A DNA stretch of 64,000 nucleotides from contig JAJPJX010000171.1 in NCBI GenBank assembly GCA_021324015.1, forward strand, positions 1-64,000, written 5' to 3'. Numbering within the stretch: position 1 is the stretch's first letter; every line of letters starts with the position of its first letter. This stretch comes from Solibacteraceae bacterium. GTDB taxonomy: Bacteria; Acidobacteriota; Terriglobia; Bryobacterales; Bryobacteraceae. Positions 1 through 64,000 of this stretch are shown one piece after another. A program made the translations under genes and the position numbers. Below the pieces are notes generated by a model that ran no database searches, was not told the DNA's origin, and saw only the letters and a list, made by a program, of their open reading frames with translations.

Positions 1-3000
1 CAGTTCGAACTGGTGGCTCTCGTAGACGTGGATGATCTTGGAAAGTCCCACGTCCACGTTGGCGGCCCCCGGCCCGATCAAGGCGTTCCGCCCCAGGTTG
101 CCGTACGTGCCGGGAGCGTTGGCCTGAAACATGGCGGGGTTGAAGTACTCCGCCAGCAACTGACTACGGGGCCGGCTCGCCGGCAACACCGGGTTGCCGG
201 TCACGTTCGGCCGGTCGCCGCCCACCGCGGTGAGCGAGTTGTCGCGCCCCGCGAGAATGTTGAAGGGACTGCCGGTGGCAAGCCGCAGCAGGCCGGTGAA
301 CTCCCAACCCCCAATGGTGTGGCGGGCAAACGATGGCAGGCTATCCAGCTTCGGCAAGTCCCAAACCCAGGACGCGGAAAAGACGTGCTCGCGCTGCCAG
401 TCCGAGAGGCTGCGGTCGGAGGCAAGGTTGTCCGGATTCTGGTACACGTTATAGCCCGAGACGCCATAAGCGTCGTCAATCGACCGCATCCAGGTGTAAT
501 TCGCGTTCACCACGTACGATTTTGAGAAACGCTTCCGCAACACGACCGCGAAGCTGTTGAACGAACTGTTGCCCCCGGCCGTGTTGCGGTTCATGGAGCC
601 GACCTGGCCAGGATAGTAGCGGCGGCGCGCTTCCGTATTGGCCAGCGTCGCCCCCGCACCGTACACGGCCGGGTTGAACTGGTAGCCCTGGCTGAGCTTG
701 CGCCCGACATTGCCGATGTAACTGGCCTCCAGGCTCATATCCTGTGGCAACTGGCGCTGCAGCGAAACGCTGTATTGCTCCGTGTACGCGTTCGGAAAAT
801 TAGGATCGATAGACCAGCCGGTGACCGGGGGGAGAAACGCTGCCTGCCCGGTTTTGGGATTATACATTTCGATCGGGTCGCCCGGCACAATCCCGAAGCC
901 AAGCGTGCGGCCTTGGAACGGATTGGAAAACGACGGCACGTTGTCCAGGTTGAATACGGGCAGGAAAGGCTGGTTCAGGCTGACAAACTGCGAGAGACCG
1001 TTCATGTCCGGCTGGTAGAAAATGCCATAGCCGGCGCGCAAACTGGTTTTGCCGTCCCCGAACATATCCCACGCGATGCCGAGGCGGGGCGCGAAGTTGT
1101 TCTTATCGGGATTGAAGATGCCCCGGGGAATGCCTGGGTCCCCGGCATAGACCAGGCCCGGGGGCGCGTTCGGAAACTTCTTCGATTGCATGCCCGGGAT
1201 GAAGTTGGAGGACAGATTGTCGATCTGGTAGGTCGGCTCTTCATAGTGATAGGCCAGGCCGAGATTCAGGGTCACCCGGCTGGAGAGGCGATAGTCGTTC
1301 TGAACGAAGAAATCCAGGAAATACGTGCGGTGGTTTTCCCGTTCGCGGAGCATCTGCAGGAAACTCGGCCTGCCGAGCAGGAAATCCGCCAGCGCGTTCT
1401 TGGAGAACTGGCCGTTGAAGGTGAACCGGCCGTCGTCGAAGGCCGCCAGGTCGGGGCCGAAGCGGATGGGATGGTAGCTGCCCCCGAATTTCCACGTGCT
1501 GCGGCCCTTGATCCAGGTCATCGTGTTCCCGAAATCGTAAGTGTTATCCAGGCGCAGTGGCACACCCGCGATGCGCGGCGAAAGCGAGAGCCGGCCCGTA
1601 ACGCTGACGCCGGGAGGATAGGGCGTTACTTGCGGATTCGGAAGATTCACTCCCGCGTCTTGGGGGCTGCTGAAAGGCATATTCACGTTCGTGCTGGTCT
1701 CGAACTTGCGGTTCCAGGCCATGGTGGCCACGTTGATCAGGTTCGGGCTGAACGTGTGCGTATCGGTGACGTTGAAATTCTGGAACTGCAGACTATATAG
1801 GCCGGTGCCAAACGGCACATTGCCATTGGGGGACGCAAGCTGGCCGTAGCTACGCCAGTATCGGCCGGAGATCTGGTTGTTGCGGAAGAGGCTGTGATCG
1901 ATGCGGGCCAGAATCATGGTGCCGTCATTGGCGGTCGGGCGCAGGATCTGATACCGGCCGTCGGCCGTATTCGGTTGCGGCAGTGTGGCCAGGTATTTCG
2001 CCGCGGCGGGATCCCAGCGATCTTTAGGAATCACCCCTCCCGGGAACGGCTGGTTGGTCAAGGGGTCGATCGGCAGGCCTCCCCGCGAATGGGAGAAATC
2101 GCCATTCAGCTCGGCCTGGGTTGGGGGAAACGCATCGTTATTAAACTGCGACTGGCGGATGCGGGTTCCCTGGTAGCCGAAGAAGAAAAACGTTTTGTTC
2201 TTGCGCACCGGGCCGCCGATCACGCCGCCGAACTGGTTCTGCACCAGGAAGGGCGTCGAGGGAGCGAAGAAATTTCTGGCCGTCAGGTCGTTATCGCGAT
2301 GAAACTCGAACAGGCTGCCATGGAACTGGTTCGTCCCCGAGCGCGTGATCACCTGGATGGTCGCCGCCGAACTGAGACTCTTCTCGGCGTCATAGCCGTT
2401 GGTAGTCACGCGGAACTCGGACAGGAAATCCGGCGGCGGCAAGGGATTACCTTGGCCGTATTGGACCGAGTTGTAGCGCGCGTTGTCGAGCAGAAAGTTA
2501 TTGTTGTTGACGCGCCCGCCAGCCACGTTGACGTCCACCGAATAGCTGGTGGGCAGCGCGCCGGCATTCACGTTGCTCACCGTCGGGATCAGCACGAGCA
2601 GGGAAGCCGGAGTGCGCCCGCTCAGCGGCAGTTCCAGCATGCGCTTCGACTCCATCAACGCGCCGATGGAAGCCTGGCGGACATCCACCAGGGGCGCCGC
2701 GCCGGCCACCGTGACAGCCTCGGTAACCGCGCCCACCGCCAGCCGCAGATCGATTTTGGCGTTGTCCTGAACCGAGAGGACAATGCCCTCATGCACGGTG
2801 GTCCTGAAGCCCGCCGCCTCGGCTTCCACCGAGTACGTGCCGGGCGGGAGTTGGGTGGCGATGTAGGCGCCATCCGCGCCGGTTATTAACGCGCGCGAGA
2901 GACCGGTCAGTTGATTGGTAACCTTGACCGCGCAGTTGGGGATGACGGCGCCACTTTCATCAGTGACAACGCCGACGATGGTTGCGGTGGTCTGGCCGAA

Positions 3001-3063
3001 GGCGGCAGCCGCCAGCAGCGTGGCGGTGATCAGGATTGGGCAGCCAGATCGGAACGGATTCAT
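1..3063 (-). CDS. TonB-dependent receptor 1, Oar-like (C-terminus cut by window edge)
   Basis: Outer-membrane TonB-dependent transporter, presumably for oligosaccharides. The frame is open from the ATG at 3063 to base 1, so at least 1021 codons are present and the last barrel strands are missing. A signal peptide (MNPFRSGCPILITATLLAAA...) ends at AFGQ. A carboxypeptidase-regulatory-like domain follows (residues ~25-105, with VVTDESGAVIPN and LPPGTYSVEAEAAGF), then a plug domain with ELPLSGR and VITRSGTNQFHGSLFEF. The start is supported by an AGGAGGG Shine-Dalgarno about 6 nt upstream. No SusD partner is adjacent. Its promoter region carries an element shared with the divergent GntR/glycosidase intergenic region, so control by the neighbouring GntR protein is likely (inferred). 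The substrate is unknown. Confidence 0.93.
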   Translation of the reverse strand, partial: MNPFRSGCPILITATLLAAAAFGQTTATIVGVVTDESGAVIPNCAVKVTNQLTGLSRALITGADGAYIATQLPPGTYSVEAEAAGFRTTVHEGIVLSVQDNAKIDLRLAVGAVTEAVTVAGAAPLVDVRQASIGALMESKRMLELPLSGRTPASLLVLIPTVSNVNAGALPTSYSVDVNVAGGRVNNNNFLLDNARYNSVQYGQGNPLPPPDFLSEFRVTTNGYDAEKSLSSAATIQVITRSGTNQFHGSLFEFHRDNDLTARNFFAPSTPFLVQNQFGGVIGGPVRKNKTFFFFGYQGTRIRQSQFNNDAFPPTQAELNGDFSHSRGGLPIDPLTNQPFPGGVIPKDRWDPAAAKYLATLPQPNTADGRYQILRPTANDGTMILARIDHSLFRNNQISGRYWRSYGQLASPNGNVPFGTGLYSLQFQNFNVTDTHTFSPNLINVATMAWNRKFETSTNVNMPFSSPQDAGVNLPNPQVTPYPPGVSVTGRLSLSPRIAGVPLRLDNTYDFGNTMTWIKGRSTWKFGGSYHPIRFGPDLAAFDDGRFTFNGQFSKNALADFLLGRPSFLQMLRERENHRTYFLDFFVQNDYRLSSRVTLNLGLAYHYEEPTYQIDNLSSNFIPGMQSKKFPNAPPGLVYAGDPGIPRGIFNPDKNNFAPRLGIAWDMFGDGKTSLRAGYGIFYQPDMNGLSQFVSLNQPFLPVFNLDNVPSFSNPFQGRTLGFGIVPGDPIEMYNPKTGQAAFLPPVTGWSIDPNFPNAYTEQYSVSLQRQLPQDMSLEASYIGNVGRKLSQGYQFNPAVYGAGATLANTEARRRYYPGQVGSMNRNTAGGNSSFNSFAVVLRKRFSKSYVVNANYTWMRSIDDAYGVSGYNVYQNPDNLASDRSLSDWQREHVFSASWVWDLPKLDSLPSFARHTIGGWEFTGLLRLATGSPFNILAGRDNSLTAVGGDRPNVTGNPVLPASRPRSQLLAEYFNPAMFQANAPGTYGNLGRNALIGPGAANVDVGLSKIIHVYESHQFEL

Positions 3064-3078
3064 GGGTTCCCTCCTGTG

Positions 3079-3098
3079 CATCTTCCTTCGGGAAGATG
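3079..3098 (-). promoter_or_regulatory. Hairpin in the 5' leader of receptor 1
   Basis: A perfect 8-bp inverted repeat (CATCTTCC / GGAAGATG with a 4-nt loop) lies in the untranslated leader just upstream of the AGGAGGG ribosome binding site of receptor 1. There is no T-tract in the transcribed direction, so it is not a terminator. A role in mRNA stability or translation control is possible but unproven. Confidence 0.5.
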
Positions 3099-3101
3099 TC
3101 T

Positions 3102-3146
3102 TATTGTATGATGATATTCCCTATCAGAAACTCCGGCCCTTGTCAA
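3102..3146 (-). promoter_or_regulatory. Promoter region and putative GntR operator of receptor 1
   Basis: Read on the minus strand, a TTGACA -35-like hexamer (3141-3146) is followed 23 bp later by the 16-mer ATATCATCATACAATA (3102-3117). The same 16-mer, with one substitution, lies in front of the divergently located glycosidase at 4123-4138, in the same orientation relative to its gene. Its core GTAT-N4-ATAT (opposite strand) is a pseudo-palindrome of the kind bound by FadR-type GntR dimers. The assignment to the regulator at 3293-4039 is inferred from proximity. Confidence 0.5.
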
Positions 3147-3292
3147 GACTGCCGGGCCAGTTCGGCATGATTTTGGCGCTGGAGCGAGGGTTTGCCCGGG
3201 TTCGCGGTTTCCCCGGTCGCGATCGGCGGAGGGTTGTTGCCGGCGGTGTCCGTAGGCGCCGTTTTCTTTCGCGAGCGGCTCAGGCCAGCCGG

Positions 3293-4039
3293 CTATCCGG
3301 GAGTCTTCCTGGGCTCGGCCTCCCTGGCGCTGCTGTCGCTGTCGTGACCGGGGGCACCCGCTTTGGCGATCCGCCACACCCGTTCCGCGGTATCCAGATG
3401 TGCCCGCATCACGGCACGCGCCTTCTTGGGGTTGCGCGACTTGATGGCCTGGTAGATCTTCAGGTGATCGCGAAGGGTCTCCTCGCCGACGTGCGGAACA
3501 CCGATGGCGCGGTGCAAGGCCTCTTGCAAGGGAGATGCAATCGTCTGCCAGACCATGATCGCGAGAGGGTTCTTGGATGCCGCGGCCAGCGCGGCATGGA
3601 AGGCCATATCCGTCGTGGTCCGGACCTGGCCGGCTTCCAGTTCGTCCCGGTAGTCGTCCAGGACCTTTTTCATGCCGCGGATGTCGTTCTCATCCGCCTT
3701 TTCCGCGGCCAGGGAAGCCAGGCCGACCTCGATGATCTTGCGAAACTCCAGCAGCGCGTCGGTGTGTTGCTGTTGCACGGCGACCGAGAAGTGCTCCGCA
3801 CTGATCAGCGCCGTGGGCGAGGGCTCCAACACGATGGAGCCGACCTTGGGCCGCACGCGGATGACCCGCAAAGATTCCAGCGACTTCATCGCTTCGCGGA
3901 CGCATGTCCGGCTGATCCCCAGCGTGCTGGTCAATTGCTGTTCCGTAGGGAGTCTTTCCCCGGGCCTGACCTGGTTGGTCTTGATCAGAGTGAGAACATA
4001 ATCGATGACCTGGGAACTAAGGGTACGCCGTTGCAGCAC
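3293..4039 (-). CDS. GntR-family transcriptional regulator, FadR/FCD subfamily
   Basis: A 248-residue DNA-binding repressor or activator. Residues ~5-70 form the winged helix-turn-helix of GntR proteins (VRPGERLPTEQQLTSTLGISRTCVREAMKSL pattern, split here as PGERLPTEQQLTSTLG and SRTCVREAMKSLE). Residues ~90-225 look like the all-helical FCD effector domain (LLEFRKIIEVGLASLAA; FHAALAAASKNP; HLKIYQAIKSRNPKKA; HLDTAERV), with the Asp/His residues that usually bind a metal and a carboxylate or sugar-acid effector. The start is GTG, supported by AGGAG 7 nt upstream. It sits between receptor 1 and a divergent glycosidase, both preceded by the same 16-bp element, so it probably controls both in response to a sugar-derived acid (inferred). 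Confidence 0.93.
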   Translation of the reverse strand: MLQRRTLSSQVIDYVLTLIKTNQVRPGERLPTEQQLTSTLGISRTCVREAMKSLESLRVIRVRPKVGSIVLEPSPTALISAEHFSVAVQQQHTDALLEFRKIIEVGLASLAAEKADENDIRGMKKVLDDYRDELEAGQVRTTTDMAFHAALAAASKNPLAIMVWQTIASPLQEALHRAIGVPHVGEETLRDHLKIYQAIKSRNPKKARAVMRAHLDTAERVWRIAKAGAPGHDSDSSAREAEPRKTPG

Positions 4040-4088
4040 TGATGGCTCCTGGGCCGCGCACGGTATCGCAAGGCTGAGTGCGGCCGCC

Positions 4089-4138
4089 TTGACAGAGGCA
4101 GGTCCTTCCGCGATACATTACCATATCATAATACAATA
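4089..4138 (+). promoter_or_regulatory. Promoter/operator in front of the GH20-like gene
   Basis: A TTGACA hexamer (4089-4094) is followed by an AT-rich stretch unusual for this GC-rich sequence. It contains ATATCATAATACAATA at 4123-4138, matching the receptor 1 element in 15 of 16 positions. The exact -10 is unclear: TACATT at 4114 lies 19 bp from the -35, and TACAAT at 4132 is further away. The element is between divergent genes, so it could also serve autoregulation of the GntR gene. Confidence 0.5.
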
Positions 4139-4152
4139 CGGCGGGGGGACGC

Positions 4153-6543
4153 ATGAGCGCACATAAAATCGGGCTGCTGTTGGCGGCCGGTCTGATTCTA
4201 CCGGCGTTGTGCGCCGCCGATATGGACATCCTGCCAACCCCTCACTACGTTGAGGCGCTCGGCGCCGATGTCCGTTTTCCCGGGCACGAGATTCGCGTAC
4301 ACGTTTCCGGCCCGGAATTGGAGGTTGCCGAAACACTCCTCGCCCGAGCGTTCCCCGATGCCCGATTCGCGATCGGGGGAATGGATGCCGGCATCTTTCT
4401 GCATGACTATTCCGCGTCGCACGAGGTGGGCGTTGCGTTGAATTTCCTGGACCGCCAACTCCTGGAAGAGTCGCCGTTGCGCAAGCAGAGCTACGTGCTG
4501 CGCACCGACGGGCATGCGATCTGGGTGGTGGGCGGAGGATCGGCCGGCGTACTCTACGGGGCGGCAACCGCGGCCCAGCTACTGCGTGAGAATGGCGGCC
4601 GCATCGAGGCGCCCGGCACGTACATTCGGGACTACCCCGATTTTCCGTACCGCGCGGCCGCCGACTGGCTTTTGAACACAGAGATTAATCGGTGGTCCCT
4701 CGACCGGGGGCAGGGGCTGGCGGATTACGGCCGCCTCGTGCGCAAAGAGTTGGATCGAGCCGCGCTCTTCAAGATCAACGTGGCCGTAATCGACGGTTTC
4801 GGCTGGTCGCTCGACAAGCGTCCGCCCGGATACGCGGCGCTGATGCGCGAGCTTAACCGATATGCGCGCCGGCGCGGCATGCTGCTCCAATATGGCGGCT
4901 ATGGCGCGGCCTACGATATTGCCCAGCGGCCCGGCGAATACCAGGGCACGGTCTTCCTCAACCGAGAGTCGTATCCGGATGGCAAGGTATATCAATGCCT
5001 GGCGTTTCCGGAACGGCAGGGCGGCATCGACCCGCGCACCATGGGAAGTTGTCGTTCCAACGAAGAGCTGAACCGGCTCAAGGCCGAAGATTTGGCCCGC
5101 TTCGTGGAGGCCGTCGAACCAGGTCTTCTGTACATCCATCACGAAGACTGCTGCGTTTTCGAGGATTTCCAGAAGGCCTGGCTCGGCCGCTGCGAGCGCT
5201 GCCGCAGACGCTGGCCGAACGATTCGCTGATCGCTCCGGATGGTGGAGCAGGAGCGCTGGCGCACGGCTACGGCAATCTCATTAACGCGGTGAATCGCGT
5301 CCGGCATGACGGATACGACGCCGCGCGCGACACGCAGATTACCATCGTCTCGCCCGTTTACATGCCGGCCACCGCGCGCTCGGAGGACTGGGGCCAGGTA
5401 CTCGCATTGTGGCGGAGCATAACACGGCTCCTTCCGAGAGCGGAAAACGTGCAGATCTGCTTCCGGGAAATTCTGCCGCAGCAGGGTGGAGGCCGGCGCT
5501 GGGTGGAATTGTTCAACTCCATGATGCGCGCGGGACACCTGCCGTTCGGCGCATACGTGTTCGTTGTCGGCGGCGCGGAGAACTTTCTCACCGATTACGC
5601 GACCACTGGTATCCCCGCCATGAACGCCTATTACCGGGGCGCCCGGACGATCTACAATGCCACCGGCGATGCCTACCGCGGGCCAATGGAGGTGCTCGCT
5701 GCGGAATACTCCTGGAATGCCCGGTCTACCGGGTTTTACCGCGATCCAGCCAACGCCGCGGAGATGAGCGGCGTGGAGCGATGGATCTACACGCCGGCCA
5801 GCCCAGCGGAAATCTACGGGCCCGGAAAGCTTTTCGATCGCATCTGCGCGCACCTCTACGGACCGGGAGCCGGGCCGCGCATGAGCGAATATTACCGGCT
5901 CGCGGCGCATATCCCGGATGTACCCGTTCCCCCGCCCCCGCCCGACCGCCCGTACTATGCCGGCAGGAAAACTCGCTATCTGCCCCGCATTTGGGAGTAT
6001 GCGACGGCGCTGCCGGATTACTGGTATCACCTTCTGTTGGATTCACAGACCTGGGGGGCCGAGCCCGAGCCGGGCTATGAGGCCTCGCTGAAGGCATTCA
6101 ACGTCACGGCGGGAGAATTGCACCGCCGCCTCGCGCGCCGCTGGCAACTGGCCTGCCAACTCAACCGGCGCGGAGCCGAGCGGGTGCAAGCAGCCATCGC
6201 CGCGCATCCCAAGCCGGACACAGTGGAAGACCTCCGGTTTCTGGAAGAGTTATTTCGCGTGTACCAACCGCTCCTAGAAGCTTTGCGGGATTACCACACG
6301 GCGCGCTGGAGGACTGCCTCGCCGCGGACCGCCGGACTGCTGGCCGCAGCCCGCAAGGGCGCTCTTGCCGCGGAACAGCAGGCGATGATTGCTTTCCCGG
6401 AACCTGTGGATCCTGCCATCGGCGACATCCGATCACTGCGCACCTACCCACGGCGGCTCGCGGACGCCATTGAGAAATGGGGCGACTCGATTCAGAACCA
6501 CGCTGGTTCGCCACCGCCGACCCCTGGTGTGCGCAAGGAGTGA
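4153..6543 (+). CDS. Secreted GH20/DUF4838-like glycoside hydrolase
   Basis: A 796-residue exported protein, probably an exo-acting glycosidase (beta-N-acetylhexosaminidase-like). A signal peptide (MSAHKIGLLLAAGLILPALCAAD) is followed by a GH20 domain-2/zincin-like N-terminal domain (residues ~25-150, ending in the typical GVLYGAATAAQLL). A TIM-barrel region follows (DYPDFPYRAAADW; YIHHEDCCVFEDF). The CERCRRRW cysteine pair resembles the CxxC seen in DUF4838-type relatives. The C-terminal ~200 residues are helical. The usual GH20 Asp-Glu pair is not clearly identifiable; HHED near residue 330 is the best candidate, so activity is inferred. ATG is preceded by GGGGGA. Divergent from the GntR gene and linked to it by a shared operator-like element. 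Confidence 0.8.
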   Translation: MSAHKIGLLLAAGLILPALCAADMDILPTPHYVEALGADVRFPGHEIRVHVSGPELEVAETLLARAFPDARFAIGGMDAGIFLHDYSASHEVGVALNFLDRQLLEESPLRKQSYVLRTDGHAIWVVGGGSAGVLYGAATAAQLLRENGGRIEAPGTYIRDYPDFPYRAAADWLLNTEINRWSLDRGQGLADYGRLVRKELDRAALFKINVAVIDGFGWSLDKRPPGYAALMRELNRYARRRGMLLQYGGYGAAYDIAQRPGEYQGTVFLNRESYPDGKVYQCLAFPERQGGIDPRTMGSCRSNEELNRLKAEDLARFVEAVEPGLLYIHHEDCCVFEDFQKAWLGRCERCRRRWPNDSLIAPDGGAGALAHGYGNLINAVNRVRHDGYDAARDTQITIVSPVYMPATARSEDWGQVLALWRSITRLLPRAENVQICFREILPQQGGGRRWVELFNSMMRAGHLPFGAYVFVVGGAENFLTDYATTGIPAMNAYYRGARTIYNATGDAYRGPMEVLAAEYSWNARSTGFYRDPANAAEMSGVERWIYTPASPAEIYGPGKLFDRICAHLYGPGAGPRMSEYYRLAAHIPDVPVPPPPPDRPYYAGRKTRYLPRIWEYATALPDYWYHLLLDSQTWGAEPEPGYEASLKAFNVTAGELHRRLARRWQLACQLNRRGAERVQAAIAAHPKPDTVEDLRFLEELFRVYQPLLEALRDYHTARWRTASPRTAGLLAAARKGALAAEQQAMIAFPEPVDPAIGDIRSLRTYPRRLADAIEKWGDSIQNHAGSPPPTPGVRKE

Positions 6544-6590
6544 GCTTCGCGCCGGCATTCTCAGCTTGTGCCTGCTTGGCATCCCCAAGG

Positions 6591-9500
6591 TCAGTAAATC
6601 ACCTTCAGGCCGAACTGGATATTGCGCGGCGCGTTCGCCTGGCTGGTCAGCTTTGTGTAAGTGCCGCTGGTAGGGTTGGTGTCCAGGCCGCCGAACCACA
6701 CCCGGTTGAACGCATTGATGAACTCGCACCGGAATTGCAGCTTCACGCGCTCTTTGTACAGCATGGTGTTCTTGAGAAACGCCATGTCCCAGTTGTTGAT
6801 GGCCGGAACTCTTAAGCCGCTCCACTCCCAGGGAATGCGGCGCGGGGTGAAGGCCGGCAGCACCGTCATGGCGGCGCCGTTGAACCAGTGGTCGATGCTC
6901 CGGTTGCTGAGCGAGGGACTCACGCCGGTGGCCAGCGCCGCCGGCAGAAAGGCCGCCTGGCCGGTCTGATAGATGTACATGGTGCTCCACTCCCAGCCGC
7001 CGATGATCTTGTTCACCGCGGGGATCCCGGATTGGAGCGGCTGGCCCTTGCCGAACGGCAGATCGTAAATGATCGCCATGGAAACCCGCTGCGGGTTGTC
7101 GAACTGGCCGATCATCTTCGACGGCGCCGGATCGCTGGGCTCGATATACCGCAGCGTTTCGATCTGCTTCGAGAATGTGTACGCCACTTGCGCGCTCAGC
7201 CCGTGGCTCATGCGCTTGGCCGCGCCCGCTTGCAGCGAGTTGTAGTAGCTGGTCCCGCCCGTATTCCGGATCAGGCTGACATCGGTGAACTCCGGATACG
7301 GCGCCAGCAACTGCCGAACCGTGATGGTGTCCCCGGCCAGGGGGCTGGGCGCCGGAATCAGTCCCTTGAAGGGATTCGGAATGCGGGCGTTCAGCCGCGG
7401 ACCTAGCGAGTAATAGCTCTGGTTGAGTTGGTCGATCGTGCGCCCGCTATCCGCCGAGGACGTGCTGAGGAACAGGTTGTCCGCGTACTGGCCTACATAA
7501 TTCACTTCCACCTGAATGTCGCGGGCCAGTTCGTGCTGGAAGCCGAAACTCCAGCGAAAGTTGCGGTTATTCGTGCGCCAGTAGTCGTAGACGCTCAAGC
7601 TCGTTCCCAGCAATGTCTTCAGGCCCTGGCTGGAGCCGGTGGGCTGCACCAGGCCGTTGGGGAACGGGTTTACGAGCGTATCGGCCGGCGTCAAGCCGCC
7701 GTCCAGGGTCGTGGTCATCAGGGTCTGGGAACTGAAACCCGTGGCATTCGCGAACGGCTGCCACCACTCCGAATAAAACATCCCGAAGCCCGTACGCAGC
7801 ACCGTGCGCGGCAGGATGCGGTAGGCCAGCCCGATGCGCGGTCCCCAATTCGTCTTGTCCGCCTGCACGTTGCGGCGGTTGTCCGGCGTGGCGAAGAACA
7901 GCCCGCCCTTCACGTTGAAATTACCGGGCGATAGCTCCGCGATGGGATTGGCCGCATAGGCCGCCTTGGCGGCCGCTTCGATGGGATTGGACGCATTCGG
8001 ATCGAACCCGAGCACGTTCTGGTTGTACCGCTCCGTGGTGCCCAGCAGCAGGTCGTAACGCAGGCCCAGGTTCAAGGTCAGCTTGGGGGTGACCTTGTAA
8101 TCATCCTGGAAATACCATCCGTAAAAAGGCGCCTGCGTTGCCGTGAACGCCCGCAGATCAATGAAGCCGTTGCTGGGATACCCCAGCAGGAAGCTGGCGA
8201 TGCCGTTCCCCAGGTTCGATCCCGGAACGAACGGGCTCGGCTGCGTAAAGCCGCGATCAAAGTTGTACTGCCCGCCCGGCCGGTTCGCCGGCACGGAGTT
8301 GTTCTGCTTCACCTGGCCCTGGAAGCCCCACTTCATGTTGTGGCTGCCGGAGATCTTGGTCACCCCGAAGTTGAACGAGTAGGTGTTGGTATGCTCGAAC
8401 CACTGCCCCTCGGAAGCCCCGATGTAATACATGTCGGAGTTCACAAACTGCGGGAAGATCTGCTGTTGCAGCAGGCTGGTCAGCGATTTCGAGAAACCCA
8501 GCGTGGTCATGTCGAAAGTGGGGTGGATGCCTTCCTGGGTCCAGCGCGTATAGCCCGCCTGGGCGGTGATGACCATGGAGGGGTTGACGGTGAAGGCGTC
8601 GCTCACCCCGATGGAGGTTTGCGCCCGGTTGTTGCCTTCCAGCGCCCCGACCCCGCCGCCGATATCGTAGGGCGTGGGGGTGCCCGGAAACCCCTGGTTG
8701 TGCGACCAGCGCGCGAACAGCCGGTGCCGCTGGATGTTCGGATCGATGCGCAGCGAATAATTGTCGCCGTCGTACGGCGCTGGAACAACGTTGTAGTAGT
8801 TATTGGTGCCCGTAAACCGGTCGCCGGCGGCGTTCGGATTGGGATACCGGGCCAGCACGTTGGCCGAGATGGGATTGATGCGGCTGGCCGGGATGCGGTT
8901 GCCGGGAAACAGCGTGCGCACATAGCCGCCCTTTCCGTCGGGAGCCGTGGTCAAAGGATCGGCAACCTGGAACAAGGCGCCGGCGGCGTTGTAGGTCTGC
9001 GAGAAATCCCCCTGCCGCTGAAGCGCCGTAGGCACCGTGAAGCGGTATACAAACGGCGTGCGCTGCCGCAGGCTCTCCCAGTTGAAGAACCAGAACACCT
9101 TGTTCTTCACCACCGGCCCTCCGGCCGTCAGGCCGTACTGGTTGAAGCGAAATACCGGGCGCGGGTTTCCGTTCTTGTTGGAGAAAAAATAGTTCGCATT
9201 CAGCTTGTCGTTGCGCAGAAACTCCCAGAGGCTCCCATGGAAATCGTTGGTGCCGCTCTTGGTCGTCACGGTTACGTACATCCCGCCGCCGTGGCCGTAC
9301 TCGGCGTCCAGCGGGTTGGTCTGCACGGTGAATTCCTCCACGTCGTCCACGGTGGGAATGTACGCCACGCGGTCGCTGACGTTGTTCGGAATGCCGTCCA
9401 TCAGGAACTCGTTCTCGCGGTTGTTGGCGCCCGAGGCCGACGTGTACGACGTGTTGTCGATGTCGATGAGCCCGTTGGTCGTGTTGGTCGGGGAATTGTT

Positions 9501-9980
9501 GGTGATGCCGGGCGCCAGGTTGACCAGCATCAGCACGTTGCGCGCCAGCAGGGGCATGTCCGCCACCACCCGCTGCTGCACGTTGCGGCTGACCGCCGCG
9601 GTTGAGGTCTCCAGCAGCGGCGCTTGCCCGCTTACCTGCACCGATTCGGTGATCTCCCCCAGTTCCAGGCTGAAATCCGCCGTCGCGCGGATTCCTGTCC
9701 GCACCACCACCTGCTGGGATCCCTTTTTGAAGCCAGTCTTTTCGGCGGACACGTCATACGTCCCGGGATTCACCAGCGGAAAGAAGTAATAGCCACTCTC
9801 GTTGGTGAGCGTGTTCCGGCTGACGCCGGTGTCCACATTGCGCAGCGTAACTTGGATGCCGGTAAGCAAAGCGCCGGAAGGATCCTTCACAGTGCCATCC
9901 ACGCTGCCGACCGGCAACACCTGGGCTGAGAGACATGCTGGCAGCCCGAAACAAACGAGCAGCAAAGCGCTACGAAACAT
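6591..9980 (-). CDS. TonB-dependent receptor 2, Oar-like
   Basis: A complete 1129-residue outer-membrane transporter. The signal peptide is MFRSALLLVCFGLPACLSAQ. A carboxypeptidase-regulatory-like fold (GTVKDPSGALLTGIQVTL, NPGTYDVSAEKTGFKKG) covers residues ~25-105. The plug (DMPLLARNVLMLVNLAPGI; FLMDGIPNNVSD; VTTKSGTNDFHGSLWEFL) spans ~115-240, and the rest is a 22-strand barrel ending in an aromatic-terminated strand (IQFGLKVIY). A strong GGAGGGGG ribosome site precedes the ATG. It is convergent with the GH20-like gene and follows a broken PHP-domain gene, with only a REP-like repeat in between. No SusD-type lipoprotein is present. The substrate cannot be read from the sequence. Confidence 0.95.
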   Translation of the reverse strand: MFRSALLLVCFGLPACLSAQVLPVGSVDGTVKDPSGALLTGIQVTLRNVDTGVSRNTLTNESGYYFFPLVNPGTYDVSAEKTGFKKGSQQVVVRTGIRATADFSLELGEITESVQVSGQAPLLETSTAAVSRNVQQRVVADMPLLARNVLMLVNLAPGITNNSPTNTTNGLIDIDNTSYTSASGANNRENEFLMDGIPNNVSDRVAYIPTVDDVEEFTVQTNPLDAEYGHGGGMYVTVTTKSGTNDFHGSLWEFLRNDKLNANYFFSNKNGNPRPVFRFNQYGLTAGGPVVKNKVFWFFNWESLRQRTPFVYRFTVPTALQRQGDFSQTYNAAGALFQVADPLTTAPDGKGGYVRTLFPGNRIPASRINPISANVLARYPNPNAAGDRFTGTNNYYNVVPAPYDGDNYSLRIDPNIQRHRLFARWSHNQGFPGTPTPYDIGGGVGALEGNNRAQTSIGVSDAFTVNPSMVITAQAGYTRWTQEGIHPTFDMTTLGFSKSLTSLLQQQIFPQFVNSDMYYIGASEGQWFEHTNTYSFNFGVTKISGSHNMKWGFQGQVKQNNSVPANRPGGQYNFDRGFTQPSPFVPGSNLGNGIASFLLGYPSNGFIDLRAFTATQAPFYGWYFQDDYKVTPKLTLNLGLRYDLLLGTTERYNQNVLGFDPNASNPIEAAAKAAYAANPIAELSPGNFNVKGGLFFATPDNRRNVQADKTNWGPRIGLAYRILPRTVLRTGFGMFYSEWWQPFANATGFSSQTLMTTTLDGGLTPADTLVNPFPNGLVQPTGSSQGLKTLLGTSLSVYDYWRTNNRNFRWSFGFQHELARDIQVEVNYVGQYADNLFLSTSSADSGRTIDQLNQSYYSLGPRLNARIPNPFKGLIPAPSPLAGDTITVRQLLAPYPEFTDVSLIRNTGGTSYYNSLQAGAAKRMSHGLSAQVAYTFSKQIETLRYIEPSDPAPSKMIGQFDNPQRVSMAIIYDLPFGKGQPLQSGIPAVNKIIGGWEWSTMYIYQTGQAAFLPAALATGVSPSLSNRSIDHWFNGAAMTVLPAFTPRRIPWEWSGLRVPAINNWDMAFLKNTMLYKERVKLQFRCEFINAFNRVWFGGLDTNPTSGTYTKLTSQANAPRNIQFGLKVIY

Positions 9981-10002
9981 ACCCCCTCCAAGATTTGCAG
10001 AT

Positions 10003-10028
10003 ACCGCTCCCTCCGGCCGCGGTTCGGT
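10003..10028 (+). repeat. REP-like dispersed repeat, copy A
   Basis: Reads ACCGCTCCC...GCGGTTCGGT. Related copies are at 43780-43805 and 59443-59471, all in the same orientation and each at the junction of two minus-strand genes. This copy touches the stop codon of the PHP-domain gene and lies upstream of receptor 2. The ends (ACCG/CGGT) are inverted, so a small stem can form. Confidence 0.55.
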
Positions 10029-12514
10029 CAGAGCTCGGCCAGCTTGGCGCGATAGTGTGCCAACGCCTGGTCCAGCATCCTGCGCGCGCGGGCGCGGTTG
10101 TCGCCCGGGCCGAAGTTATTGCGCTCCTCCAAGTTATTCCAGAAGCGTTCCAGCCAGCGAAGCATCATCTCCACATCGTCGCGCACCAGCACGGGCCGGT
10201 CTCCCACGCGTACCCAGATCGCGCCGGAGTGCGCCCGCGGCACGAACCCCACCACGCCGCGCGCGGGCTTTCCAGCAGCGCGCACGGCGAACCACGAACT
10301 GCGGTCCACCACGACCTCTTTTTCCAGCCGCACCGGGCGCGTGCTGCCGTCCGTCTGCGCGCTGGCGATGACCTTGCCGTTCTCCACGAACTCCACCGTG
10401 TCGAGCGGCATCTGCGCCGTTACCTCCGCGCTGAGGCGGGACTGCACCGTCTGGCCTTCTGGGACGCGGATCTCCGCGCCCATCGGCTGGCCGTTCACCT
10501 GGAAGGAAATGAGCGGCCCGTTGGTCACGAACACGCGCCCCTCCCGGTATCGCGCCAGCCAGCGGTCCCAGCTAAACGCCGGCCCGGCCTCCACGTACTC
10601 CCGGGAGCCGCCGGGAATATTGTTGATGCCTCTCCAGTTGGTGAAGACGTCGGTCCCCGCGCCCGGCAGGATGCGGAAGCCCGCGTTGAGCAGGGCGTAC
10701 CACATTTCGTAGGCCTGCTCGCCGAAGGGCAGAATGTCAATCGCGTCCATGGCGCCCAACGCGGCCGTAAGAGGCGCTTCTTTGGCCCCCAGCGACGTGT
10801 CGAACACGTCGTTGAGCGTGCCGGCGATCGGGTGCACATAGCTGACAAAACCGCCCTGCCGGCGCGCCTCCATGGCCGCCATGGTGTTCAGAGGAAAGTC
10901 GTAGGGCGAGTTGCTTCCGATCACGCTGGTGAACGACGGCGGCACCTGCTTCTTCAGATTCAGAAACGCCATGTGGCCCAGCGGGTCGCTGTTGCGATAT
11001 TCCTGGTTCCAATACAGGATGTAACGCGGCAGAGAAATCGGGTCCGGCGCGCCGCGAAAGAATTCCTTGTCGTGGATGAAGGCACCTTCCGAGTTGGCCA
11101 CGATCATGTTGGCCGCGTTCAGGTCTTCGGCCTCCAGCCATCCCAGCGACTGCGGCGGGCGCTGATAATACGAGCCGTTATAGTTGGCGTGAAAGTGATT
11201 TTCGCCGGTGTACCAGCCGCGCTGGTTCCAGTTGGTCCAGCGCTCCATTTGAATCGTGACCTCGGCCGTCTCCCCGGGCGCCACGTCCAGCGAGCGATCC
11301 TGCATGCGGTACTCCACTCCTTTGAGAGCCGTCAGGCGCAGACGGCCCGCGGGCGCAGGGAATTCGTCGTCTCCGCTGGCGACGAAAAAAGCCTCGCGGG
11401 CGGCCCCGGGATCGAGCCCGTAATAAAAGATCGGCGAGCCTGCGGGCGCGTATCCTTTGCCGTCCGAAGCCCGCACGTACAGACGCGCCGGGGACGGCTT
11501 GCCGCTCTCGTCCAGGATGCGCACGCGCACGCGCCCCGAGGGGCCGCGGAACTTCAGGGCTTTCAACTGCACGTGCGTCTTCGCCCCGCCCGAAACCGGC
11601 ATGACGAAAAGATCCAGATTGCCCAGTTGGTTGGAGACGTGCGCGATGCGCCTCCCGTCCGGCGAGACCGCCGGAGCGAATTCGTCCCGCTCGGTGTTGG
11701 TGATGGGAGCCGGTGTGCCGCCCTGACGCCCGACGCGGTACAACTCGTAGTCTCCCTTCCCGTTGACCACATCGCCGGAGTAAATCACCCCGGAGCCGTC
11801 CGGCAGCGCCGACAGGGAGTGCAACTGCACGATGTCCTCCCTGCGGTAGCGCGTCAGCGGAAGTTGGATGGAAACCGGCGGCCGGCCCTCGCGCAAAGAC
11901 CAGACCTGCGGGGCGCTCTCGCGCTGCGTGGCGAAGAAAATCTCGCCGTTGCGCGGGCTCCAGGCGGCGTCGGTCCAGGTGGCCACGGGGTTGCGCTGCG
12001 GGCGGTATTGCAGTTGCGTCACCTGGCCGCCGGCCACCCGGATTTCATGCAGCAGGGAGCCGGCATTCGGCACGAGCAGCCCGCAAACCAGGCGCTCGCC
12101 GTCCGGAGACCAGGCAGGCGTCCCCGCCGTGGGATAGGGCAGCGGGATCTAGCGTTCCTCTCCGCCGGCGAGATCCACCACCATGAGCTTGCCGGAAATA
12201 TTGGGCAGCCTGCCCGCGGGCGGCGGCCCGCTCACATAGGCGATGGCATTACCCTTCGGAGACCACGCCGGATGCGCATGATATCCGGGCGAAGTGGTCA
12301 CCTGCCGGGCCTCGCCGCCTTCGGCGGAAACCTGCCAGATGCTGCCGAACAGGGAAAAGGCCAGCCGCTGTCCGTCCGGGGACCAGGTGGGGTCGTTGGC
12401 TCCCCAGGTGGTGGTGTCGCGATCGGCGGCGGAAATACTCCGAACGTGTTGCCAGGCGGCTGCGGCGGACAGGAACCCCGCGCACAGCCATATGCTCAGG
12501 GGTCTCGCTTTCAT
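10028..12514 (-). pseudogene. PD40 beta-propeller / CehA-McbA-like PHP metallohydrolase, interrupted by in-frame TAG
   Basis: One gene in one frame, broken by a single amber codon at 12149-12151. The N-terminal part starts MKARPLSIWLCAGFLSAAAA (signal peptide) and carries TolB-like PD40 repeats (PTWSPDGQRLAFSLF, HPAWSPKGNAIAYVS). The next repeat (TPAWSPDGERLVCGLL) begins right after the stop. Further repeats follow, then a beta-sandwich linker and a PHP-type metal-binding domain from about residue 436 (GENHFHANY), as in CehA/McbA-family hydrolases. The two halves keep a perfect common frame, so only one codon is lesioned. A short N-terminal fragment and no full enzyme would be made unless the stop is suppressed or is a sequencing error. 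The start 12514 is chosen because a TATACT box sits 7 nt upstream and no Shine-Dalgarno is seen. Confidence 0.8.
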
Positions 12515-12521
12515 GCGAAAC

Positions 12522-12528
12522 AGTATAC
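12522..12528 (-). promoter_or_regulatory. -10 box of a probable leaderless transcript
   Basis: On the minus strand GTATACT is followed by 7 nt and then the ATG at 12514. No ribosome binding site lies in that space, so transcription would start at or near the A of the start codon. The same GTATACT-N7-start arrangement occurs at 63377-63391. The -35 region is not convincing. Confidence 0.45.
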
Positions 12529-12566
12529 GGCTACGCTGGCCGCGGAATGCGTCTTTCTTTCTGGAT

Positions 12567-12770
12567 TCAGCCGCCCTGGGCGTCAACTTCGCCCGTGCCG
12601 GCCATTTCTTCGATCTTCGATCCGTGCGAATCGACGCGCTGCGGGAGTGTCGCTCGCATATTGACCTGGTCCTCGGTCGCGCCTAGCTCATGTCCGGTGT
12701 GCTTGCGGGTCAGGAGAGGAGCGGGCGGAATCGGCGGCGGGCTACCTGGCTGCACGTTGGGATGAACCAT
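12567..12770 (-). CDS. Small Pro-rich hypothetical protein
   Basis: A 67-residue ORF between the GH109-like gene and the broken PHP-domain gene, on the same strand as both. I do not recognise the family. The main evidence is a near-consensus ribosome binding site: GCGGAGGAAC ends 2 nt before ATG (GGAGGAA core about 5 nt away). The N-terminus is proline-rich (PGSPPPIPPAPLL) and the remainder is hydrophilic with several charged residues (EDQVNMRATLPQRVDSHG). There is no signal peptide or membrane segment. It may be a genuine small cytoplasmic protein or a chance ORF in GC-rich DNA. Confidence 0.45.
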   Translation of the reverse strand: MVHPNVQPGSPPPIPPAPLLTRKHTGHELGATEDQVNMRATLPQRVDSHGSKIEEMAGTGEVDAQGG

Positions 12771-12853
12771 GTGTTCCTCCGCAAATCTGATGCTGCCCGA
12801 TTATTAGTTCGCTTCTCCGCCGAAGTCAAGGCCGCTCCGGCCTCCGGGCATCC

Positions 12854-14218
12854 TCAGTCCAGCCAGCCGCGCTTTTCCCGCCACCGGCCGCGGGTGAAAT
12901 CCGGGAATTTCACCGGCGCGCTGCCCTGCGCCAGGGAGGCTTCGCTCAGCGGACCCGGCGCGCTCCAGGCGGCGGCATCGTACACGTCCATATCCGGCAC
13001 CAAACCCTTCCGCATGCAGTCCACCAGCCGGTAGACCATCAGGAAATCCATGCCGCCGTGCCCGCCGAGTTTGCGCGCCAGTTCGCCCTGGCGTTTCCAC
13101 AACGGATGCTCGTACTTGTCCTTGTAGGCATCGATGGTGGTGTATTTCTCTTCTTTCGGATCGTCGAAATAAATGCGCGGAGGATAGTCGCGGAAGATGC
13201 CTTTGACCCCGGCGATCAGGTTGATCCGGTCGTAAGGAATGGGGTTGACCACGTCGTGCTGGAGCGTGACCATCAGCCCGTTGGCCGTCTTGATCAGGGA
13301 TTTATTGAGGTCGCCGCAGATGTACTTTTCCTTCCATTTGGGGCTGTCCTTGGGCACGTGGGCCTCACGCCAGGCGTCCAGCCCCTTGGAAGGCGTACTC
13401 ATGGAGACGAGGTAGTCGAACCGGTCGCCGCGGTTGATCCCCATGTAATTGGCCACCGGCCCGAGTCCGTGCGTCGGATACAGGTTGCCATTGCGGAGCG
13501 TGTGGGGAAAGCGGCGCCACAGTCCTTCGCTGCGGTCTTCGAAAAGGGTGCGCCGCAAGTCGTGCAGGTAGGCGCCCTCGCCGTACAGCAGATCCCCGAA
13601 CAGCCCGTCCTTGACCATGTTCAGCACCATGAGCTCGGTGTACCCGTAGCAGCAGTTTTCGAGCATGATGCAGTGCCGGCGGGTCTTTTCGGAGGTGTTC
13701 ACCAGCTTCCAGCAGTCTTCGAGGGTGGTGGCGGCCGGAACCTCTACAAAGGCGTGCTTGCCGCTCTCCATGGCCGCCACGGCCATGGGAACGTGCCAGT
13801 GCCAGGGCGTGGCGATATACGCAAAGTCCAGGTCGTCGCGCCGCAGGAGCTTTTCGAACTCATGATCGCCGCCGCTGTACACCGCGGGCGGTTTCTGCCC
13901 GGCCCGCTCCGCGGAGGCCTGCGCCTTCAGGGCCTTCTCGCGGTCCAGGTCGCACACCGCCGTGACCGTCAGGTTTTCGACCCCCAGAAAATCGCGCAGC
14001 ACGCCGGACCCGCGGCCGCCGCAGCCGATCAGCCCCATGCGGACCGTATCTCTCGCCTCAAAGCGCATGCCCACGACGGAGGAGTGTTCTCCGGCCTGCG
14101 GAGCCGCGGCGGAAAGCTGCCCGGCGGCGCTCCAGGCGATGCCCGCGCCGGCCAGCGTTCCTCCCAGCAGTTCCCTGCGGGAAACCCGAGCTTGGTCAGA
14201 ATTCGGTTTGGATTTCAT
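12854..14218 (-). CDS. GH109-like Gfo/Idh/MocA protein, Tat-exported
   Basis: A 454-residue protein of the oxidoreductase fold that matches family GH109, whose characterised members are NAD-dependent alpha-N-acetylgalactosaminidases. A Tat-like leader (SRRELLGGTLAGAG) precedes the Rossmann nucleotide site MGLIGCGGRGSG (residues ~61-72). GH109-type signatures follow: YIATPWHWHVPMAVAAME, VEVPAATTLEDCWKLV, MLENCCYG, NGNLYPTHGLGPVA, and GGHGGMDFLM near residue 384. Length and motif order fit GH109 better than ordinary sugar dehydrogenases. It would act in the periplasm, using a tightly bound NAD cofactor. Neighbouring minus-strand genes are a PD40 protein upstream and a small ORF downstream. Substrate specificity within Gfo/Idh/MocA is inferred. 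Confidence 0.85.
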   Translation of the reverse strand: MKSKPNSDQARVSRRELLGGTLAGAGIAWSAAGQLSAAAPQAGEHSSVVGMRFEARDTVRMGLIGCGGRGSGVLRDFLGVENLTVTAVCDLDREKALKAQASAERAGQKPPAVYSGGDHEFEKLLRRDDLDFAYIATPWHWHVPMAVAAMESGKHAFVEVPAATTLEDCWKLVNTSEKTRRHCIMLENCCYGYTELMVLNMVKDGLFGDLLYGEGAYLHDLRRTLFEDRSEGLWRRFPHTLRNGNLYPTHGLGPVANYMGINRGDRFDYLVSMSTPSKGLDAWREAHVPKDSPKWKEKYICGDLNKSLIKTANGLMVTLQHDVVNPIPYDRINLIAGVKGIFRDYPPRIYFDDPKEEKYTTIDAYKDKYEHPLWKRQGELARKLGGHGGMDFLMVYRLVDCMRKGLVPDMDVYDAAAWSAPGPLSEASLAQGSAPVKFPDFTRGRWREKRGWLD

Positions 14219-14264
14219 GCTCCTATGTTAGGCCCACACCGGGGGTTTGTGGGAGCGAGCGCCG

Positions 14265-15491
14265 TCAGCCCTGGGTAACAATGCCGCTGATATCGATCAG
14301 GTAAAGCTGCCGCCCCTCGCCCCCATGCACCGAATCGATCACTACTTTCTTCCCGTCCGGGCTGAAGCGCGGATGCGTATCACAGCGCCATTCTCCCCGG
14401 TACTGCGTCACGGGTACGCGAAAATGACCCAGCGCATACCGTCTGCCGGTCGCCACGCGATAAAGATACGGGTGCTGCTCCCCCTGCTTGTCCGGATACG
14501 TGTCATTCAAGATCCACCGGTTCCCTGGTAAATAGGTGCAGTGGCCGTTCACGGGCATCACCTCCGGCGCGACCACCTCCACCCGCTCCGTGCGATCCTC
14601 AAACAGGTAAAACCGCTCCCCGTGCGACGGATGGTAAGCCCACGCCAGGATGTGCCGCGGGTCCCGCCAGATGTAGTGGGAGGTGCGCCCGTTCGGATCC
14701 AGCACGTACAAATCGCTCCCGTCCGGCTTGCCCGTGAACATGCGCGTCGTAAACGAAGTTCCCGGCGTGCTCCACCGGTGCAGAAAGCTGAAGCGCGCGC
14801 CGTCCGGAGAAAACAGCAGGTGGTTGAACCAGTGCTTGGCGTCCTTCCAATCCCCGCGCGTGTACGGATACCTGCCCATCTCCGCCAGGGGCAGAATCAG
14901 GCTATGCGCGCCGGTCTTTAAATTCATCCGCCAGATGCCCGCGTCCCGGGGCATCCGCACGGCGGCGTTCGGATCGGGCACACCCGCGTACCCGTAGCCC
15001 GGGCGCGTATCGTGGAGCCGCCGGAAATCGGGAGCCAGCGACCAGTTCCCATCCGGGCTCAGCGCGTAAACCGGCGCGGGCAAGGTCCGCCGCTTGCCCG
15101 TCTTCACGTCCAGGATGTGCGAGACGAAGTGATCGCCCTCGCGGTCGTTCCAGATCACCTCGCTCGCCGAACCCGGCAGCCATTGCAGCATACAGCCCTG
15201 CTGCCAGCACCACGCCCGGCTCTCGCCCAGTTCGATCCAGCGGTTGTCGCGCGCCAGATCCACCATCCCCACCCGGATTACGTCCTCCGGCTGTGGCGTG
15301 CGATTCTCGAACCCTACCTCCATCCCGAGCACGTAGCGACTCGCCGGATCGAACTCCAGCTTGTCGTAATACCCGAACCAGTGGAACTTCGGCCCGTGCG
15401 TGATCGCGCGCACCAGCGGCAAGCTCTCCGCGCCGCCCCGAAACGCCTGCGCGCTCAGCACAGCGCCCAAGAAATCACGCCGGTTCACCAT
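14265..15491 (-). CDS. Tat-exported PD40/TolB-like beta-propeller protein (oligogalacturonate-lyase-like)
   Basis: A 408-residue exported protein. The start MVNRRDFLGAVLSAQAF at 15491 is preferred over an upstream in-frame codon at 15527, because GAAGGAG lies 9 nt before it and the Tat-like RRDFLG motif falls right at the N-terminus. The body is a beta-propeller of PD40-like blades (LEFDPASRYVLGME, LLFSPDGARFSFLHRW, HPRFSPDGKKVVIDS), with a histidine-containing blade (GHCTYLPGNRWILNDTYPD). This layout is shared with oligogalacturonate lyase (PL22)-like proteins, but I cannot confirm the manganese-binding set. It may be a lyase or a non-catalytic sugar-binding propeller. It is divergent from the uroporphyrinogen-decarboxylase-like gene. 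Confidence 0.75.
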   Translation of the reverse strand: MVNRRDFLGAVLSAQAFRGGAESLPLVRAITHGPKFHWFGYYDKLEFDPASRYVLGMEVGFENRTPQPEDVIRVGMVDLARDNRWIELGESRAWCWQQGCMLQWLPGSASEVIWNDREGDHFVSHILDVKTGKRRTLPAPVYALSPDGNWSLAPDFRRLHDTRPGYGYAGVPDPNAAVRMPRDAGIWRMNLKTGAHSLILPLAEMGRYPYTRGDWKDAKHWFNHLLFSPDGARFSFLHRWSTPGTSFTTRMFTGKPDGSDLYVLDPNGRTSHYIWRDPRHILAWAYHPSHGERFYLFEDRTERVEVVAPEVMPVNGHCTYLPGNRWILNDTYPDKQGEQHPYLYRVATGRRYALGHFRVPVTQYRGEWRCDTHPRFSPDGKKVVIDSVHGGEGRQLYLIDISGIVTQG

Positions 15492-15560
15492 GCGCCGCAT
15501 CTCCTTCCGAGAGGATCGTAGCCGCAAATCCTCTAAAGGATTATATTGCTAACTGAAGCC

Positions 15561-16673
15561 ATGAACGCCGTAATGCAGCCGCGCGCGCCGAACTTCGAGA
15601 ACCTGCGCCGGACTTTGCTCCTGCTGGGCCAGCCCGAGTATGTGCCGATCGTTGAATTCGGCGTGGACCAGGACGTCAAAGCCGCTTTCCTCGGCCGTCC
15701 CATCGTTGACCTCCGCGACGAAGTCGAGTTCTGGGTGCGAGCCGGATACGATTTCGTGCCCATCCAGGCGGGCGTCCGCAGCCTGATTCGCCCCGGCCAT
15801 TCGGCCGCCGAAAAGCACGCCGCCGGCGATCTGCCCGCGCTCCTGATGCGCCACACCCAGACCGCCTATAGTGTGTACGAATCCGAGAGCCGCAACATGG
15901 CCTGGGCCGAGGAGAAGCGCGGCATCATCACCAGCACGGAGGAATTCGAGCGCTTCCCCTGGCCGGATCCCGACCAGATGGACCTCTCCATGTTCGACGA
16001 GATCCGGCAGTATCTGCCCCCGGGCATGAAGGTCATCGCCTTTCTGGGGTGGATCTTCACCTCCGTCTGGACCCTCATGGGCCTGGAAACCTTCTGCTTC
16101 TCGCTGTTCGAGCAGCCCGAACTCATCCGCCGCATGTACGACCGCGTCTGGGCCATCCAAAGCCGCATCCTGCTGCGCCTCCTGAAAAGCGACGTGATCG
16201 GCGCCATCACTCACCCCGACGATCTGGCTTACTCGGACGCTCTGATGATCGCGCCCGCGCACTTCCGGCAATACGTCTTCCCCTGGTATCGCTGGGCGTG
16301 CACCATGGTGCGCGAACATGGCCTCCCGAGCATCTATCACTCCGATGGCCGCCTCGATCCCGTGCTCGAGGACATCCTCGGCTGCGGCTTCAACGCCCTG
16401 CATCCCATCGAGCCAAAGGCTATGGATATCGCCGAGGTCAAGGCGAAAATCGGGGATCGCGTCTGCCTGATCGGCAACATCGATCTCGGCTACACCCTTA
16501 CTCGCGGGACGCCCGGCGAAGTCGCCGAGGAGGTCAGGGAGCGGATCCGCACCGTCGGACCGGGCGGCGGTTACTGCGTCAGTTCGAGCAACTCCATCAC
16601 CTCCTACGTGCCGCTGGAGAACTTCAACGCCCTGCGCGCCGCCGCCCTGGAATACGGCCGGTATCCCCTGTAG
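15561..16673 (+). CDS. Uroporphyrinogen decarboxylase family protein (MtaA/CmuA-like methyltransferase fold)
   Basis: About 370 residues, no signal peptide, cytoplasmic. The URO-D fold is seen from YVPIVEFGVDQDV through LGWIFTSVWTLMGLETF, ITHPDDLAYSDALMIAPAHF and YHSDGRLDPVLEDILGCGF to LIGNIDLGYTLTRGTP and GGGYCVSSSNSITSYVP. The heme-pathway HemE N-terminal RxPR active-site motif is absent, so this is more likely a corrinoid-dependent methyltransferase-type member, as is common in secreted-glycan loci of this phylum. No corrinoid protein or MtaB-like partner is encoded nearby. An alternative TTG start at 15546, preceded by AAGGA, would add five residues. A role in demethylating a methylated sugar is speculation. 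Confidence 0.82.
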   Translation: MNAVMQPRAPNFENLRRTLLLLGQPEYVPIVEFGVDQDVKAAFLGRPIVDLRDEVEFWVRAGYDFVPIQAGVRSLIRPGHSAAEKHAAGDLPALLMRHTQTAYSVYESESRNMAWAEEKRGIITSTEEFERFPWPDPDQMDLSMFDEIRQYLPPGMKVIAFLGWIFTSVWTLMGLETFCFSLFEQPELIRRMYDRVWAIQSRILLRLLKSDVIGAITHPDDLAYSDALMIAPAHFRQYVFPWYRWACTMVREHGLPSIYHSDGRLDPVLEDILGCGFNALHPIEPKAMDIAEVKAKIGDRVCLIGNIDLGYTLTRGTPGEVAEEVRERIRTVGPGGGYCVSSSNSITSYVPLENFNALRAAALEYGRYPL

Positions 16674-16684
16674 GCGCCGGATCA

Positions 16685-18010
16685 TTAGTACAGACAGGCG
16701 TTGCCGAGCATGAGTTGCGTGGGGCTGACCGACACGTTGACGCTGCCCGGAACGATCGTCGTGTCCGCCGTGCCGATCGAGGCGGTGCTGGCCTGCACCG
16801 TGGTTGGAATCGTGGGCGCCAGGCCCGGCGACTGTGCCTTGATCGCCGGGCAGGGCTGCAATTCCCCGTTGGGGCCCACCTTGAGGGCCACTAAGGCGGA
16901 AGTTCCGGACAAACTCCCGACCGATCCCGCGGTCACGTAACCCCCATCCAGGGTCGGCGAAAATGCGCCGAGATAAAGAACCAGGCTGATTTGTTGGTAC
17001 TTGAGCGATTCCTGCCACTGAATCGCGCCACTCTGATCCAGCTTTACGATCGTGTTGTAGCCGCAGCCGACAGACATAAGGGCCCCGCCGCCCGCTACCG
17101 GCAGGATATCCCCTGCCCCGATACTCGTGCACACACTCGAGGTGTAGCCGCGCTGCCATGCCACATTGCCGCTGGAATCGAGTTTCATCAGCAGCGCGTT
17201 GTATCCCGTACCCACGGCGTAGGTGCCAGTCACGAGGTACCCCCCATCGGCGCTCGGCCGGGCCGAATCCAAGCCCGTGTTGGAGCCGAACACATACTGC
17301 TTTTGCCAGGCGATATTTCCGGCGGCATCCAGCTTGAGGATGGTCTGATTGCACACCGGAGCGCACACCGGAAAGCCGGTCAGAATCGCTCCGGCATCGG
17401 GGGTCGCATGTATTTGTTCCGGCTGAATCCCGAATACCTTTTGCCAGAGCACATTACCGGCGGCATCCAGTTTCAGGACCCAAGCGGGTGGTATGGGAAA
17501 CCGGTTATCGTCGTAGTTCTTGGCGCCCAGCAGGTAATTGCCGTCCGTGGCCGGCTCGAGCGTCCAAAGAAGGGCGCCTGCGAATCCTCCCGTGGGATAC
17601 GTCTTTTCCCACCGGAGCTGGCCCGAAGGGTCGAGACTGAGCACCAGAATGACCTGATTGCCAACTGCCGGCCCCATTTGCGCGGCCAGGATATAGCCAG
17701 TGGGAACCTGGCGGATGAAGACTCCCGAGGCCGCTTGCCCCGCTAGGTGTACTGGTTTTGCCAGGCGACGTGACCGGAAGAGTCAAGCTTGACTACCAGG
17801 ATCGCCATCACCGACGTAGTCACGCCGCCGGCGATGATATAGCCGCCGTCCGAAGTCTGGTGAACCGAGTCGGCCGCATACAAAACACCCGGAGTATGCA
17901 GAAGGTCGGCGAAAGAGGGAAACGGTTTGAACGTCTTGCGCAAGGGAGAACCGGGTTAGGGCCAGCAACGGCGCCAACACGAGGGCCAGCCGGACGGTCG
18001 AGCGGAGCAT
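16685..18010 (-). pseudogene. PQQ-like/delta-60 repeat propeller protein with two frameshifts
   Basis: Three overlapping frames add up to one exported repeat protein. The N-terminus starts at ATG 18010 (GGAGG about 8 nt upstream) with signal MLRSTVRLALVLAPLLAL...FSLAQ. The frame then shifts near 17933-17945 to KTFKPFPSFADLLHTPG...SGHVAWQNQYT and meets a TAG at 17743. Near 17743-17750 it shifts again to LAGQAASGVFIRQVPTGYILAAQ, continuing to the stop at 16685. The body holds about five blades of the type KLDAAGNVLWQK(V/Y)F...DGGYLVTG, as in delta-60/PQQ-like propellers. The C-terminal Ser/Thr-rich tail lacks an obvious sorting domain. Each shift can be undone by one base, so recent decay or assembly errors are equally possible. 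Function unknown; perhaps a surface propeller. Confidence 0.75.
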
Positions 18011-18156
18011 GCCACCCCTCCGACGCGATGATGAGAAGCCGGAAATCGAGAAGCATTGTAACAGGTTCACTCCCGGCACGGGGGCTTGCGGCCATGGAAC
18101 ACAGACAGGAGAAATGTGTTACAGTCCCGTCTCTGAGCCAGGCCGGAAAGACGCCT

Positions 18157-19671
18157 ATGACACGCAGACGATTCCATCAGCAGACCGCCGCCGCCCTCCT
18201 CGGCGGCGTTCAGGCCGCCCGCTCGCAGGCGCCGGGACAGGAGACTCGGGACCGGGAATTCTTCTACCGCCCTGCCGGCGCCTGGGCCGCCGACTTCATC
18301 CCGTTCTACAGCCAGAGCAGGTTCCGGCTGTTCTACCTGTTGGACTGGCGCAACAAAGAGAAGTTCGGCGAGGGTACCCCCTGGTACCAGATCAGCACGG
18401 ATGATTTCGTGCACTTCACCGAGCACGGCGAAATGCTTCCCCGCGGCGGCAAACAGGATCAGGACCTGTATGTGTTTACGGGCTCCGTGATCGAAGCGCT
18501 GGGCCGCTACCACATCTTCTATACCGGCCATAATCCGTATTTCCGCGCGCAGGGGAGGCCGGAGCAGGGCATCATGCACGCGGTGAGCGACGATCTCCTG
18601 CATTGGACCAAGATCCCCGCGGATACCTTCTACGCCCCTCAGGCGGCCTTCGAGCCGCACGACTGGCGCGACCCCTTCGTGTTCTGGAATGAAGAAGCGC
18701 GGGAATACTGGATGCTGACGGCCGCCCGGCTCAAGGCAGGTCCTTCCCGGCGGCGGGGATGCACGGCGCTGTGCGCTTCCCGCGACCTCCGGACCTGGCA
18801 GGTGCGCGAGCCCTTCTGGGCGCCCGGCCTCTACTATACCCACGAGTGTCCCGATCTGTTCCGTATGGGGGATTGGTGGTACCTGGTGTACTCCACGTTC
18901 ACCGAACGCAGCGTGACGCACTATCGCATGAGCCGCTCGCTGAAAGGCCCTTGGCTGGCGCCGGAAAACGACACGTTCGACGGGCGGGCGTTCTACGCCG
19001 CCAAGACAGCCTCCGACGGCCGCCGCCGGTTCGTCTTCGGCTGGAACCCGACGCGCGAGGAATCCAAGGACTACCGCCGTTGGAACTGGGGCGGCAACCT
19101 GGTGGTGCATGAAGTCGTGCAGGAGCCGGACGGCTCGCTGTGCGTGAGCGTGCCCCACACAGTGGACGCAGCCTTCTCGACTCCGGCGCCTTTCCAGTTC
19201 CGGCCCGGCCTCCGGGACTGCCGGATCGGCCGGGATTCCGTGCGCATTCTGGCGCCGGATTCCTTCGGCTGTGCGCCGGCCGGCCGCATGCCGCGGCGGT
19301 GCAAGATCGAAGCGCGCGTGCAATTCGACGAGCACACGCGAGGCTGCGGACTCATGCTGCGCGCCACGAGCGACCTGGAATCGGCGTATTACATCCGCCT
19401 GGAGCCCGGGAGAAACCGGCTGGTTTTCGACTCCTGGCCGCGCGCGGGCGACGTCCCGTTCATGGTCGAGTTGGAGCGGCCGTTGCCCCTCACCCCTGGC
19501 ACGCCCGTGGATCTGAAGGTGTTTGTGGATGGCACGGTTTGCGTGGTCTACGCGGCAGGAAAGCTGGCGATGAATACGCGCCTGTACAACCTGCCGGAAG
19601 GAGACTGGGGTGTGTTCGTCAACGAGGGAGCCGCTCAATTCCGGAATCTGGCGCTTTCCACCACGGCTTGA
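18157..19671 (+). CDS. Tat-exported GH32-like glycoside hydrolase (beta-fructosidase-like)
   Basis: A 504-residue exported enzyme of the five-bladed propeller type. The start ATG at 18157 gives a Tat-like leader (MTRRRFHQQTAAALLGG) and follows GGAAAG. The three acidic positions of the family are visible: an N-terminal Asp near residue 45 (GAWAADFIPFY, in place of the classical NDPNG), RDP near 170 (DWRDPFVFWN), and EC near 228 (THECPDLF). The C-terminal ~150 residues form the beta-sandwich seen in GH32 (RGCGLMLRATSDLESAYYIRLEPG, split). The atypical first motif means that fructan is not a safe substrate call; GH32-like or GH43/GH32-intermediate members of acidobacteria often look like this. 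It is convergent with a broken GH42-like gene 13 bp away. Confidence 0.8.
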   Translation: MTRRRFHQQTAAALLGGVQAARSQAPGQETRDREFFYRPAGAWAADFIPFYSQSRFRLFYLLDWRNKEKFGEGTPWYQISTDDFVHFTEHGEMLPRGGKQDQDLYVFTGSVIEALGRYHIFYTGHNPYFRAQGRPEQGIMHAVSDDLLHWTKIPADTFYAPQAAFEPHDWRDPFVFWNEEAREYWMLTAARLKAGPSRRRGCTALCASRDLRTWQVREPFWAPGLYYTHECPDLFRMGDWWYLVYSTFTERSVTHYRMSRSLKGPWLAPENDTFDGRAFYAAKTASDGRRRFVFGWNPTREESKDYRRWNWGGNLVVHEVVQEPDGSLCVSVPHTVDAAFSTPAPFQFRPGLRDCRIGRDSVRILAPDSFGCAPAGRMPRRCKIEARVQFDEHTRGCGLMLRATSDLESAYYIRLEPGRNRLVFDSWPRAGDVPFMVELERPLPLTPGTPVDLKVFVDGTVCVVYAAGKLAMNTRLYNLPEGDWGVFVNEGAAQFRNLALSTTA

Positions 19672-19684
19672 AGGCCATCTCAGC

Positions 19685-21920
19685 TCAGGCCGGCTGGTGA
19701 CGCAGGCGGTAAAGCGCGGTGGAAGCCGGCGGCAGCGAGACCTCAAACGCGGCGGTGTGGCGCGCCACGATCTTGTCTTGAAACAGATCCAGCACTTCCT
19801 CCGCGGCGCGCGGCAATTTGAAGAGGCGAGGCCCGCCGGAGACCGTGTGCACGCCCAACACGTCGCGGTTGGCGTAGATCACGTCGCCATCGCCGTTGTA
19901 AATGTGCGCGCCCGCGAACCTGGCGGCATTTCGCAAAACCGGGGCCGGAATGTTCGGCGCGGCTACGTAAATAGAGGTCCAGTCCGGAAAGGTCTTCACC
20001 GTCATTCCCGGCTTGCAGTTTCCCTGCGAGTAAACCACCTCGCCCAGCACCGTTGCGGCGGGATCATCCACGTAGAAAATCGGACCGAGCTTATTGTTCG
20101 TGCCCCAGAACAGATCCTGCGGCAGGCCCCGCGTGACCGGATGGGCGAAGTTTGTGACGTGAACCAGCGGGCCCCACGGGCGCTCGCCAGCACCGAAGCG
20201 GAAACCCGTCAGTTCCGTCATATGTTTCAGCGAGGGATCGTCTTCGAGGTACCCGGGAGCGTAGATCCACAGCGCCGCGCGGTGATCCCGGCGCAACTGC
20301 GCGGCCAGGCGATCGCGGCGCGTCCGGTCGAGCCGGAAGGCATTCAAGAAGACATACAGCTTATACGGCCGCAGCCGCCCCTCCACCAGGTCCTGGAGCA
20401 GGCAGGTGTCGAAAGGCGCGCCCATATGCGGCAATCCCCAGAGGCGCTGCTGAAAAATACCCGGGATATCGAAGTTGTTGAGGCAGCTCTCGTAGAACAG
20501 GCTCTCGTCGTCCACCAGCACGGCGACCTCCGCGGACGGCGTGCGGTCCGTATCGAGCAGCAGGGTCCCCAGCCGCTCGAATTCCCTGAGGAGCGGCAGA
20601 AACGCAGGCTCTTTGGCGGGATCGGTCTTCCACGAAGCCCACCACATGCCTTGGCCGCGAACCACGGCGCCCGCGAAATTGCGGCGCAGGATCGCTACGG
20701 ACTCCGCGAGAGTCGCGGTCCGGCCGTAGTTCGGGTCTGAGTCGATGTGGGTGCGGGTATCGTCTTCGATGAGGACCAGTTTGCCGTGCACGCGCGCCGA
20801 TTCCACCGGCAGCATGCTCGGCCCGTCGCCGCCAATGCCCCGGAACCCGTAACTGTAAGGGCTGACCAGGAAATCCACGTGGGGCGACTCGAGCACCCGG
20901 CGCAGCCCGAGATGCCCGCTGCGCTGGTACGTGGAATAGTCGCTGTCCGGTCGCTCGGCGAAAAAGCCTCCGTTCCAGGCGAGTTCGATCAGGTAGCCGT
21001 AGAACGCCCCGGCCAGCTTCCTACCCGCCGTCGCCTCCTTCACGGTGCGGCAAAAATCGGTGACCGCCTCGGCCGAAAGATCCGCCAGGCAGCGGAAATA
21101 ATCAATGACCCGGCCCTCCTGCCGGGGGTCGCGGAACAGAAAGTTCCTGGCGTGGAGTTGCTCCCCAGCGGCCGGCACTTCGGCGGTTTCGAAGGTGATC
21201 CCGGGGTCGTTCCAAGCGGCTCGCAAGGCGGCGAGATCGGCGTGGTAACGCGCGCGCAGCCACTCGCGGAAGCGCCGCCGCATGGGCGCGCTGTAGTCCC
21301 CGCACACGCTATACATGGAGGTCTCGCCCTTGACCCACTCGCCGGTATGCCCGGCGCCCACCTGAAAGGCAGTGACGCGTTCCAGCAGCCCGGTCTCGGA
21401 GAGGCGCTGGATGTATGCCCGCAGGAAGTCGTTGGCCTGCTCCCGCCACGCGCGACGCGAAGGATTGGCTGTATCGCCTCCCGTCCGAGTGCGCTTCGAG
21501 CTCATCCGGGTAGCGCCTGCTCCACCAGTCGTCCATCCCGATTTCCAACTGGCAGCGCAGATGGAAGCGGGCCTCGGGATCCACTTGCACAATGCGTCCG
21601 AAGCGCGCCTCGAGCGTGGAGAAATCGTAGGGGCCGGCGCGCCCCGGCGCCGGCCCGCACCACTCGGTTCCACTGCCCACGTCGAACGCGTACGTGTGCA
21701 CGCCGGCCTCGGCGGCGCGGCGGGCGGCTTCGGCGCTCTCCCATTTGTCCGGCCGCGGCGCGCTCACCCAAAAAGCTCCCAAGAACGCCGGCTTGCCATC
21801 CAGAAAAAGCGCGGGCGCTCCGCGTTGCGGCTTCACCTCCGCCTGGATGAAGCGCGCCGCATCCGCTTCGCGGGCGGCGAACGGGATAGAGGCGATCGTC
21901 AGTAATTCGCGCCGGTTCAT
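19685..21920 (-). pseudogene. GH42-like (beta-galactosidase-type) protein with one frameshift
   Basis: Two overlapping minus-strand frames encode one protein of about 745 residues. The N-terminal frame (start ATG 21920, GAGGAA upstream, leader MNRRELLTIASIPFAAREA) covers the first ~157 residues to DGRRYSQSFASR. The other frame resumes with AWREQANDFLRAYIQRL and runs to the stop at 19685. The switch lies at about 21446-21460 within a CG-rich repeat (cacgcgcgacgcga), so a one-base or CG-dinucleotide change suffices. GH42-like features are a barrel with FQVGAGHTGEWVKG (candidate acid/base Glu) and LVLIEDDTRTH (candidate nucleophile Glu), followed by a GATase-like trimerisation domain (EVAVLVDDESLFYE; KLYVFLNAFRLD; ALWIYAPGYL). 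The family call rests on this layout and is moderate. Confidence 0.7.
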
Positions 21921-21954
21921 CGGTTCCTCAACACCTGCGGTCCGCCCACCGGGT

Positions 21955-22927
21955 TCAGGACCCCTCTCGGGAGAGACCTAGCCCTTTGTAGAAAGGGCCC
22001 AGCGCGGCCACCTGCGCCGGGGTAAAACTGGGGTCGGGCGGGCGCAGAAATCGCTGCGCGATACCGAAGTATTCCATGGTGGCCCTCCAAAATGCATGCG
22101 ACCAGCGTTCGAAGAAGGGCACCTCGTACTTCAGGATCACTTCGCGGGCGGACGTCAGATCACCGGCACGAACGGCCTCCCAAAAACGCCGCTCCAGCGC
22201 GGGAGCGAAGGTGGACAACGTGCTGTAGTAGGCCTGCATGCCGTACGGCCGGTACATCAGAAAGCGCGCATTCTGCCCGCCGGCAAAAAATGTTCAGACG
22301 CCTGGCATAGTGAGCGAATACGTCCACGGAATAAAGCATGGTGTATTCCTCTTTATAGGCGACGATGGACTCGATTTGCATCAGCCGCTCCAGCAGAGCC
22401 GGCGGCACCTGCCCGTGCAGCACGATCGCGCAGCGCGTGGCGGCTGCCACGGTTCGAAAGTGTTCGAAGAGGGTGTCGTCGTTGCCGTACGGCGGGAGCA
22501 TCACCTGCACGGCGTCGGCGCCCAGCGATTCCGCAAACCTGGCATAGTCGGCCGCCTGACCCGTCCACCAGGGACCGGTTGCCGCGATGGTCAAGGCGCG
22601 CCCCGCCACGGCGTGGATGACGGTACGGGTTAACTCCTTGATCTCGTCGTACGTCAGCCGGTCATACTGGCTGTTCCCCGAGGTCAGGGCAACAGCACCG
22701 CACCCGCCCTTCAAGCCGGTCTCGATGACACGGCGAATACCACTTGAATCGACTTCAAACCGCGCATCGAACACGGTGGGGACGGAGAGAATCGGGCCGC
22801 GCAGGCGGTCGCGAAACTGCGCGGGCGCCAGAGCCGCGGCCGGACGCATGGCGAAACCGGCCGAGGCTCCCAGGGAGATCACCGAGCCCAGCGCGGTTCT
22901 CCGGCTCAAGGCGGTGTTCAGAGGCAT
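21955..22927 (-). pseudogene. DHDPS/N-acetylneuraminate-lyase family protein, frameshift in a homopolymer
   Basis: Class I aldolase-type TIM barrel of the DapA/NanA superfamily. The first frame, from ATG 22927, has MPLNTALSRRTALGSV (Tat-like leader), then FRDRLRGPILSVPTVFD and GLKGGCGAVALTSGN. The Schiff-base lysine is in SIVAYKEEYTM. After LNIF the frame runs through a run of six A (+ strand 22285-22290), and the true continuation AGGQNARFLMYRPYGMQAYY lies in another frame, ending at 21955. With five instead of six bases in the run the protein is intact (about 324 residues). GTTGE at the usual position is replaced by LTSGN. A pyruvate-dependent aldolase or lyase acting on a sugar acid is likely. 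Whether the shift is real cannot be decided here. Confidence 0.75.
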
Positions 22928-22936
22928 AGATGGGCC

Positions 22937-22942
22937 ATTATA
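22937..22942 (-). promoter_or_regulatory. TATAAT -10 box of the DHDPS-like gene
   Basis: A perfect TATAAT on the minus strand sits 9 nt before the ATG at 22927, so the transcript would have almost no leader. An AGGAGG just upstream of it is 17 nt from that ATG, too far to serve it. It is 6 nt from an out-of-frame ATG (22938) that would encode only MAHLCL. Confidence 0.4.
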
Positions 22943-23058
22943 TGCCTCCTGTAGACAGTCGCCATTTTCCTGTGATAGCATCGCCGTCGTATTCTGTCGG
23001 CAGATTGACGAGAGAAATGTCCGGATGGCAATTCCGAGCCGACAGGATCGGGGGGCTT

Positions 23059-26000
23059 ATGTTCCGAAATCGCTGCCTGGTCCTTGCTTGTTTCGTCTCC
23101 GCCGCTTTCCTGCTTGTCCGGCAGGCGCCCGCCCAGATCACCAGCGGAATCCGGGGAACGGTGACGGATCCCTCGGGTGCCGCCGTTCCCGGGGCTCGCA
23201 TCACCGCGACCAACACGGGAACCGGCTTCGCCGCCACCGCCACATCGTCTAACGACGGCACCTACACGCTGACGCTGCTTCCGGTTGGACAGTACACCCT
23301 GGAGGTGGAAGCCAACGGCTTTAAGAAGCTCCAGCGCACGAACATCACACTGACCACCAACCAGGTCGCCGGAATCAACGTGGTGCTGCAAGTCGGGGCG
23401 GTTTCCGAATCCGTGGAGGTAGTGGCCGGCGCCCCACTGGTCAACACGCAAACGACCGAGGTCGGCCAGTTGATCAACGCGCAGCAAATCACCGACCTGC
23501 CGCTGAATGGCCGCAATCCGATCCAACTGGCGACCCTGGTGAACGGCGTCAGCGGCGCCCAGGTGCCCACCGCGATGACCGGCACCGACGAGCGCAATGC
23601 CGCCTACATGAGCGTTAACGGAAACCGGCTATACATGACGCAGTACAACCTGGACGGCGGCGACTACTCGGGCAAGCGCATGAACACGGGGATGAACTAT
23701 CCCAATCCCGACGCCATCGAAGAGTTCCGCTTCATCACCAACAACTACAGCGCCGAGTTTGGCAAAAACCCGGGCGGCATTATGAACGTGGTGACCAAGT
23801 CGGGGACGAACTCGTACCACGGCAGCCTGTGGGAGTTCAACCGGAACAGCGCGCTGGCGGCACGGAACTTCTTTCTTCCGAATGTGGCCCAGTTGAACCA
23901 GAATCAGTATGGCGTGAGCGGGGGCGGGCCGATCAAGAAGAACAAGCTGTTTTTCTTCGGCACCGCGCAGTGGATGAAAATCCGGCAGGGCCGGGCGACC
24001 AGCAGCACCTCGCCGCCCACCACCGCCGAACGCGCGGGCGATTTTTCGGGCAGCAAGACGATCATCGACCCGGCCACCAACGCGCCCTTCCCGGGCAACC
24101 GCATTCCCGCCAACCGCCTGGACCCCGTCGCGCTGGGGCTCATCAACCTGGTGCCGCTGCCGAATTCGCCGAGCGGGCGCTTTATCGGCGCGTATGCCGA
24201 GCCGGTAGACAACAACCAGTACCTGTTCAAGACGGACTATAACCAGAGCGAGCGCAGCCGCTTCACGTTTTCGTGGTTCGAGGACGCCACGGTCTCCACC
24301 TCGCTGCTGGATTTCGGGCGCCTGACGACGCCGCTGGTGAACTACACCGGGCCCGGGTACAAGAGCAGCTACAACGACTCGCGCGACGCCATTGCCAGCC
24401 ACACCTTCACGATCAGTCCCAACCTGATCAACCAGTTCCGTTTCGGCTTCGTACAGGTGACCTGGAACGTCTCGAACATCGGGCGAGGCCCGGGCCTGGT
24501 GGACCTGGGGAGCACGTTCCCCAAACAGCCTTTCAGCGACGTGCCCACCATCAGTGTGCCGGGACGCATTTCCCTGTTTGGCGGCAACGACGTGATCTCC
24601 GGGTCCAACGACTTTCAGTTCAGCGACAGCGTGAACTGGATTCATGGCCGCCACAACGTGAGGGCGGGCGTGGAAGTCTCGCACTCCCAACTGCGGTCCC
24701 TGGCGAGCGGCAACTCGCACGGCGCCCTGCTGGCGAGCGGTTCGATTACGGGCAACGCCCTCGCCGACTTCGAACTGGGAATGACCTCCATGTACGTTTC
24801 GAACGCGCAGGGCGGAGATCTGCGGCAGACCTACGTGGCCGGCTACGCGCAGGACGATTTCAAAGTGACGCGGAACCTGGTGCTGAACCTCGGGATGCGC
24901 TACCAGGTTTCCAATCCGTGGCGCGCCTTGCAGACCGTGCCGCTGGTGGGCGGCGGTTTCGCTTCGCCGCTTTCCAGCTTCGTGCCCGGACAAAAGTCCA
25001 GTGTCTTCGTGAACGCACCCACCGGATTGGTTTATCCGGGAGACGCGGGAATCCCCGACAGCATCATCCACACGGACACTACGAACTGGTCGCCGCGCGC
25101 GGGCCTGGCGTGGGACGTGTTCGGCAACGGCAAGACCAGCCTGCGCGCCGGGTACGGAATCTTCTACGCCACGCCGGATGGGGATACTATCGGCTCGTCC
25201 TCCTACAGCGCGCCCTTCTTCATCAACTTCAACGTGCCGGTGACCCCAAGCTTCGTGAATCCCATCCCTGCGTCGCTGGCCTCGGCCTTCCCCGTGCCCA
25301 CGGGGCCGAACATGAGCTTCCGGCCTTACGAGCCGCTGACAATTCAAGGGATGTCACCCGCGATCGTCAACCCCATGGTGCAGCAGTTCAACTTCACCGT
25401 GCAGCAACAATTGCCCGGAAAGATATCCGTGCAAGCCGGCTGGGTGGGGAACGTGACCACGCACCTGCTCACGTACACGGCCCTCAATCCAGCCGTCTTC
25501 ATTCCGGGCACGACGGCCAGCGGAGCGGCGCTCTCCACGATCGCCAACACCAACAATCGCCGCATCCTGAACATGGCGAATCCGCCCGCAGCCGGCGCCC
25601 CATTCCTCTACGGCGCCATCTCGGAGGGCGGATCGGGCGCGAACAGCAACTACCATTCAATGCAGGTGGAGGTGCGGAAGAACTTCTCCCAGGGGCTGAC
25701 TTTGCTGCTTTCTTACACCTGGTCCCGGGCGATTGACGTCGCTTCGGTGTTCCTGGCCAACGGCCTGGCGACGGACGTGCCGCAAAATCCCAACGACTTG
25801 AAAGGCAGCCGGGGGCTGGCCTCGTTCGACCAGCGCCAGCGGATGGTGACGAGCCTGATCTACACTACGCCCTCTCTGGCACGGCACGTGGGAGCGGCCT
25901 CCAACCCGGTGCTGACCCGCCTCCTGGACCACTGGAACCTGGGCACCATCGTCACCCTGGGTTCCGGCTTTCCGTTCAACGTCGTCACCGGACGCGACAA

Positions 26001-26382
26001 CTCCCTGACGGCGAACAATGCCGACCGCCCGGACCTGGTGGGAGACCCGTACCTGTCTACGAGCCGGCCGCGCAGCGCACTGTTGCAGCAATATTTCAAC
26101 ACCGCCGCTTTTTCTCCGAACGCCTTCGGATCCTATGGGAATTTCGGACGCAACGTGATGATTGGTCCGGGGCTGGCGAACGTGGACCTGACGGTCAACA
26201 AGGACTTTCCCATCTCCGAGCGGCTGGGGAAACTGCAACTGCGGTTCGAGTTCTTCAATTTCCTCAACCGGCCCAATTTCTCGAACCCAGGCTCGAGCCT
26301 GGCGGCGCCCACGCAGTTTGGGGTGATCACCGCGGCGGGTTCGCCGCGAATCGTGCAATTTGGGGCCAAGTACCTTTTCTGA
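23059..26382 (+). CDS. TonB-dependent receptor 3, Oar-like
   Basis: A complete outer-membrane transporter of 1107 residues from ATG 23059 (MFRNRCLVLACFVSAAFLL signal peptide, GGGGGC upstream). An upstream in-frame start would put 43 residues before the signal peptide and is rejected. A carboxypeptidase-regulatory-like domain (GIRGTVTDPSGAAVPGARIT; LPVGQYTLEVEANGFKKL) covers residues ~30-110. The plug contains TDLPLNGRNPIQLATLV, YNLDGGDYSG and VVTKSGTNSYHGSLWEF. The barrel ends in IVQFGAKYLF with a terminal aromatic residue. It is divergent from the DHDPS-like gene and followed 36 bp downstream by a TIM-barrel glycosidase-like gene on the same strand, its likely operon partner. No SusD is present. 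Confidence 0.95.
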   Translation: MFRNRCLVLACFVSAAFLLVRQAPAQITSGIRGTVTDPSGAAVPGARITATNTGTGFAATATSSNDGTYTLTLLPVGQYTLEVEANGFKKLQRTNITLTTNQVAGINVVLQVGAVSESVEVVAGAPLVNTQTTEVGQLINAQQITDLPLNGRNPIQLATLVNGVSGAQVPTAMTGTDERNAAYMSVNGNRLYMTQYNLDGGDYSGKRMNTGMNYPNPDAIEEFRFITNNYSAEFGKNPGGIMNVVTKSGTNSYHGSLWEFNRNSALAARNFFLPNVAQLNQNQYGVSGGGPIKKNKLFFFGTAQWMKIRQGRATSSTSPPTTAERAGDFSGSKTIIDPATNAPFPGNRIPANRLDPVALGLINLVPLPNSPSGRFIGAYAEPVDNNQYLFKTDYNQSERSRFTFSWFEDATVSTSLLDFGRLTTPLVNYTGPGYKSSYNDSRDAIASHTFTISPNLINQFRFGFVQVTWNVSNIGRGPGLVDLGSTFPKQPFSDVPTISVPGRISLFGGNDVISGSNDFQFSDSVNWIHGRHNVRAGVEVSHSQLRSLASGNSHGALLASGSITGNALADFELGMTSMYVSNAQGGDLRQTYVAGYAQDDFKVTRNLVLNLGMRYQVSNPWRALQTVPLVGGGFASPLSSFVPGQKSSVFVNAPTGLVYPGDAGIPDSIIHTDTTNWSPRAGLAWDVFGNGKTSLRAGYGIFYATPDGDTIGSSSYSAPFFINFNVPVTPSFVNPIPASLASAFPVPTGPNMSFRPYEPLTIQGMSPAIVNPMVQQFNFTVQQQLPGKISVQAGWVGNVTTHLLTYTALNPAVFIPGTTASGAALSTIANTNNRRILNMANPPAAGAPFLYGAISEGGSGANSNYHSMQVEVRKNFSQGLTLLLSYTWSRAIDVASVFLANGLATDVPQNPNDLKGSRGLASFDQRQRMVTSLIYTTPSLARHVGAASNPVLTRLLDHWNLGTIVTLGSGFPFNVVTGRDNSLTANNADRPDLVGDPYLSTSRPRSALLQQYFNTAAFSPNAFGSYGNFGRNVMIGPGLANVDLTVNKDFPISERLGKLQLRFEFFNFLNRPNFSNPGSSLAAPTQFGVITAAGSPRIVQFGAKYLF

Positions 26383-26418
26383 TGGCTGGCGGCAAGTCCG
26401 CCCGGAGTGTCGAATCCG

Positions 26419-28164
26419 ATGAACAGACGATCTTTTCTGGCGCGCATGGGGGCCCTGCAGGCCCTACCGGCGGCGCCTCTCCGGATGGCCGCGGCGGCCG
26501 CTGCCGCAGGTGCCTCGCTCGAGGGCACGTTTGTGGACCCTTCGGCCGCAAAACCACAGAGCGCACTTTCGACGGAACCGCGAAAAGGCCACTGGCGCAA
26601 GATCGGGTGGAAGGCTCAGGGCGGCGCGGGACGGACCTTGAGCGGCACGATCCTGTGCATTGGCCCGGAAACCAACGCGCCGGCGATCACGATTGATCCG
26701 GGTGTCCGCGGCCCGCACGAGATCTTCATCGGGTTGCCGACTTCCATCCTGTACGAAAATCCCAACGCCATCCGCATCAAGCTCGATAACGATCCCTGCT
26801 ACGCTCCGCTGGCGGTGGACCCGGTAGCGGGCCGCGGGGGCATTCAGGACTGCCGCTTTCGAGCGGCGGATTTGAGCGGCCGCACGATCCAGATTGCCGG
26901 AGCAGACCTGCTTCGCAACAAGGCCGCCGCGGTCGCCTACGTTCGGCTGGCGCCGGTTCCCGAAAGCCGCCTGGACAGCCGGCGGCCCAAAGGAATCCGC
27001 ATGGTGGCCCTGAACGACGGATTCTCGTATCTGTGGGAGCGCGGAGTCTCGACTGAAGACAGGCTCTGGGAAGAAATCCTGCCGTACCGGGACAGCGGGT
27101 ACCAGGCGCTGCAATTCTGCATCACCGGCGCGGACCACTGCAATTACCCCACCAAGGTGGGCACGCTGATCGGCGATGGACTGGATGACTATCCGCGCGT
27201 GGGCGACCGCTATTACACCGAGTGCGTGAAGAACTTCCTTCAGCGCGGCGTGGACCCGGTGGCCAGTACGATGAAATTCACGCGCTCGATCGGACTGGAG
27301 TACCACCTTTCCATTCGGATGGAAGCCTTCGCAGCCCCTCCAGTCTTCGACTACATGTTTCGATCGAAGTTTTACGCGGCGCATCCGGAACTGCTCTGCC
27401 AGGACCGGGACGGCCGCCAGATCGCGCGCATGAGCTATGCCTATCCCGAGGTGCGCGAACACATCTTCGCGATCCTGGAAGAGATGGCGAGCTACCGGCC
27501 CGAGGGCATCAACTTTATTTTTCCTCGCGCCAATCCTTATCTTCTGTATGAAGCGCCGTTTCTGGAGGAATTTCGCAGGCTACACGGTTCGGACCCGCGC
27601 CGGCTGCCCGAGTTTCATCCGGATGTGGCGGCTTTGCGCTGCGAGTTCATGAATCGCTTTCTTCAGGAGGCCCGGCGGCGCATTCTATCGAAAGCCGGCC
27701 GGCCGATCGAACTGTCAGCCATCGTGCTGGCAGATCGACAGTCCAATTTGAACTACGGACTCGACGTGCTGCACTGGATCGACCAGGGGTGGTTCAACGA
27801 AATCTCACCTTCGGTGTGGGCCGGCAATCACCAGCAGGTCAAACCCCACCTGGGCTACCTGGTGGAAGCCTGCCAGCGCCGGCGCTGCCGGCTGGTGGTC
27901 AACATGCTGCCCCGCAAATACAAACCAGATGAGTACATTGCCAGAGCGTCGGAACTTCTGGCCGCCGGAGCCCAAGGGTTTTCGATGTGGGATCTGAACG
28001 GGCATCACAATCACCCGGTAGAGTGGGAGTTGCTGAAGGCCATCGGGCGCCTGCCCATGATGCCGGATGGGGGGCGCTCGCTGACCGCCGAGGCGGTGGT
28101 GCTGCCCATCACCGAACTGGGCGGCCTCTCCATGGATCGCTATCCCTCCACCTGGGCATTCTGA
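26419..28164 (+). CDS. Tat-exported TIM-barrel protein, family-10-glycosylhydrolase-like
   Basis: About 581 residues. The ATG at 26419 (MNRRSFLARMGALQALPAAP, Tat-like) is preferred to a GTG at 26407. Residues ~50-190 form a beta-sandwich-like domain (TILCIGPETNAPAITID; HEIFIGLPTSIL; DLSGRTIQIAGADLL). Residues ~195-560 look like a TIM barrel of the GHL10/'family 10 glycosylhydrolase' kind (GIRMVALNDGFSYLWERG; YHLSIRMEAFAAPP; ARMSYAYPEVREHIFAILEE; YRPEGINFIFPRANPY; WFNEISPSVWAGNH; QGFSMWDLNGHHNHP). Catalytic residues are not assignable with certainty. It is probably co-transcribed with receptor 3, so it likely acts on the sugar that receptor imports. A strong GC hairpin follows the stop. Confidence 0.7.
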   Translation: MNRRSFLARMGALQALPAAPLRMAAAAAAAGASLEGTFVDPSAAKPQSALSTEPRKGHWRKIGWKAQGGAGRTLSGTILCIGPETNAPAITIDPGVRGPHEIFIGLPTSILYENPNAIRIKLDNDPCYAPLAVDPVAGRGGIQDCRFRAADLSGRTIQIAGADLLRNKAAAVAYVRLAPVPESRLDSRRPKGIRMVALNDGFSYLWERGVSTEDRLWEEILPYRDSGYQALQFCITGADHCNYPTKVGTLIGDGLDDYPRVGDRYYTECVKNFLQRGVDPVASTMKFTRSIGLEYHLSIRMEAFAAPPVFDYMFRSKFYAAHPELLCQDRDGRQIARMSYAYPEVREHIFAILEEMASYRPEGINFIFPRANPYLLYEAPFLEEFRRLHGSDPRRLPEFHPDVAALRCEFMNRFLQEARRRILSKAGRPIELSAIVLADRQSNLNYGLDVLHWIDQGWFNEISPSVWAGNHQQVKPHLGYLVEACQRRRCRLVVNMLPRKYKPDEYIARASELLAAGAQGFSMWDLNGHHNHPVEWELLKAIGRLPMMPDGGRSLTAEAVVLPITELGGLSMDRYPSTWAF

Positions 28165-28195
28165 AGAGCAGCAGGGCATCATAGCGCGCCTGCAC

Positions 28196-28220
28196 GCCGC
28201 TCCGGGCGATCCCGGGCGGC
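28196..28220 (+). terminator. GC-rich stem-loop after the receptor 3 unit
   Basis: GCCGC-T-CCGGG pairs with CCCGG-GCGGC across a CGAT loop (10 bp with one bulged T), starting 32 bp after the stop at 28164. There is no U-tract, so it would be a weak terminator or an mRNA 3'-end stabiliser. Confidence 0.4.
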
Positions 28221-28274
28221 CGTATTACCACTAAGATATTCTCCTTATTACCCAACCCGCATCATCTCCTTGAG

Positions 28275-28294
28275 AGCCGATTCCGGCTGTTTTT
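28275..28294 (+). terminator. Short intrinsic terminator candidate
   Basis: AGCCG-ATTC-CGGCT stem followed directly by GTTTTT on the plus strand. The stem is only 5 bp but is GC-rich, and the T-run is typical. It would end transcription coming from the receptor 3 unit. Confidence 0.45.
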
Positions 28295-28489
28295 ACTAAA
28301 TTGCAGACCCGATCATCCGCAGCTTTGTAATTTGGCACTCGCCGCTCTCTAACGGTGGCCATGCGCCGGATTGTGAGCACCTACTCGAACCGGTGAACCC
28401 AAAAGAGATTGCACCCGCACTCCGGTGGCCATCCTGGTCCCCAATCAGGCCGCTCACCTACGCTTGGGCTACATCTCAAGGAGGAATCC

Positions 28490-30097
28490 GTGATCCAGAT
28501 ATTTCTGTGCCTGCTCTATATGCTGATGACTGCTACCTTGCTGGAAGCAAAACAGCCCGCGCCATCGTCGAAACGCCCGGACATTATCGTCGTGATGCTC
28601 GATGACCTCGATGCCGGAACACTCGATGCGGCCTTACAGATGGGATTTCTGCCGAATATTCAAACCTACGTGATCAATCACTCCGTTCAGTTCGAACAGT
28701 CATTCACCTCGAACTCACTATGCTGTCCGTCGCGGTCCACTTTCCTGACAGGCCTGTACACGCATAACCACGGGGTTAAAAGCAACAGCCCACCCGAGGG
28801 GAGCGCGATGGCCTTCCACGATCAGAATACGCTGCCGGTCTGGCTGCAAGCGGCCGGTTACCATACAGGCTACGTCGGCAAGTACCTCAACGGGTACGGC
28901 AGCGTCGACATTAATCATGATGGCGTGGAGGATATCAACGATCAGACTTACATCCCACCGGGCTGGAATGACTGGCACGGCTTGGTGGATCCCAGCACCT
29001 ACAGGGTGTACAACTACACGATTAATGACAACGGAACCTTGCATACATATGGCACGGCGGCCAATGCCTATCAGACGACGCAGTTGCAGGTGCGGGCGAA
29101 CACGTTTGTGACCGATTCGCTGGCCAATTCGGCGGAACCGTTCTTCCTGGCAGTCATGCCGCTAGCCCCCCATCTGGAATATATCCCCGGGGTCACTCAG
29201 ATGAATACGTTCCAGGACTTGTGGAAGCTGACCATTCGTCCAGCCCCCGCCGATACCGGCAAACCGGACACGGTGCTGCCTCAAGGAGGCAGTTTCAACG
29301 AGGCGGACGTGAGCGATAAGCCCACTTGGATCCAGCAGCGGCCCCTGATGACCGATGTTGATATCACGAATGCCACGCAGCAGTACAACAGCCGCCTCAA
29401 GGCGATGATCGCCGTCGACCGGCTCGTCGGCCAGTTGGTCAACACGCTGGCGAGCGCTGGGGCGTATCAAAGGACGATCTTCATCTTGACAGCAGACAAT
29501 GGCTTTCTGGAAGGCCAGCACCGCGTACTCGGAAAGATCGTGCCCTATGAAGACTCGGTCAGGGTCCCGCTGTACATTTCCATGCCCGCGGCGCTGAGCA
29601 GCAGGGTGGCCACACAGGCCATCGCGCTGAACAACGATCTGGCGCCGACCATCATAGACCTCGCCGGCGGGCAACCCGGTGCGCCGGTAGATGGCACGTC
29701 GCTGCTCCCGGTTCTGAAGAACCCTAATCTTCCATGGCGGCTTCGCTTCCTGGTGGAGCATTACGATGACACTGCCTCGGCTGCGCACGCCAGCATTCGG
29801 CTGCCGGATGTCGATGCCACCGAGAACGTCTTCGCTTTTCCGACCTACAGTGCGATCCGAACGGCTGCGAATGCGCCGCTCGTGCCGCAAATGATCTTTG
29901 TCCAACACCAGGATCCGCAGCTCCAGCAGGAATTCTACGACTTATCGCTGGATCCATGGCAGATGGACAATGGCGCAGCAGATCCTGCAAACGCAGGTAA
30001 TATTCAAACGCTCCAGGGCTGGCTCAATCAGCTTATGGTCTGTGGGGCCGGCACCTGCCAGCAGTTGGAGTTCGACTCCGGCGGCACTGCGCATTGA
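28490..30097 (+). CDS. Secreted sulfatase (alkaline-phosphatase superfamily)
   Basis: A 535-residue exported sulfatase that would cleave sulfate esters, probably from a glycan. The start is GTG 28490, directly after AAGGAGGA (5-nt spacer), giving the signal peptide VIQIFLCLLYMLMTATLLEA. The metal-binding DIIVVMLDDLDAG lies near residues 27-40. The formylglycine motif C-C-P-S-R is near residue 77 (NSLCCPSRSTFLTG), in the Cys form. YVGKYLNGYG and a C-terminal TADNGFLEGQHRVLGK complete the family pattern. Activation needs a formylglycine-generating enzyme; none is in the window. Codon and base use is less GC-rich than its neighbours, hinting at separate acquisition. It is convergent with the next gene (28 bp apart). 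Confidence 0.92.
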   Translation: MIQIFLCLLYMLMTATLLEAKQPAPSSKRPDIIVVMLDDLDAGTLDAALQMGFLPNIQTYVINHSVQFEQSFTSNSLCCPSRSTFLTGLYTHNHGVKSNSPPEGSAMAFHDQNTLPVWLQAAGYHTGYVGKYLNGYGSVDINHDGVEDINDQTYIPPGWNDWHGLVDPSTYRVYNYTINDNGTLHTYGTAANAYQTTQLQVRANTFVTDSLANSAEPFFLAVMPLAPHLEYIPGVTQMNTFQDLWKLTIRPAPADTGKPDTVLPQGGSFNEADVSDKPTWIQQRPLMTDVDITNATQQYNSRLKAMIAVDRLVGQLVNTLASAGAYQRTIFILTADNGFLEGQHRVLGKIVPYEDSVRVPLYISMPAALSSRVATQAIALNNDLAPTIIDLAGGQPGAPVDGTSLLPVLKNPNLPWRLRFLVEHYDDTASAAHASIRLPDVDATENVFAFPTYSAIRTAANAPLVPQMIFVQHQDPQLQQEFYDLSLDPWQMDNGAADPANAGNIQTLQGWLNQLMVCGAGTCQQLEFDSGGTAH

Positions 30098-30125
30098 ATC
30101 CGCAGCCTCGGGGAAACATTCCGGT

Positions 30126-32372
30126 TCACCGGATTTGCCGGCTGTAGGCGAGCCCGGTGCCGGTGACGTGGTGCTCCACGATGAGCTTCGGGCAGAGACT
30201 GGCGTTCGACAGGTCGATGAGTTGCGCGGCCGAACAAGATTGCCCCGCACCACACCCGTTGCTCGCCACCTGGCCGTAGTCGAGATACGTGTAGTAATAC
30301 TTGTCGAAGAATGGATTCATGAATTCGAGGTGTTTCAGGTACGCGAATTTCACCATCGCGGCCAGGAATTGCTGGTCGAGCGGGGCCCAGAATGAGTACA
30401 CATCGCGGCTGTAGATGGCGGTGGAGGTGAAGCCCTGCGCCAGTTCGCTGTCTCTGATCTTATACAGCCACGCTTCGCTCATGGAAACCCGCTTGCCGCT
30501 GGAGCGAGCGGTGTCGGCGATCTGGAGCGCGCGGTCTATATAGCCGTCGTTGACGGGATAGACATGCATGTCGATCATGTCCAGGGCCTGGATTTGCGTG
30601 AACGCATTGATGAAGGCCGCGTAATTCGTCATCCAGGTGCCCACTCCCGCGCCCGCGATGACGTTCGGGTTGGCAGCCTTCACGTCCGAGGCGAATGTGG
30701 AAACCATGGACGCATCGGTAGCCGGGTCGAGGATCTGGAGCTTGCCGGTGTCCGCGGCTTCCGTCGATGGCTCCGCTTGCAGGATCAGGTAATCCGGCTT
30801 GATCTGGCCGGCGATGGTCTGGAGTTGCTGGCTGCGCGCGGCGGCGAACTGCTGAAAGGTGAGGCTGCTGTAATACTGGGTGATGTTCGGCAGATCGCCG
30901 GGGTGGGCGGCTTCCGAGTGCACGATGAGCTTGAGGCCGCGCCGGCGCACCTCGTTCGCAACCTGAATGTAGAAATTCAGGTATTGCTGATATTGCTGGG
31001 GATTGTTTTGAAATCCCGCAAAAGGCGGGTACAAGACCGGGAACAGGATCGCCACCCTGACGAAGCTGACGCCGATGCTCTGAAGCGCGTCCAGGTACGG
31101 CACCACCGCATTCTGAAAATACTGCGGCTGCGCCAGGATTCCAGGGCCGCCGTCCGCCGGGTACAACTCAGCGCTGAAGTTTATACCTGGCCGCGAGCCG
31201 TCCCAGAGGGAATCGAGCTGGCGATGGATGGAGGTGAGCTTCGTGGAGAGCTGGTCATAGAGGTCCTGATAGGCAGCCGGGGCGGGCAATGCACTTGCCG
31301 TGGTGGCCGATACCGCCGGGGACAGCGATGATTCCGTCCCGGACGCATCCACGGCCGCGACCGTATAGGTGTACGAAGCCGCTGCGGCTAAGCCCGTGTC
31401 GGCATAGAAGGCAATCTTGGGAGCTGCGATGGGAGCGCCGTTTCGATAGAGCCGGTACGTGACGTTGGATCCCGACACCGGCGGATTCCAAGTCAGGTTA
31501 ATCTGCGAAGAAGTCACCGCGGTCGCGAAGATGAGCGAAGGCGCCGTGGACGGAGTGTTCCCGCGGATCCCGATGGCCGCCTGGCCGGTGGCTGTCACAC
31601 CGCCGGCCTGAATCTGCACCGGGACCGCATCGCCGGTGGGCACGCTTTGTGGAACGACCACATTGAGTTGGTAAACTCCCACGAAATCCGGGGAGAGGCC
31701 CGCAAAGAGGACCTGGGCCGACTGGCCACCGATGAGAACGCCTGGCGCGGCGACGGTGGGCCGTAGCCTGTCCACGGAATTGTTTCCGGTGGCGGCGGGC
31801 GGGTCTACCGGCCCTAATCCGGTGGCGTAAAGCAGGATGATGTCACCGGGTGCGGCAGAATGACTGGCCAGCCCAGCGACTCCGGACTCGACCGCGGTGA
31901 CCGTGGCATCCAGGTTCACCGCGACCGCCTGCCCGGAACCGAACTCGAAGGTGAACACTGCCGGTGCGGCCGCGGCCAGCGGCACGGACTGCCGCACCGA
32001 AGACGCGCCGTTCACCGTCACGACGACGGCGGCTGTACCAGCGGAGGTTCCGGACGGGAGCGCCTCCCATGGCACTTGCAGGTTGATCTGGTTGGGGGAG
32101 ACGAACAGCAGCGGCGCCGGAAGACCGTTGAAGGTGACCGCTACCCCGTTCAGCGAAACCGGCAGTGGAATGGAAGCCGCCTGTGCCGTCCCGGGAGCCA
32201 GATTCGTACCGAAAATCGTCGCGAGAGAGCCCGGGCATACGGGTTGCCGCGGCGCGAAGGTAGCGGCGTTGACGATACCGCCGCTCGCGATGGACGGCGT
32301 TTGCGCGGCCAACGGAGCACGGGCGCAAACGAAAATCAACAGCAATCCGCAAGTAGCCCGCAAAGGATTCAC
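30126..32372 (-). CDS. Secreted TIGR03437 - fibronectin III - TIM-barrel fusion protein
   Basis: A 748-residue exported protein. The start is GTG 32372 with GGAG upstream, followed by a signal peptide (LRATCGLLLIFVCARAPLAAQ). Residues ~30-270 match the TIGR03437-type domain described from Solibacter (GGIVNAATFAPRQPVCPGSLATIFGTNL, split; LLFVSPNQINLQVPWE; LYATGLGPVDPP; GVYQLNVVVP). Residues ~280-365 are a fibronectin type III domain (TSSQINLTWNPPVSGSNVTY; SYTYTVAAVDASGTESSLS). The remaining ~370 residues resemble a glycosidase TIM barrel (GVSFVRVAILFPVLYPPF; LKLIVHSEAAHPGDLP; YLILQAEPSTEAADTG; MIDMHVYPVNDGYID; KRVSMSEAWLYK), with candidate Glu residues in QAEPST and MSEAW. The TIGR03437 domain usually sits at the C-terminus. 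The enzyme family is uncertain (GH53/GH5-like). Confidence 0.8.
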   Translation of the reverse strand: MNPLRATCGLLLIFVCARAPLAAQTPSIASGGIVNAATFAPRQPVCPGSLATIFGTNLAPGTAQAASIPLPVSLNGVAVTFNGLPAPLLFVSPNQINLQVPWEALPSGTSAGTAAVVVTVNGASSVRQSVPLAAAAPAVFTFEFGSGQAVAVNLDATVTAVESGVAGLASHSAAPGDIILLYATGLGPVDPPAATGNNSVDRLRPTVAAPGVLIGGQSAQVLFAGLSPDFVGVYQLNVVVPQSVPTGDAVPVQIQAGGVTATGQAAIGIRGNTPSTAPSLIFATAVTSSQINLTWNPPVSGSNVTYRLYRNGAPIAAPKIAFYADTGLAAAASYTYTVAAVDASGTESSLSPAVSATTASALPAPAAYQDLYDQLSTKLTSIHRQLDSLWDGSRPGINFSAELYPADGGPGILAQPQYFQNAVVPYLDALQSIGVSFVRVAILFPVLYPPFAGFQNNPQQYQQYLNFYIQVANEVRRRGLKLIVHSEAAHPGDLPNITQYYSSLTFQQFAAARSQQLQTIAGQIKPDYLILQAEPSTEAADTGKLQILDPATDASMVSTFASDVKAANPNVIAGAGVGTWMTNYAAFINAFTQIQALDMIDMHVYPVNDGYIDRALQIADTARSSGKRVSMSEAWLYKIRDSELAQGFTSTAIYSRDVYSFWAPLDQQFLAAMVKFAYLKHLEFMNPFFDKYYYTYLDYGQVASNGCGAGQSCSAAQLIDLSNASLCPKLIVEHHVTGTGLAYSRQIR

Positions 32373-32533
32373 CCCACGTTCTCCAAACAGCCCGGCCAGG
32401 CTGCATTCATTTTACCGGACGAGCGGCGGAAGGGGCCGCATGGCTGCTCCCTTTACACCCAGCGAGCCATGCGCTACCGTGCCCTTACGGAGTAACCGAG
32501 CAGCGTATCTCGTGTTCCGTGTGAGGTGAACGT

Positions 32534-33829
32534 ATGCAGCGGTTTGAAAAAGCCCGAGAACTGCTTCGCGATTTCAAAGGCGATGCCTACCTGAGCGGCT
32601 TCAACCTGTTGTCCCAAGTGGGACCGGTTGCCGCGCAACTGGGCCGCAAGGCCGTCCTGATCCGGGATGCCTTTCCCGGCGGAGCCAGGTTCACCGCGGA
32701 TATCGTGGCCTCGCTCGCATCCGCCGGAGTGCAGTTGCTGAGCACGATCGACGGAGCCGCACCCAATGCACCGCGCGAAGACCTGGCGCGCATCACCGCG
32801 CGCGTCCGGGAGCTCAGTCCCGATGTGCTGGTCAGCTTCGGCGGGGGCAGCACCATCGACGCCGCCAAAGCCGGCGAAGTCCTGCGCACGCTCGGCGGAA
32901 CCGTGGACGACTACTTCGGCACCGGGCTGGTCACGCGGGCTCTGGCCGCCACGGGGAAAAAGTTGACGCCGCACCTGGCCATCCAGACCGCTGCCAGCTC
33001 CGGCGCTCATCTGACCAAGTACTCCAACATCACGGACCTGGCGACCGGACAGAAGAAGCTGATCGTTGACGACGCCATCGTCCCGGCGCGCGCCATTTTC
33101 GATTTTGAGGTCACCCTGGGCGCGCCAGCCGCACTCACCGCCGATGGCGCGCTGGACGGCATCGCGCATTCGCTTGAAGTTCTCTACGGAGCGGTGGGCA
33201 AGCCCTATTACGCCCGGATGCAGGAAGTGGCCCGCGAAGGAATTCGCCTGGTCCTCGATTACCTGCCGCGCGTCCTCTCTGATCCGCACGATCGCGAGGG
33301 CCGCGAGGCCCTGGGCCTGGCTACCGATCTCGGCGCCTACGCCATCATGCTGGGCGGCACCAACGGCGGGCACCTCACCAGCTTCTCGCTCATCGATATC
33401 CTGAGCCACGGACGCGCCTGCGCCATGCTGAACCCCTACTACACGGTGTTCTTCGCGCCGGCCGTGCCCGAACCGCTGCGCCTGGTCGCGCAGATTTGCA
33501 GGGACGCCGGCTACGCGCCGCGGGGGATTGAAAACCTGCAAGGGCGCGAGCTCGGCATTGCGGTAGCCCAGGCGCTCATGGCGCTGGAACGGCGGATTGG
33601 GGTTCCGGCCACTTTGAGCGAGGTCCCCGGCTTCACGGCCGCCCACATCGAGCGCGCGCTCGCCGCCGCCAAGAATCCGCAACTCAAGATGAAACTTGAA
33701 AACATGCCCATTCCCCTCACCGCGGAAATGGTGGATGAATACATGGGACCGGTGCTGCACGCCGCCGCCACCGGGGACTTGAGCCTGATCAAGAACGTCG
33801 GGGCGCCCCATCCGGCAAACGCGCTTTAA
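32534..33829 (+). CDS. Iron-containing (type III) alcohol dehydrogenase
   Basis: A 431-residue cytoplasmic NAD(P)-dependent dehydrogenase. The nucleotide-binding FGGGSTIDAAKAGEVL lies near residue 100. The iron ligands are visible as the Asp and His of DGALDGIAHSLEV and the two His of GGTNGGHLTSFSLIDILSHG. There is no signal peptide. The start at ATG 32534 follows GAGGTGAAC. It is followed 128 bp later by a CoA-acylating semialdehyde dehydrogenase on the same strand, suggesting an alcohol-to-aldehyde-to-acyl-CoA route (inferred). Exact substrate not assignable. Confidence 0.92.
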   Translation: MQRFEKARELLRDFKGDAYLSGFNLLSQVGPVAAQLGRKAVLIRDAFPGGARFTADIVASLASAGVQLLSTIDGAAPNAPREDLARITARVRELSPDVLVSFGGGSTIDAAKAGEVLRTLGGTVDDYFGTGLVTRALAATGKKLTPHLAIQTAASSGAHLTKYSNITDLATGQKKLIVDDAIVPARAIFDFEVTLGAPAALTADGALDGIAHSLEVLYGAVGKPYYARMQEVAREGIRLVLDYLPRVLSDPHDREGREALGLATDLGAYAIMLGGTNGGHLTSFSLIDILSHGRACAMLNPYYTVFFAPAVPEPLRLVAQICRDAGYAPRGIENLQGRELGIAVAQALMALERRIGVPATLSEVPGFTAAHIERALAAAKNPQLKMKLENMPIPLTAEMVDEYMGPVLHAAATGDLSLIKNVGAPHPANAL

Positions 33830-33957
33830 GGTTCGTACGACGGCTCAGATGGCGGACCTGCCGCAAAACGAGAGGGGCGCCACCGTGCGCGATATCATGG
33901 AAAACATATCTCGGCAAACGTGCAGCGGAGAGATTTTGAAGGTGCTGCGGTATCCAG

Positions 33958-35433
33958 ATGCATAATCAACTCGTACCTAACTATATCGGCGCGGAATGGC
34001 GCACACCGGCCGGCGGTGAGCAGGCTACTATCGAGAATCCGGCCACGGGAGAACCGCTGGCCCGCGTTTCGCTGGGAAGCCCCCAGGACGTAGCCGCTGC
34101 GGTGGATGCGGCGGCAGCCGCGTTTCCCGAATGGCGCCGGACCCCGCCGGGTGATCGCATCCAGTTCCTGTTCCGGCTGAAGGATCTGCTGGAGGCGCAT
34201 TTCGACGAGATCGCCCGGATGATCACCCGGGAAAACGGCAAGACCCTGGCAGAGGCAAAGGGTGAACTCCGGCGCGGCATCGAGAACGTGGAAACGGCGT
34301 GCGGCATTCCGGCGCTGATGCAGGGCCGCAATCTCGAGGACGTCGCCCGCGGCATCGATGAAACGATGATCCGGCAGCCGCTGGGGGTAGTGAGCGTGAT
34401 CACGCCGTTCAATTTCCCGTCGATGATTCCGCTGTGGTTCCTGCCCTACGCGATTGCGTGTGGAAACACGCTGGTGGTCAAGCCATCGGAGCGCGTGCCA
34501 TCGAGCATGCGAATGATCATGGAACTGATCATCCGCACCGGCCTGCCTTCCGGGGTGGTCAACCTGGTAAATGGGGGTAAGGCCGCGGTCGACGCGCTGC
34601 TGGATCATCCGGACGTTCGCGCCATCAGCTTTGTCGGCTCTACACCCGTAGCCCGATACATCTACGCCCGCTCCGCCGCGAACGGAAAACGCGTCCAGGC
34701 ACAAGGCGGCGCAAAGAATCATGTGGTGATCATGCCGGACGCGGACATCGAGACGGCGAGCCAGATCGTTGCAGACAGCGCGTTCGGCTGCGCCGGGCAG
34801 CGCTGCCTGGCCGTCTCAGCCGCCATCACAGTGGGCGATGCCCATGGCCGGTTCCGGGATGCGATCGCCGAGCGCGCGCGGGCGCTCCGGGTAGGCAATG
34901 GCCTCGAGGAAGGCGTGCAGATGGGTCCCGTGATCACAGCGGCCAGCCGGACACGCATTGAAGGCCTGATCGCAAAGGGCGTGACGGAAGGCGCCCGGCC
35001 GCTTCAGGACGGCCGAGGGATCCGAGTGCCGGGCGGCGAGGGCGGCCACTTCGTAGGACCGACGGTATTGGAGGATCTGCCCGCATCCAGCGATCTCAAC
35101 GATACGGAGATTTTCGGCCCGGTCCTCAGTTTGACCCGCGCCCAAGACCTCGATCAGGCGATCGGCATTATCTCGCGGAGCGCGTTCGGCAATGCCTCTT
35201 CGATCTTTACGTCCGATGGCGCGGCAGCGAGAACGTTCCGTTACCAAGCTCCCACGGGCAATGTGGGCGTGAACATAGGGATCGCGGCGCCGATGGCATA
35301 CTTCCCGTTCAGCGGGTGGCGCCAAAGCTTCTTCGGCACGTTGCACGGGCAGGGGCGCGACGGCGTGGCGTTCTTCACGGAGCAGAAGGTGGTGATCGAG
35401 CGCTGGCCCAAGGAATGGTCGCGCAAGTTCTGA
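33958..35433 (+). CDS. mmsA: Methylmalonate-semialdehyde dehydrogenase (CoA-acylating)
   Basis: A 491-residue aldehyde dehydrogenase of the MmsA/IolA type, which converts (methyl)malonate semialdehyde plus CoA and NAD to propionyl- or acetyl-CoA with CO2 release. Family signatures are [68 protein letters not shown] and the catalytic cysteine in [12 protein letters not shown] (Cys ~283). The usual ALDH general-base Glu is replaced by Asn in GGAKNH, as is normal for this subfamily. C-terminal [20 protein letters not shown] is typical. It may serve valine, propionate or inositol-type catabolism; the partner alcohol dehydrogenase is just upstream. It is convergent with the next gene (23 bp apart). 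Confidence 0.93.
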
Positions 35434-35456
35434 GTCTATGCGCTTGGTTTCCCAAG

Positions 35457-38400
35457 TCAGTTTGCCCTTGGAACGAAGATGTAGGTTCGGCCGTTCGCGG
35501 CGGGCGCGAATTCCCACCAGCCGGGGTGGGGGGAGCGGAGCTTGACTTCGCCCAGGCTGTTGCCTTCGGGATCGTAGGCCAGCAGCGTGCCGGCGCCGGC
35601 GGCGGCGAACGCGATGCGGGAATTGCCGCAGATATCGATCAGTTGCAGACGCCCGCCGGCCTGGCTTCGCAGGGCCACGCTGCCCTCCGCACCCAGACGG
35701 CCCCGTTCGGTCCACTGCCCGCGCCCGTCCAGGAATTCGAACTCCGGGGCCTTCACGTAATCGATCCGGCGGCCTTCGGAATTGGCGGAGAGCTCGTAAA
35801 AGCCATTTTCCGGGCGGAAGGCCAGCCAGCCGGAGACCGGCAGCTCGACTGCTTGCCCGCCAGGATCCTTTACGGTCCAGGGCTCTTTCGCCGAACGGTT
35901 CACGTAGACCTCGGTTCCGTTTTCATAGGTGACGTGCAGCCGCGAGAGGGCGATGGCGCCGGTGGCATGCGCCTGGCTCGGGCTCAGGAAGCGGCCCAGC
36001 CGGTCCGCATATTCGATCGTTTTCGGCAGTACGAACGCGTACTGCTGCTGCAACTGCTGCATCATGTAGTACGAGCGCGCCATGATCTCGACGCCCAGCG
36101 GCTGCGACGGGTCGAATTCTTTGAGCAGCCAACCCATGTTGCCGTAGGCGATGGTGGTGGCCAGGAACAGGTCGGCGTATTCGCGCCGCCTGGGCGAGGT
36201 CATCCATTTTGGGTCCAGCTCGGCGAGGTAGCGGGAAATCGATCCCATGCCGTAATCGCACTGCAAGGGATGGATCTTCAACAAGTGGAAAGCCACGTCC
36301 ACGGGGTGCGCGAGCAGGTTGACATCGGTGTACACCCAGCCGTAGCTGCCGGATTCCAGACCGGCGTACAGCCATTGAAAGGTGCCCTCGGAGTTGGCGA
36401 TGCCGTACACGCGCTGGTCGTTGAGGAGCAGTTGGCCGTACGCATAGAAGGTGGCTGCGAAGGTGCCCGAGCCGGGAACCCGCGCGTCGAAGTCCACATA
36501 TTCCCAGGGGGCCACGGCCGTGTGCACGTCGGTGTACGACATGCGCGTACCGAACTTACTCTGGATGCGCGGGGCGTAGTACGCGTCCATTTCGACCGCC
36601 TTGGCAGGCTTGAGGGCGTAGTTCCGCATCCACGCGCGCCGCCATTCTCCGTCCGGCAGGCGCTGCACGAAATCCGGGTTCCAGTTGGTGTTCACGGGGG
36701 CGAAGTCGGTGTAGTTCGTGTAGACACCTTGCCGCCAGCCCAGCCCGAGCTGCGCCTGGATGTACCAGCGCAGCATGGCGTCGCCGCCTTTCTGCGGGGC
36801 CGCGTGCAGGCGCATGGTGAAACTGTCGCCTTCGTCGCGCCAGGTGACCTCGTGGCTATGCTGCATGATTTTGTCCAGGCCGTAGGAGCGGATTTCGCGG
36901 GAGCGCCGGTGGTCCCACTGGAAGGTGGGCGGCGCGGTAACCGTCCAGACCACCTGCTTTCCTCCGTCCGGGTTCTGCGAAGGCGGATTGGGGATGGTCG
37001 GGAGAGTTTCCTCGTAGATCGGCGAGTTGGTGAGGAAGATGCGCTCGCAGAGGTTGTTGCGGACGCCATCGGTGCGGGGCAGATACCGCATGCCGCCGTT
37101 GATTTCCGCGCCATCCGCCCCGACTTGCGGCTTTTCGGCGGCATAGGGCTCGGATGCGTTGCTGCGGTACCAGTCGAACCATATGGAGGTGAAGAGGGGC
37201 TTCGCCTCACTGCCCGAGAGCAGCACGCGCGGATTCTCCGGACGGTAGGTGATGTAGGGCACGGTGATGAGGCGGGGATTGGCCAGGCCCGAAACGCGCC
37301 CGAAGCTCAGCTCACTCGCTTCATGGCCGTCGCACCAGACGTCCCACAGCAGGGATTTCTGCCAGAGGCGGAACTGGTAATTGACCAGCCGCGAGCCATA
37401 CCGGAAACGCGCTTCCACCACGTCTCCGGAAAGCTGCGCGGCCACGAGTTCGCCTTCCGCCACGCGGCCGGGCGGCGTATCCGTGAAGCGCACACCGCCG
37501 CCATCCATGGGGCGGAAGGGAGGGCCGCCGTTCACGCTCACGGTCAGTTCCGCCATGGCTCCGGTTTTGGGACGGTAGACATAGGTCACGGCGGCATCCC
37601 GGCCCGCGTAGCGGAGTTCGAACTGGTTGGCGCCGGACTGCCGCACGGTCACCCGGAATTCCTTTTCCAGATTTGACGGCAGAATAGTTTCTTCGCGCGT
37701 GGGGAACGGCAGCGTGCCTTGGCCCGTGTTCATCCCCACGATCTGGCCGTGGAACGGCTGGAGATTCCGTTTCGGCTGCGCGCGCAAGGCGACCGGCTTC
37801 AACTCCTCCTGGTAAAAGGCCAGAGAATCGCAGAAAAAGTATCGCAGCTCCGGACTTTCGCCCATGGCCAGCTCAATTCCCGAGAAAGTGGCGGGCCAGG
37901 CGATTTGCGCCAGCACGTCCGCCGGGACCTTGCGGTGCATCAGCCACCACTGTTTCCACCGGATATCCGCCAGTTGCACTTTGAACTCGCGGCCAGCGGC
38001 GTCCCGGATCAGCACGGAGACATCGTAGACCGGGGGCGTGTGGTCCTTCCTTCCGTGGCCCCAGCGGTTCCCGTAACCCCACATGTCGACCGAATCGAAG
38101 CGGGCCGGAATGGGAATAGGGGCCGGCGGGCGGGCGATCATGCGACTTTCGGGGCGGGTTCCGGCGTACAGAAACTTCCCCACATATTGGCCCCAAAGCT
38201 GCTGCTCCCGGCTGCGGTGGAACTCGCCGCGCGCGCCGCCGTACAGTTCGAGCTTCCAACCTTTCAGATCCTCGAAATCGACCAGCGTGTGCGGATCCTC
38301 GCGGCGCTGGGTCCACGTGAACTCGTAGGGCTGCTGACCGACCTGCTGCCAGGGTTCGATTTCGTTGATGGCCGGCAGGACTTTCTCCGGCGCTTCCGCG

Positions 38401-38471
38401 CTATAGGCGAGCGCAAGAGCCAGCAAACCGGACAGGGCGACGCACGCCGGTCTGCGCGAGGCAGATGACAT
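35457..38471 (-). CDS. Large secreted protein of unrecognised family, paralogue A (possible GH101/DUF5696-like)
   Basis: About 1004 residues. The start ATG at 38471 (GGAGAG upstream) gives MSSASRRPACVALSGLLALA as signal peptide; the longer frame is rejected. It is a paralogue of the protein at 44858-47848, about two-thirds identical by eye. Shared blocks are PWQQVGQQPYEFTWTQR, LVDFEDLKGW, FDSVDMWGYGNRW, RWKQWWLMHR, LPFPTREETILP, LDKIMQHSHEVTWRDE, SYTDVHTAVAPWEYVDFDAR and the C-terminal LAYDPEGNSLGEVKLRSP. The order beta-sandwich, galactose-mutarotase-like sandwich, TIM barrel (~residues 560-800), C-terminal beta domain suggests a retaining glycosidase. Asp in SYTDVHTA and Glu in NSEGTFQWLYAG are candidate catalytic residues. 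It is the last gene of a co-directional series, 17 bp after the sialidase-like gene. Confidence 0.75.
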   Translation of the reverse strand: MSSASRRPACVALSGLLALALAYSAEAPEKVLPAINEIEPWQQVGQQPYEFTWTQRREDPHTLVDFEDLKGWKLELYGGARGEFHRSREQQLWGQYVGKFLYAGTRPESRMIARPPAPIPIPARFDSVDMWGYGNRWGHGRKDHTPPVYDVSVLIRDAAGREFKVQLADIRWKQWWLMHRKVPADVLAQIAWPATFSGIELAMGESPELRYFFCDSLAFYQEELKPVALRAQPKRNLQPFHGQIVGMNTGQGTLPFPTREETILPSNLEKEFRVTVRQSGANQFELRYAGRDAAVTYVYRPKTGAMAELTVSVNGGPPFRPMDGGGVRFTDTPPGRVAEGELVAAQLSGDVVEARFRYGSRLVNYQFRLWQKSLLWDVWCDGHEASELSFGRVSGLANPRLITVPYITYRPENPRVLLSGSEAKPLFTSIWFDWYRSNASEPYAAEKPQVGADGAEINGGMRYLPRTDGVRNNLCERIFLTNSPIYEETLPTIPNPPSQNPDGGKQVVWTVTAPPTFQWDHRRSREIRSYGLDKIMQHSHEVTWRDEGDSFTMRLHAAPQKGGDAMLRWYIQAQLGLGWRQGVYTNYTDFAPVNTNWNPDFVQRLPDGEWRRAWMRNYALKPAKAVEMDAYYAPRIQSKFGTRMSYTDVHTAVAPWEYVDFDARVPGSGTFAATFYAYGQLLLNDQRVYGIANSEGTFQWLYAGLESGSYGWVYTDVNLLAHPVDVAFHLLKIHPLQCDYGMGSISRYLAELDPKWMTSPRRREYADLFLATTIAYGNMGWLLKEFDPSQPLGVEIMARSYYMMQQLQQQYAFVLPKTIEYADRLGRFLSPSQAHATGAIALSRLHVTYENGTEVYVNRSAKEPWTVKDPGGQAVELPVSGWLAFRPENGFYELSANSEGRRIDYVKAPEFEFLDGRGQWTERGRLGAEGSVALRSQAGGRLQLIDICGNSRIAFAAAGAGTLLAYDPEGNSLGEVKLRSPHPGWWEFAPAANGRTYIFVPRAN

Positions 38472-38488
38472 CCAGACTCTCCGACCGT

Positions 38489-39613
38489 TCAAGTGGCGAT
38501 GGACCACACGGCTTTCCGCAAGACCGCGTGCGGGGAATCTTTCATCCGCTCGTACCACACCGTAACGAGCCGGCCGCCGGCTAATTCTACGGTGGAGGGG
38601 TAGCCCAGGTCGGAGCCAGCGCCGTCGTCGGAGAGGATCAGCGGCTCCGACCAGGCGCGGCCCTGGTCCTCGCTGATGCGCGCCTGGTTGCCGAACGGGG
38701 CACGCCGGTAGCCGTAGGTCATCAACAGGCGGCCGTCGCGGAGACGCAGGAGGTGCGAAGGCAAGCCCCAGACACCGATGGGATGCGGCACGCTCCAGGT
38801 CTTGCCGCCATCGGTGGACTCGGATTGGAGCGTTTCCCCGGAATTGGCGTGGTTATGATTGCGGATGTGGACGAGGAGCCGGCCGTTGGCCGCTTCCCCG
38901 GCGTGGAGTTCGTGGTACTCGACGACGCTATCGCCGGGCCGGGCGGGGATATCGGCGAGCCAGCGCCAGGTCTTGCCATCGTCGGTGGATTCGCACACGC
39001 CGACTTTGTGATCGGGATCCCAGAGCCGCTTGCCGGCATAGAGCAGGCGGCCGCTCGCGAGCGAGATGGGGCCGTGCGGGCTGTTCACGGGCACGCGATA
39101 GGGCGCCGACCAGGTCATCCCGCCATCGGTGGAGCGGAGCATCCAGGTGCCCAGCAGGGCTTCGCGCTGCCGCGGCGTGGCGCGGCGATTGACCGCCTGC
39201 CAGCGGGCGAAGCGCTCGGGAGGCCAGCCGGAAGCACGCTCGAGCACCTGCTCATAGGCCAGCGAGGTAAACGTAGTCACCAGCAGCGAGCCGGCCCTGG
39301 TTTCGCAGACGCCCGAGTCGCGATCGTCGATGGGGGTGTCCAGGAGCACCTCGGGCCAACTCCAGCTTCGCCCGCTGTCGGAGGAGCGGATCAGCTCCAC
39401 GCGCCCGAAGGGACAGACGTGCTGTTCGCGGCCCCCGGAACAGGCGACCAGGAGTTCGCCACTCCTGCGCATGGCGAGGGTCGGCCAGCCGTGATAGAAC
39501 TCGGGCTGCTGGCTGATGACCTCAAGGTTCTCGATGCGCGCGCGGGGCGCGGCTTTGAGAACACGCGCGGCGGTGATGGCCGCAGAGGGGAGAAAAGTCC
39601 TTCGCGTCAACAT
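38489..39613 (-). CDS. Sialidase-like Asp-box (BNR) protein, Tat-exported
   Basis: A 374-residue six-bladed-propeller protein. The leader MLTRRTFLPSAAITAARVL looks Tat-like. Five Asp-box repeats are visible: SSDSGRSWSW, STDGGMTWSAP, STDDGKTWRW, STDGGKTWSVP, and SEDQGRAWSEP (degenerate). Candidate active-site residues are present (YHELHAGEAANGRLLVHIRN with a Glu; VTVWYERMKDS with a Tyr-Glu), but the classical FRIP arginine motif near the N-terminus is replaced by HGWPTLAM. True sialidase (GH33) activity is therefore unproven; many such proteins act on other sugars or only bind. It lies 11 bp after the PLP-enzyme gene and 17 bp before paralogue A, so it is very likely in one operon with both. 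Confidence 0.8.
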   Translation of the reverse strand: MLTRRTFLPSAAITAARVLKAAPRARIENLEVISQQPEFYHGWPTLAMRRSGELLVACSGGREQHVCPFGRVELIRSSDSGRSWSWPEVLLDTPIDDRDSGVCETRAGSLLVTTFTSLAYEQVLERASGWPPERFARWQAVNRRATPRQREALLGTWMLRSTDGGMTWSAPYRVPVNSPHGPISLASGRLLYAGKRLWDPDHKVGVCESTDDGKTWRWLADIPARPGDSVVEYHELHAGEAANGRLLVHIRNHNHANSGETLQSESTDGGKTWSVPHPIGVWGLPSHLLRLRDGRLLMTYGYRRAPFGNQARISEDQGRAWSEPLILSDDGAGSDLGYPSTVELAGGRLVTVWYERMKDSPHAVLRKAVWSIAT

Positions 39614-39624
39614 TTCTTTCCCCG

Positions 39625-40839
39625 TCAGAAGTAGGTGCGATACAAGTCGATGACGTTGTAGTCATCATCCACGACCGGCATCACGCGCCACTTGTCGAAA
39701 GCGGTGCAGGGGTGCGAGATGCCGCAGCGGACCCGATCGCCGATGGCCAAACCGGCATCACCGGAGTACTTCAGAAACGCATGCTGGTCGTTGAGGTGCG
39801 TGATCTCGGCCGCGGGAATATCCAGAGGTTTGGGAAGGCCGAGATCATAAGAGCAATCGCGCTTGCCGAAGGTGAGAATGGCCAGGCCGGGGTCGGGCAT
39901 GGACTGCACGTAGGACCAGAGCTCCAGGGCCTGACGGAAGCGGGGCAGTTCGGCATCCTCCGGGGTGCCGGCCCGGTGCTCCTGCCGTTCGGCGTACTCG
40001 CCGTGGTCGTGGGTGACGTAACAGCCGCTGCGGATCACGGGCTGCCAGGCATCGCCGGCACGCCGGAGGACGCGCGACACGGGGCCCAGGAAAGCGCTGC
40101 CACCGGCGCTGAACAGCAGCCGCTCCCCCTGGCCGGCGAACGGCGCGGCGGCACCGGCCAGGAATGCCAGGAACTCATCGGCTTCCTGATCGATCTGCGC
40201 GTGACCTTCAAACGCCTCGACGCCCCGGAAGCAGAGATGCTTACGGTGGGAAAGAATGGCGCGGTGCACGTCTTTGGCCGCCTCAGCAGACCGCACGCCG
40301 GTGCGCCAGCCGCGGTGGCCGAATTCCAGGAGGATGCCGATCGGCCGCTGAGCGCCGTACTGCTCCCAGCCGCGGGCGAGGTAATCGACGCCCGCGGCGC
40401 TATCGGCCAGACAGAAGAATTCCACTTCCGGATCCTGATTCAGCGCCTCGGCCAGCGAGCGGATGTTGGCCGGCCCCACCAACTGATTGGCGATGAGCAC
40501 GCGCTTGACTCCGAAGCGGAGGCAAACCAGGGCTTGCGAGGCGTTGGCCACGGTGATGGCCCAGGCGCCGGCCGCGATCTGGCGCGCGTAAAGCTGCGGA
40601 CACATGGTGGTCTTGCCGTGCGGCGCGATCTGGAAGCCGTTCCGCGCGCACCAGGCGGCCATTTCGGCGAGGTTGTGCGCCAGGGCGGATTCGCGCAACA
40701 GCAGGAGGGGAAACGGCAGGTCGCCACGCAGCACGTTCCAGCGCTTCGCGGCGACTGTGGCGGGAGTGACCTCCGCGCCGTAGGGGATGCCCTTTTCGGT
40801 CCACGGGACGGAACCGTTCAGGATGGCGGAAATATCCAT
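39625..40839 (-). CDS. D-serine dehydratase-like / D-threonine aldolase-like PLP enzyme
   Basis: A 404-residue cytoplasmic fold-type III PLP protein (alanine-racemase-like barrel plus C-terminal beta domain). The PLP lysine is K76 in QIAPHGKTTMCP. The C-terminal GISHPCTAFDKWR (about residues 373-385) carries the His-x-Cys zinc site of Dsd1-type eukaryotic-like D-serine dehydratases. The YVTHDHGEY segment also fits that family. It would deaminate or cleave a beta-hydroxy D-amino acid. Its presence in a glycan operon is unexpected; D-amino acids from peptidoglycan or amino-acid-decorated glycans are possible sources (inferred). No Shine-Dalgarno is visible before the ATG, but a TATAAT lies 16 nt upstream. 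Confidence 0.87.
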   Translation of the reverse strand: MDISAILNGSVPWTEKGIPYGAEVTPATVAAKRWNVLRGDLPFPLLLLRESALAHNLAEMAAWCARNGFQIAPHGKTTMCPQLYARQIAAGAWAITVANASQALVCLRFGVKRVLIANQLVGPANIRSLAEALNQDPEVEFFCLADSAAGVDYLARGWEQYGAQRPIGILLEFGHRGWRTGVRSAEAAKDVHRAILSHRKHLCFRGVEAFEGHAQIDQEADEFLAFLAGAAAPFAGQGERLLFSAGGSAFLGPVSRVLRRAGDAWQPVIRSGCYVTHDHGEYAERQEHRAGTPEDAELPRFRQALELWSYVQSMPDPGLAILTFGKRDCSYDLGLPKPLDIPAAEITHLNDQHAFLKYSGDAGLAIGDRVRCGISHPCTAFDKWRVMPVVDDDYNVIDLYRTYF

Positions 40840-40855
40840 AATGGAACCGGTTGGA

Positions 40856-40861
40856 ATTATA
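40856..40861 (-). promoter_or_regulatory. TATAAT -10 box before the PLP-enzyme gene
   Basis: A perfect TATAAT on the minus strand lies 16 nt before the ATG at 40839, inside the 36-bp gap after the PHP-domain gene. It could give an internal promoter for the PLP enzyme, sialidase-like and paralogue A genes. No good -35 is seen, and an AACCGGTT palindrome lies between it and the start. Confidence 0.35.
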
Positions 40862-40875
40862 TCGGCTTTCGCATT

Positions 40876-43737
40876 TCAGCGGGCGTAGTCCACCCAGATG
40901 GGACTGGACCAGGCGAGTTGGCCGGCGGTCTGTTCGACGCGCACATAATAGTAGCTTTCGCCGGGCTTGATATCGTTGTCGCGGTATTCAAAGGAGGCCG
41001 AGGAACTTCCGGGCCGCACGGTGTGCACGAAGGTGTTGTTCTTGATGAGTTCGATGCGGTCGATGGGCCCGGTGCCTTCCACCTTCACATTCAGCACGGG
41101 AATCTCGCGCGAGGGGAAGACATCGCCCATTAGGTGCTCGCCAATGCGGACATCCACGATGATGTTATCGGTGGCGGCATAGCTGTGCCGGGCGCGCATG
41201 GCGTCCAACAGGCCTTCGCGGCCGACCCGGTCTTCGGGCACGAGCAGGCAGGCGTAGGAATCGTGCGTGGCGATGTGATCGGAGCTGGCTTGCACGCCGA
41301 GTTTCAGGCCCTTGGCCCAGGCGTTCCAGATGAAGCCGGCGGGACGCCAGGGCTCGCCGTGATGGTAGTAGCGCCTCTCGGGAGTATCGGCGCGGGGCGC
41401 GTTTTCGTACTCGTAGGAAGAGTTGAGGCCCTGGTAGATTTCGACCAGCGGCTCGAGCTGCGGGTCGTTGTCGCGCCAATCGGTACCCTGGTCGGAAGCA
41501 GTGCTGTGAGATGAGGTCAGCCCGTTCAACTTTCGCAGGTAGGGATACAGCACGGGCCCGGTGTTGATCTTGCCCTTCATCTCGTCGGGCGAGATGGGAA
41601 GCTCGCGGTTGCCGCGCTGAGCGAAGAAGGTGTTGCGGTGGCCGTTGGGATAGGGCACGCTGCGCTCGGTGCCGAACAGGGGCCAGAAGCGGCCGGGCAC
41701 CAGGAAGGCGTCCTCGGATTTTTCCGTGCGCCACCAGTTGTACTCGGTGCCGCCGTACTGGTGATCGGTCACCACCATGTAGTCGTACTGGCCGGCGGTA
41801 AAGGCATAGCGATAGAAGTCGAGCAGCGATCCGTCGCCGATGCCATCGGGCGAAATATCGGTGTGGCGGTGCAGGTCGCCGCGCAGGATGCGGTAGCTCT
41901 GGGAGCCGGCGCGGTAGCGATAGCCGCGAATGGCAGCCACATTGGCGGGCTCGTTGGGGTGCACGGGCGCGGCCTGGAGCGGGGGCTCCGCGAAGGGCAC
42001 GAGCTGGGGAGGCGTTCCGCCAGCCGGCGCCTGAATAGACGTGTAGGCGACCTCGGTGGTGGCCGGCTGCGGGTGGCCGAACGCGCGCCCGTCACCGGCC
42101 CAGGCGAACCAGAGCCGGCCGGCGGGATCCACGGCGCCGGCGATGCGTTCGTCATTGCGCCCGGCGGTAGAATCCAGCTTTACCGCCGGCATCCAGCGGT
42201 TCCCGTCGAGCCGGGTGACGAGCACCTCCCACATGCCGTTCGCACCCCAGTTGTTCTGCACGCGCGTGCGAAAACTGGTAAGCGAGCGGCCGACCGCCCA
42301 GATTCGTCCGGAGGCGTCGGCCTGAAGGCGGGCCATCTGGAAGTAGTCGTGCCAGGCGGCCGGAATAGCCTGCATGATATCGGCGGCGGGCTGCATGAGG
42401 CGGCCCGCATCCAGGCAGGCGATGCGCACCGCGCGCGTGCGGTAGAGGCCGTTGCCGCCGCGGGGGCTGAAGTGCTGGCTGTTCCAATCCTTGCCCCAAT
42501 TCACTTCGGCGGCATCCCAGGAGATCCAGAGGCGGTCGTGGCGGTCGCAAGCCAGAGAGACATTGGCGTCGTAACCAGGTGAGCGGGTGATCTGACGGCG
42601 CTCTTCCAAGGCGCCGCCGGCGGTCAGACGCCGCAAGTAGATATCGAAGTTGCCGTTCTCGTAGCCATCCCATCCGATCCACAGGTTGCCCTTTGAATCG
42701 GCGGCGGCAGCCGGCACCCAGTTGTCGGCCGGGCCAGTGCTGACGAGCGTTTCGGGGGACCACGCGGCGCCGTCCCAAGTCCGCATGAGAATCTCCGAGT
42801 TGCGGCCGCGGAAGCCCTGCCAGACGAGGTGCAATTTGCCGCGCGCGTCGCGCACGAGCGTGTGGTACAGATTGGGGCCCTCGGCGCCAGTCAACTGCTG
42901 CGTATCGGACCACCGCCCGCCGGACAAATATCGGCCATAGATGCCCCAGACGCCGCCCCCCTTGCCCGACCACACCACCCATAGCCGGTTTTGGCCATCC
43001 TCGGCGAGCGCGGTGCGGAAGTTGTCGGTGAGGTGATCGCCGCTGACGCGCTGGGGGGGCTCCCAGCCGGAGGCCCCACGGTGAGCCACCCAGACGGAAT
43101 CGGCACGATTTGAGTAAGAAATCCACGAGGCCCACAGATCCCCGCGCGCATCCACGGCCAAGGCCGGGTAATCGTTCTCCCCCGGCTGGAGCGTCAGAGT
43201 GACGGTGGGGGGAAGGCGCTCAACGGTGACATCGCCTTCCAGGAAGGCCAGTGGCTGACCGAGGGAAAGCTGGTCCAGCGTGAAGGAGAAATTGCCCGAG
43301 ACAGTCGAGACCTGGACGCGTGCGCCGGCGGGGGCTTCGACGGTGGCCACGATTCCGTTGGGGATGAGCTCCCAGGGATGGGTGTGCACGGGGTCGTATC
43401 CGCGGGGGGAGCGCGAATCGGCGTACGTGGTGGCGCGGCTGGTGCACTTCCAGCGGTTCGGACCAATGATGGCGTCGGCGTGCTCGAAGTAGACGCCGCT
43501 GAGCCGCAGGATGGCGCCGCGGTCCACGGTCATCTCGCCATCCCAGGTTTTGGGGCCGATCCTTTGGACGCCGAAGAGGATGCGCAGAGCCACGGCGCTT
43601 TCCTGGTGGGCGTCTCCGACCGGCGCCGGCGCGGTTTGCGCGGTGCGCAAATAGGCGGGCAGGGCCAACAGCACGACGGCAACAGCCAAAGCGAACAGGC
43701 CGTATTTTTCGAGGAGCAGCGAGATTCGTCGGAACAT
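40876..43737 (-). CDS. Membrane-anchored or secreted beta-propeller - PHP (DUF3604-like) protein
   Basis: About 953 residues from ATG 43737 (MFRRISLLLEKYG; GGGAG upstream). A hydrophobic segment (LFALAVAVVLLALPAYL) near residues 14-32 anchors or exports it. Residues ~60-190 are a beta domain. Residues ~200-600 contain propeller-like repeats (YPALAVDARGDLWASWISY; WVPAAAADSKGNLWIGWDGY; VSLACDRHDRLWISWDAAE). A PHP-type metallohydrolase domain starts near residue 619 with GDLHRHTDISPDG and continues with YMVVTDHQYG, NGLTSSHSTA, VQASSDHIATHDSY and AMRARHSYAATDN, as in DUF3604/CehA-like proteins. The metal-binding His/Asp set is therefore largely present. A C-terminal beta-sandwich follows (GTGPIDRIELIKNN; ESYYYVRVEQ). 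The reaction (phosphoester or other) is unknown. A REP-like repeat lies just upstream. Confidence 0.82.
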   Translation of the reverse strand: MFRRISLLLEKYGLFALAVAVVLLALPAYLRTAQTAPAPVGDAHQESAVALRILFGVQRIGPKTWDGEMTVDRGAILRLSGVYFEHADAIIGPNRWKCTSRATTYADSRSPRGYDPVHTHPWELIPNGIVATVEAPAGARVQVSTVSGNFSFTLDQLSLGQPLAFLEGDVTVERLPPTVTLTLQPGENDYPALAVDARGDLWASWISYSNRADSVWVAHRGASGWEPPQRVSGDHLTDNFRTALAEDGQNRLWVVWSGKGGGVWGIYGRYLSGGRWSDTQQLTGAEGPNLYHTLVRDARGKLHLVWQGFRGRNSEILMRTWDGAAWSPETLVSTGPADNWVPAAAADSKGNLWIGWDGYENGNFDIYLRRLTAGGALEERRQITRSPGYDANVSLACDRHDRLWISWDAAEVNWGKDWNSQHFSPRGGNGLYRTRAVRIACLDAGRLMQPAADIMQAIPAAWHDYFQMARLQADASGRIWAVGRSLTSFRTRVQNNWGANGMWEVLVTRLDGNRWMPAVKLDSTAGRNDERIAGAVDPAGRLWFAWAGDGRAFGHPQPATTEVAYTSIQAPAGGTPPQLVPFAEPPLQAAPVHPNEPANVAAIRGYRYRAGSQSYRILRGDLHRHTDISPDGIGDGSLLDFYRYAFTAGQYDYMVVTDHQYGGTEYNWWRTEKSEDAFLVPGRFWPLFGTERSVPYPNGHRNTFFAQRGNRELPISPDEMKGKINTGPVLYPYLRKLNGLTSSHSTASDQGTDWRDNDPQLEPLVEIYQGLNSSYEYENAPRADTPERRYYHHGEPWRPAGFIWNAWAKGLKLGVQASSDHIATHDSYACLLVPEDRVGREGLLDAMRARHSYAATDNIIVDVRIGEHLMGDVFPSREIPVLNVKVEGTGPIDRIELIKNNTFVHTVRPGSSSASFEYRDNDIKPGESYYYVRVEQTAGQLAWSSPIWVDYAR

Positions 43738-43779
43738 GGGTCTCCCGGTCACATCATCAGTTTCAGCCCGCGGCTAAAA

Positions 43780-43805
43780 ACCGCTCCCTGCGGGCCCGGC
43801 TCGGC
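43780..43805 (+). repeat. REP-like dispersed repeat, copy B
   Basis: ACCGCTCCCTGCGGGCCCGGCTCGGC-type copy of the element at 10003-10028 and 59443-59471, in the 75-bp gap between the aldo/keto reductase and PHP-domain genes. The first nine bases (ACCGCTCCC) are shared, and the 3' part (CGGCTCGG) matches copy C. Confidence 0.55.
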
Positions 43806-43812
43806 AAGATGG

Positions 43813-44796
43813 CTATCCCATCCACTCGGGGTGGCGCGCGGTGCCATCGAATTTCGAGGTGGTTTTGAACTGTTCGTAGTTACCGGTCAGCGCCGCGGCG
43901 CGAGTGCGGGCGGCCAGGGCGGCCACCTGCTGGCTGGTGAGCGGTTTGAAGGTGCGCGCCGCTTCGAAGGCCTGGTCCAGGCGATCCATGCTGTCGCAGC
44001 CGTTGATCACCACGGAAGTCGGCAGGCTCAAGGCGTAGTGCAGGCACTCGATCGCCGAGGCGATTTTGTTCTGCGGGATCGTCCCGCTGGCCATGGGCTT
44101 CATGCCCAGCACCGCGATTCCCTGCTCCACCAGTTTGGGCACCACCTGGTGCGCGAAGCTGCGAAAGCTGGCGTCCAGGATATTGAGCGGCATCTGCGCG
44201 GAATCGAAGTGGAACTGGTGCTGCGCCGCCACCTCGAGCATGCGAAGGTGCACGGCCGGGTCTTTGTGCCCGGTGAACCCGATGTAGCGGATCTTGCCGG
44301 CCTTTTTGGCCGCGAGCAGGGCTTCCAGTGGCCCGTCCGGCGCGAAGAAGCGGTCCGGGTCCTCCATGCGGATGTTTTCGTGATACTGCATCAGGTCGAT
44401 CACATCCGTTTCGAGGCGCTGGAGCGATTCGTCGATCTGGCGGGCGGTGGATGCCCGGGTGCGCCCGTCGAACTTGGTCATCAGGAAGATTCTCTTGCGG
44501 TAGCCGTCGCGCAGGGCCTTGCCCATCCACACTTCGCACTTCCCGTCCGCGTAGTCCCAGCAGTTGTCGAGGAAGGTAATGCCGCGGTCGATGGCCGAGC
44601 GGACGATGCGGATGCCCTCCTGCTCCTCTCGGGGCCGCCCGATGTGCGCCCCACCCAGGCCTATCGCCGAGACACGCTCGCCGGTCTTGCCGAGATGGCG
44701 GTAGATCATGTCGCCCGAGCGTGTCTGCGAATTCAGAACGCCGGCGGAAAGAGTGCTTAACAGGACTTCGAGAAACTCGCGCCGTGGCTGGCTCAT
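43813..44796 (-). CDS. Aldo/keto reductase
   Basis: A 327-residue NAD(P)H-dependent reductase of the (beta/alpha)8 AKR fold. The catalytic tetrad can be placed as Asp/Tyr in FLDNCWDYADGKCEVW, Lys in IFLMTKFDGR and His in DLMQYHE. GLGGAHIGRPREEQEG and GKIRYIGFTGHKDP are typical. The N-terminus (MSQPRREFLEVLLSTLSAG) resembles a twin-arginine leader, so periplasmic location is possible, as in other Tat-exported AKR-like proteins. The ATG follows GGGAGGG. It is on the same strand as paralogue B upstream and the PHP-domain gene downstream. A role in interconverting an oxidised sugar is inferred. Confidence 0.92.
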   Translation of the reverse strand: MSQPRREFLEVLLSTLSAGVLNSQTRSGDMIYRHLGKTGERVSAIGLGGAHIGRPREEQEGIRIVRSAIDRGITFLDNCWDYADGKCEVWMGKALRDGYRKRIFLMTKFDGRTRASTARQIDESLQRLETDVIDLMQYHENIRMEDPDRFFAPDGPLEALLAAKKAGKIRYIGFTGHKDPAVHLRMLEVAAQHQFHFDSAQMPLNILDASFRSFAHQVVPKLVEQGIAVLGMKPMASGTIPQNKIASAIECLHYALSLPTSVVINGCDSMDRLDQAFEAARTFKPLTSQQVAALAARTRAAALTGNYEQFKTTSKFDGTARHPEWMG

Positions 44797-44857
44797 GGGG
44801 CCCTCCCGATCTGCGAGTTATCTTATCACTGACAGAAGCATTCAGCCGCCAGCGTGC

Positions 44858-47848
44858 TTACTGCCGTTGAAATACGTAGCGGCGGCCCTTGGGGAGCGGG
44901 GTGAATTCGACCCAGCCGCTGGCCGGGGAACGCAGTTCCACCTTGCCCAGGCTGTTGCCATCCGGATCGTAGGCCATGAGAATGCCGGGCCCTTTGGCCT
45001 GGAAGGCAATGCGATCGTTGCCGTAGATATCGATCAGCTCCAGGCCGCCCGGGCCGCGCTGGCGCAGCGCGACGCTGCCTGCGGCTCCCAGGCTGCCGTG
45101 CTCGGTCCACTGGCCGCGGCCGTCCAGGAACTCGAATTCGGTCGCCTGGACGTGATCGATGCGCCGGCCGCCCACGTTGGCGGAGAGCTCGTAGAAACCG
45201 TTGCCGGGATGGAAGACCAGCCAGCCGGAGACGGGGAGTTCGACGGGATGGCCGCGGTGATCCTTCACCGTCCAGGCGCCGGACGAGCCGCGATTTACGT
45301 AGACTTCCGTGCCGTTTTCGTAAACCACGTGCAGGCGGGATGCGGCGATGGCGCCAGTCGCGTGCGCCTGGCTGGGCGTCAGGAAGTTGCCCTGCGCGTC
45401 GGCATACTCGATGCGGCTGGGACGCGCGAAGGCGTACTGCTGCTGCAACTGCTGCATCATGTAGTAGGAGCGCGCCAGGGCTTCGGTACCAAAAGGCTGA
45501 AAGTCGTGGAACTCGTTCACCAGCCATCCCATGTTGCCGTAGGCGATAGTGGTGGCCAGGAACAGGTCCACGTACTCGCGCCGCTTGGGCGATTTCCGCC
45601 AGTCCGGATCGATCTTGTCCAGGTAATAGTGCGTGTAGCCCATGCCGTAATCGCACTGGAGCGGGTGGATTTTGTTCAGTTGGAAGGCCACGTCCACGGG
45701 GTGCGTGAGCAGGTTCACGTCCGTATACACCCAGCCATAGCTGCCGGATTCCAGCCCCGCGTAGAGCCACTGGTAGGTGGCCTCGGACTGGGTCGGTCCG
45801 TAGACGCGCTGATCGTTCAGCAGGAGCTGGCCGTAGGCGTAGAAGGTCGCGGCCATAGTTCCCGCGCCGGGCACTCGGGCGTCGAAATCGTTGTAGCGCC
45901 AGGGCGCCACCGCGGTGTGAACGTCGGTATAGGACATGCGAATCCCGTACTTTTCCTTGATTCGCTTCGCATAATACTCGTCGAATTCGACGGCTTTCAC
46001 AGGCTTGAGGGCGTAATTTCGCGGCCAGGCGCGGCGCCATTCGCCATCCGGCTCGCGCTGCACGTGGTCCGGGCTCCAGTTGGTGTTGGTAGGGCTGAAA
46101 TCGGTGTAGTTGCTATAGGTGCCTTGCAGCCAGCCCATGGCGTTCTGCGCGCGGATGTACCACTGGAGCATGGCGTCGCCGCCCTTCTGCGGCGCGGCCC
46201 GCAGGCGCATGGTGAAGCTATCGGCTTCGTCGCGCCAGGTGACCTCGTGGCTGTGCTGCATGATCTTATCCAGCCCGTAGGATCGGATGGCGAGGCAGCG
46301 CTGGTGGTCTTTCTGGAAAGTCTCCGGGGCGGTCACGGTCCAGATCACCTGTTTGCCTTCCTGCTGCCGCAGGGAGGGCGGATTGGCAATAGTCGGCAGC
46401 GTCTCCTCGTAAACCGGGGAACTGGTCACGAAGATCCGTTCGTAGAGATTGTTGCGCAGGCCGTCGGTCTTAGGCAGGTAGCGCATACCGCCGTTGATTT
46501 CCGCGCTGGTGGCGGCGACTTTCGGCTCCCGGCTGAAGTAGGGCTCAGAGGCGTTCGAGCGATACCAGTCGAACCACACCGAGGTGAAAACCGGCCTAGC
46601 TTCGGTGCCGGACAGGAGCACGCGCGGATTGGTGTTGCCGTAGGTCAGATAGGGCACGGTGATCAGCTTTGGATTAGCCACACCGGCCACTTTGCCGAGG
46701 CTCAGCTCCACGGCGGTTCCGCCATCGCACCAGACGTCCAGCACCAGGGACTTCTGCCACAGGCGCAGCTCGTAATCCACGAGTTGCGAGCCCACGCGGA
46801 AGCGGGCTTTGACGGCATCGCCGGCCAGCACGGCGGAGACCAACTCGCCTTCCGCCACGCTGCCGGCGGGCGTCGTGTCGAGCCGGATGCCTCCGCCCTC
46901 CAGCGGCTGAAACGCCGCGCCGCCGTTGACGCTGGCGGTGATCTCGCCGAGGCCGCCGCGCCGCGGGCGGTATTCGTAGACCACGGTGGTATCGCGGGCC
47001 TGATAGCGGAACTCGAATCTTCCGGGGCCCGCCTGCCGCACGTTGGCCTGGAATTCCTTCTCCAGGTTCGCCGGCAGGATGGTCTCCTCGCGGGTGGGGA
47101 ACGGCAACGTGCCAGGGCCGGTGTTCACGCCCACGATTTCGCCGCGGTAAGGCTGCAGGTTGCGCCTGGGCTGGGCCTGGAGGGTCAGCGGCTGCAGGTC
47201 CTCGACCGAAAAGGCCAGCGAATCGCAATAGAAGTAGCGCGTCTCGGGGTGCGCGATCTTGGAGATCTCGATGCCGGAGAAAGCGGCAGGCAACACGATC
47301 TGCTGCAGCGTGGCGGCGGGAATGCGGCGGTGGATCAGCCACCACTGTTTCCAGCGGATATCCGTCATCTGGATACGGAATTCCTTGCCAGCCGCGTCCG
47401 TCACCAGGATGGCGACATCGGCCGGGGGAGTGGTTTCGTCTTTGACCCACGCCCAGCGGTTGCCGTAACCCCACACGTCGATGGAATCGAAGCGCTCGGG
47501 GATGGGGATGGGCTTGGGAGGCCGGGCCACTATGCGGCTCTCCGGCCGCGACCCGGAGTAAGTGAACTGGCCGACGTACTGGCCCCACATCTGCTGCTGG
47601 CGGCTGCGGCGGAACTCGCCCTGCGCGCCGCCGTAGAGTTCCAGCGTCCAGCCCTTCAGGTCTTCGAAATCCACCAGCGTGTGCGGATCCTCGCCGCGCT
47701 GGGTCCAGGTGAATTCGTAGGGCTGCTGGCCCACCTGCTGCCACGGTTCCATCTCGTTGATGGCCGGAACCACCTTGTCCGGCGCGGCAGGAGGCTCGAT
47801 GGCGCCCGCAGCCGCCAAGATCAGAAATACGGGAAAAATCCGATGCAT
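44858..47848 (-). CDS. Large secreted protein of unrecognised family, paralogue B (possible GH101/DUF5696-like)
   Basis: About 996 residues; start ATG 47848 (MHRIFPVFLILAAAGA signal; GAGGGA upstream). It is collinear with paralogue A along its whole length, including the N-terminal block PWQQVGQQPYEFTWTQR, the RWKQWWLIHRRIP block, LPFPTREETILPANLEKEF, LDKIMQHSHEVTWRDE, SNYTDFSPTNTNW, SYTDVHTAVAPWRYNDFDAR, TQSEATYQWLYAGLESGSYG and HPLQCDYGMG. Barrel-like strands end in Asp/Glu at positions conserved between the two copies (TDFSP, SYTDVH, TQSEATY), which is what a retaining glycosidase would show. It sits directly downstream of receptor 4, separated from it by an intrinsic terminator, so it may be the chief enzyme of that receptor. 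No known family is assigned with certainty. Confidence 0.75.
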   Translation of the reverse strand: MHRIFPVFLILAAAGAIEPPAAPDKVVPAINEMEPWQQVGQQPYEFTWTQRGEDPHTLVDFEDLKGWTLELYGGAQGEFRRSRQQQMWGQYVGQFTYSGSRPESRIVARPPKPIPIPERFDSIDVWGYGNRWAWVKDETTPPADVAILVTDAAGKEFRIQMTDIRWKQWWLIHRRIPAATLQQIVLPAAFSGIEISKIAHPETRYFYCDSLAFSVEDLQPLTLQAQPRRNLQPYRGEIVGVNTGPGTLPFPTREETILPANLEKEFQANVRQAGPGRFEFRYQARDTTVVYEYRPRRGGLGEITASVNGGAAFQPLEGGGIRLDTTPAGSVAEGELVSAVLAGDAVKARFRVGSQLVDYELRLWQKSLVLDVWCDGGTAVELSLGKVAGVANPKLITVPYLTYGNTNPRVLLSGTEARPVFTSVWFDWYRSNASEPYFSREPKVAATSAEINGGMRYLPKTDGLRNNLYERIFVTSSPVYEETLPTIANPPSLRQQEGKQVIWTVTAPETFQKDHQRCLAIRSYGLDKIMQHSHEVTWRDEADSFTMRLRAAPQKGGDAMLQWYIRAQNAMGWLQGTYSNYTDFSPTNTNWSPDHVQREPDGEWRRAWPRNYALKPVKAVEFDEYYAKRIKEKYGIRMSYTDVHTAVAPWRYNDFDARVPGAGTMAATFYAYGQLLLNDQRVYGPTQSEATYQWLYAGLESGSYGWVYTDVNLLTHPVDVAFQLNKIHPLQCDYGMGYTHYYLDKIDPDWRKSPKRREYVDLFLATTIAYGNMGWLVNEFHDFQPFGTEALARSYYMMQQLQQQYAFARPSRIEYADAQGNFLTPSQAHATGAIAASRLHVVYENGTEVYVNRGSSGAWTVKDHRGHPVELPVSGWLVFHPGNGFYELSANVGGRRIDHVQATEFEFLDGRGQWTEHGSLGAAGSVALRQRGPGGLELIDIYGNDRIAFQAKGPGILMAYDPDGNSLGKVELRSPASGWVEFTPLPKGRRYVFQRQ

Positions 47849-47860
47849 GAGATCCCTCAA

Positions 47861-47900
47861 AGAAAAACCTCCCGGCCCTCCGTGTGGAGAACCGGGAGGT
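47861..47900 (-). terminator. Rho-independent terminator between receptor 4 and paralogue B
   Basis: On the minus strand a 9-bp stem (ACCTCCCGG / CCGGGAGGT) with an inner 4-bp stem (CTCC/GGAG) is followed immediately by TTTTTCTTT. It begins 26 bp after the stop codon of receptor 4 and ends about 12 bp before the ATG of paralogue B. It would therefore terminate most receptor transcripts or act as an attenuator for the downstream enzyme genes. Confidence 0.8.
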
Positions 47901-47926
47901 GCGAGCACAACGCTTCCGACTCGACT

Positions 47927-50900
47927 TCAGAAATAAATCTTCGTGCCGAACTGGATCTGGCGCGCGCCGGCAGCGCTGCCGATCTTGCCGAACGAGGCAG
48001 AGGAGAAGTTACTGGTCGGACCGCCGAAGACTACCCGGTTGAACGGATTGGACATCTCGCAGCGGAACTGCACGTTAAAGCGCTCCCGGATGTAGGTGTC
48101 TTTCAGGAAGCCGTACGACTCCGACAGACCCATCGGATTGCGCACGTTCAGGTAGCGGGCGGCATTGCCGAACGTGTACGCCGCCGGGGTCTGGAACGCC
48201 GCCGGGTTCAGCCACAGGTCGCGGCCCGGATCGAAGCTTCCTCCGCCCTGGGTGGCGCGCAGGTTGCTGGAGATCACGTTGGGCCGCTGGCCCGGGTTGA
48301 AGATCGGCAGGTTGTTGTTCATGGTAACGGAGATGGGGGTACCGCTGTAGTAGCTGTGGATGGCGGATACTTTCCAGCCGCCGAAGATTTTTTCCGGCGC
48401 CCCGGTGCTCAGGAACGGTTTGCCACGGCCGAACGGCAACTCGTAAATGTAGCTGAACGTCAGCACATGCGGTTGGTCGGTCGGGTCGAGCGAGCGGTCG
48501 AGGTTGCGGTTGTAGTAGTCCATGGCGCCGGTTCCCGTCTCGAAACCGGGTGTGTTCGCGATGAACTTCGAAAAGGTGTAGGCCACGGTGAAACCCAATC
48601 CAAAGCTCATGCGTTTGTCGGCCTTGAGCTGGAACGAGTGATAGTTGGAGAGACCGAACGGAACGCCTGCCTGGCCCACGCCGACGAACTGCGGGTAAGG
48701 CCGAAGCGCCTGCGCCAGCGTGGCGCGAGAACCCAATAGGTTGGCAAACCCGGCGAAAGGCTCCTTGAAGCCCGCGGCCTGCACGCGCGGATCCAGGATG
48801 TTTGCTCCGAGCAGCGAGCCGAGGGAGAGATACGATGGATAGACCTGGCCCCAGTTGTAACCGTTGAGCTGCAACCGGCGGCCCAGATTGGCCACGTAGC
48901 CGCCACTGATGGACAGGGTGTTGCCGATCTGGCGCTCGATCAACAGGTTGTACTGCTGCGTGTAGGGCACCAGGGTGCTGCGGCTCCGGTCGACCAAAGT
49001 CGCGCCCTGCGCGTTCTTGAGGTTCGGATCGATCACGGGAGGGTGCACAAAGTTCTGCGGGAAGCCGCTATCCCAGTTGAATGCAGGGGTGATGCCGTTA
49101 TCCGCGCTGGCGAAACTGGCGCTCACATTGAAACCTTCGCGCAAGCCGTTGACGCCGGTACCCTGGGTGATCACCTGCGCGAAGAAGATGCCATAGCCGC
49201 CGCGCAGCACGGTGTCTTTCGCGAAGCGGTAGGCAAACCCGACGCGCGGGGCGAAGTCTTTCCAGTGGGTGTCCCCGGTGCTGGTCCAGCCATCACGGCC
49301 CGTGCCGGAGCCGGCGAACGTATAAGCTCCCTTCACGCCCGGAAAGGCCGGGTTCGCCTTGTTCGGATCCATATAGGAAAGCCGGTTGTTAGGATCGGTG
49401 AAGGCGGGCTGAATCTCCCAGCGCACGCCCAGGTTCAGCGTCAGCTTCGGAGTGATTTTCCAGTCGTCGTTGACCCACATGCTGTAGTAACCGTTGCGGT
49501 TCCCGTATTGCAGGGCCGGGAAAAACGCGGAGCCGGAGTAGACGTCACCCAGCAGAAAGCTGGCGAAAGAGTTGCCGCTGGCGGCCACCCCCGGCAATCC
49601 GGTGGAAAGCTGATTGAACTGAAAGTTCCCGCCGCTCGTCCCGTAGTCGCGGAAGTTGTTGCGGTGCCTCTGGATCTCAAAACCCATCTTCAGCGTATGG
49701 TTGCTCTTCAGTACGCTCAAGGTGTCCAGATAAGTGAAATTGGTGAAGTAGTTATCCGAGGCGATGGTGTCCCCGTACCCGGCGTAGTCGTGATTGAAGT
49801 CCACCCACGGGAACAAGTCGCCACCCACCCCCTTGAGCCCGAGCTTCTGGATCCATCCCTTTCCGTAGCCCACCGAGAAGTTGGGATTACGGAAGCGGGA
49901 AAGACCGAAAGAGAACCGGTTCAGCACGGTGGGGCTGATGGTCCAGTCATAGTTCAAGCGCACGATGCGGGTGGTCACCTGCTGCACGTTATGGCATTCC
50001 AGGTCCCCAGCAAGACTGGCGGCGCCAGAGTTGTTGTGGTTGGGGCACTTCACGGCGGGGCGGTCGGTCCAGTTGAACATGCCGCTGAGCCGATGCGCCG
50101 CTTTGATCTGATGGTCGATCTTGAACCCGCTGGTGAGCTGATCCGTGCTGGGTGCGCCGGTCACGAGCTGGTAGTTGTTGACCAGGCCGGGATAGGTAGG
50201 CTGCGGATGCATCCCCACCATTTGGCTGGAGATTCGGCTCCAGCGGGACTGCGGGACGATGTTATTCGGGAAGGGCGTGCGGATGTAATTACCCGCGGCG
50301 TCGCGCGTGCCCGTGGCCGGATCGTAAACCGCTCCCCGGCCAGCCGCCACCCATTCGCTGAAGTCGCCTTGCAGCATCCTGGAGGTTGGCACCGTCCCCA
50401 GTCCCGGGGAACCCGGCGAGCGCAGGTAGAACTGGTCCCAGGAAAAGAAGAAGAAGGTGCGGTTTTTGCCGTTGTACACTTTCGGGAAGAACACCGGGCC
50501 ACCGATCGTACCGCCGTACTCGTTCTGCTTGTAAGGCGGTTTCGACGTCTGGAAGAAGTTCCGCGCATTGTACTTCTCAATGCTGTTAAAGAAGAAGGCG
50601 TCGCCATGGATATCGTTGGTGCCGCTCTTCATGGTGAAACTGGTGATGCCTGCCAGAGCGTGCGTGAATTCCGCGGTGTAGTTGTTGGAAATCAGCTTGA
50701 ATTCCGCCACCGCGTCCACCGACGGGTTCACTTCGATATCGTTGGACAGGTCGCCGCGGCTCAGGGCGATACCGTCATAGTAGACCTGGTCGGTAAAGGC
50801 GATGCCGCCGCCGATGTGTTTCTCCCAGGTGGCCCCGGGCATCACTCCGGGTTGCAGCATGATGAAGTTGGAAGGGTTGCGGATGCCGCCGCCAAGGGTG

Positions 50901-51346
50901 AGAGGCAATTCGTAGAACTTCTTGGCATCCAGCACCATGCCGACTTCGGCGGACTCGGACTGAATCAGCGGCGCCTCGCCAGTGACGCTGATGGTTTCCT
51001 TGACGTCACCCACCGAAAGCGTGATATCGATACGCACGGTCTGGTCCACACTCACCGGAATGTCGGACTGCTGGTAGCCCCGAAAGCCGGTTTTCCGGGC
51101 GCTCAGCGTGTAGGTGCCGATCGGCAGGCGCAACAACGTGTATACGCCGGTCGGTCCGGTGGTGGCGGTAGTTTGGATGTTCGTGGCAGTGTGAACCGCC
51201 AAAATCTCAACATCCGGGACGGCGGCGCCCGTCGGGTCCGTCACCAGGCCGGTGATGGTTCCACGATCTCCCTGGGCCCAGACAACGGGCGCCACTAGAA
51301 CGAAACACAGCAGCCAGAGGGCTGCGCAACGACTGGAACGAGACAT
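47927..51346 (-). CDS. TonB-dependent receptor 4, Oar-like
   Basis: A complete 1139-residue outer-membrane transporter from ATG 51346 (MSRSSRCAALWLLCFVLVAP signal; GGGGGA upstream). A carboxypeptidase-regulatory-like domain (GTITGLVTDPTGAAVPDVEI; LPIGTYTLSARKTGFRGY) lies at ~25-105. The plug includes FYELPLTLGGGIRN, YYDGIALSRGD and FTMKSGTNDIHGDAFFF. The C-terminus IQFGTKIYF is the usual aromatic-ended strand. It has its own TTGACT-N17-TATTCT promoter 110-140 bp upstream and an intrinsic terminator downstream. It lies between the two-lipoprotein GH123-like block and paralogue B, consistent with a receptor-centred glycan locus without SusD. Confidence 0.95.
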   Translation of the reverse strand: MSRSSRCAALWLLCFVLVAPVVWAQGDRGTITGLVTDPTGAAVPDVEILAVHTATNIQTTATTGPTGVYTLLRLPIGTYTLSARKTGFRGYQQSDIPVSVDQTVRIDITLSVGDVKETISVTGEAPLIQSESAEVGMVLDAKKFYELPLTLGGGIRNPSNFIMLQPGVMPGATWEKHIGGGIAFTDQVYYDGIALSRGDLSNDIEVNPSVDAVAEFKLISNNYTAEFTHALAGITSFTMKSGTNDIHGDAFFFNSIEKYNARNFFQTSKPPYKQNEYGGTIGGPVFFPKVYNGKNRTFFFFSWDQFYLRSPGSPGLGTVPTSRMLQGDFSEWVAAGRGAVYDPATGTRDAAGNYIRTPFPNNIVPQSRWSRISSQMVGMHPQPTYPGLVNNYQLVTGAPSTDQLTSGFKIDHQIKAAHRLSGMFNWTDRPAVKCPNHNNSGAASLAGDLECHNVQQVTTRIVRLNYDWTISPTVLNRFSFGLSRFRNPNFSVGYGKGWIQKLGLKGVGGDLFPWVDFNHDYAGYGDTIASDNYFTNFTYLDTLSVLKSNHTLKMGFEIQRHRNNFRDYGTSGGNFQFNQLSTGLPGVAASGNSFASFLLGDVYSGSAFFPALQYGNRNGYYSMWVNDDWKITPKLTLNLGVRWEIQPAFTDPNNRLSYMDPNKANPAFPGVKGAYTFAGSGTGRDGWTSTGDTHWKDFAPRVGFAYRFAKDTVLRGGYGIFFAQVITQGTGVNGLREGFNVSASFASADNGITPAFNWDSGFPQNFVHPPVIDPNLKNAQGATLVDRSRSTLVPYTQQYNLLIERQIGNTLSISGGYVANLGRRLQLNGYNWGQVYPSYLSLGSLLGANILDPRVQAAGFKEPFAGFANLLGSRATLAQALRPYPQFVGVGQAGVPFGLSNYHSFQLKADKRMSFGLGFTVAYTFSKFIANTPGFETGTGAMDYYNRNLDRSLDPTDQPHVLTFSYIYELPFGRGKPFLSTGAPEKIFGGWKVSAIHSYYSGTPISVTMNNNLPIFNPGQRPNVISSNLRATQGGGSFDPGRDLWLNPAAFQTPAAYTFGNAARYLNVRNPMGLSESYGFLKDTYIRERFNVQFRCEMSNPFNRVVFGGPTSNFSSASFGKIGSAAGARQIQFGTKIYF

Positions 51347-51462
51347 CAAATCCCCCTTTTCGGGTGGACAGAGAGGGGGCTCCCACGTTCCTTCTCAAGC
51401 CTGGCGCGGGACTATAGTTTCCCCGCTCCCACACCTTACACTCCACCCGATTGATCGGCCAC

Positions 51463-51491
51463 AGAATATCATTGGCCGGGGAAGGAGTCAA
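51463..51491 (-). promoter_or_regulatory. Sigma-70-type promoter of receptor 4
   Basis: On the minus strand TTGACT (51486-51491) is separated by exactly 17 bp from TATTCT (51463-51468). Transcription would start near 51455, leaving a leader of about 110 nt before the ATG at 51346. This is the best-looking promoter in the window. Confidence 0.65.
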
Positions 51492-51497
51492 GGATTT

Positions 51498-51515
51498 AAA
51501 GATTTTTAAATCTTT
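51498..51515. promoter_or_regulatory. AT-rich palindrome upstream of the receptor 4 promoter
   Basis: AAAGATTTTTAAATCTTT is an 8-bp perfect inverted repeat around 2 nt, embedded in a longer A/T-only stretch in GC-rich DNA, 6 bp upstream of the -35. It could be an operator or an UP-element. It has no T-run after it in the minus direction, so it is unlikely to terminate the upstream gene. Confidence 0.45.
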
Positions 51516-51535
51516 TTCTGTCTGAATACATCCGG

Positions 51536-53218
51536 CTAAAAGGACGCCAGAAGTTCGGCCTGCACCTTCCGAAATTCCGCCGGGGTTCGCGCGTAGTCCA
51601 AAAAGGAGCGCACCATTTCGCCGGCCAGGCTTTCGGCGCGGTCCGGATTTTTCCGCCGGAGGGCTTCCAGCAGGCCGAAGTCCTCGACGCCTTCGCGCAT
51701 CTGTTCCAGCCGGATGGAGCTGGCGAGCGACAACCGGGCGCGGTCCGGATAGGTGATATACGCGTCGCCGGGAGGCAGATAGGTGCGCCCTTCGTTGATC
51801 ACGGGCTGCGTGTCCTTGAGCGGCTGGGGACCCCAATAGTTGCCACCCCAGTGCAGGAAGCCCCGGAAACCGTAGCGGAAGTTGATCCAGTGCAGGAGGC
51901 GCACCTTCACCAGAGAGTAGTCGATGAAGCGGTTGGCATAGCGGCCGCGGGGCGAGAGGCAGGTGTAATACCAGAGTTCACCCCCGTCGTGCGCGTGCCG
52001 CGCCAGCACATCCAGGGAATGATCGAACGAGCCCAGGCAGGGGACCCAGATGTCCGTGGTTTTCTCCATGAAAGACAGGTCCTGCTTGGCGCCCACGGGC
52101 TCCATGGTGCGCACCCGGGGCATCAGCCGCCGCACCAGGGTGGCGGTCTCGACGAACGCTTCGGTTTCGCCCGGGCGGGGCTCATCCAGGATGCCTTGCA
52201 GATAGCGGCCGGTCCATCCCCGGGCCTCCAACCGCTGATAGAGAGCCGGCAGAAAGGAGTTCAGAAACTGCTGCGCCTGGGGGTCGCGGTAGGGCAGCGC
52301 GCGCAGCACCGCGCGGCCGTTTTCCAGCGTCCAGGCGCGCACCAGGATGGGGGCGCCGGGGCGGCGCTCCCGCGTCAGCAGGTTGCCGCCTTCGATGGAC
52401 CCGGCGACGCCTGCCGACTCGAAGGTCTCGACGAAGCGCTCGAAATTGCTCAGGTCATAGCGCAGACGGCCGCCGGCGGGTTCGGCCGCCGCCAAGTTGA
52501 CAGGATCCGCACCGATGGAAGTCTGGTGATAGCCGGCCAGAAACCGGGCGATGTTGCCGACCAGGGTCCACCACTGTTCGGAGTAGCGCGAGCATCCCCA
52601 AAACTGGCGCACGTGTTGGTCGCTGAGATTGAAATGATTGCTGACGGCCAGCGGGATCGGCGCCGGCACCTCGGCAGCCGAGACGTGCAGCGCGTAGGGG
52701 ATCTCCGCCCGCACGTCCCGGTCCTGCCGGATGCGCAGCACGCCCCGATATTCGCCGGGCGCCTGCCCCGCCGGCACCGCCACGGTGATCCAGATGGAAC
52801 GCGTCTGGTTCTTTTTCAGAGTGACGGGAAACGAATCCCGCAGAGCATCGGGAAACAACGCGGGTGCTTTGCGGACCAGCTCGTCCTCCGGCGTATCCGG
52901 CGTGTTCGAGGTCACCACCACATATTCGACCCAGCGCACACGAACCGTGTCGATGGGGATTCCGGGGCCGGTCAGCGGCAAGGCGTCCACATACAGGTCG
53001 CCCAGGGTGCGCCGGGAGCGCAAGGCGAGCTGCACGCTGGTGTGCGAGCGCCGGGCGGCCGAAAACAGGGGCGACACTTCGCCAGAGCCAGGCACATCGT
53101 CCGGAAAAACCTTAGTAAGCGAATCCACAAACCAGTGGTCCAGCGTCCCCCAGGCGCGGCAGCCCGCGCCGACGGCGCCTATCAGGCATAAGAGCACGAA
53201 CAGCCCATCGCGGCGCAT
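51536..53218 (-). CDS. DUF4091/GH123-like lipoprotein, copy 2
   Basis: A 560-residue exported protein with a lipobox-like leader (MRRDGLFVLLCLIGAVGAGC). Residues ~30-190 form beta-sandwich domains (WITVAVPAGQAPGEYRGVLR). Residues ~200-480 look like a GH123-type TIM barrel with ILDEPRPGETEAFV, whose Asp-Glu pair fits the substrate-assisted mechanism of GH123 beta-N-acetylgalactosaminidases. WYYTCLSPRGRYANRFIDY and GFLHWGGNYWGPQP are DUF4091 hallmarks, and REGVEDFGLLEALRR ends the barrel. The start ATG lies 3 nt after the previous gene's stop, with GGAGGAA inside that gene's end, so the two are translationally coupled. It is a tandem paralogue of 53221-54858 (about 40-50% identical by eye). Confidence 0.85.
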   Translation of the reverse strand: MRRDGLFVLLCLIGAVGAGCRAWGTLDHWFVDSLTKVFPDDVPGSGEVSPLFSAARRSHTSVQLALRSRRTLGDLYVDALPLTGPGIPIDTVRVRWVEYVVVTSNTPDTPEDELVRKAPALFPDALRDSFPVTLKKNQTRSIWITVAVPAGQAPGEYRGVLRIRQDRDVRAEIPYALHVSAAEVPAPIPLAVSNHFNLSDQHVRQFWGCSRYSEQWWTLVGNIARFLAGYHQTSIGADPVNLAAAEPAGGRLRYDLSNFERFVETFESAGVAGSIEGGNLLTRERRPGAPILVRAWTLENGRAVLRALPYRDPQAQQFLNSFLPALYQRLEARGWTGRYLQGILDEPRPGETEAFVETATLVRRLMPRVRTMEPVGAKQDLSFMEKTTDIWVPCLGSFDHSLDVLARHAHDGGELWYYTCLSPRGRYANRFIDYSLVKVRLLHWINFRYGFRGFLHWGGNYWGPQPLKDTQPVINEGRTYLPPGDAYITYPDRARLSLASSIRLEQMREGVEDFGLLEALRRKNPDRAESLAGEMVRSFLDYARTPAEFRKVQAELLASF

Positions 53219-53220
53219 GA

Positions 53221-54858
53221 CTATTCCTCCAGCAACTGCCTTTCGAGGTCCCGGAACACGGCCACGTCGCGCACGTAGTCACTGACGTGCGGAATGGCCG
53301 CCTGTGCCAGCGAGCTGGCCTTGGCCGGATTGCGGCGGGCCAGCGCCGCCAGCAACTCGTAGTCCTCAATGCCTTCCCGCATGGTCTCCAGGCGGATGGA
53401 GCTCAGAATCGAGTTGCGCGCGGGGTCCGGATACACGATGGCGCTATCCCCGGCCGGCAGCAGCGTGGTGTTGTCGTTGATCACCGGCTGCACATTCAGA
53501 AACGGTTTGGGCGACCAGTGGTTTCCTCCCCAATGCAGGAAGCCCGTGAGGTTGTGCCGGAAGTTGAACCAGTGCAGCAGGCGCACCTTGAGGAGGGGAT
53601 AGTCGATGAAGCGATTCAGATGCCGGCCCTGCGGACCGATGCAGGTGTAGAACCAGGCCTGCCCACCTTTGTCCACGTGCGCGCGAATCACCGGGAAGAG
53701 CTGGTCGAAGCTGCCCAGCACGGGCACCCAGATATCGCAGACATCCGCGAAGAAGCGGATATCCTGATCGAGGCCGACCGCATCTATGGTCGGGATGCCC
53801 GGCAGATTGCGGCGAATGATCTGCGCGTAGCGGGTATAGACAGCGGCTTCGCGGCCGTGCGGCTCATCATGGATGTGCTGGATGTATCGCCCCGCCCAGC
53901 CCTTCTCTTTCAAGTGCGCATACAACGTTCCGAGGAAGGAGTGGAGGAACTGCTCCGCTCGCGGGTCGTCCGGGTCCAGTTGTTTCTGCTCGACCCGGCC
54001 CGGCTCCGCCACATAGGCCGGAACCACCATGGCTGTCTGGTAGCCGGAAGCCCGCCCGAGCAGGTGGCCGCCTTCGATGGTGCCGATCAGGCCGGCCTTT
54101 TCGAACACCTCCACCCAGCGGTCGAAGTTCGCAAAGTCGTACCGCAGGCGGCCGTTTTCCAGCGATGGGCGAACGAGGTTAAACACGGGGGTCAGGATGA
54201 CATTCTGCCGGTGGTCCGCCATAACCCGGCCGATCTTTTCAAGCAGGGACCAGTAACGTTCCGGATGCTGCACCAGCGGGTAGTGGCGGGCCAGGTATTC
54301 CGCATCCAGGTTGAACCAGTTGGTGACTTGCAGGGTCTGGCGGGCGGGCACGACGGCCGGCATTACGCGCACCTGAAACGACACCCGTTTCAGAACGCGC
54401 CCACCGTCGGCAAACTCGACTTCTCCCGGATACTGGCCGGGCGCCGTGTCCGCCGGGGCATGCACGGTGATCCAGATCGAAGTGGTCTGCCGGGCCGGAA
54501 GTTCGAACGGGAAATCCTCCAGCAGTGGGTCCGGGTAGAGGGCGGGAGCCGGGCGGATCACCTCGTCCTCCGGTGTGCCGGCGGGGTTCGATCCGACCGG
54601 GACATAGCCGACGTGCCGCACCTGGGCCGGCAACCGGCTCTTCACCGTGACCTGCAAACCCGCGATCCGCCGCATCGAGCGGACGGCGATTTGCAGGCTG
54701 GCGTGCCCGTTGCGGGGCACCACAGACGCCGCCGCGCCGCGCTCGATGGCGCTATCGGGGAAGACCTTGATCAGAGGGTCCACGAACCCAACGCTGAGCC
54801 GCGGCCCGGCGCCACAGGCGGCGCACAGCAGGCTAATCAGGACGATCCATTTGCGCAC
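53221..54858 (-). CDS. DUF4091/GH123-like lipoprotein, copy 1
   Basis: A 545-residue exported protein; start GTG 54858 with GGAGG 7 nt upstream; lipobox-like leader MRKWIVLISLLCAACG. It has the same order as copy 2: beta domains with WITVHAPADTAPGQYPGEVE, then a barrel with QHIHDEPHGREAAVY (Asp-Glu pair), WFYTCIGPQGRHLNRFIDY, GFLHWGGNHWSPKP and REGIEDYELLAALARR. GH123-like beta-N-acetylgalactosaminidase activity on the cell surface or in the periplasm is inferred. It is in an operon with the DUF6259-like gene 18 bp upstream and copy 2 just downstream. Confidence 0.85.
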   Translation of the reverse strand: MRKWIVLISLLCAACGAGPRLSVGFVDPLIKVFPDSAIERGAAASVVPRNGHASLQIAVRSMRRIAGLQVTVKSRLPAQVRHVGYVPVGSNPAGTPEDEVIRPAPALYPDPLLEDFPFELPARQTTSIWITVHAPADTAPGQYPGEVEFADGGRVLKRVSFQVRVMPAVVPARQTLQVTNWFNLDAEYLARHYPLVQHPERYWSLLEKIGRVMADHRQNVILTPVFNLVRPSLENGRLRYDFANFDRWVEVFEKAGLIGTIEGGHLLGRASGYQTAMVVPAYVAEPGRVEQKQLDPDDPRAEQFLHSFLGTLYAHLKEKGWAGRYIQHIHDEPHGREAAVYTRYAQIIRRNLPGIPTIDAVGLDQDIRFFADVCDIWVPVLGSFDQLFPVIRAHVDKGGQAWFYTCIGPQGRHLNRFIDYPLLKVRLLHWFNFRHNLTGFLHWGGNHWSPKPFLNVQPVINDNTTLLPAGDSAIVYPDPARNSILSSIRLETMREGIEDYELLAALARRNPAKASSLAQAAIPHVSDYVRDVAVFRDLERQLLEE

Positions 54859-54876
54859 GCTGCACCTCCCGACGCG

Positions 54877-56928
54877 CTACCGCGGATTCACCTCGAAGAT
54901 CCGATACTCGTAGCCGGCGAGCGCCGTCATCAGCGAGCCGTCGGAAAGCGCCGAAGCCGGCAGGCTTTGCGCGGTTCCCGTGGTGGCGTCTTTCACCGAC
55001 ACGCGGTCCGCGCGGAATCCCAGGGCCTCGGGCTTGACCCGCCAGACGACGTTTTTGCGTGGCTCCTTGCTGGTGTTCGAGACCACCACCAGCGCACCGT
55101 TCTCCGATCCGTAGACGGCGCCGTAGACGTCGTCCCAGGCGGTCTCGACCACGCCGGAGTAGGCATCATGGAAGCGGTACTGCTCCAGATGGTAGGGGCG
55201 GAAGGCGCGGAACAGCTTCAAGGTCTCTTCGTAGACGCCATCGCCCGTACCGCCGGACCAGGGAAACATCCCCAGCACGCTCAGGATGGAGATGTTGTTC
55301 TGGTTACGCTCGCGCGCGAAATCCTGGCGATAGGACGGGCAGGGCGACCGCGGCAGGCTCTCCGCCAGCATGGTGACGACGGGGATCTCGGATATCTTCA
55401 TCCACTGCTGAGCGCCCGAGACTTCCTCCATGTTGACCACCAGGTCGGCGTAATTTTCGAAAGCGATGGAAGGCATTTTCCCATACAGGTGCAGGATCAG
55501 CGTGCCGTTTTTGGGCGCAAGGAGCCGCCGGGTCCAGGCCAGCAGATCCATGACGCCGTCGGTGCCCAAGTGCAGTTTGGGGTCGTGGTTCTTGTTGTCG
55601 CAGGCCAGTTCCATGACCCAGTCGTAGTAGATCCCGTCGAACCCCAGCTCCCGGTAGGCCCTTTCGATATCCGCTTTGCGGCGCGCCAGCCAGCCGGACT
55701 GGAGACACATTTGCGCGCCGAACTCCCCTTTGCCGGTGAAATTGTGGAATACGGTGCCCAACTGGTCCGTGGTGCGCTTCCATTCCGCCTCATGTTCGGC
55801 GTAGCCCTGCGCTTTGGGATGAAACTCGTGCATGGAGAAGTAAGGCACCACCTGGATGCCATGGCGGTGGCAGGCGGCGATCACGCGCCGCATCTCGGCC
55901 ATGCCGGCTTCGTCGTAAGGCGGCCAGGCGCCGTCGTGCCAGAAGTTCTCGTCTGACGCATAGTCGTTGTGCAGCCGCACGATGTTCACACCGGCCTCCG
56001 CCCAGCGCGCGACTTCGGCGTCGGAAGGCCAGGGGTGATTGCCGAAGGACAGGTGCCGCCATTTACGGTTGGACTTCTCCACGATACGCGGCAGGCCCAG
56101 ATAGTAGCTGAACGTGTACTCACCCTTACGCACGCGCACCGGCCGGGGGACACGCAAGACTTCGCGGAGCAGTTCGATGGACGAGCCATCCTCCGCCAGC
56201 GCGGCTTCGTAGCGGCCCGCGCCGCCTCTTCCCGCCAGGCCTTTCTCCCAGGTCTCCAGGCCGGACGCGGTGGTCAGGTCCAGGCCCTCCAGGCTGCGAT
56301 GGAAGAACAGCAGGTAGACCGGAGCGTGGTGCTCCGCGATGAACCGGTCGCCCGCGCGCTGCACCTTGCCGAATTCCGCCGGCGCCATCCGGCGGCGGTC
56401 CGGATCGTCGGTGGGTCCGACGCGCAGGCCGAACTCATTCAGGTCCGCGCGTAGCGCCATGTTCCCCACTCCCACGCTGGAGACCATGACGTCTTCCGCA
56501 AAGCGGATGGTGTGGTCGGCGCGCACCGTGTAGGGCGAGATCGTCCAGGTAGTGCGAAACGCGACCGGCCCCGCCTGGCGCCCCGCTGTGCCCATCTGGC
56601 CGGAGAATTCCAACCGCTGCACGTTTCCGTCTCGCGAAGACTGGAAAGCCGTGTTGGGCGCCGCGCCGTCCGACCATTGATCCACGAAGGTGTGGAGCGG
56701 CCGGACCAGCAGGTTCTTGGCGGAGCCGTGCGGGAAGACGATGGTATCCAGGATGCCGCCGTTGCGCAGGTCGAATTCCAGCCGCCAGTGGTCCGTGGCG
56801 ACCTTGACGCGGTTGCCCTCGACCGGCTCGACCGTGACCGACCCGCCGCCGGGGGCCTGCAGGTCCACCGTGGCGCCCGCCAGCGCCATTGCCATTCCCA
56901 CCAGCCAACACGCAAACCCGTACTTCAT
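54877..56928 (-). CDS. Secreted DUF6259-like glycoside hydrolase candidate
   Basis: A 683-residue exported protein. The start ATG 56928 is fixed by GGAGGAA 5 nt upstream and the signal peptide MKYGFACWLVGMAMALAGA; the longer frame overlaps the upstream gene and is rejected. Residues ~25-260 are a galactose-mutarotase-like beta-sandwich (WRLEFDLRNGGILDTIVFP). Residues ~275-560 form a TIM barrel (WAEAGVNIVRLHNDYASDE; HGIQVVPYFSMHEFHPKA; ELGFDGIYYDWVMELACDN; DLVVNMEEVSG), in which Asp of YYDWVMEL and Glu of NMEEVSG are candidate catalytic residues. A C-terminal beta domain follows (GALVVVSNTSKEPRKNVVW). The layout is that of DUF6259/GH36-related proteins. It is 11 bp downstream of the GH36-like gene. 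Confidence 0.75.
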   Translation of the reverse strand: MKYGFACWLVGMAMALAGATVDLQAPGGGSVTVEPVEGNRVKVATDHWRLEFDLRNGGILDTIVFPHGSAKNLLVRPLHTFVDQWSDGAAPNTAFQSSRDGNVQRLEFSGQMGTAGRQAGPVAFRTTWTISPYTVRADHTIRFAEDVMVSSVGVGNMALRADLNEFGLRVGPTDDPDRRRMAPAEFGKVQRAGDRFIAEHHAPVYLLFFHRSLEGLDLTTASGLETWEKGLAGRGGAGRYEAALAEDGSSIELLREVLRVPRPVRVRKGEYTFSYYLGLPRIVEKSNRKWRHLSFGNHPWPSDAEVARWAEAGVNIVRLHNDYASDENFWHDGAWPPYDEAGMAEMRRVIAACHRHGIQVVPYFSMHEFHPKAQGYAEHEAEWKRTTDQLGTVFHNFTGKGEFGAQMCLQSGWLARRKADIERAYRELGFDGIYYDWVMELACDNKNHDPKLHLGTDGVMDLLAWTRRLLAPKNGTLILHLYGKMPSIAFENYADLVVNMEEVSGAQQWMKISEIPVVTMLAESLPRSPCPSYRQDFARERNQNNISILSVLGMFPWSGGTGDGVYEETLKLFRAFRPYHLEQYRFHDAYSGVVETAWDDVYGAVYGSENGALVVVSNTSKEPRKNVVWRVKPEALGFRADRVSVKDATTGTAQSLPASALSDGSLMTALAGYEYRIFEVNPR

Positions 56929-56939
56929 CGAGGTTCCTC

Positions 56940-59507
56940 CTATGGAGCCGAAATTTCCCTGGTGAACAGGTGAATGACCCGGCTGTCGATTCCGGAAGAC
57001 GCCGGAAGCGAGTCTTCCCGCGGGGCCGCCGCGGCGGCCTCGGAGAGCGTGCGGCCCTCCAGGCGGAAATCCGCCAGCAGCCAGGCGCTGAGTTTGCCGC
57101 GCGCCTTGGGTTGCCCGCGGAATTCGATACGGTTCGTTCCCTCGGCGAGCGGCGCCAGGACGAAGGTCCACTGCCCGCCGCCCGCGCCAAGGCCCTGTTC
57201 GCTCGAGCCCGGGCTGATCACCTGCGCCTTCACGTCCTGCCCATTGATCTTGAGCACCAGGGAAGGCACGGCGCCTTCCTTCTCCATCTCGTACAGCAGT
57301 CCCAAGCGGCGGTTCGCGCTGCCGCGCGGCATCTCGATGGTCAGCGCGCCGCCTTCGCCGGAGAGGCGATACTCCACCGGCGGCGCCGCGGCGCGCCCCG
57401 GGTAGACGCGATACTTACCGTCCGGCTGCACTTCATACCGCACGCCTTCCGGCGGGCGGTCCGCGAGCGATCCCTGAGGCACGAACTCCAGCACCAGGAC
57501 CTCGTATCCGGCGAGAGTCAGCCGCGCCGTGTCTCCGTAGCCCAGCGTACCGGGACGCAGTTCCGCATACGGATAGATCACGCGCATGCGAAACGTTTCC
57601 GGCCCATCCTTCAGGCCCAGGCTGCCGTCGAGGCGCAGGGAGACGGTCTGCTCTTCGACCGAAGGATTCCGCAACGTGACGATGCCCCGGCCGCGAAAAT
57701 GCGCGTAGCCGTAGACCTCGCGCTTCGCGGGATCGCCCAGGACCGAGCGCGTGTCGCCGAGCAGCACATCCCGATTGCGGTCCGCCCAGCGGATCGTGGC
57801 GGCGAGGGAACGCCACTCGGCGTCCTTCAGAATCGCGGGTGAGACATACAACTCCGACAGCATGCTGCCGCGGCTGAAATTCATGATGGCGTTGCGCAAC
57901 CAGCTAGCTTCGCTCTCGCCCAGCCCACCTTCGGCGCCGAGGGTACCCTTGATGATGCCGATGGTCATCAGCGACGAATTCGGGAACTGATATTCGTACC
58001 GGCGGAAATCGTCGTAGAGCACCGAGTCGCGGTAGGTGATGGCCTTGTCCCGCTCGGCGGCCGCCGGCACATTATTCAGGAAGCCGTAGTCCATGCCGCC
58101 CATGAAGACCACGTCGGCATATTGCAGCCACCAGGGGCTCAGCCAATTGCTGGTGGTAATGTTCAGGAACACCCGCGGGTCGGCGGCGCGCACGGCCCGC
58201 AGCAGGTCGATGAAGGCGCGCAGGTGCGCCTCGCGCGAGTAAACACCCATCAGGTGCCCGTGGTCCGGCGCGTTGCACCCGTAGGGCACGCCATCGAACT
58301 TCAGGTGATTCACGGAGTACTTGCGGACCATCTCGAGCACGGTGCTCTTGAACTTCTGGCGGTACTTGGGGCCCGCCAGGCAGAAGTATTGTCCGTTGGC
58401 AGTGATCTCGTAGCCTTGCTTGCGCCCCGCGGCGATGCGGAGCGCGCGCTGCTCGTAGCCGCCGATCGGTCCGAACCACAGACCCAAGGCCGTGCCATTC
58501 CGGGCGAGCGCCTCACTCAGCGGCCCGAGCCCGCTGGGGAACCTCCGTGCGTGCACGTCCCAGACGGTGTTGCGGTCGTCCCAGCCGTCGTCCAGCACGA
58601 AGGAGGAGAGGCGGATGCCGTAGGGATCGAGCAGCTTCTTCTTGAGCAGCGCCAGGCGGTCCAGGCTGTTCGCCTCCGTGAGAGTGTCGCGCTGCATGTC
58701 GTACCAGGTGTTGAAGACGATGGTGGGCCGCACCGGACCGGTGCGGATGCGCGAGACATATTCGAAGAACGACTCCCGGACCGCACCGTCGGGGGCGGCG
58801 CCGATCACCGCCGCCTCCGTACGCAGCACCTCGCGGCCGGTGGTTTGGCCCACGTAATACCAAAGCCGGATCCGGCCGCGCTCGGCCGCGTTGTATCCGC
58901 CGGGATACTCGAGCCCCAGAAACAGGTTGTCGGCGTACAGAGGCTGCCCGAACCCACCCAGGTGCGGGCGCGTGCCCGGTAGCGTCAAGTTTTCGACCGC
59001 AACCTGCTCGACGAAGACCGGAGCATCGCCCGTGGAGCGGACCTCCAGCCACTTGCGCAAGTAGAAATCCTGGTCCGCCAGGCTGTAGACCAGCGTGACT
59101 TCCAGCCCGAACCTGGGGCACGCCAAGCGGAAGGCCAGCCTGCCGGGCTTCTCGTCCAGGTCATCGAGACGGAAGTCAGCGGCCGTGAGCGCCACCGGGT
59201 TTTCGTCGCCGTGGCGGTAGCCTATGCGCTCCCAGACGATTTGCAGGCGGAATTCGTCCGAGTTTACCGGGTAGAGGCGATGGTCGCGCTTGTTGAGGAG
59301 GGAGACCGTGCGCAGGCGGCCATCCTCGATGGTAAAGGCGCGCTCGAGGAAAGGATTTCCCAGGCGCACCGTGCGTGCGGAAGCGGTACTTGCGGCAAGG
59401 CAAAAGGTGGCCAGAAGCAGCAGGCTCCTACGTCGCGCACTCAACCGCTCCCCGACAGTCGCGGCTCGGTTCCACTTGCAGAAGCTGCGGGTACTAGGGC
59501 AGCTCAT
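56940..59507 (-). CDS. Secreted GH36-like alpha-galactosidase family protein
   Basis: About 855 residues. An N-terminal mutarotase-like sandwich (ERAFTIEDGRLRTVSLLNKR) precedes a TIM barrel with SSFVLDDGWDDRNTVWDVH, GLWFGPIGGY, the nucleophile motif VNHLKFDGVPYGC (Asp) and WLQYADVVFMGGMDYG (candidate acid/base Asp). Beta domains follow (YGYAHFRGRGIVTLRNPS; LEFVPQGSLADRPPEGV). GH36/GH27-type activity on alpha-galactosides or alpha-N-acetylgalactosaminides is likely. The start is uncertain: ATG 59507 overlaps the upstream stop, while TTG 59444, preceded by GGGGAG, would place a normal signal peptide (SARRRSLLLLATFCLAASTASA region) at the N-terminus and leave a REP-like repeat outside the gene. 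I slightly favour the latter biologically. Confidence 0.82.
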   Translation of the reverse strand: MSCPSTRSFCKWNRAATVGERLSARRRSLLLLATFCLAASTASARTVRLGNPFLERAFTIEDGRLRTVSLLNKRDHRLYPVNSDEFRLQIVWERIGYRHGDENPVALTAADFRLDDLDEKPGRLAFRLACPRFGLEVTLVYSLADQDFYLRKWLEVRSTGDAPVFVEQVAVENLTLPGTRPHLGGFGQPLYADNLFLGLEYPGGYNAAERGRIRLWYYVGQTTGREVLRTEAAVIGAAPDGAVRESFFEYVSRIRTGPVRPTIVFNTWYDMQRDTLTEANSLDRLALLKKKLLDPYGIRLSSFVLDDGWDDRNTVWDVHARRFPSGLGPLSEALARNGTALGLWFGPIGGYEQRALRIAAGRKQGYEITANGQYFCLAGPKYRQKFKSTVLEMVRKYSVNHLKFDGVPYGCNAPDHGHLMGVYSREAHLRAFIDLLRAVRAADPRVFLNITTSNWLSPWWLQYADVVFMGGMDYGFLNNVPAAAERDKAITYRDSVLYDDFRRYEYQFPNSSLMTIGIIKGTLGAEGGLGESEASWLRNAIMNFSRGSMLSELYVSPAILKDAEWRSLAATIRWADRNRDVLLGDTRSVLGDPAKREVYGYAHFRGRGIVTLRNPSVEEQTVSLRLDGSLGLKDGPETFRMRVIYPYAELRPGTLGYGDTARLTLAGYEVLVLEFVPQGSLADRPPEGVRYEVQPDGKYRVYPGRAAAPPVEYRLSGEGGALTIEMPRGSANRRLGLLYEMEKEGAVPSLVLKINGQDVKAQVISPGSSEQGLGAGGGQWTFVLAPLAEGTNRIEFRGQPKARGKLSAWLLADFRLEGRTLSEAAAAAPREDSLPASSGIDSRVIHLFTREISAP
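59443..59471 (+). repeat. REP-like dispersed repeat, copy C
   Basis: Begins AACCGCTCCCCGACAGTCGC and ends GGCTCGGTT, with a 5-bp inverted end (AACCG/CGGTT). It is the best-formed of three copies. It lies just after the stop of the DUF5107-TPR gene and at the start of the GH36-like gene. Confidence 0.6.
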
Positions 59508-62500
59508 GGAGAGCCGCCTGGGCCAGTTCATTATGGGTATCCATCTCGAGGGCCCTCTGGAGCGCCGCCCGCGCCTCCGCCGTCTGGCCCAGCGCCTTCA
59601 ACCCGAGCCCCGCCAGCAGGTAGCGAATGGCTCCCTGCGGCGGATCAGGTTCCGCGGCCAGCATGCGCTGGTCGTCGTGGAGCGCGGCCAGCCGCGTATA
59701 CAGGGAGCGCGCCTCGTCCTTCCGGTTCATGCGATCGAGCGCTACCGCCTTGAAGTAGTAGTGCTCGGACCAGGGCTCCATGGGCTGCGTGGGCGAGTTC
59801 AGGGGGTCGTCGGCGGCCCGCCGCCAGAGGGCCTCCGCCTCGCGCGTCTGGCCGGCGGCTTCCAGTTCGCGCGCCGCGGCCACGTACTCCCGCGCCTGCG
59901 ATTCCATAGCCGGCCGTCCCACGCCCAGGTTCCGGGGATACTCGGTGGCGCGCAGGAACTCGGCGGCTGCCTGCGCGTGCTCTCCGGCGGCGCGATGCTG
60001 CCGGGCGAGGCCAAGGTGCGCCTTGCGGAAGGTTTGCAGCGCGCCCCTCTCGCCTTCGCCGGAAACGAACTGCCCCTTCTCGAGCAGTGCGGCACCTTCG
60101 CTATAGCGTCCGGCGTCGACCATCGAGGAGGCCAGCGTTAGCACGACTGCCGGATTAGAGCGCACGTCGGCGGGCGCGCCGTCCAGCAGCGCGATGGCGC
60201 GCTCCGCGGGCAGCAGATCCGCGAGTTCCAGGTAGCGGTGGAAGTCTCCGGGCCCGGCCGCGATGGCCTGTTGATACTCGGCCAGCGCCTGCTCCTTTTC
60301 GCCGCTGCGCCAGAGCGCCCGACCCAGGTTGCGGTGCGCCACGGCGTTCTTGGGGTCCAGCCGGACGGCGGAGCGCCAGGCGTCCAGAGCCTCGGCGGCC
60401 CGCTCCCGGGCGGCCAGAGCGTTGCCCAGGTAATAGAACGCCCGCCCATCCTGCGGATTCCGCTCCACCGCCGCGCGCAGCACCGCGATCTCTTCCACGC
60501 GGTGGGGAAACACGTACGCCGGGTCGGCCTGGGCGCCCAGGCTGCACTGCTCGGCCGCGCGCGCCTCTTCCTGCCGGGCACGGTAGAAGTGGCCCAGGGT
60601 ATAGTGCAGCATGGCATGCTTCCGGCCGCGCGCGAGGGCTTGCTCAAGCACATCCACGGCCTCGCCGCCGCGCCCGGCGGCGGCATAATCAAAGGCCAGC
60701 TCCAGGATCGAATCCGGCTCGCGATCGAGCACGCGCCACAGCTCCTGCCGCGCCCGGCCCGCCTCCACGTCCTGCCCGCGTGCCTGATGGATGCGGTAGC
60801 GCTCGCTCAGCGCCAGGTAGTCGATGGGCATCTCGCGGACCACCGCGTCGATGCGGGTTTGGGCGCGCTCCAGGTTGCCAACCACCCGCTCGGCAAGCGC
60901 CAGCAGCGTGCGGGCCTTCAAATCGCGGGGATCCAACAGAACAGCTTGGCTGAGGTGCTCGACGGCCTCCGGAGGCTTGCCGCACTCGAGCGCCATCTCG
61001 CCCAGCACGTGCCGCGCGGCGGCCTCCCGATACCCGGCACGCACGGCCCACACCAATTGATCCGCAGCGGCCAGGTACTGATGCTGCGCGCGGCGTGTCA
61101 AGCCCAGATAGTAGTGCGCTTCGCCTGCGTCGCGATTCCGCCGCAGAGCCTCGGTCAGGTGATCGGCCGCGCGTCCATACTCGCCGCTGCGGTAGAACGA
61201 GAGTCCCAGTGCGATGTGCGCCGGGGCGAAGCCGGCATCACGCCGCAGCGCCTCGAGGTATGCCGCGCGCGCCACGGGTTCATTGCTCTTTTTGTCCGCC
61301 GCCAGGCCCTGCACGTAAGCCTGCTCAGCGCTGGCGGGCGCCGCGGGGTCCGGATCCGGGCGTGTGGCGGGGCGGAACTCCGGATTGCCGTCGAGCGGCG
61401 TGTCCGTGCGGTACCGGATGACTTCGCGCCCCGTGTTGTCGGCCAGGCGCACGGTGATCGGCTTGCCGTCCAGCGCGGCAGGCACATCGAAGGCCGCGGA
61501 GAACGGGCCGGTGGGCTTGAGGGTGACGCGGCGGGACGCGATGCGCTGCCCTTCCGCCTCCACCTGCAACTCGGCATCTTCGAAAACAGCGTTCACATTC
61601 GCCGCCACGCGCACTTGCCCGCCTTCGCGGGTCACTCGCAAGGCGGCATCCGGCGTTGCCTCGCTGAAGCCACCGCCCAACCCGCTCACCGGATACCAAT
61701 GTTCGAGGAAGCGCTCCACACGGTGCGGCGCCAGGAACTCGTGCTCCATCTGCGTCTCATAGCGTCCCGCCTGAAATTCCACGTATTGGCCGTCCTTTTC
61801 AGTCAGCTTCTCGATCCAGATGTTGCCCGCGTCGTCGTTGCCCCAGGTCCAGGTCTTCTTACCCGGCACTTCGCGATGGTCCGCCACGTGCGCTACGCCC
61901 CAGTCCGAGTTTTCGTAGTACACGCCCATGAAGTCGCGCTTCGAGTTGCGCGCAAACAGCGAGAGAGCGTTCGTGATGCCGCGGAAGGTGCTCACGTCCA
62001 CGCCCTTTTCAGTCGGGAACGAGAAGACCGGCCAGAACATGTGGGGATAGGCTTCCCGCATGGGATAGACGAAGCGCATATCCTGCGCGGCATGCGCCGC
62101 CGCGGTGGCCCAGAACCAATAGCGGCCAGGCACGTCGCGGCGGTTATGCAGAGTGACCTCGGTTTCGACTACCTTGCGCCCCGGCCGCAGCCGGACGGTC
62201 ACGGCCCACTGCATGCGCTGCACCCGCTCGGTGTCGCCCACCGTCACCGAGGCCGATCCGTCCGGCCCGGTCTCGATAGCGTAGTCGACAGGCGAGACAG
62301 TCGTCACCGTGTGGCCGTCGGGAAAATTCCATTCGATGCCGCCCGAAACCCAGGCCCCGCGAATCGCCACCAGTCCATATTTGAGGACGTGATTGGTGTA
62401 CAAAACGTCACGGTTCGCGGTCTTATCGAAGATGGCGTAGAGGTGCCCGCCGATCTCCGGCAGCACCGTCACCCGCAGATATTCGTTTTCCAGGTAAACG

Positions 62501-62733
62501 GCCTTGTAAGTCTTCTCCCGCCGCTGGTTGGTCAGCGAATCCAGCATGGGGTACGGGTAAATGGGCCGCCGCCCGGCTGCGTTCAGCAGCGCCGGATTGG
62601 GGTCTGGGGGCCCTAGTTCGTAGGTCGGGATCACCAGTGGCGCTTCCCAGACGCGCGCCGGAGCCGCCGCTCCGGCAGAGATCAGGCTAGACAGCGGCAC
62701 AAGAAAAACCAGGCTCCACAACGGGCTCGACAT
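59494..62733 (-). CDS. Secreted DUF5107 - tetratricopeptide repeat protein
   Basis: A 1079-residue exported protein with signal peptide MSSPLWSLVFLVPLSSLISA. The ATG follows AAGGAG. Residues ~35-390 match DUF5107, a galactose-mutarotase-like sandwich (YKAVYLENEYLRVTVLPEIG; GHLYAIFDKTANRDVLYTNH, split; GGIEWNFPDGHTVTTVSPV; RYWFWATAAAHAAQDMRFVY). From about residue 450 to the end the sequence is a solenoid of roughly fourteen TPR-like repeats (ALGLSFYRSGEYGRAADHL; HYYLGLTRRAQHQYLAAADQ; FYYLGNALAARERAAEALDA; HRNLGRALWRSGEKEQALAE). This fusion is common in glycan loci of acidobacteria and Bacteroidetes and may bind or process oligosaccharides; the reaction is unknown. It is the first gene of the long minus-strand series. 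Confidence 0.88.
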   Translation of the reverse strand: MSSPLWSLVFLVPLSSLISAGAAAPARVWEAPLVIPTYELGPPDPNPALLNAAGRRPIYPYPMLDSLTNQRREKTYKAVYLENEYLRVTVLPEIGGHLYAIFDKTANRDVLYTNHVLKYGLVAIRGAWVSGGIEWNFPDGHTVTTVSPVDYAIETGPDGSASVTVGDTERVQRMQWAVTVRLRPGRKVVETEVTLHNRRDVPGRYWFWATAAAHAAQDMRFVYPMREAYPHMFWPVFSFPTEKGVDVSTFRGITNALSLFARNSKRDFMGVYYENSDWGVAHVADHREVPGKKTWTWGNDDAGNIWIEKLTEKDGQYVEFQAGRYETQMEHEFLAPHRVERFLEHWYPVSGLGGGFSEATPDAALRVTREGGQVRVAANVNAVFEDAELQVEAEGQRIASRRVTLKPTGPFSAAFDVPAALDGKPITVRLADNTGREVIRYRTDTPLDGNPEFRPATRPDPDPAAPASAEQAYVQGLAADKKSNEPVARAAYLEALRRDAGFAPAHIALGLSFYRSGEYGRAADHLTEALRRNRDAGEAHYYLGLTRRAQHQYLAAADQLVWAVRAGYREAAARHVLGEMALECGKPPEAVEHLSQAVLLDPRDLKARTLLALAERVVGNLERAQTRIDAVVREMPIDYLALSERYRIHQARGQDVEAGRARQELWRVLDREPDSILELAFDYAAAGRGGEAVDVLEQALARGRKHAMLHYTLGHFYRARQEEARAAEQCSLGAQADPAYVFPHRVEEIAVLRAAVERNPQDGRAFYYLGNALAARERAAEALDAWRSAVRLDPKNAVAHRNLGRALWRSGEKEQALAEYQQAIAAGPGDFHRYLELADLLPAERAIALLDGAPADVRSNPAVVLTLASSMVDAGRYSEGAALLEKGQFVSGEGERGALQTFRKAHLGLARQHRAAGEHAQAAAEFLRATEYPRNLGVGRPAMESQAREYVAAARELEAAGQTREAEALWRRAADDPLNSPTQPMEPWSEHYYFKAVALDRMNRKDEARSLYTRLAALHDDQRMLAAEPDPPQGAIRYLLAGLGLKALGQTAEARAALQRALEMDTHNELAQAALHELP

Positions 62734-62824
62734 ACCACGCTACTCCTTTCCGACACGTGTGGTCTCCATGATAATCTGATGCGATTCTCTTTTCTAGCCC
62801 ACCGGGTAGCCGAAGCCAGCTTGT

Positions 62825-62839
62825 TTCAGGTAACCTGAA
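62825..62839. promoter_or_regulatory. 15-bp perfect palindrome in a divergent intergenic region
   Basis: TTCAGGTAACCTGAA is perfectly palindromic around a central base. It lies in the 122-bp gap between the DUF5107-TPR gene (minus) and the DedA-like gene (plus), 16 bp before the latter's GTG. It is likely an operator for an unidentified dimeric regulator. Confidence 0.45.
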
Positions 62840-62855
62840 GGCTAAGGAGCGGGCC

Positions 62856-63341
62856 GTGCATGAATTGCTGCCCTTTCTGAAGTCGCAGGCCTACCTGGTG
62901 CTTTTCCTGTCCGTGTTGGGCGATCAGGCATCCATCTCGATCCCTTCCCAGCCGGCTCTCATCGGGATGGGCGTCTTGATCGCGGCGGGTTCGCATTCTC
63001 CCCTGCTGGCGCTGGGGGTGGCTGTGCTGGGCGCCGTGCTGGCGGATCTGCTGTGGTACGGCATCGGACGCTCCTGGGGCGCCGCCGGCATCGGCTTGTT
63101 GCGCAAACGTAGGCCGCGACTGGCCGGCCCTCTGGCGCGGGCGCAAAGTTTCGTGGTGCGGCGCGAATGGCTGACGTTTCTGGCATCGAAATTCGGGCCC
63201 GCTCCCAGCTTTCCAGTGCCTTTGCTGGCGGGCGCCGGCCGGCTGCCGGTATTGTGTTTTGTCCTTGTGGACGCGGTAGTGTGCGCCTCGTGGAGCCTGG
63301 TCTTCCTCGCCATCGGCTACTTCGCAGCCCGCGCCTGGTAG
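62856..63341 (+). CDS. Small DedA/VTT-domain membrane protein
   Basis: A 161-residue inner-membrane protein. The start is GTG 62856 with AAGGAG 7 nt upstream. Hydrophobic segments are visible at ~10-25, 35-70, 120-135 and 138-158. FGPAPSFPVPLLAGAG and LGAVLADLLWYGIGRSWG resemble the DedA/SNARE-associated (VTT) core, in which a Pro/Gly-rich re-entrant loop and a charged residue carry lipid-scramblase or transport activity. It is shorter than typical DedA proteins (about 200 residues) but shows no frame break. Likely role: membrane homeostasis; unrelated to the glycan genes. Confidence 0.75.
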   Translation: MHELLPFLKSQAYLVLFLSVLGDQASISIPSQPALIGMGVLIAAGSHSPLLALGVAVLGAVLADLLWYGIGRSWGAAGIGLLRKRRPRLAGPLARAQSFVVRREWLTFLASKFGPAPSFPVPLLAGAGRLPVLCFVLVDAVVCASWSLVFLAIGYFAARAW

Positions 63342-63365
63342 GGCTCGATTCGCAGGCGGAGAGAC

Positions 63366-63383
63366 GTATACAAATGGTATACT
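63366..63383 (+). promoter_or_regulatory. Inverted repeat with -10 box before the last gene
   Basis: GTATACAAATGGTATAC is an inverted repeat with 5-bp spacing (GTATAC is itself palindromic). Its right arm plus the next T forms TATACT, 7 nt before the GTG at 63391. No Shine-Dalgarno fits, so the transcript may be leaderless. The repeat over the -10 would suit a repressor site. It matches the arrangement at 12522-12528. Confidence 0.5.
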
Positions 63384-63390
63384 GCGCTCC

Positions 63391-64000
63391 GTGAACCGCC
63401 GATCCTTATTGAAAGGCATAGGCTTAACGGCGATCGCTCCGCCCGCGATCCGGCCGGCTGCGGCGGCTACCGCGCCTCTGGCCGAGCCGCACTTTCCCAA
63501 TCGGACCGTACTGTTTGTCTGGCGCAACTGGGAACTGGCCAATCTGGATCGCATGGCCGGGGTGCTGCGCACGCGGCCGGAGGTTCTGCGCCGGCTGGGC
63601 GCGGACCTGGGTCTGCCCCCCAAGCCGCAGTTGACCTCCGATCAGCTCCGGCGCATCTACGTGACCGTGATCCGCCAGAACTGGCACGTGTTGCCCTTGG
63701 AGCAGATTACGGAACTGCTGGGCTGGACCAGCGAGAAGCTGGCATTCACGCTTAAGGAAGACGACTTCCTGGACGTGAAGCTGGGCCCGAAGCCGGACTG
63801 CCCGCCGCTGTATTACACGGAGCTGACCGCGGAAGACAAACGGCGTGTGGCGGAGATCCGGCGGCTGATCGAGGCTACCATGGGCCGGGAGTTAACCATC
63901 CCGGGCGAACCGGCATTCGACTTTGTGCGGCGGCTGTCGCAGCTTGAAGCCGCGCCCGCGCGCCGGTCCGGGGCCGGGCCAGGACCGGGCCGGGTGGATT
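63391..64000 (+). CDS. Tat-exported hypothetical protein (3' end outside window)
   Basis: Open from GTG 63391 to the window edge, 203 codons seen. The leader NRRSLLKGIGLTAIAPP is Tat-like. Then come FPNRTVLFVWRNWELANLDR and a helical, charged region (LRRLGADLGLPPKPQLTSDQ; IYVTVIRQNWHVLPLEQITE; LGWTSEKLAFTLKEDDFLDV). This segment may be an N-terminal module of a larger secreted glycosidase-like protein, but I do not recognise a defined family. No ribosome binding site is evident; a TATACT box 7 nt upstream suggests a leaderless start. The frame and codon pattern are like the neighbours. Confidence 0.75.
   Translation, partial: MNRRSLLKGIGLTAIAPPAIRPAAAATAPLAEPHFPNRTVLFVWRNWELANLDRMAGVLRTRPEVLRRLGADLGLPPKPQLTSDQLRRIYVTVIRQNWHVLPLEQITELLGWTSEKLAFTLKEDDFLDVKLGPKPDCPPLYYTELTAEDKRRVAEIRRLIEATMGRELTIPGEPAFDFVRRLSQLEAAPARRSGAGPGPGRVD

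Follow-up and report, generated by a model that had tools for sequence, protein, structure and literature searches.

Here, we report two proteins of a Solibacteraceae bacterium, A and B (P0001 and P0002), which we consider, with a probability of about 0.75, to be secreted retaining α-glycosidases of the GH129/GH101 structural group, with D642 as the nucleophile, E689 as the acid/base (residue numbers are those of B) and a probably galacto-configured substrate. Both are encoded in one 64,000-nucleotide stretch of genomic DNA, the window of this analysis. The family to which they belong is most likely a branch of a known enzyme superfamily, unnamed in Pfam and NCBIfam, with ordinary chemistry.

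The protein pair and its gene cluster

The initial annotation of the window had described two collinear paralogues of about 1000 residues, which it placed in no recognised family. Open frames of 1004 and 996 amino acids bear this out (Table 1), the sequence blocks it quoted are present in A and B, and neither protein gives a single Pfam or NCBIfam model match at E≤1. The pair is collinear as claimed, and the measured identity in a pairwise alignment (711 of 987 residues, 72%, E 0.0) is slightly higher than the two-thirds that had been estimated. Judged by eye, the N-terminus of each protein resembles a Sec signal peptide. A single-sequence search of the PDB with B (E≤10) returned only three matches, all antibody heavy chains (E 0.21-0.23).

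Table 1. Genes, domains and candidate catalytic codons of the gene series
Feature	Position	Strand	Remarks
DUF6259/GHL6 glycosidase-like protein	54877..57171	-	true start probably internal to the ORF
GH123 catalytic-domain protein	53221..54858	-	strongest GH123 match of the genome
GH123 catalytic-domain protein	51536..53218	-	
Outer-membrane receptor, 1140 aa	47927..51349	-	OMP_b-brl_4 (1.3e-201) and CarboxypepD_reg; directly upstream of B
Protein B (P0002), GH129/GH101-like, 996 aa	44858..47848	-	frame open; order: signal peptide, carbohydrate-binding-like jelly roll, β-supersandwich, TIM barrel, C-terminal β domains
Jelly-roll domain, B residues 54-218	47195..47689	-	like FlaA, xanthanase module and CBM11
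W608 codon (B)	46025..46027	-	on NagBb Trp398, the sugar-stacking Trp; kept 55/55
D642 codon (B), proposed nucleophile	45923..45925	-	on NagBb Asp435; kept 55/55
E689 codon (B), proposed acid/base	45782..45784	-	end of the next barrel strand; kept 55/55
Aldo/keto reductase	43813..44796	-	
Propeller (Reg_prop) protein	40876..43752	-	weak PHP-domain match
D-serine dehydratase/hydroxyaspartate-aldolase-like enzyme	39625..40839	-	
BNR_2 sialidase-like repeat protein	38489..39613	-	
Protein A (P0001), GH129/GH101-like, 1004 aa	35457..38471	-	old paralogue of B; frame open
D648 codon (A), D642 equivalent	36528..36530	-	A/B alignment, offset +6; codon checked
E695 codon (A), E689 equivalent	36387..36389	-	A/B alignment, offset +6; codon checked

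Twelve consecutive minus-strand genes run from 62733 down to 35457, with B in the middle of the series and A at its end, and B and A bracket four genes on the same strand behind the outer-membrane receptor. The order is a DUF5107-TPR protein, a Melibiase-like protein (below its cut-off), the DUF6259 protein, two GH123-domain proteins, the receptor, B, the aldo/keto reductase, the propeller/PHP protein, the D-serine-dehydratase-like enzyme, the BNR_2 protein and A; from the receptor to A the intergenic gaps are 11-78 bp with the starts of Table 1. The "TonB receptor" that had been noted before one copy is an outer-membrane barrel with a carboxypeptidase-regulatory domain and precedes B, and the other copy, A, does end the same gene series. 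GH123 is a β-GalNAcase family; the 8.2 Mb genome has two strong GH123 genes (178 and 143 bits), both in this cluster, and four further matches elsewhere at 31-33 bits, above the 23.1-bit cut-off. Taken together, the series resembles a cluster for glycan utilisation.

Between the receptor gene and B, at 47867-47900 (-), there is a hairpin of 15 pairs followed by TTTTCTTT, the longest of 10 terminator-like sites; this hairpin may allow an excess production of the receptor, while promoter and terminator counts in the window are at chance level. Elsewhere in the window, a 585-amino acid protein that has no Pfam match at E≤0.1 (26407-28164, +) adjoins a sulfatase gene (28409-30097).

Predicted fold and the link to GH129, GH101 and DUF5696

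Briefly, an AlphaFold2 model of B was built on alignment A3 (29 rows) and reached a pLDDT of 84.7 and a pTM of 0.83. The barrel is less confident, i.e., the 10-residue blocks over residues 501-800 range from 62 to 91 pLDDT, with a mean of 64 for the block holding D642 and 78 for that holding E689. The model and its structural matches give a glycoside hydrolase TIM barrel behind a β-supersandwich. D642 lies just after the modeled strand 638-641 and E689 just after strand 686-688, and this predicted placement is as expected for the catalytic pair of a barrel. The jelly roll (residues 54-218) is closest to FlaA1 (Z 14.8), a xanthanase module (13.6) and CBM11 (11.5). The C-terminal part, modeled alone at a pLDDT of 95.4, has no Foldseek match at 0.001 and a best Z of 8.2, to a xanthan lyase; we read it as a predicted β sandwich of a common kind.

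Foldseek ranked GH101 best (1.9e-19), ahead of ZgGH129 (9.2e-16) and NagBb (3.8e-13). In a second comparison with VIA-align, restricted to Foldseek's matches, the top was NagBb (5wzq_A, Z 17.9, rmsd 3.5 over 512 residues; 5wzn, Z 17.5), next came ZgGH129 (5opq, Z 16.2) and then the F. plautii galactosaminidase (9ayu, 13.6), and GH101 was ranked behind GH36 and others (Z 11.4, rmsd 8.0). Sequence identity in these alignments is only 9-13% for the GH129 and GH101 enzymes of known structure. The initial annotation had proposed a structure prediction with comparison to GH101; in that comparison GH101 reached a Z of 11.4, and GH129 is nearer.

Profile searches point the same way. Profile A2 (13 rows) reached NagBb at 5.3e-5 and profile A4 (22 rows) reached NagBb 5wzn at 8.3e-9, with residues 510-646 on 298-439, and gave a short match to ZgGH129 (2.5e-5). 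In the A4/NagBb alignment D642 falls on Asp435 and W608 on Trp398 (counted along the printed chain); E689 is beyond the end of the alignment, and its assignment as the putative acid/base rests on its invariance and strand position. The catalytic pair of NagBb we take to be Asp435, the nucleophile, and Glu478, the acid/base. Trp398 is a stacking platform for GalNAc and Ca2+ is part of the recognition (PMC8106489). A profile of the sister clade of the family (A6, five rows) reached NagBb 5wzn at 4.2e-13 and the GH101 enzyme EngBF at 3.6e-6 (2zxq), or 2.2e-7 for a fusion entry. Loci L065-L069 are Armatimonadota representatives of the sister clade, with proteins of about 1100 amino acids that are DUF5696/GH101-like and have His at the position of NagBb H366.

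The family models themselves did not pick up the pair. PF11308 (GH129) has no match in P0001 or P0002 at E≤1 and none among the 22 A4 members at E≤0.01, the best being 0.084 (L068); a PF11308 search of the source genome gave no match, and the controls of that search gave none either. Against five Armatimonadota PF11308 proteins, hhalign gave a weak result (probability 6%, E 0.0062), and one of these five itself matches NagBb only at 0.0018. PF12905 (GH101) has no match in the window proteins at E≤1 and matches six of the 22 A4 members at E≤0.01 (best 7.8e-7), with the L065 region above its cut-off (31.9 bits) and L009, L010 and L067-L069 below. Among 251 Armatimonadota genomes, 27 have PF12905 matches above the cut-off (best 70.4 bits), some of which are the sister clade, and none of which looked clearly GH101. 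PF18952 (DUF5696, cut-off 25.6 bits) likewise has no match in the window proteins at E≤1; it matches seven of the 22 A4 members at E≤0.01, and L009, L010, L067, L068 and L069 are above the cut-off (up to 2.2e-15), with L045 (0.14) and L070 (0.29) below. The single DUF5696 match of the source genome is elsewhere than in the cluster.

By model match, A and B are thus not members of GH129, GH101 or DUF5696, and because these matches failed we keep the pair apart from GH129 and GH101. A distant likeness to GH101/DUF5696 had been suggested from the sequence; remote members do match DUF5696 above its cut-off and GH101 mostly below its own, but GH129 is closer (Z 17.9, profile 8.3e-9). The description as an undescribed family therefore holds for Pfam and NCBIfam, where both proteins are blank, but has to be narrowed to an unnamed branch of an already known superfamily.

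Conserved residues, relatives and gene neighbourhoods

Conservation was counted in alignments that include the two window proteins among their rows, with ORFs under 780 amino acids excluded when rows were picked. A1 has 30 rows and is without L002, L004, L007, L009, L010, L033, L046 and the duplicates L005, L006 and L013; L025 is in A1 and absent from A3 and A7 (its end reads X), and A7 is also without L044. A4 has 22 hand-picked rows at 21-72% identity to P0002, for which 12 of 24 newly fetched long rows were used. Because A4 was hand-picked, the count was redone on all distinct ORFs among the loci with a length of ≥700 amino acids and a score of ≥100 bits (n=55). In A1, D642, E689, H534, E535, W538, R539, D540, Y578, W608, D654 and D656 are all invariant (30/30). 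In A4, D642, E689, W608, W538, N580, Y581, D654 and H728 are kept in 22/22 and H534 in 21/22, and among the 55 long ORFs D642, E689, W608, W538, N580 and Y581 are kept in every one, D654 and H534 in 54 and H728 in 53. D642, which is the Asp of SYTDVH, and E689, which is the Glu of the SE(G/A)T block, had been singled out as residues to follow among homologues; both are invariant in all three sets (30/30, 22/22 and 55/55).

A scan of the named genomes gave 34 loci, 19 in Bryobacterales/Bryobacteraceae, 12 in other Acidobacteriota and one each in Armatimonadetes, Zipacnadia and KSB1. Please note that the occurrence rates per group were measured with different queries. In the phylum sample, 9 of 396 genomes matched a single-protein query (own genome counted, one match marginal at E 9.6e-4), and in the order sample 22 of 200 matched profile A3 (own genome counted); the match was full-length in 15, to a fragmented gene in one and only partial or weak in six. 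Two of 82 genomes matched in the phylum of the KSB1 genome, one being the source of L045. In Armatimonadota, 92 of 251 genomes matched profile A2, which is wider than the family and also finds the sister clade, G396 and G397 of the 251 having supplied rows. On these sampled rates, the family has a patchy distribution in Acidobacteriota, and Armatimonadota genomes commonly carry a member of it or of its sister clade.

The source genome holds four family copies, the fourth of which (L004, C185:11700-14642) is broken by an internal TAA; a receptor 34% identical to that of the window stands beside it. The SKYB110 copy (L046) is split across several frames, and these two are decaying or misassembled copies. 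Upstream of another copy of the source genome (L100, contig C161) are, on the same strand, a lyxose-isomerase-like gene, a GH38 α-mannosidase gene and a γ-glutamyltranspeptidase gene. In a tree of 48 rows (L023 and L049 are an identical pair and L044 is present at two lengths), P0001 shares a branch with L027 and L035 (support 100/99) and P0002 is on a separate, unresolved branch. By this tree, A and B are old paralogues of different subclades. A recent tandem duplication of A/B is ruled out by this separation.

Bryobacteraceae TGS_ACI2 has seven family copies, five of them within about 23 kb on contig C10 (L102, L103), together with two receptors, a sulfatase-TPR protein and two DUF6259-like genes. 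The two receptors are 69% and 68% identical to that of the window and each is directly upstream of a family gene; with the window, the link of receptor and family is thus found three times in two genomes. The sulfatase gene separates the first family gene from the second receptor, and of the DUF6259 relatives (59% and 26%) the closer one directly follows three family genes. A GH123 gene is directly upstream of the family gene in L039, and BLAST found a relative of the window's GH123 in the closely related L040. In L021, a 71% relative of the window BNR_2 protein (2967-4007, -) stands tail to tail with the family gene.

When 27 stretches (26 loci and part of the window) were clustered, no ORF cluster besides the family itself occurred in more than three. 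Twenty chosen flanking proteins were also scanned; nine were without a family at E≤1e-4 and the others were mixed, including DUF5696, GH123, histidine kinases, a symporter and FG-GAP repeats. A conserved operon that might point to the substrate is accordingly mostly absent.

Putative mechanism, substrate and comparison with known systems

In the mechanism we propose, W608 would be the stacking surface for the sugar. The anomeric carbon would be attacked by D642, located where one barrel strand ends, and the leaving group would be protonated by E689, located where the next strand ends; water would then release the sugar with its configuration retained, i.e., a double displacement. Binding of the glycan is probably the task of the N-terminal jelly roll, and import of the product probably that of the co-encoded receptor. 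The substrate is probably an α-linked galacto-configured sugar, and the same glycan would also feed the clustered GH123, sialidase-like and other enzymes. We infer the galacto-configuration from the nearest characterised enzymes, which act on α-GalNAc or anhydrogalactose (PMC8106489 and PMC5698469). A non-catalytic glycan-binding protein that has retained the fold would be compatible with the carbohydrate-binding-like N-terminal domain and with four copies in one genome, but the strand-end Asp and Glu are kept in 22/22 rows, at identities down to 21%, and in 55/55, and we regard this possibility as very improbable.

Within the stretch aligned with NagBb, the residues altered in the NagBb quadruple mutant 5wzq relative to 5wzn are H320, D322 and H366, which, from this mutant and PMC8106489, are taken as Ca2+ ligands. 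D322 falls on H534, H366 on Y578 (Tyr in 14/22 A4 rows, which are the window clade) and H320 on a variable column with His in 3/22, the three Bryobacterales rows of A4; this comparison is by sequence alignment only, and the H320 and D322 columns adjoin an indel. That these residues are not kept argues for an altered metal or recognition site in the window clade.

We consider it unlikely that A and B are divergent α-N-acetylgalactosaminidases, functionally GH129/GH101, which would remove α-GalNAc in a GalNAc-glycan cluster. Such a role would agree with NagBb as the nearest fold, with the aligned nucleophile and stacking Trp, and with two GH123 genes in the cluster and another adjoining L039; however, the three NagBb residues above are not kept, no PF11308 match at E≤0.01 was found among 22 members, and the fold alone leaves the substrate unfixed, since anhydrogalactose is the sugar on which the GH129-like ZgGH129 acts. 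Only a little short of even odds do we place another galacto-configured sugar, i.e., α-galactose, galactosamine or an anhydro or sulfated galactose, with the NagBb metal-site residues replaced by an HExxWRD and Tyr set. H534, E535, W538, R539, D540 and Y578 are the invariant residues of this set (30/30 in A1), and the seven sister-clade rows of A4 differ, having a gap at 535 and His at 578. After NagBb, the catalytic folds that score best are those of ZgGH129 and the F. plautii galactosaminidase, and the sulfatase gene among the TGS_ACI2 family genes would also suit a galacto-configured sugar of this kind, although the metal-site alignment adjoins the indel. A tentative extension, to which we give somewhat less than an even chance, is that the HExxWRD clade forms a glycoside hydrolase family of its own, deserving a separate CAZy number, with GH129/GH101-type enzymes that have a rebuilt metal/recognition site and a specificity new to the group. 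In some Bryobacteraceae this family would have multiplied around a dedicated receptor, and its target may be an α-linked galactosamine/galactose polymer of microbial or fungal walls.

For proteins that are blank in Pfam and NCBIfam, retaining α-glycosidase activity at D642 and E689 is a definite hypothesis of catalysis that names residues to test. Since A2 matches occur in 92/251 Armatimonadota genomes, a function found here would apply to a large part of the unannotated carbohydrate metabolism in two groups with few cultured members. In the open-access literature, no paper on the A/B family was found among the matches listed, which is not proof of its absence in print, and DUF5696 was not found.

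Among known systems, NagBb (GH129; 5WZN, 5WZP, 5WZQ, 5WZR) is like A and B in its supersandwich and TIM barrel, its nucleophile and its stacking Trp; its identity to B is 10-12%, and B has an extra N-terminal jelly roll and a C-terminal β domain. DagB/ZgGH129, a GH129-like 3,6-anhydro-D-galactosidase (5OPQ, 8RZK), has a fold like that of B at 12-13% identity, and works in a marine carrageenan polysaccharide gene cluster with sulfatases (PMC5698469). The GH101 endo-α-N-acetylgalactosaminidases (3ECQ, 5A55, 2ZXQ) have the best Foldseek E-value but a lower fold Z, with an rmsd of 8.0. DUF5696 (PF18952) has the D, E and W columns in common with the window clade, and the DUF5696-matching sister clade differs from it at HExxWRD and at Tyr/His578.
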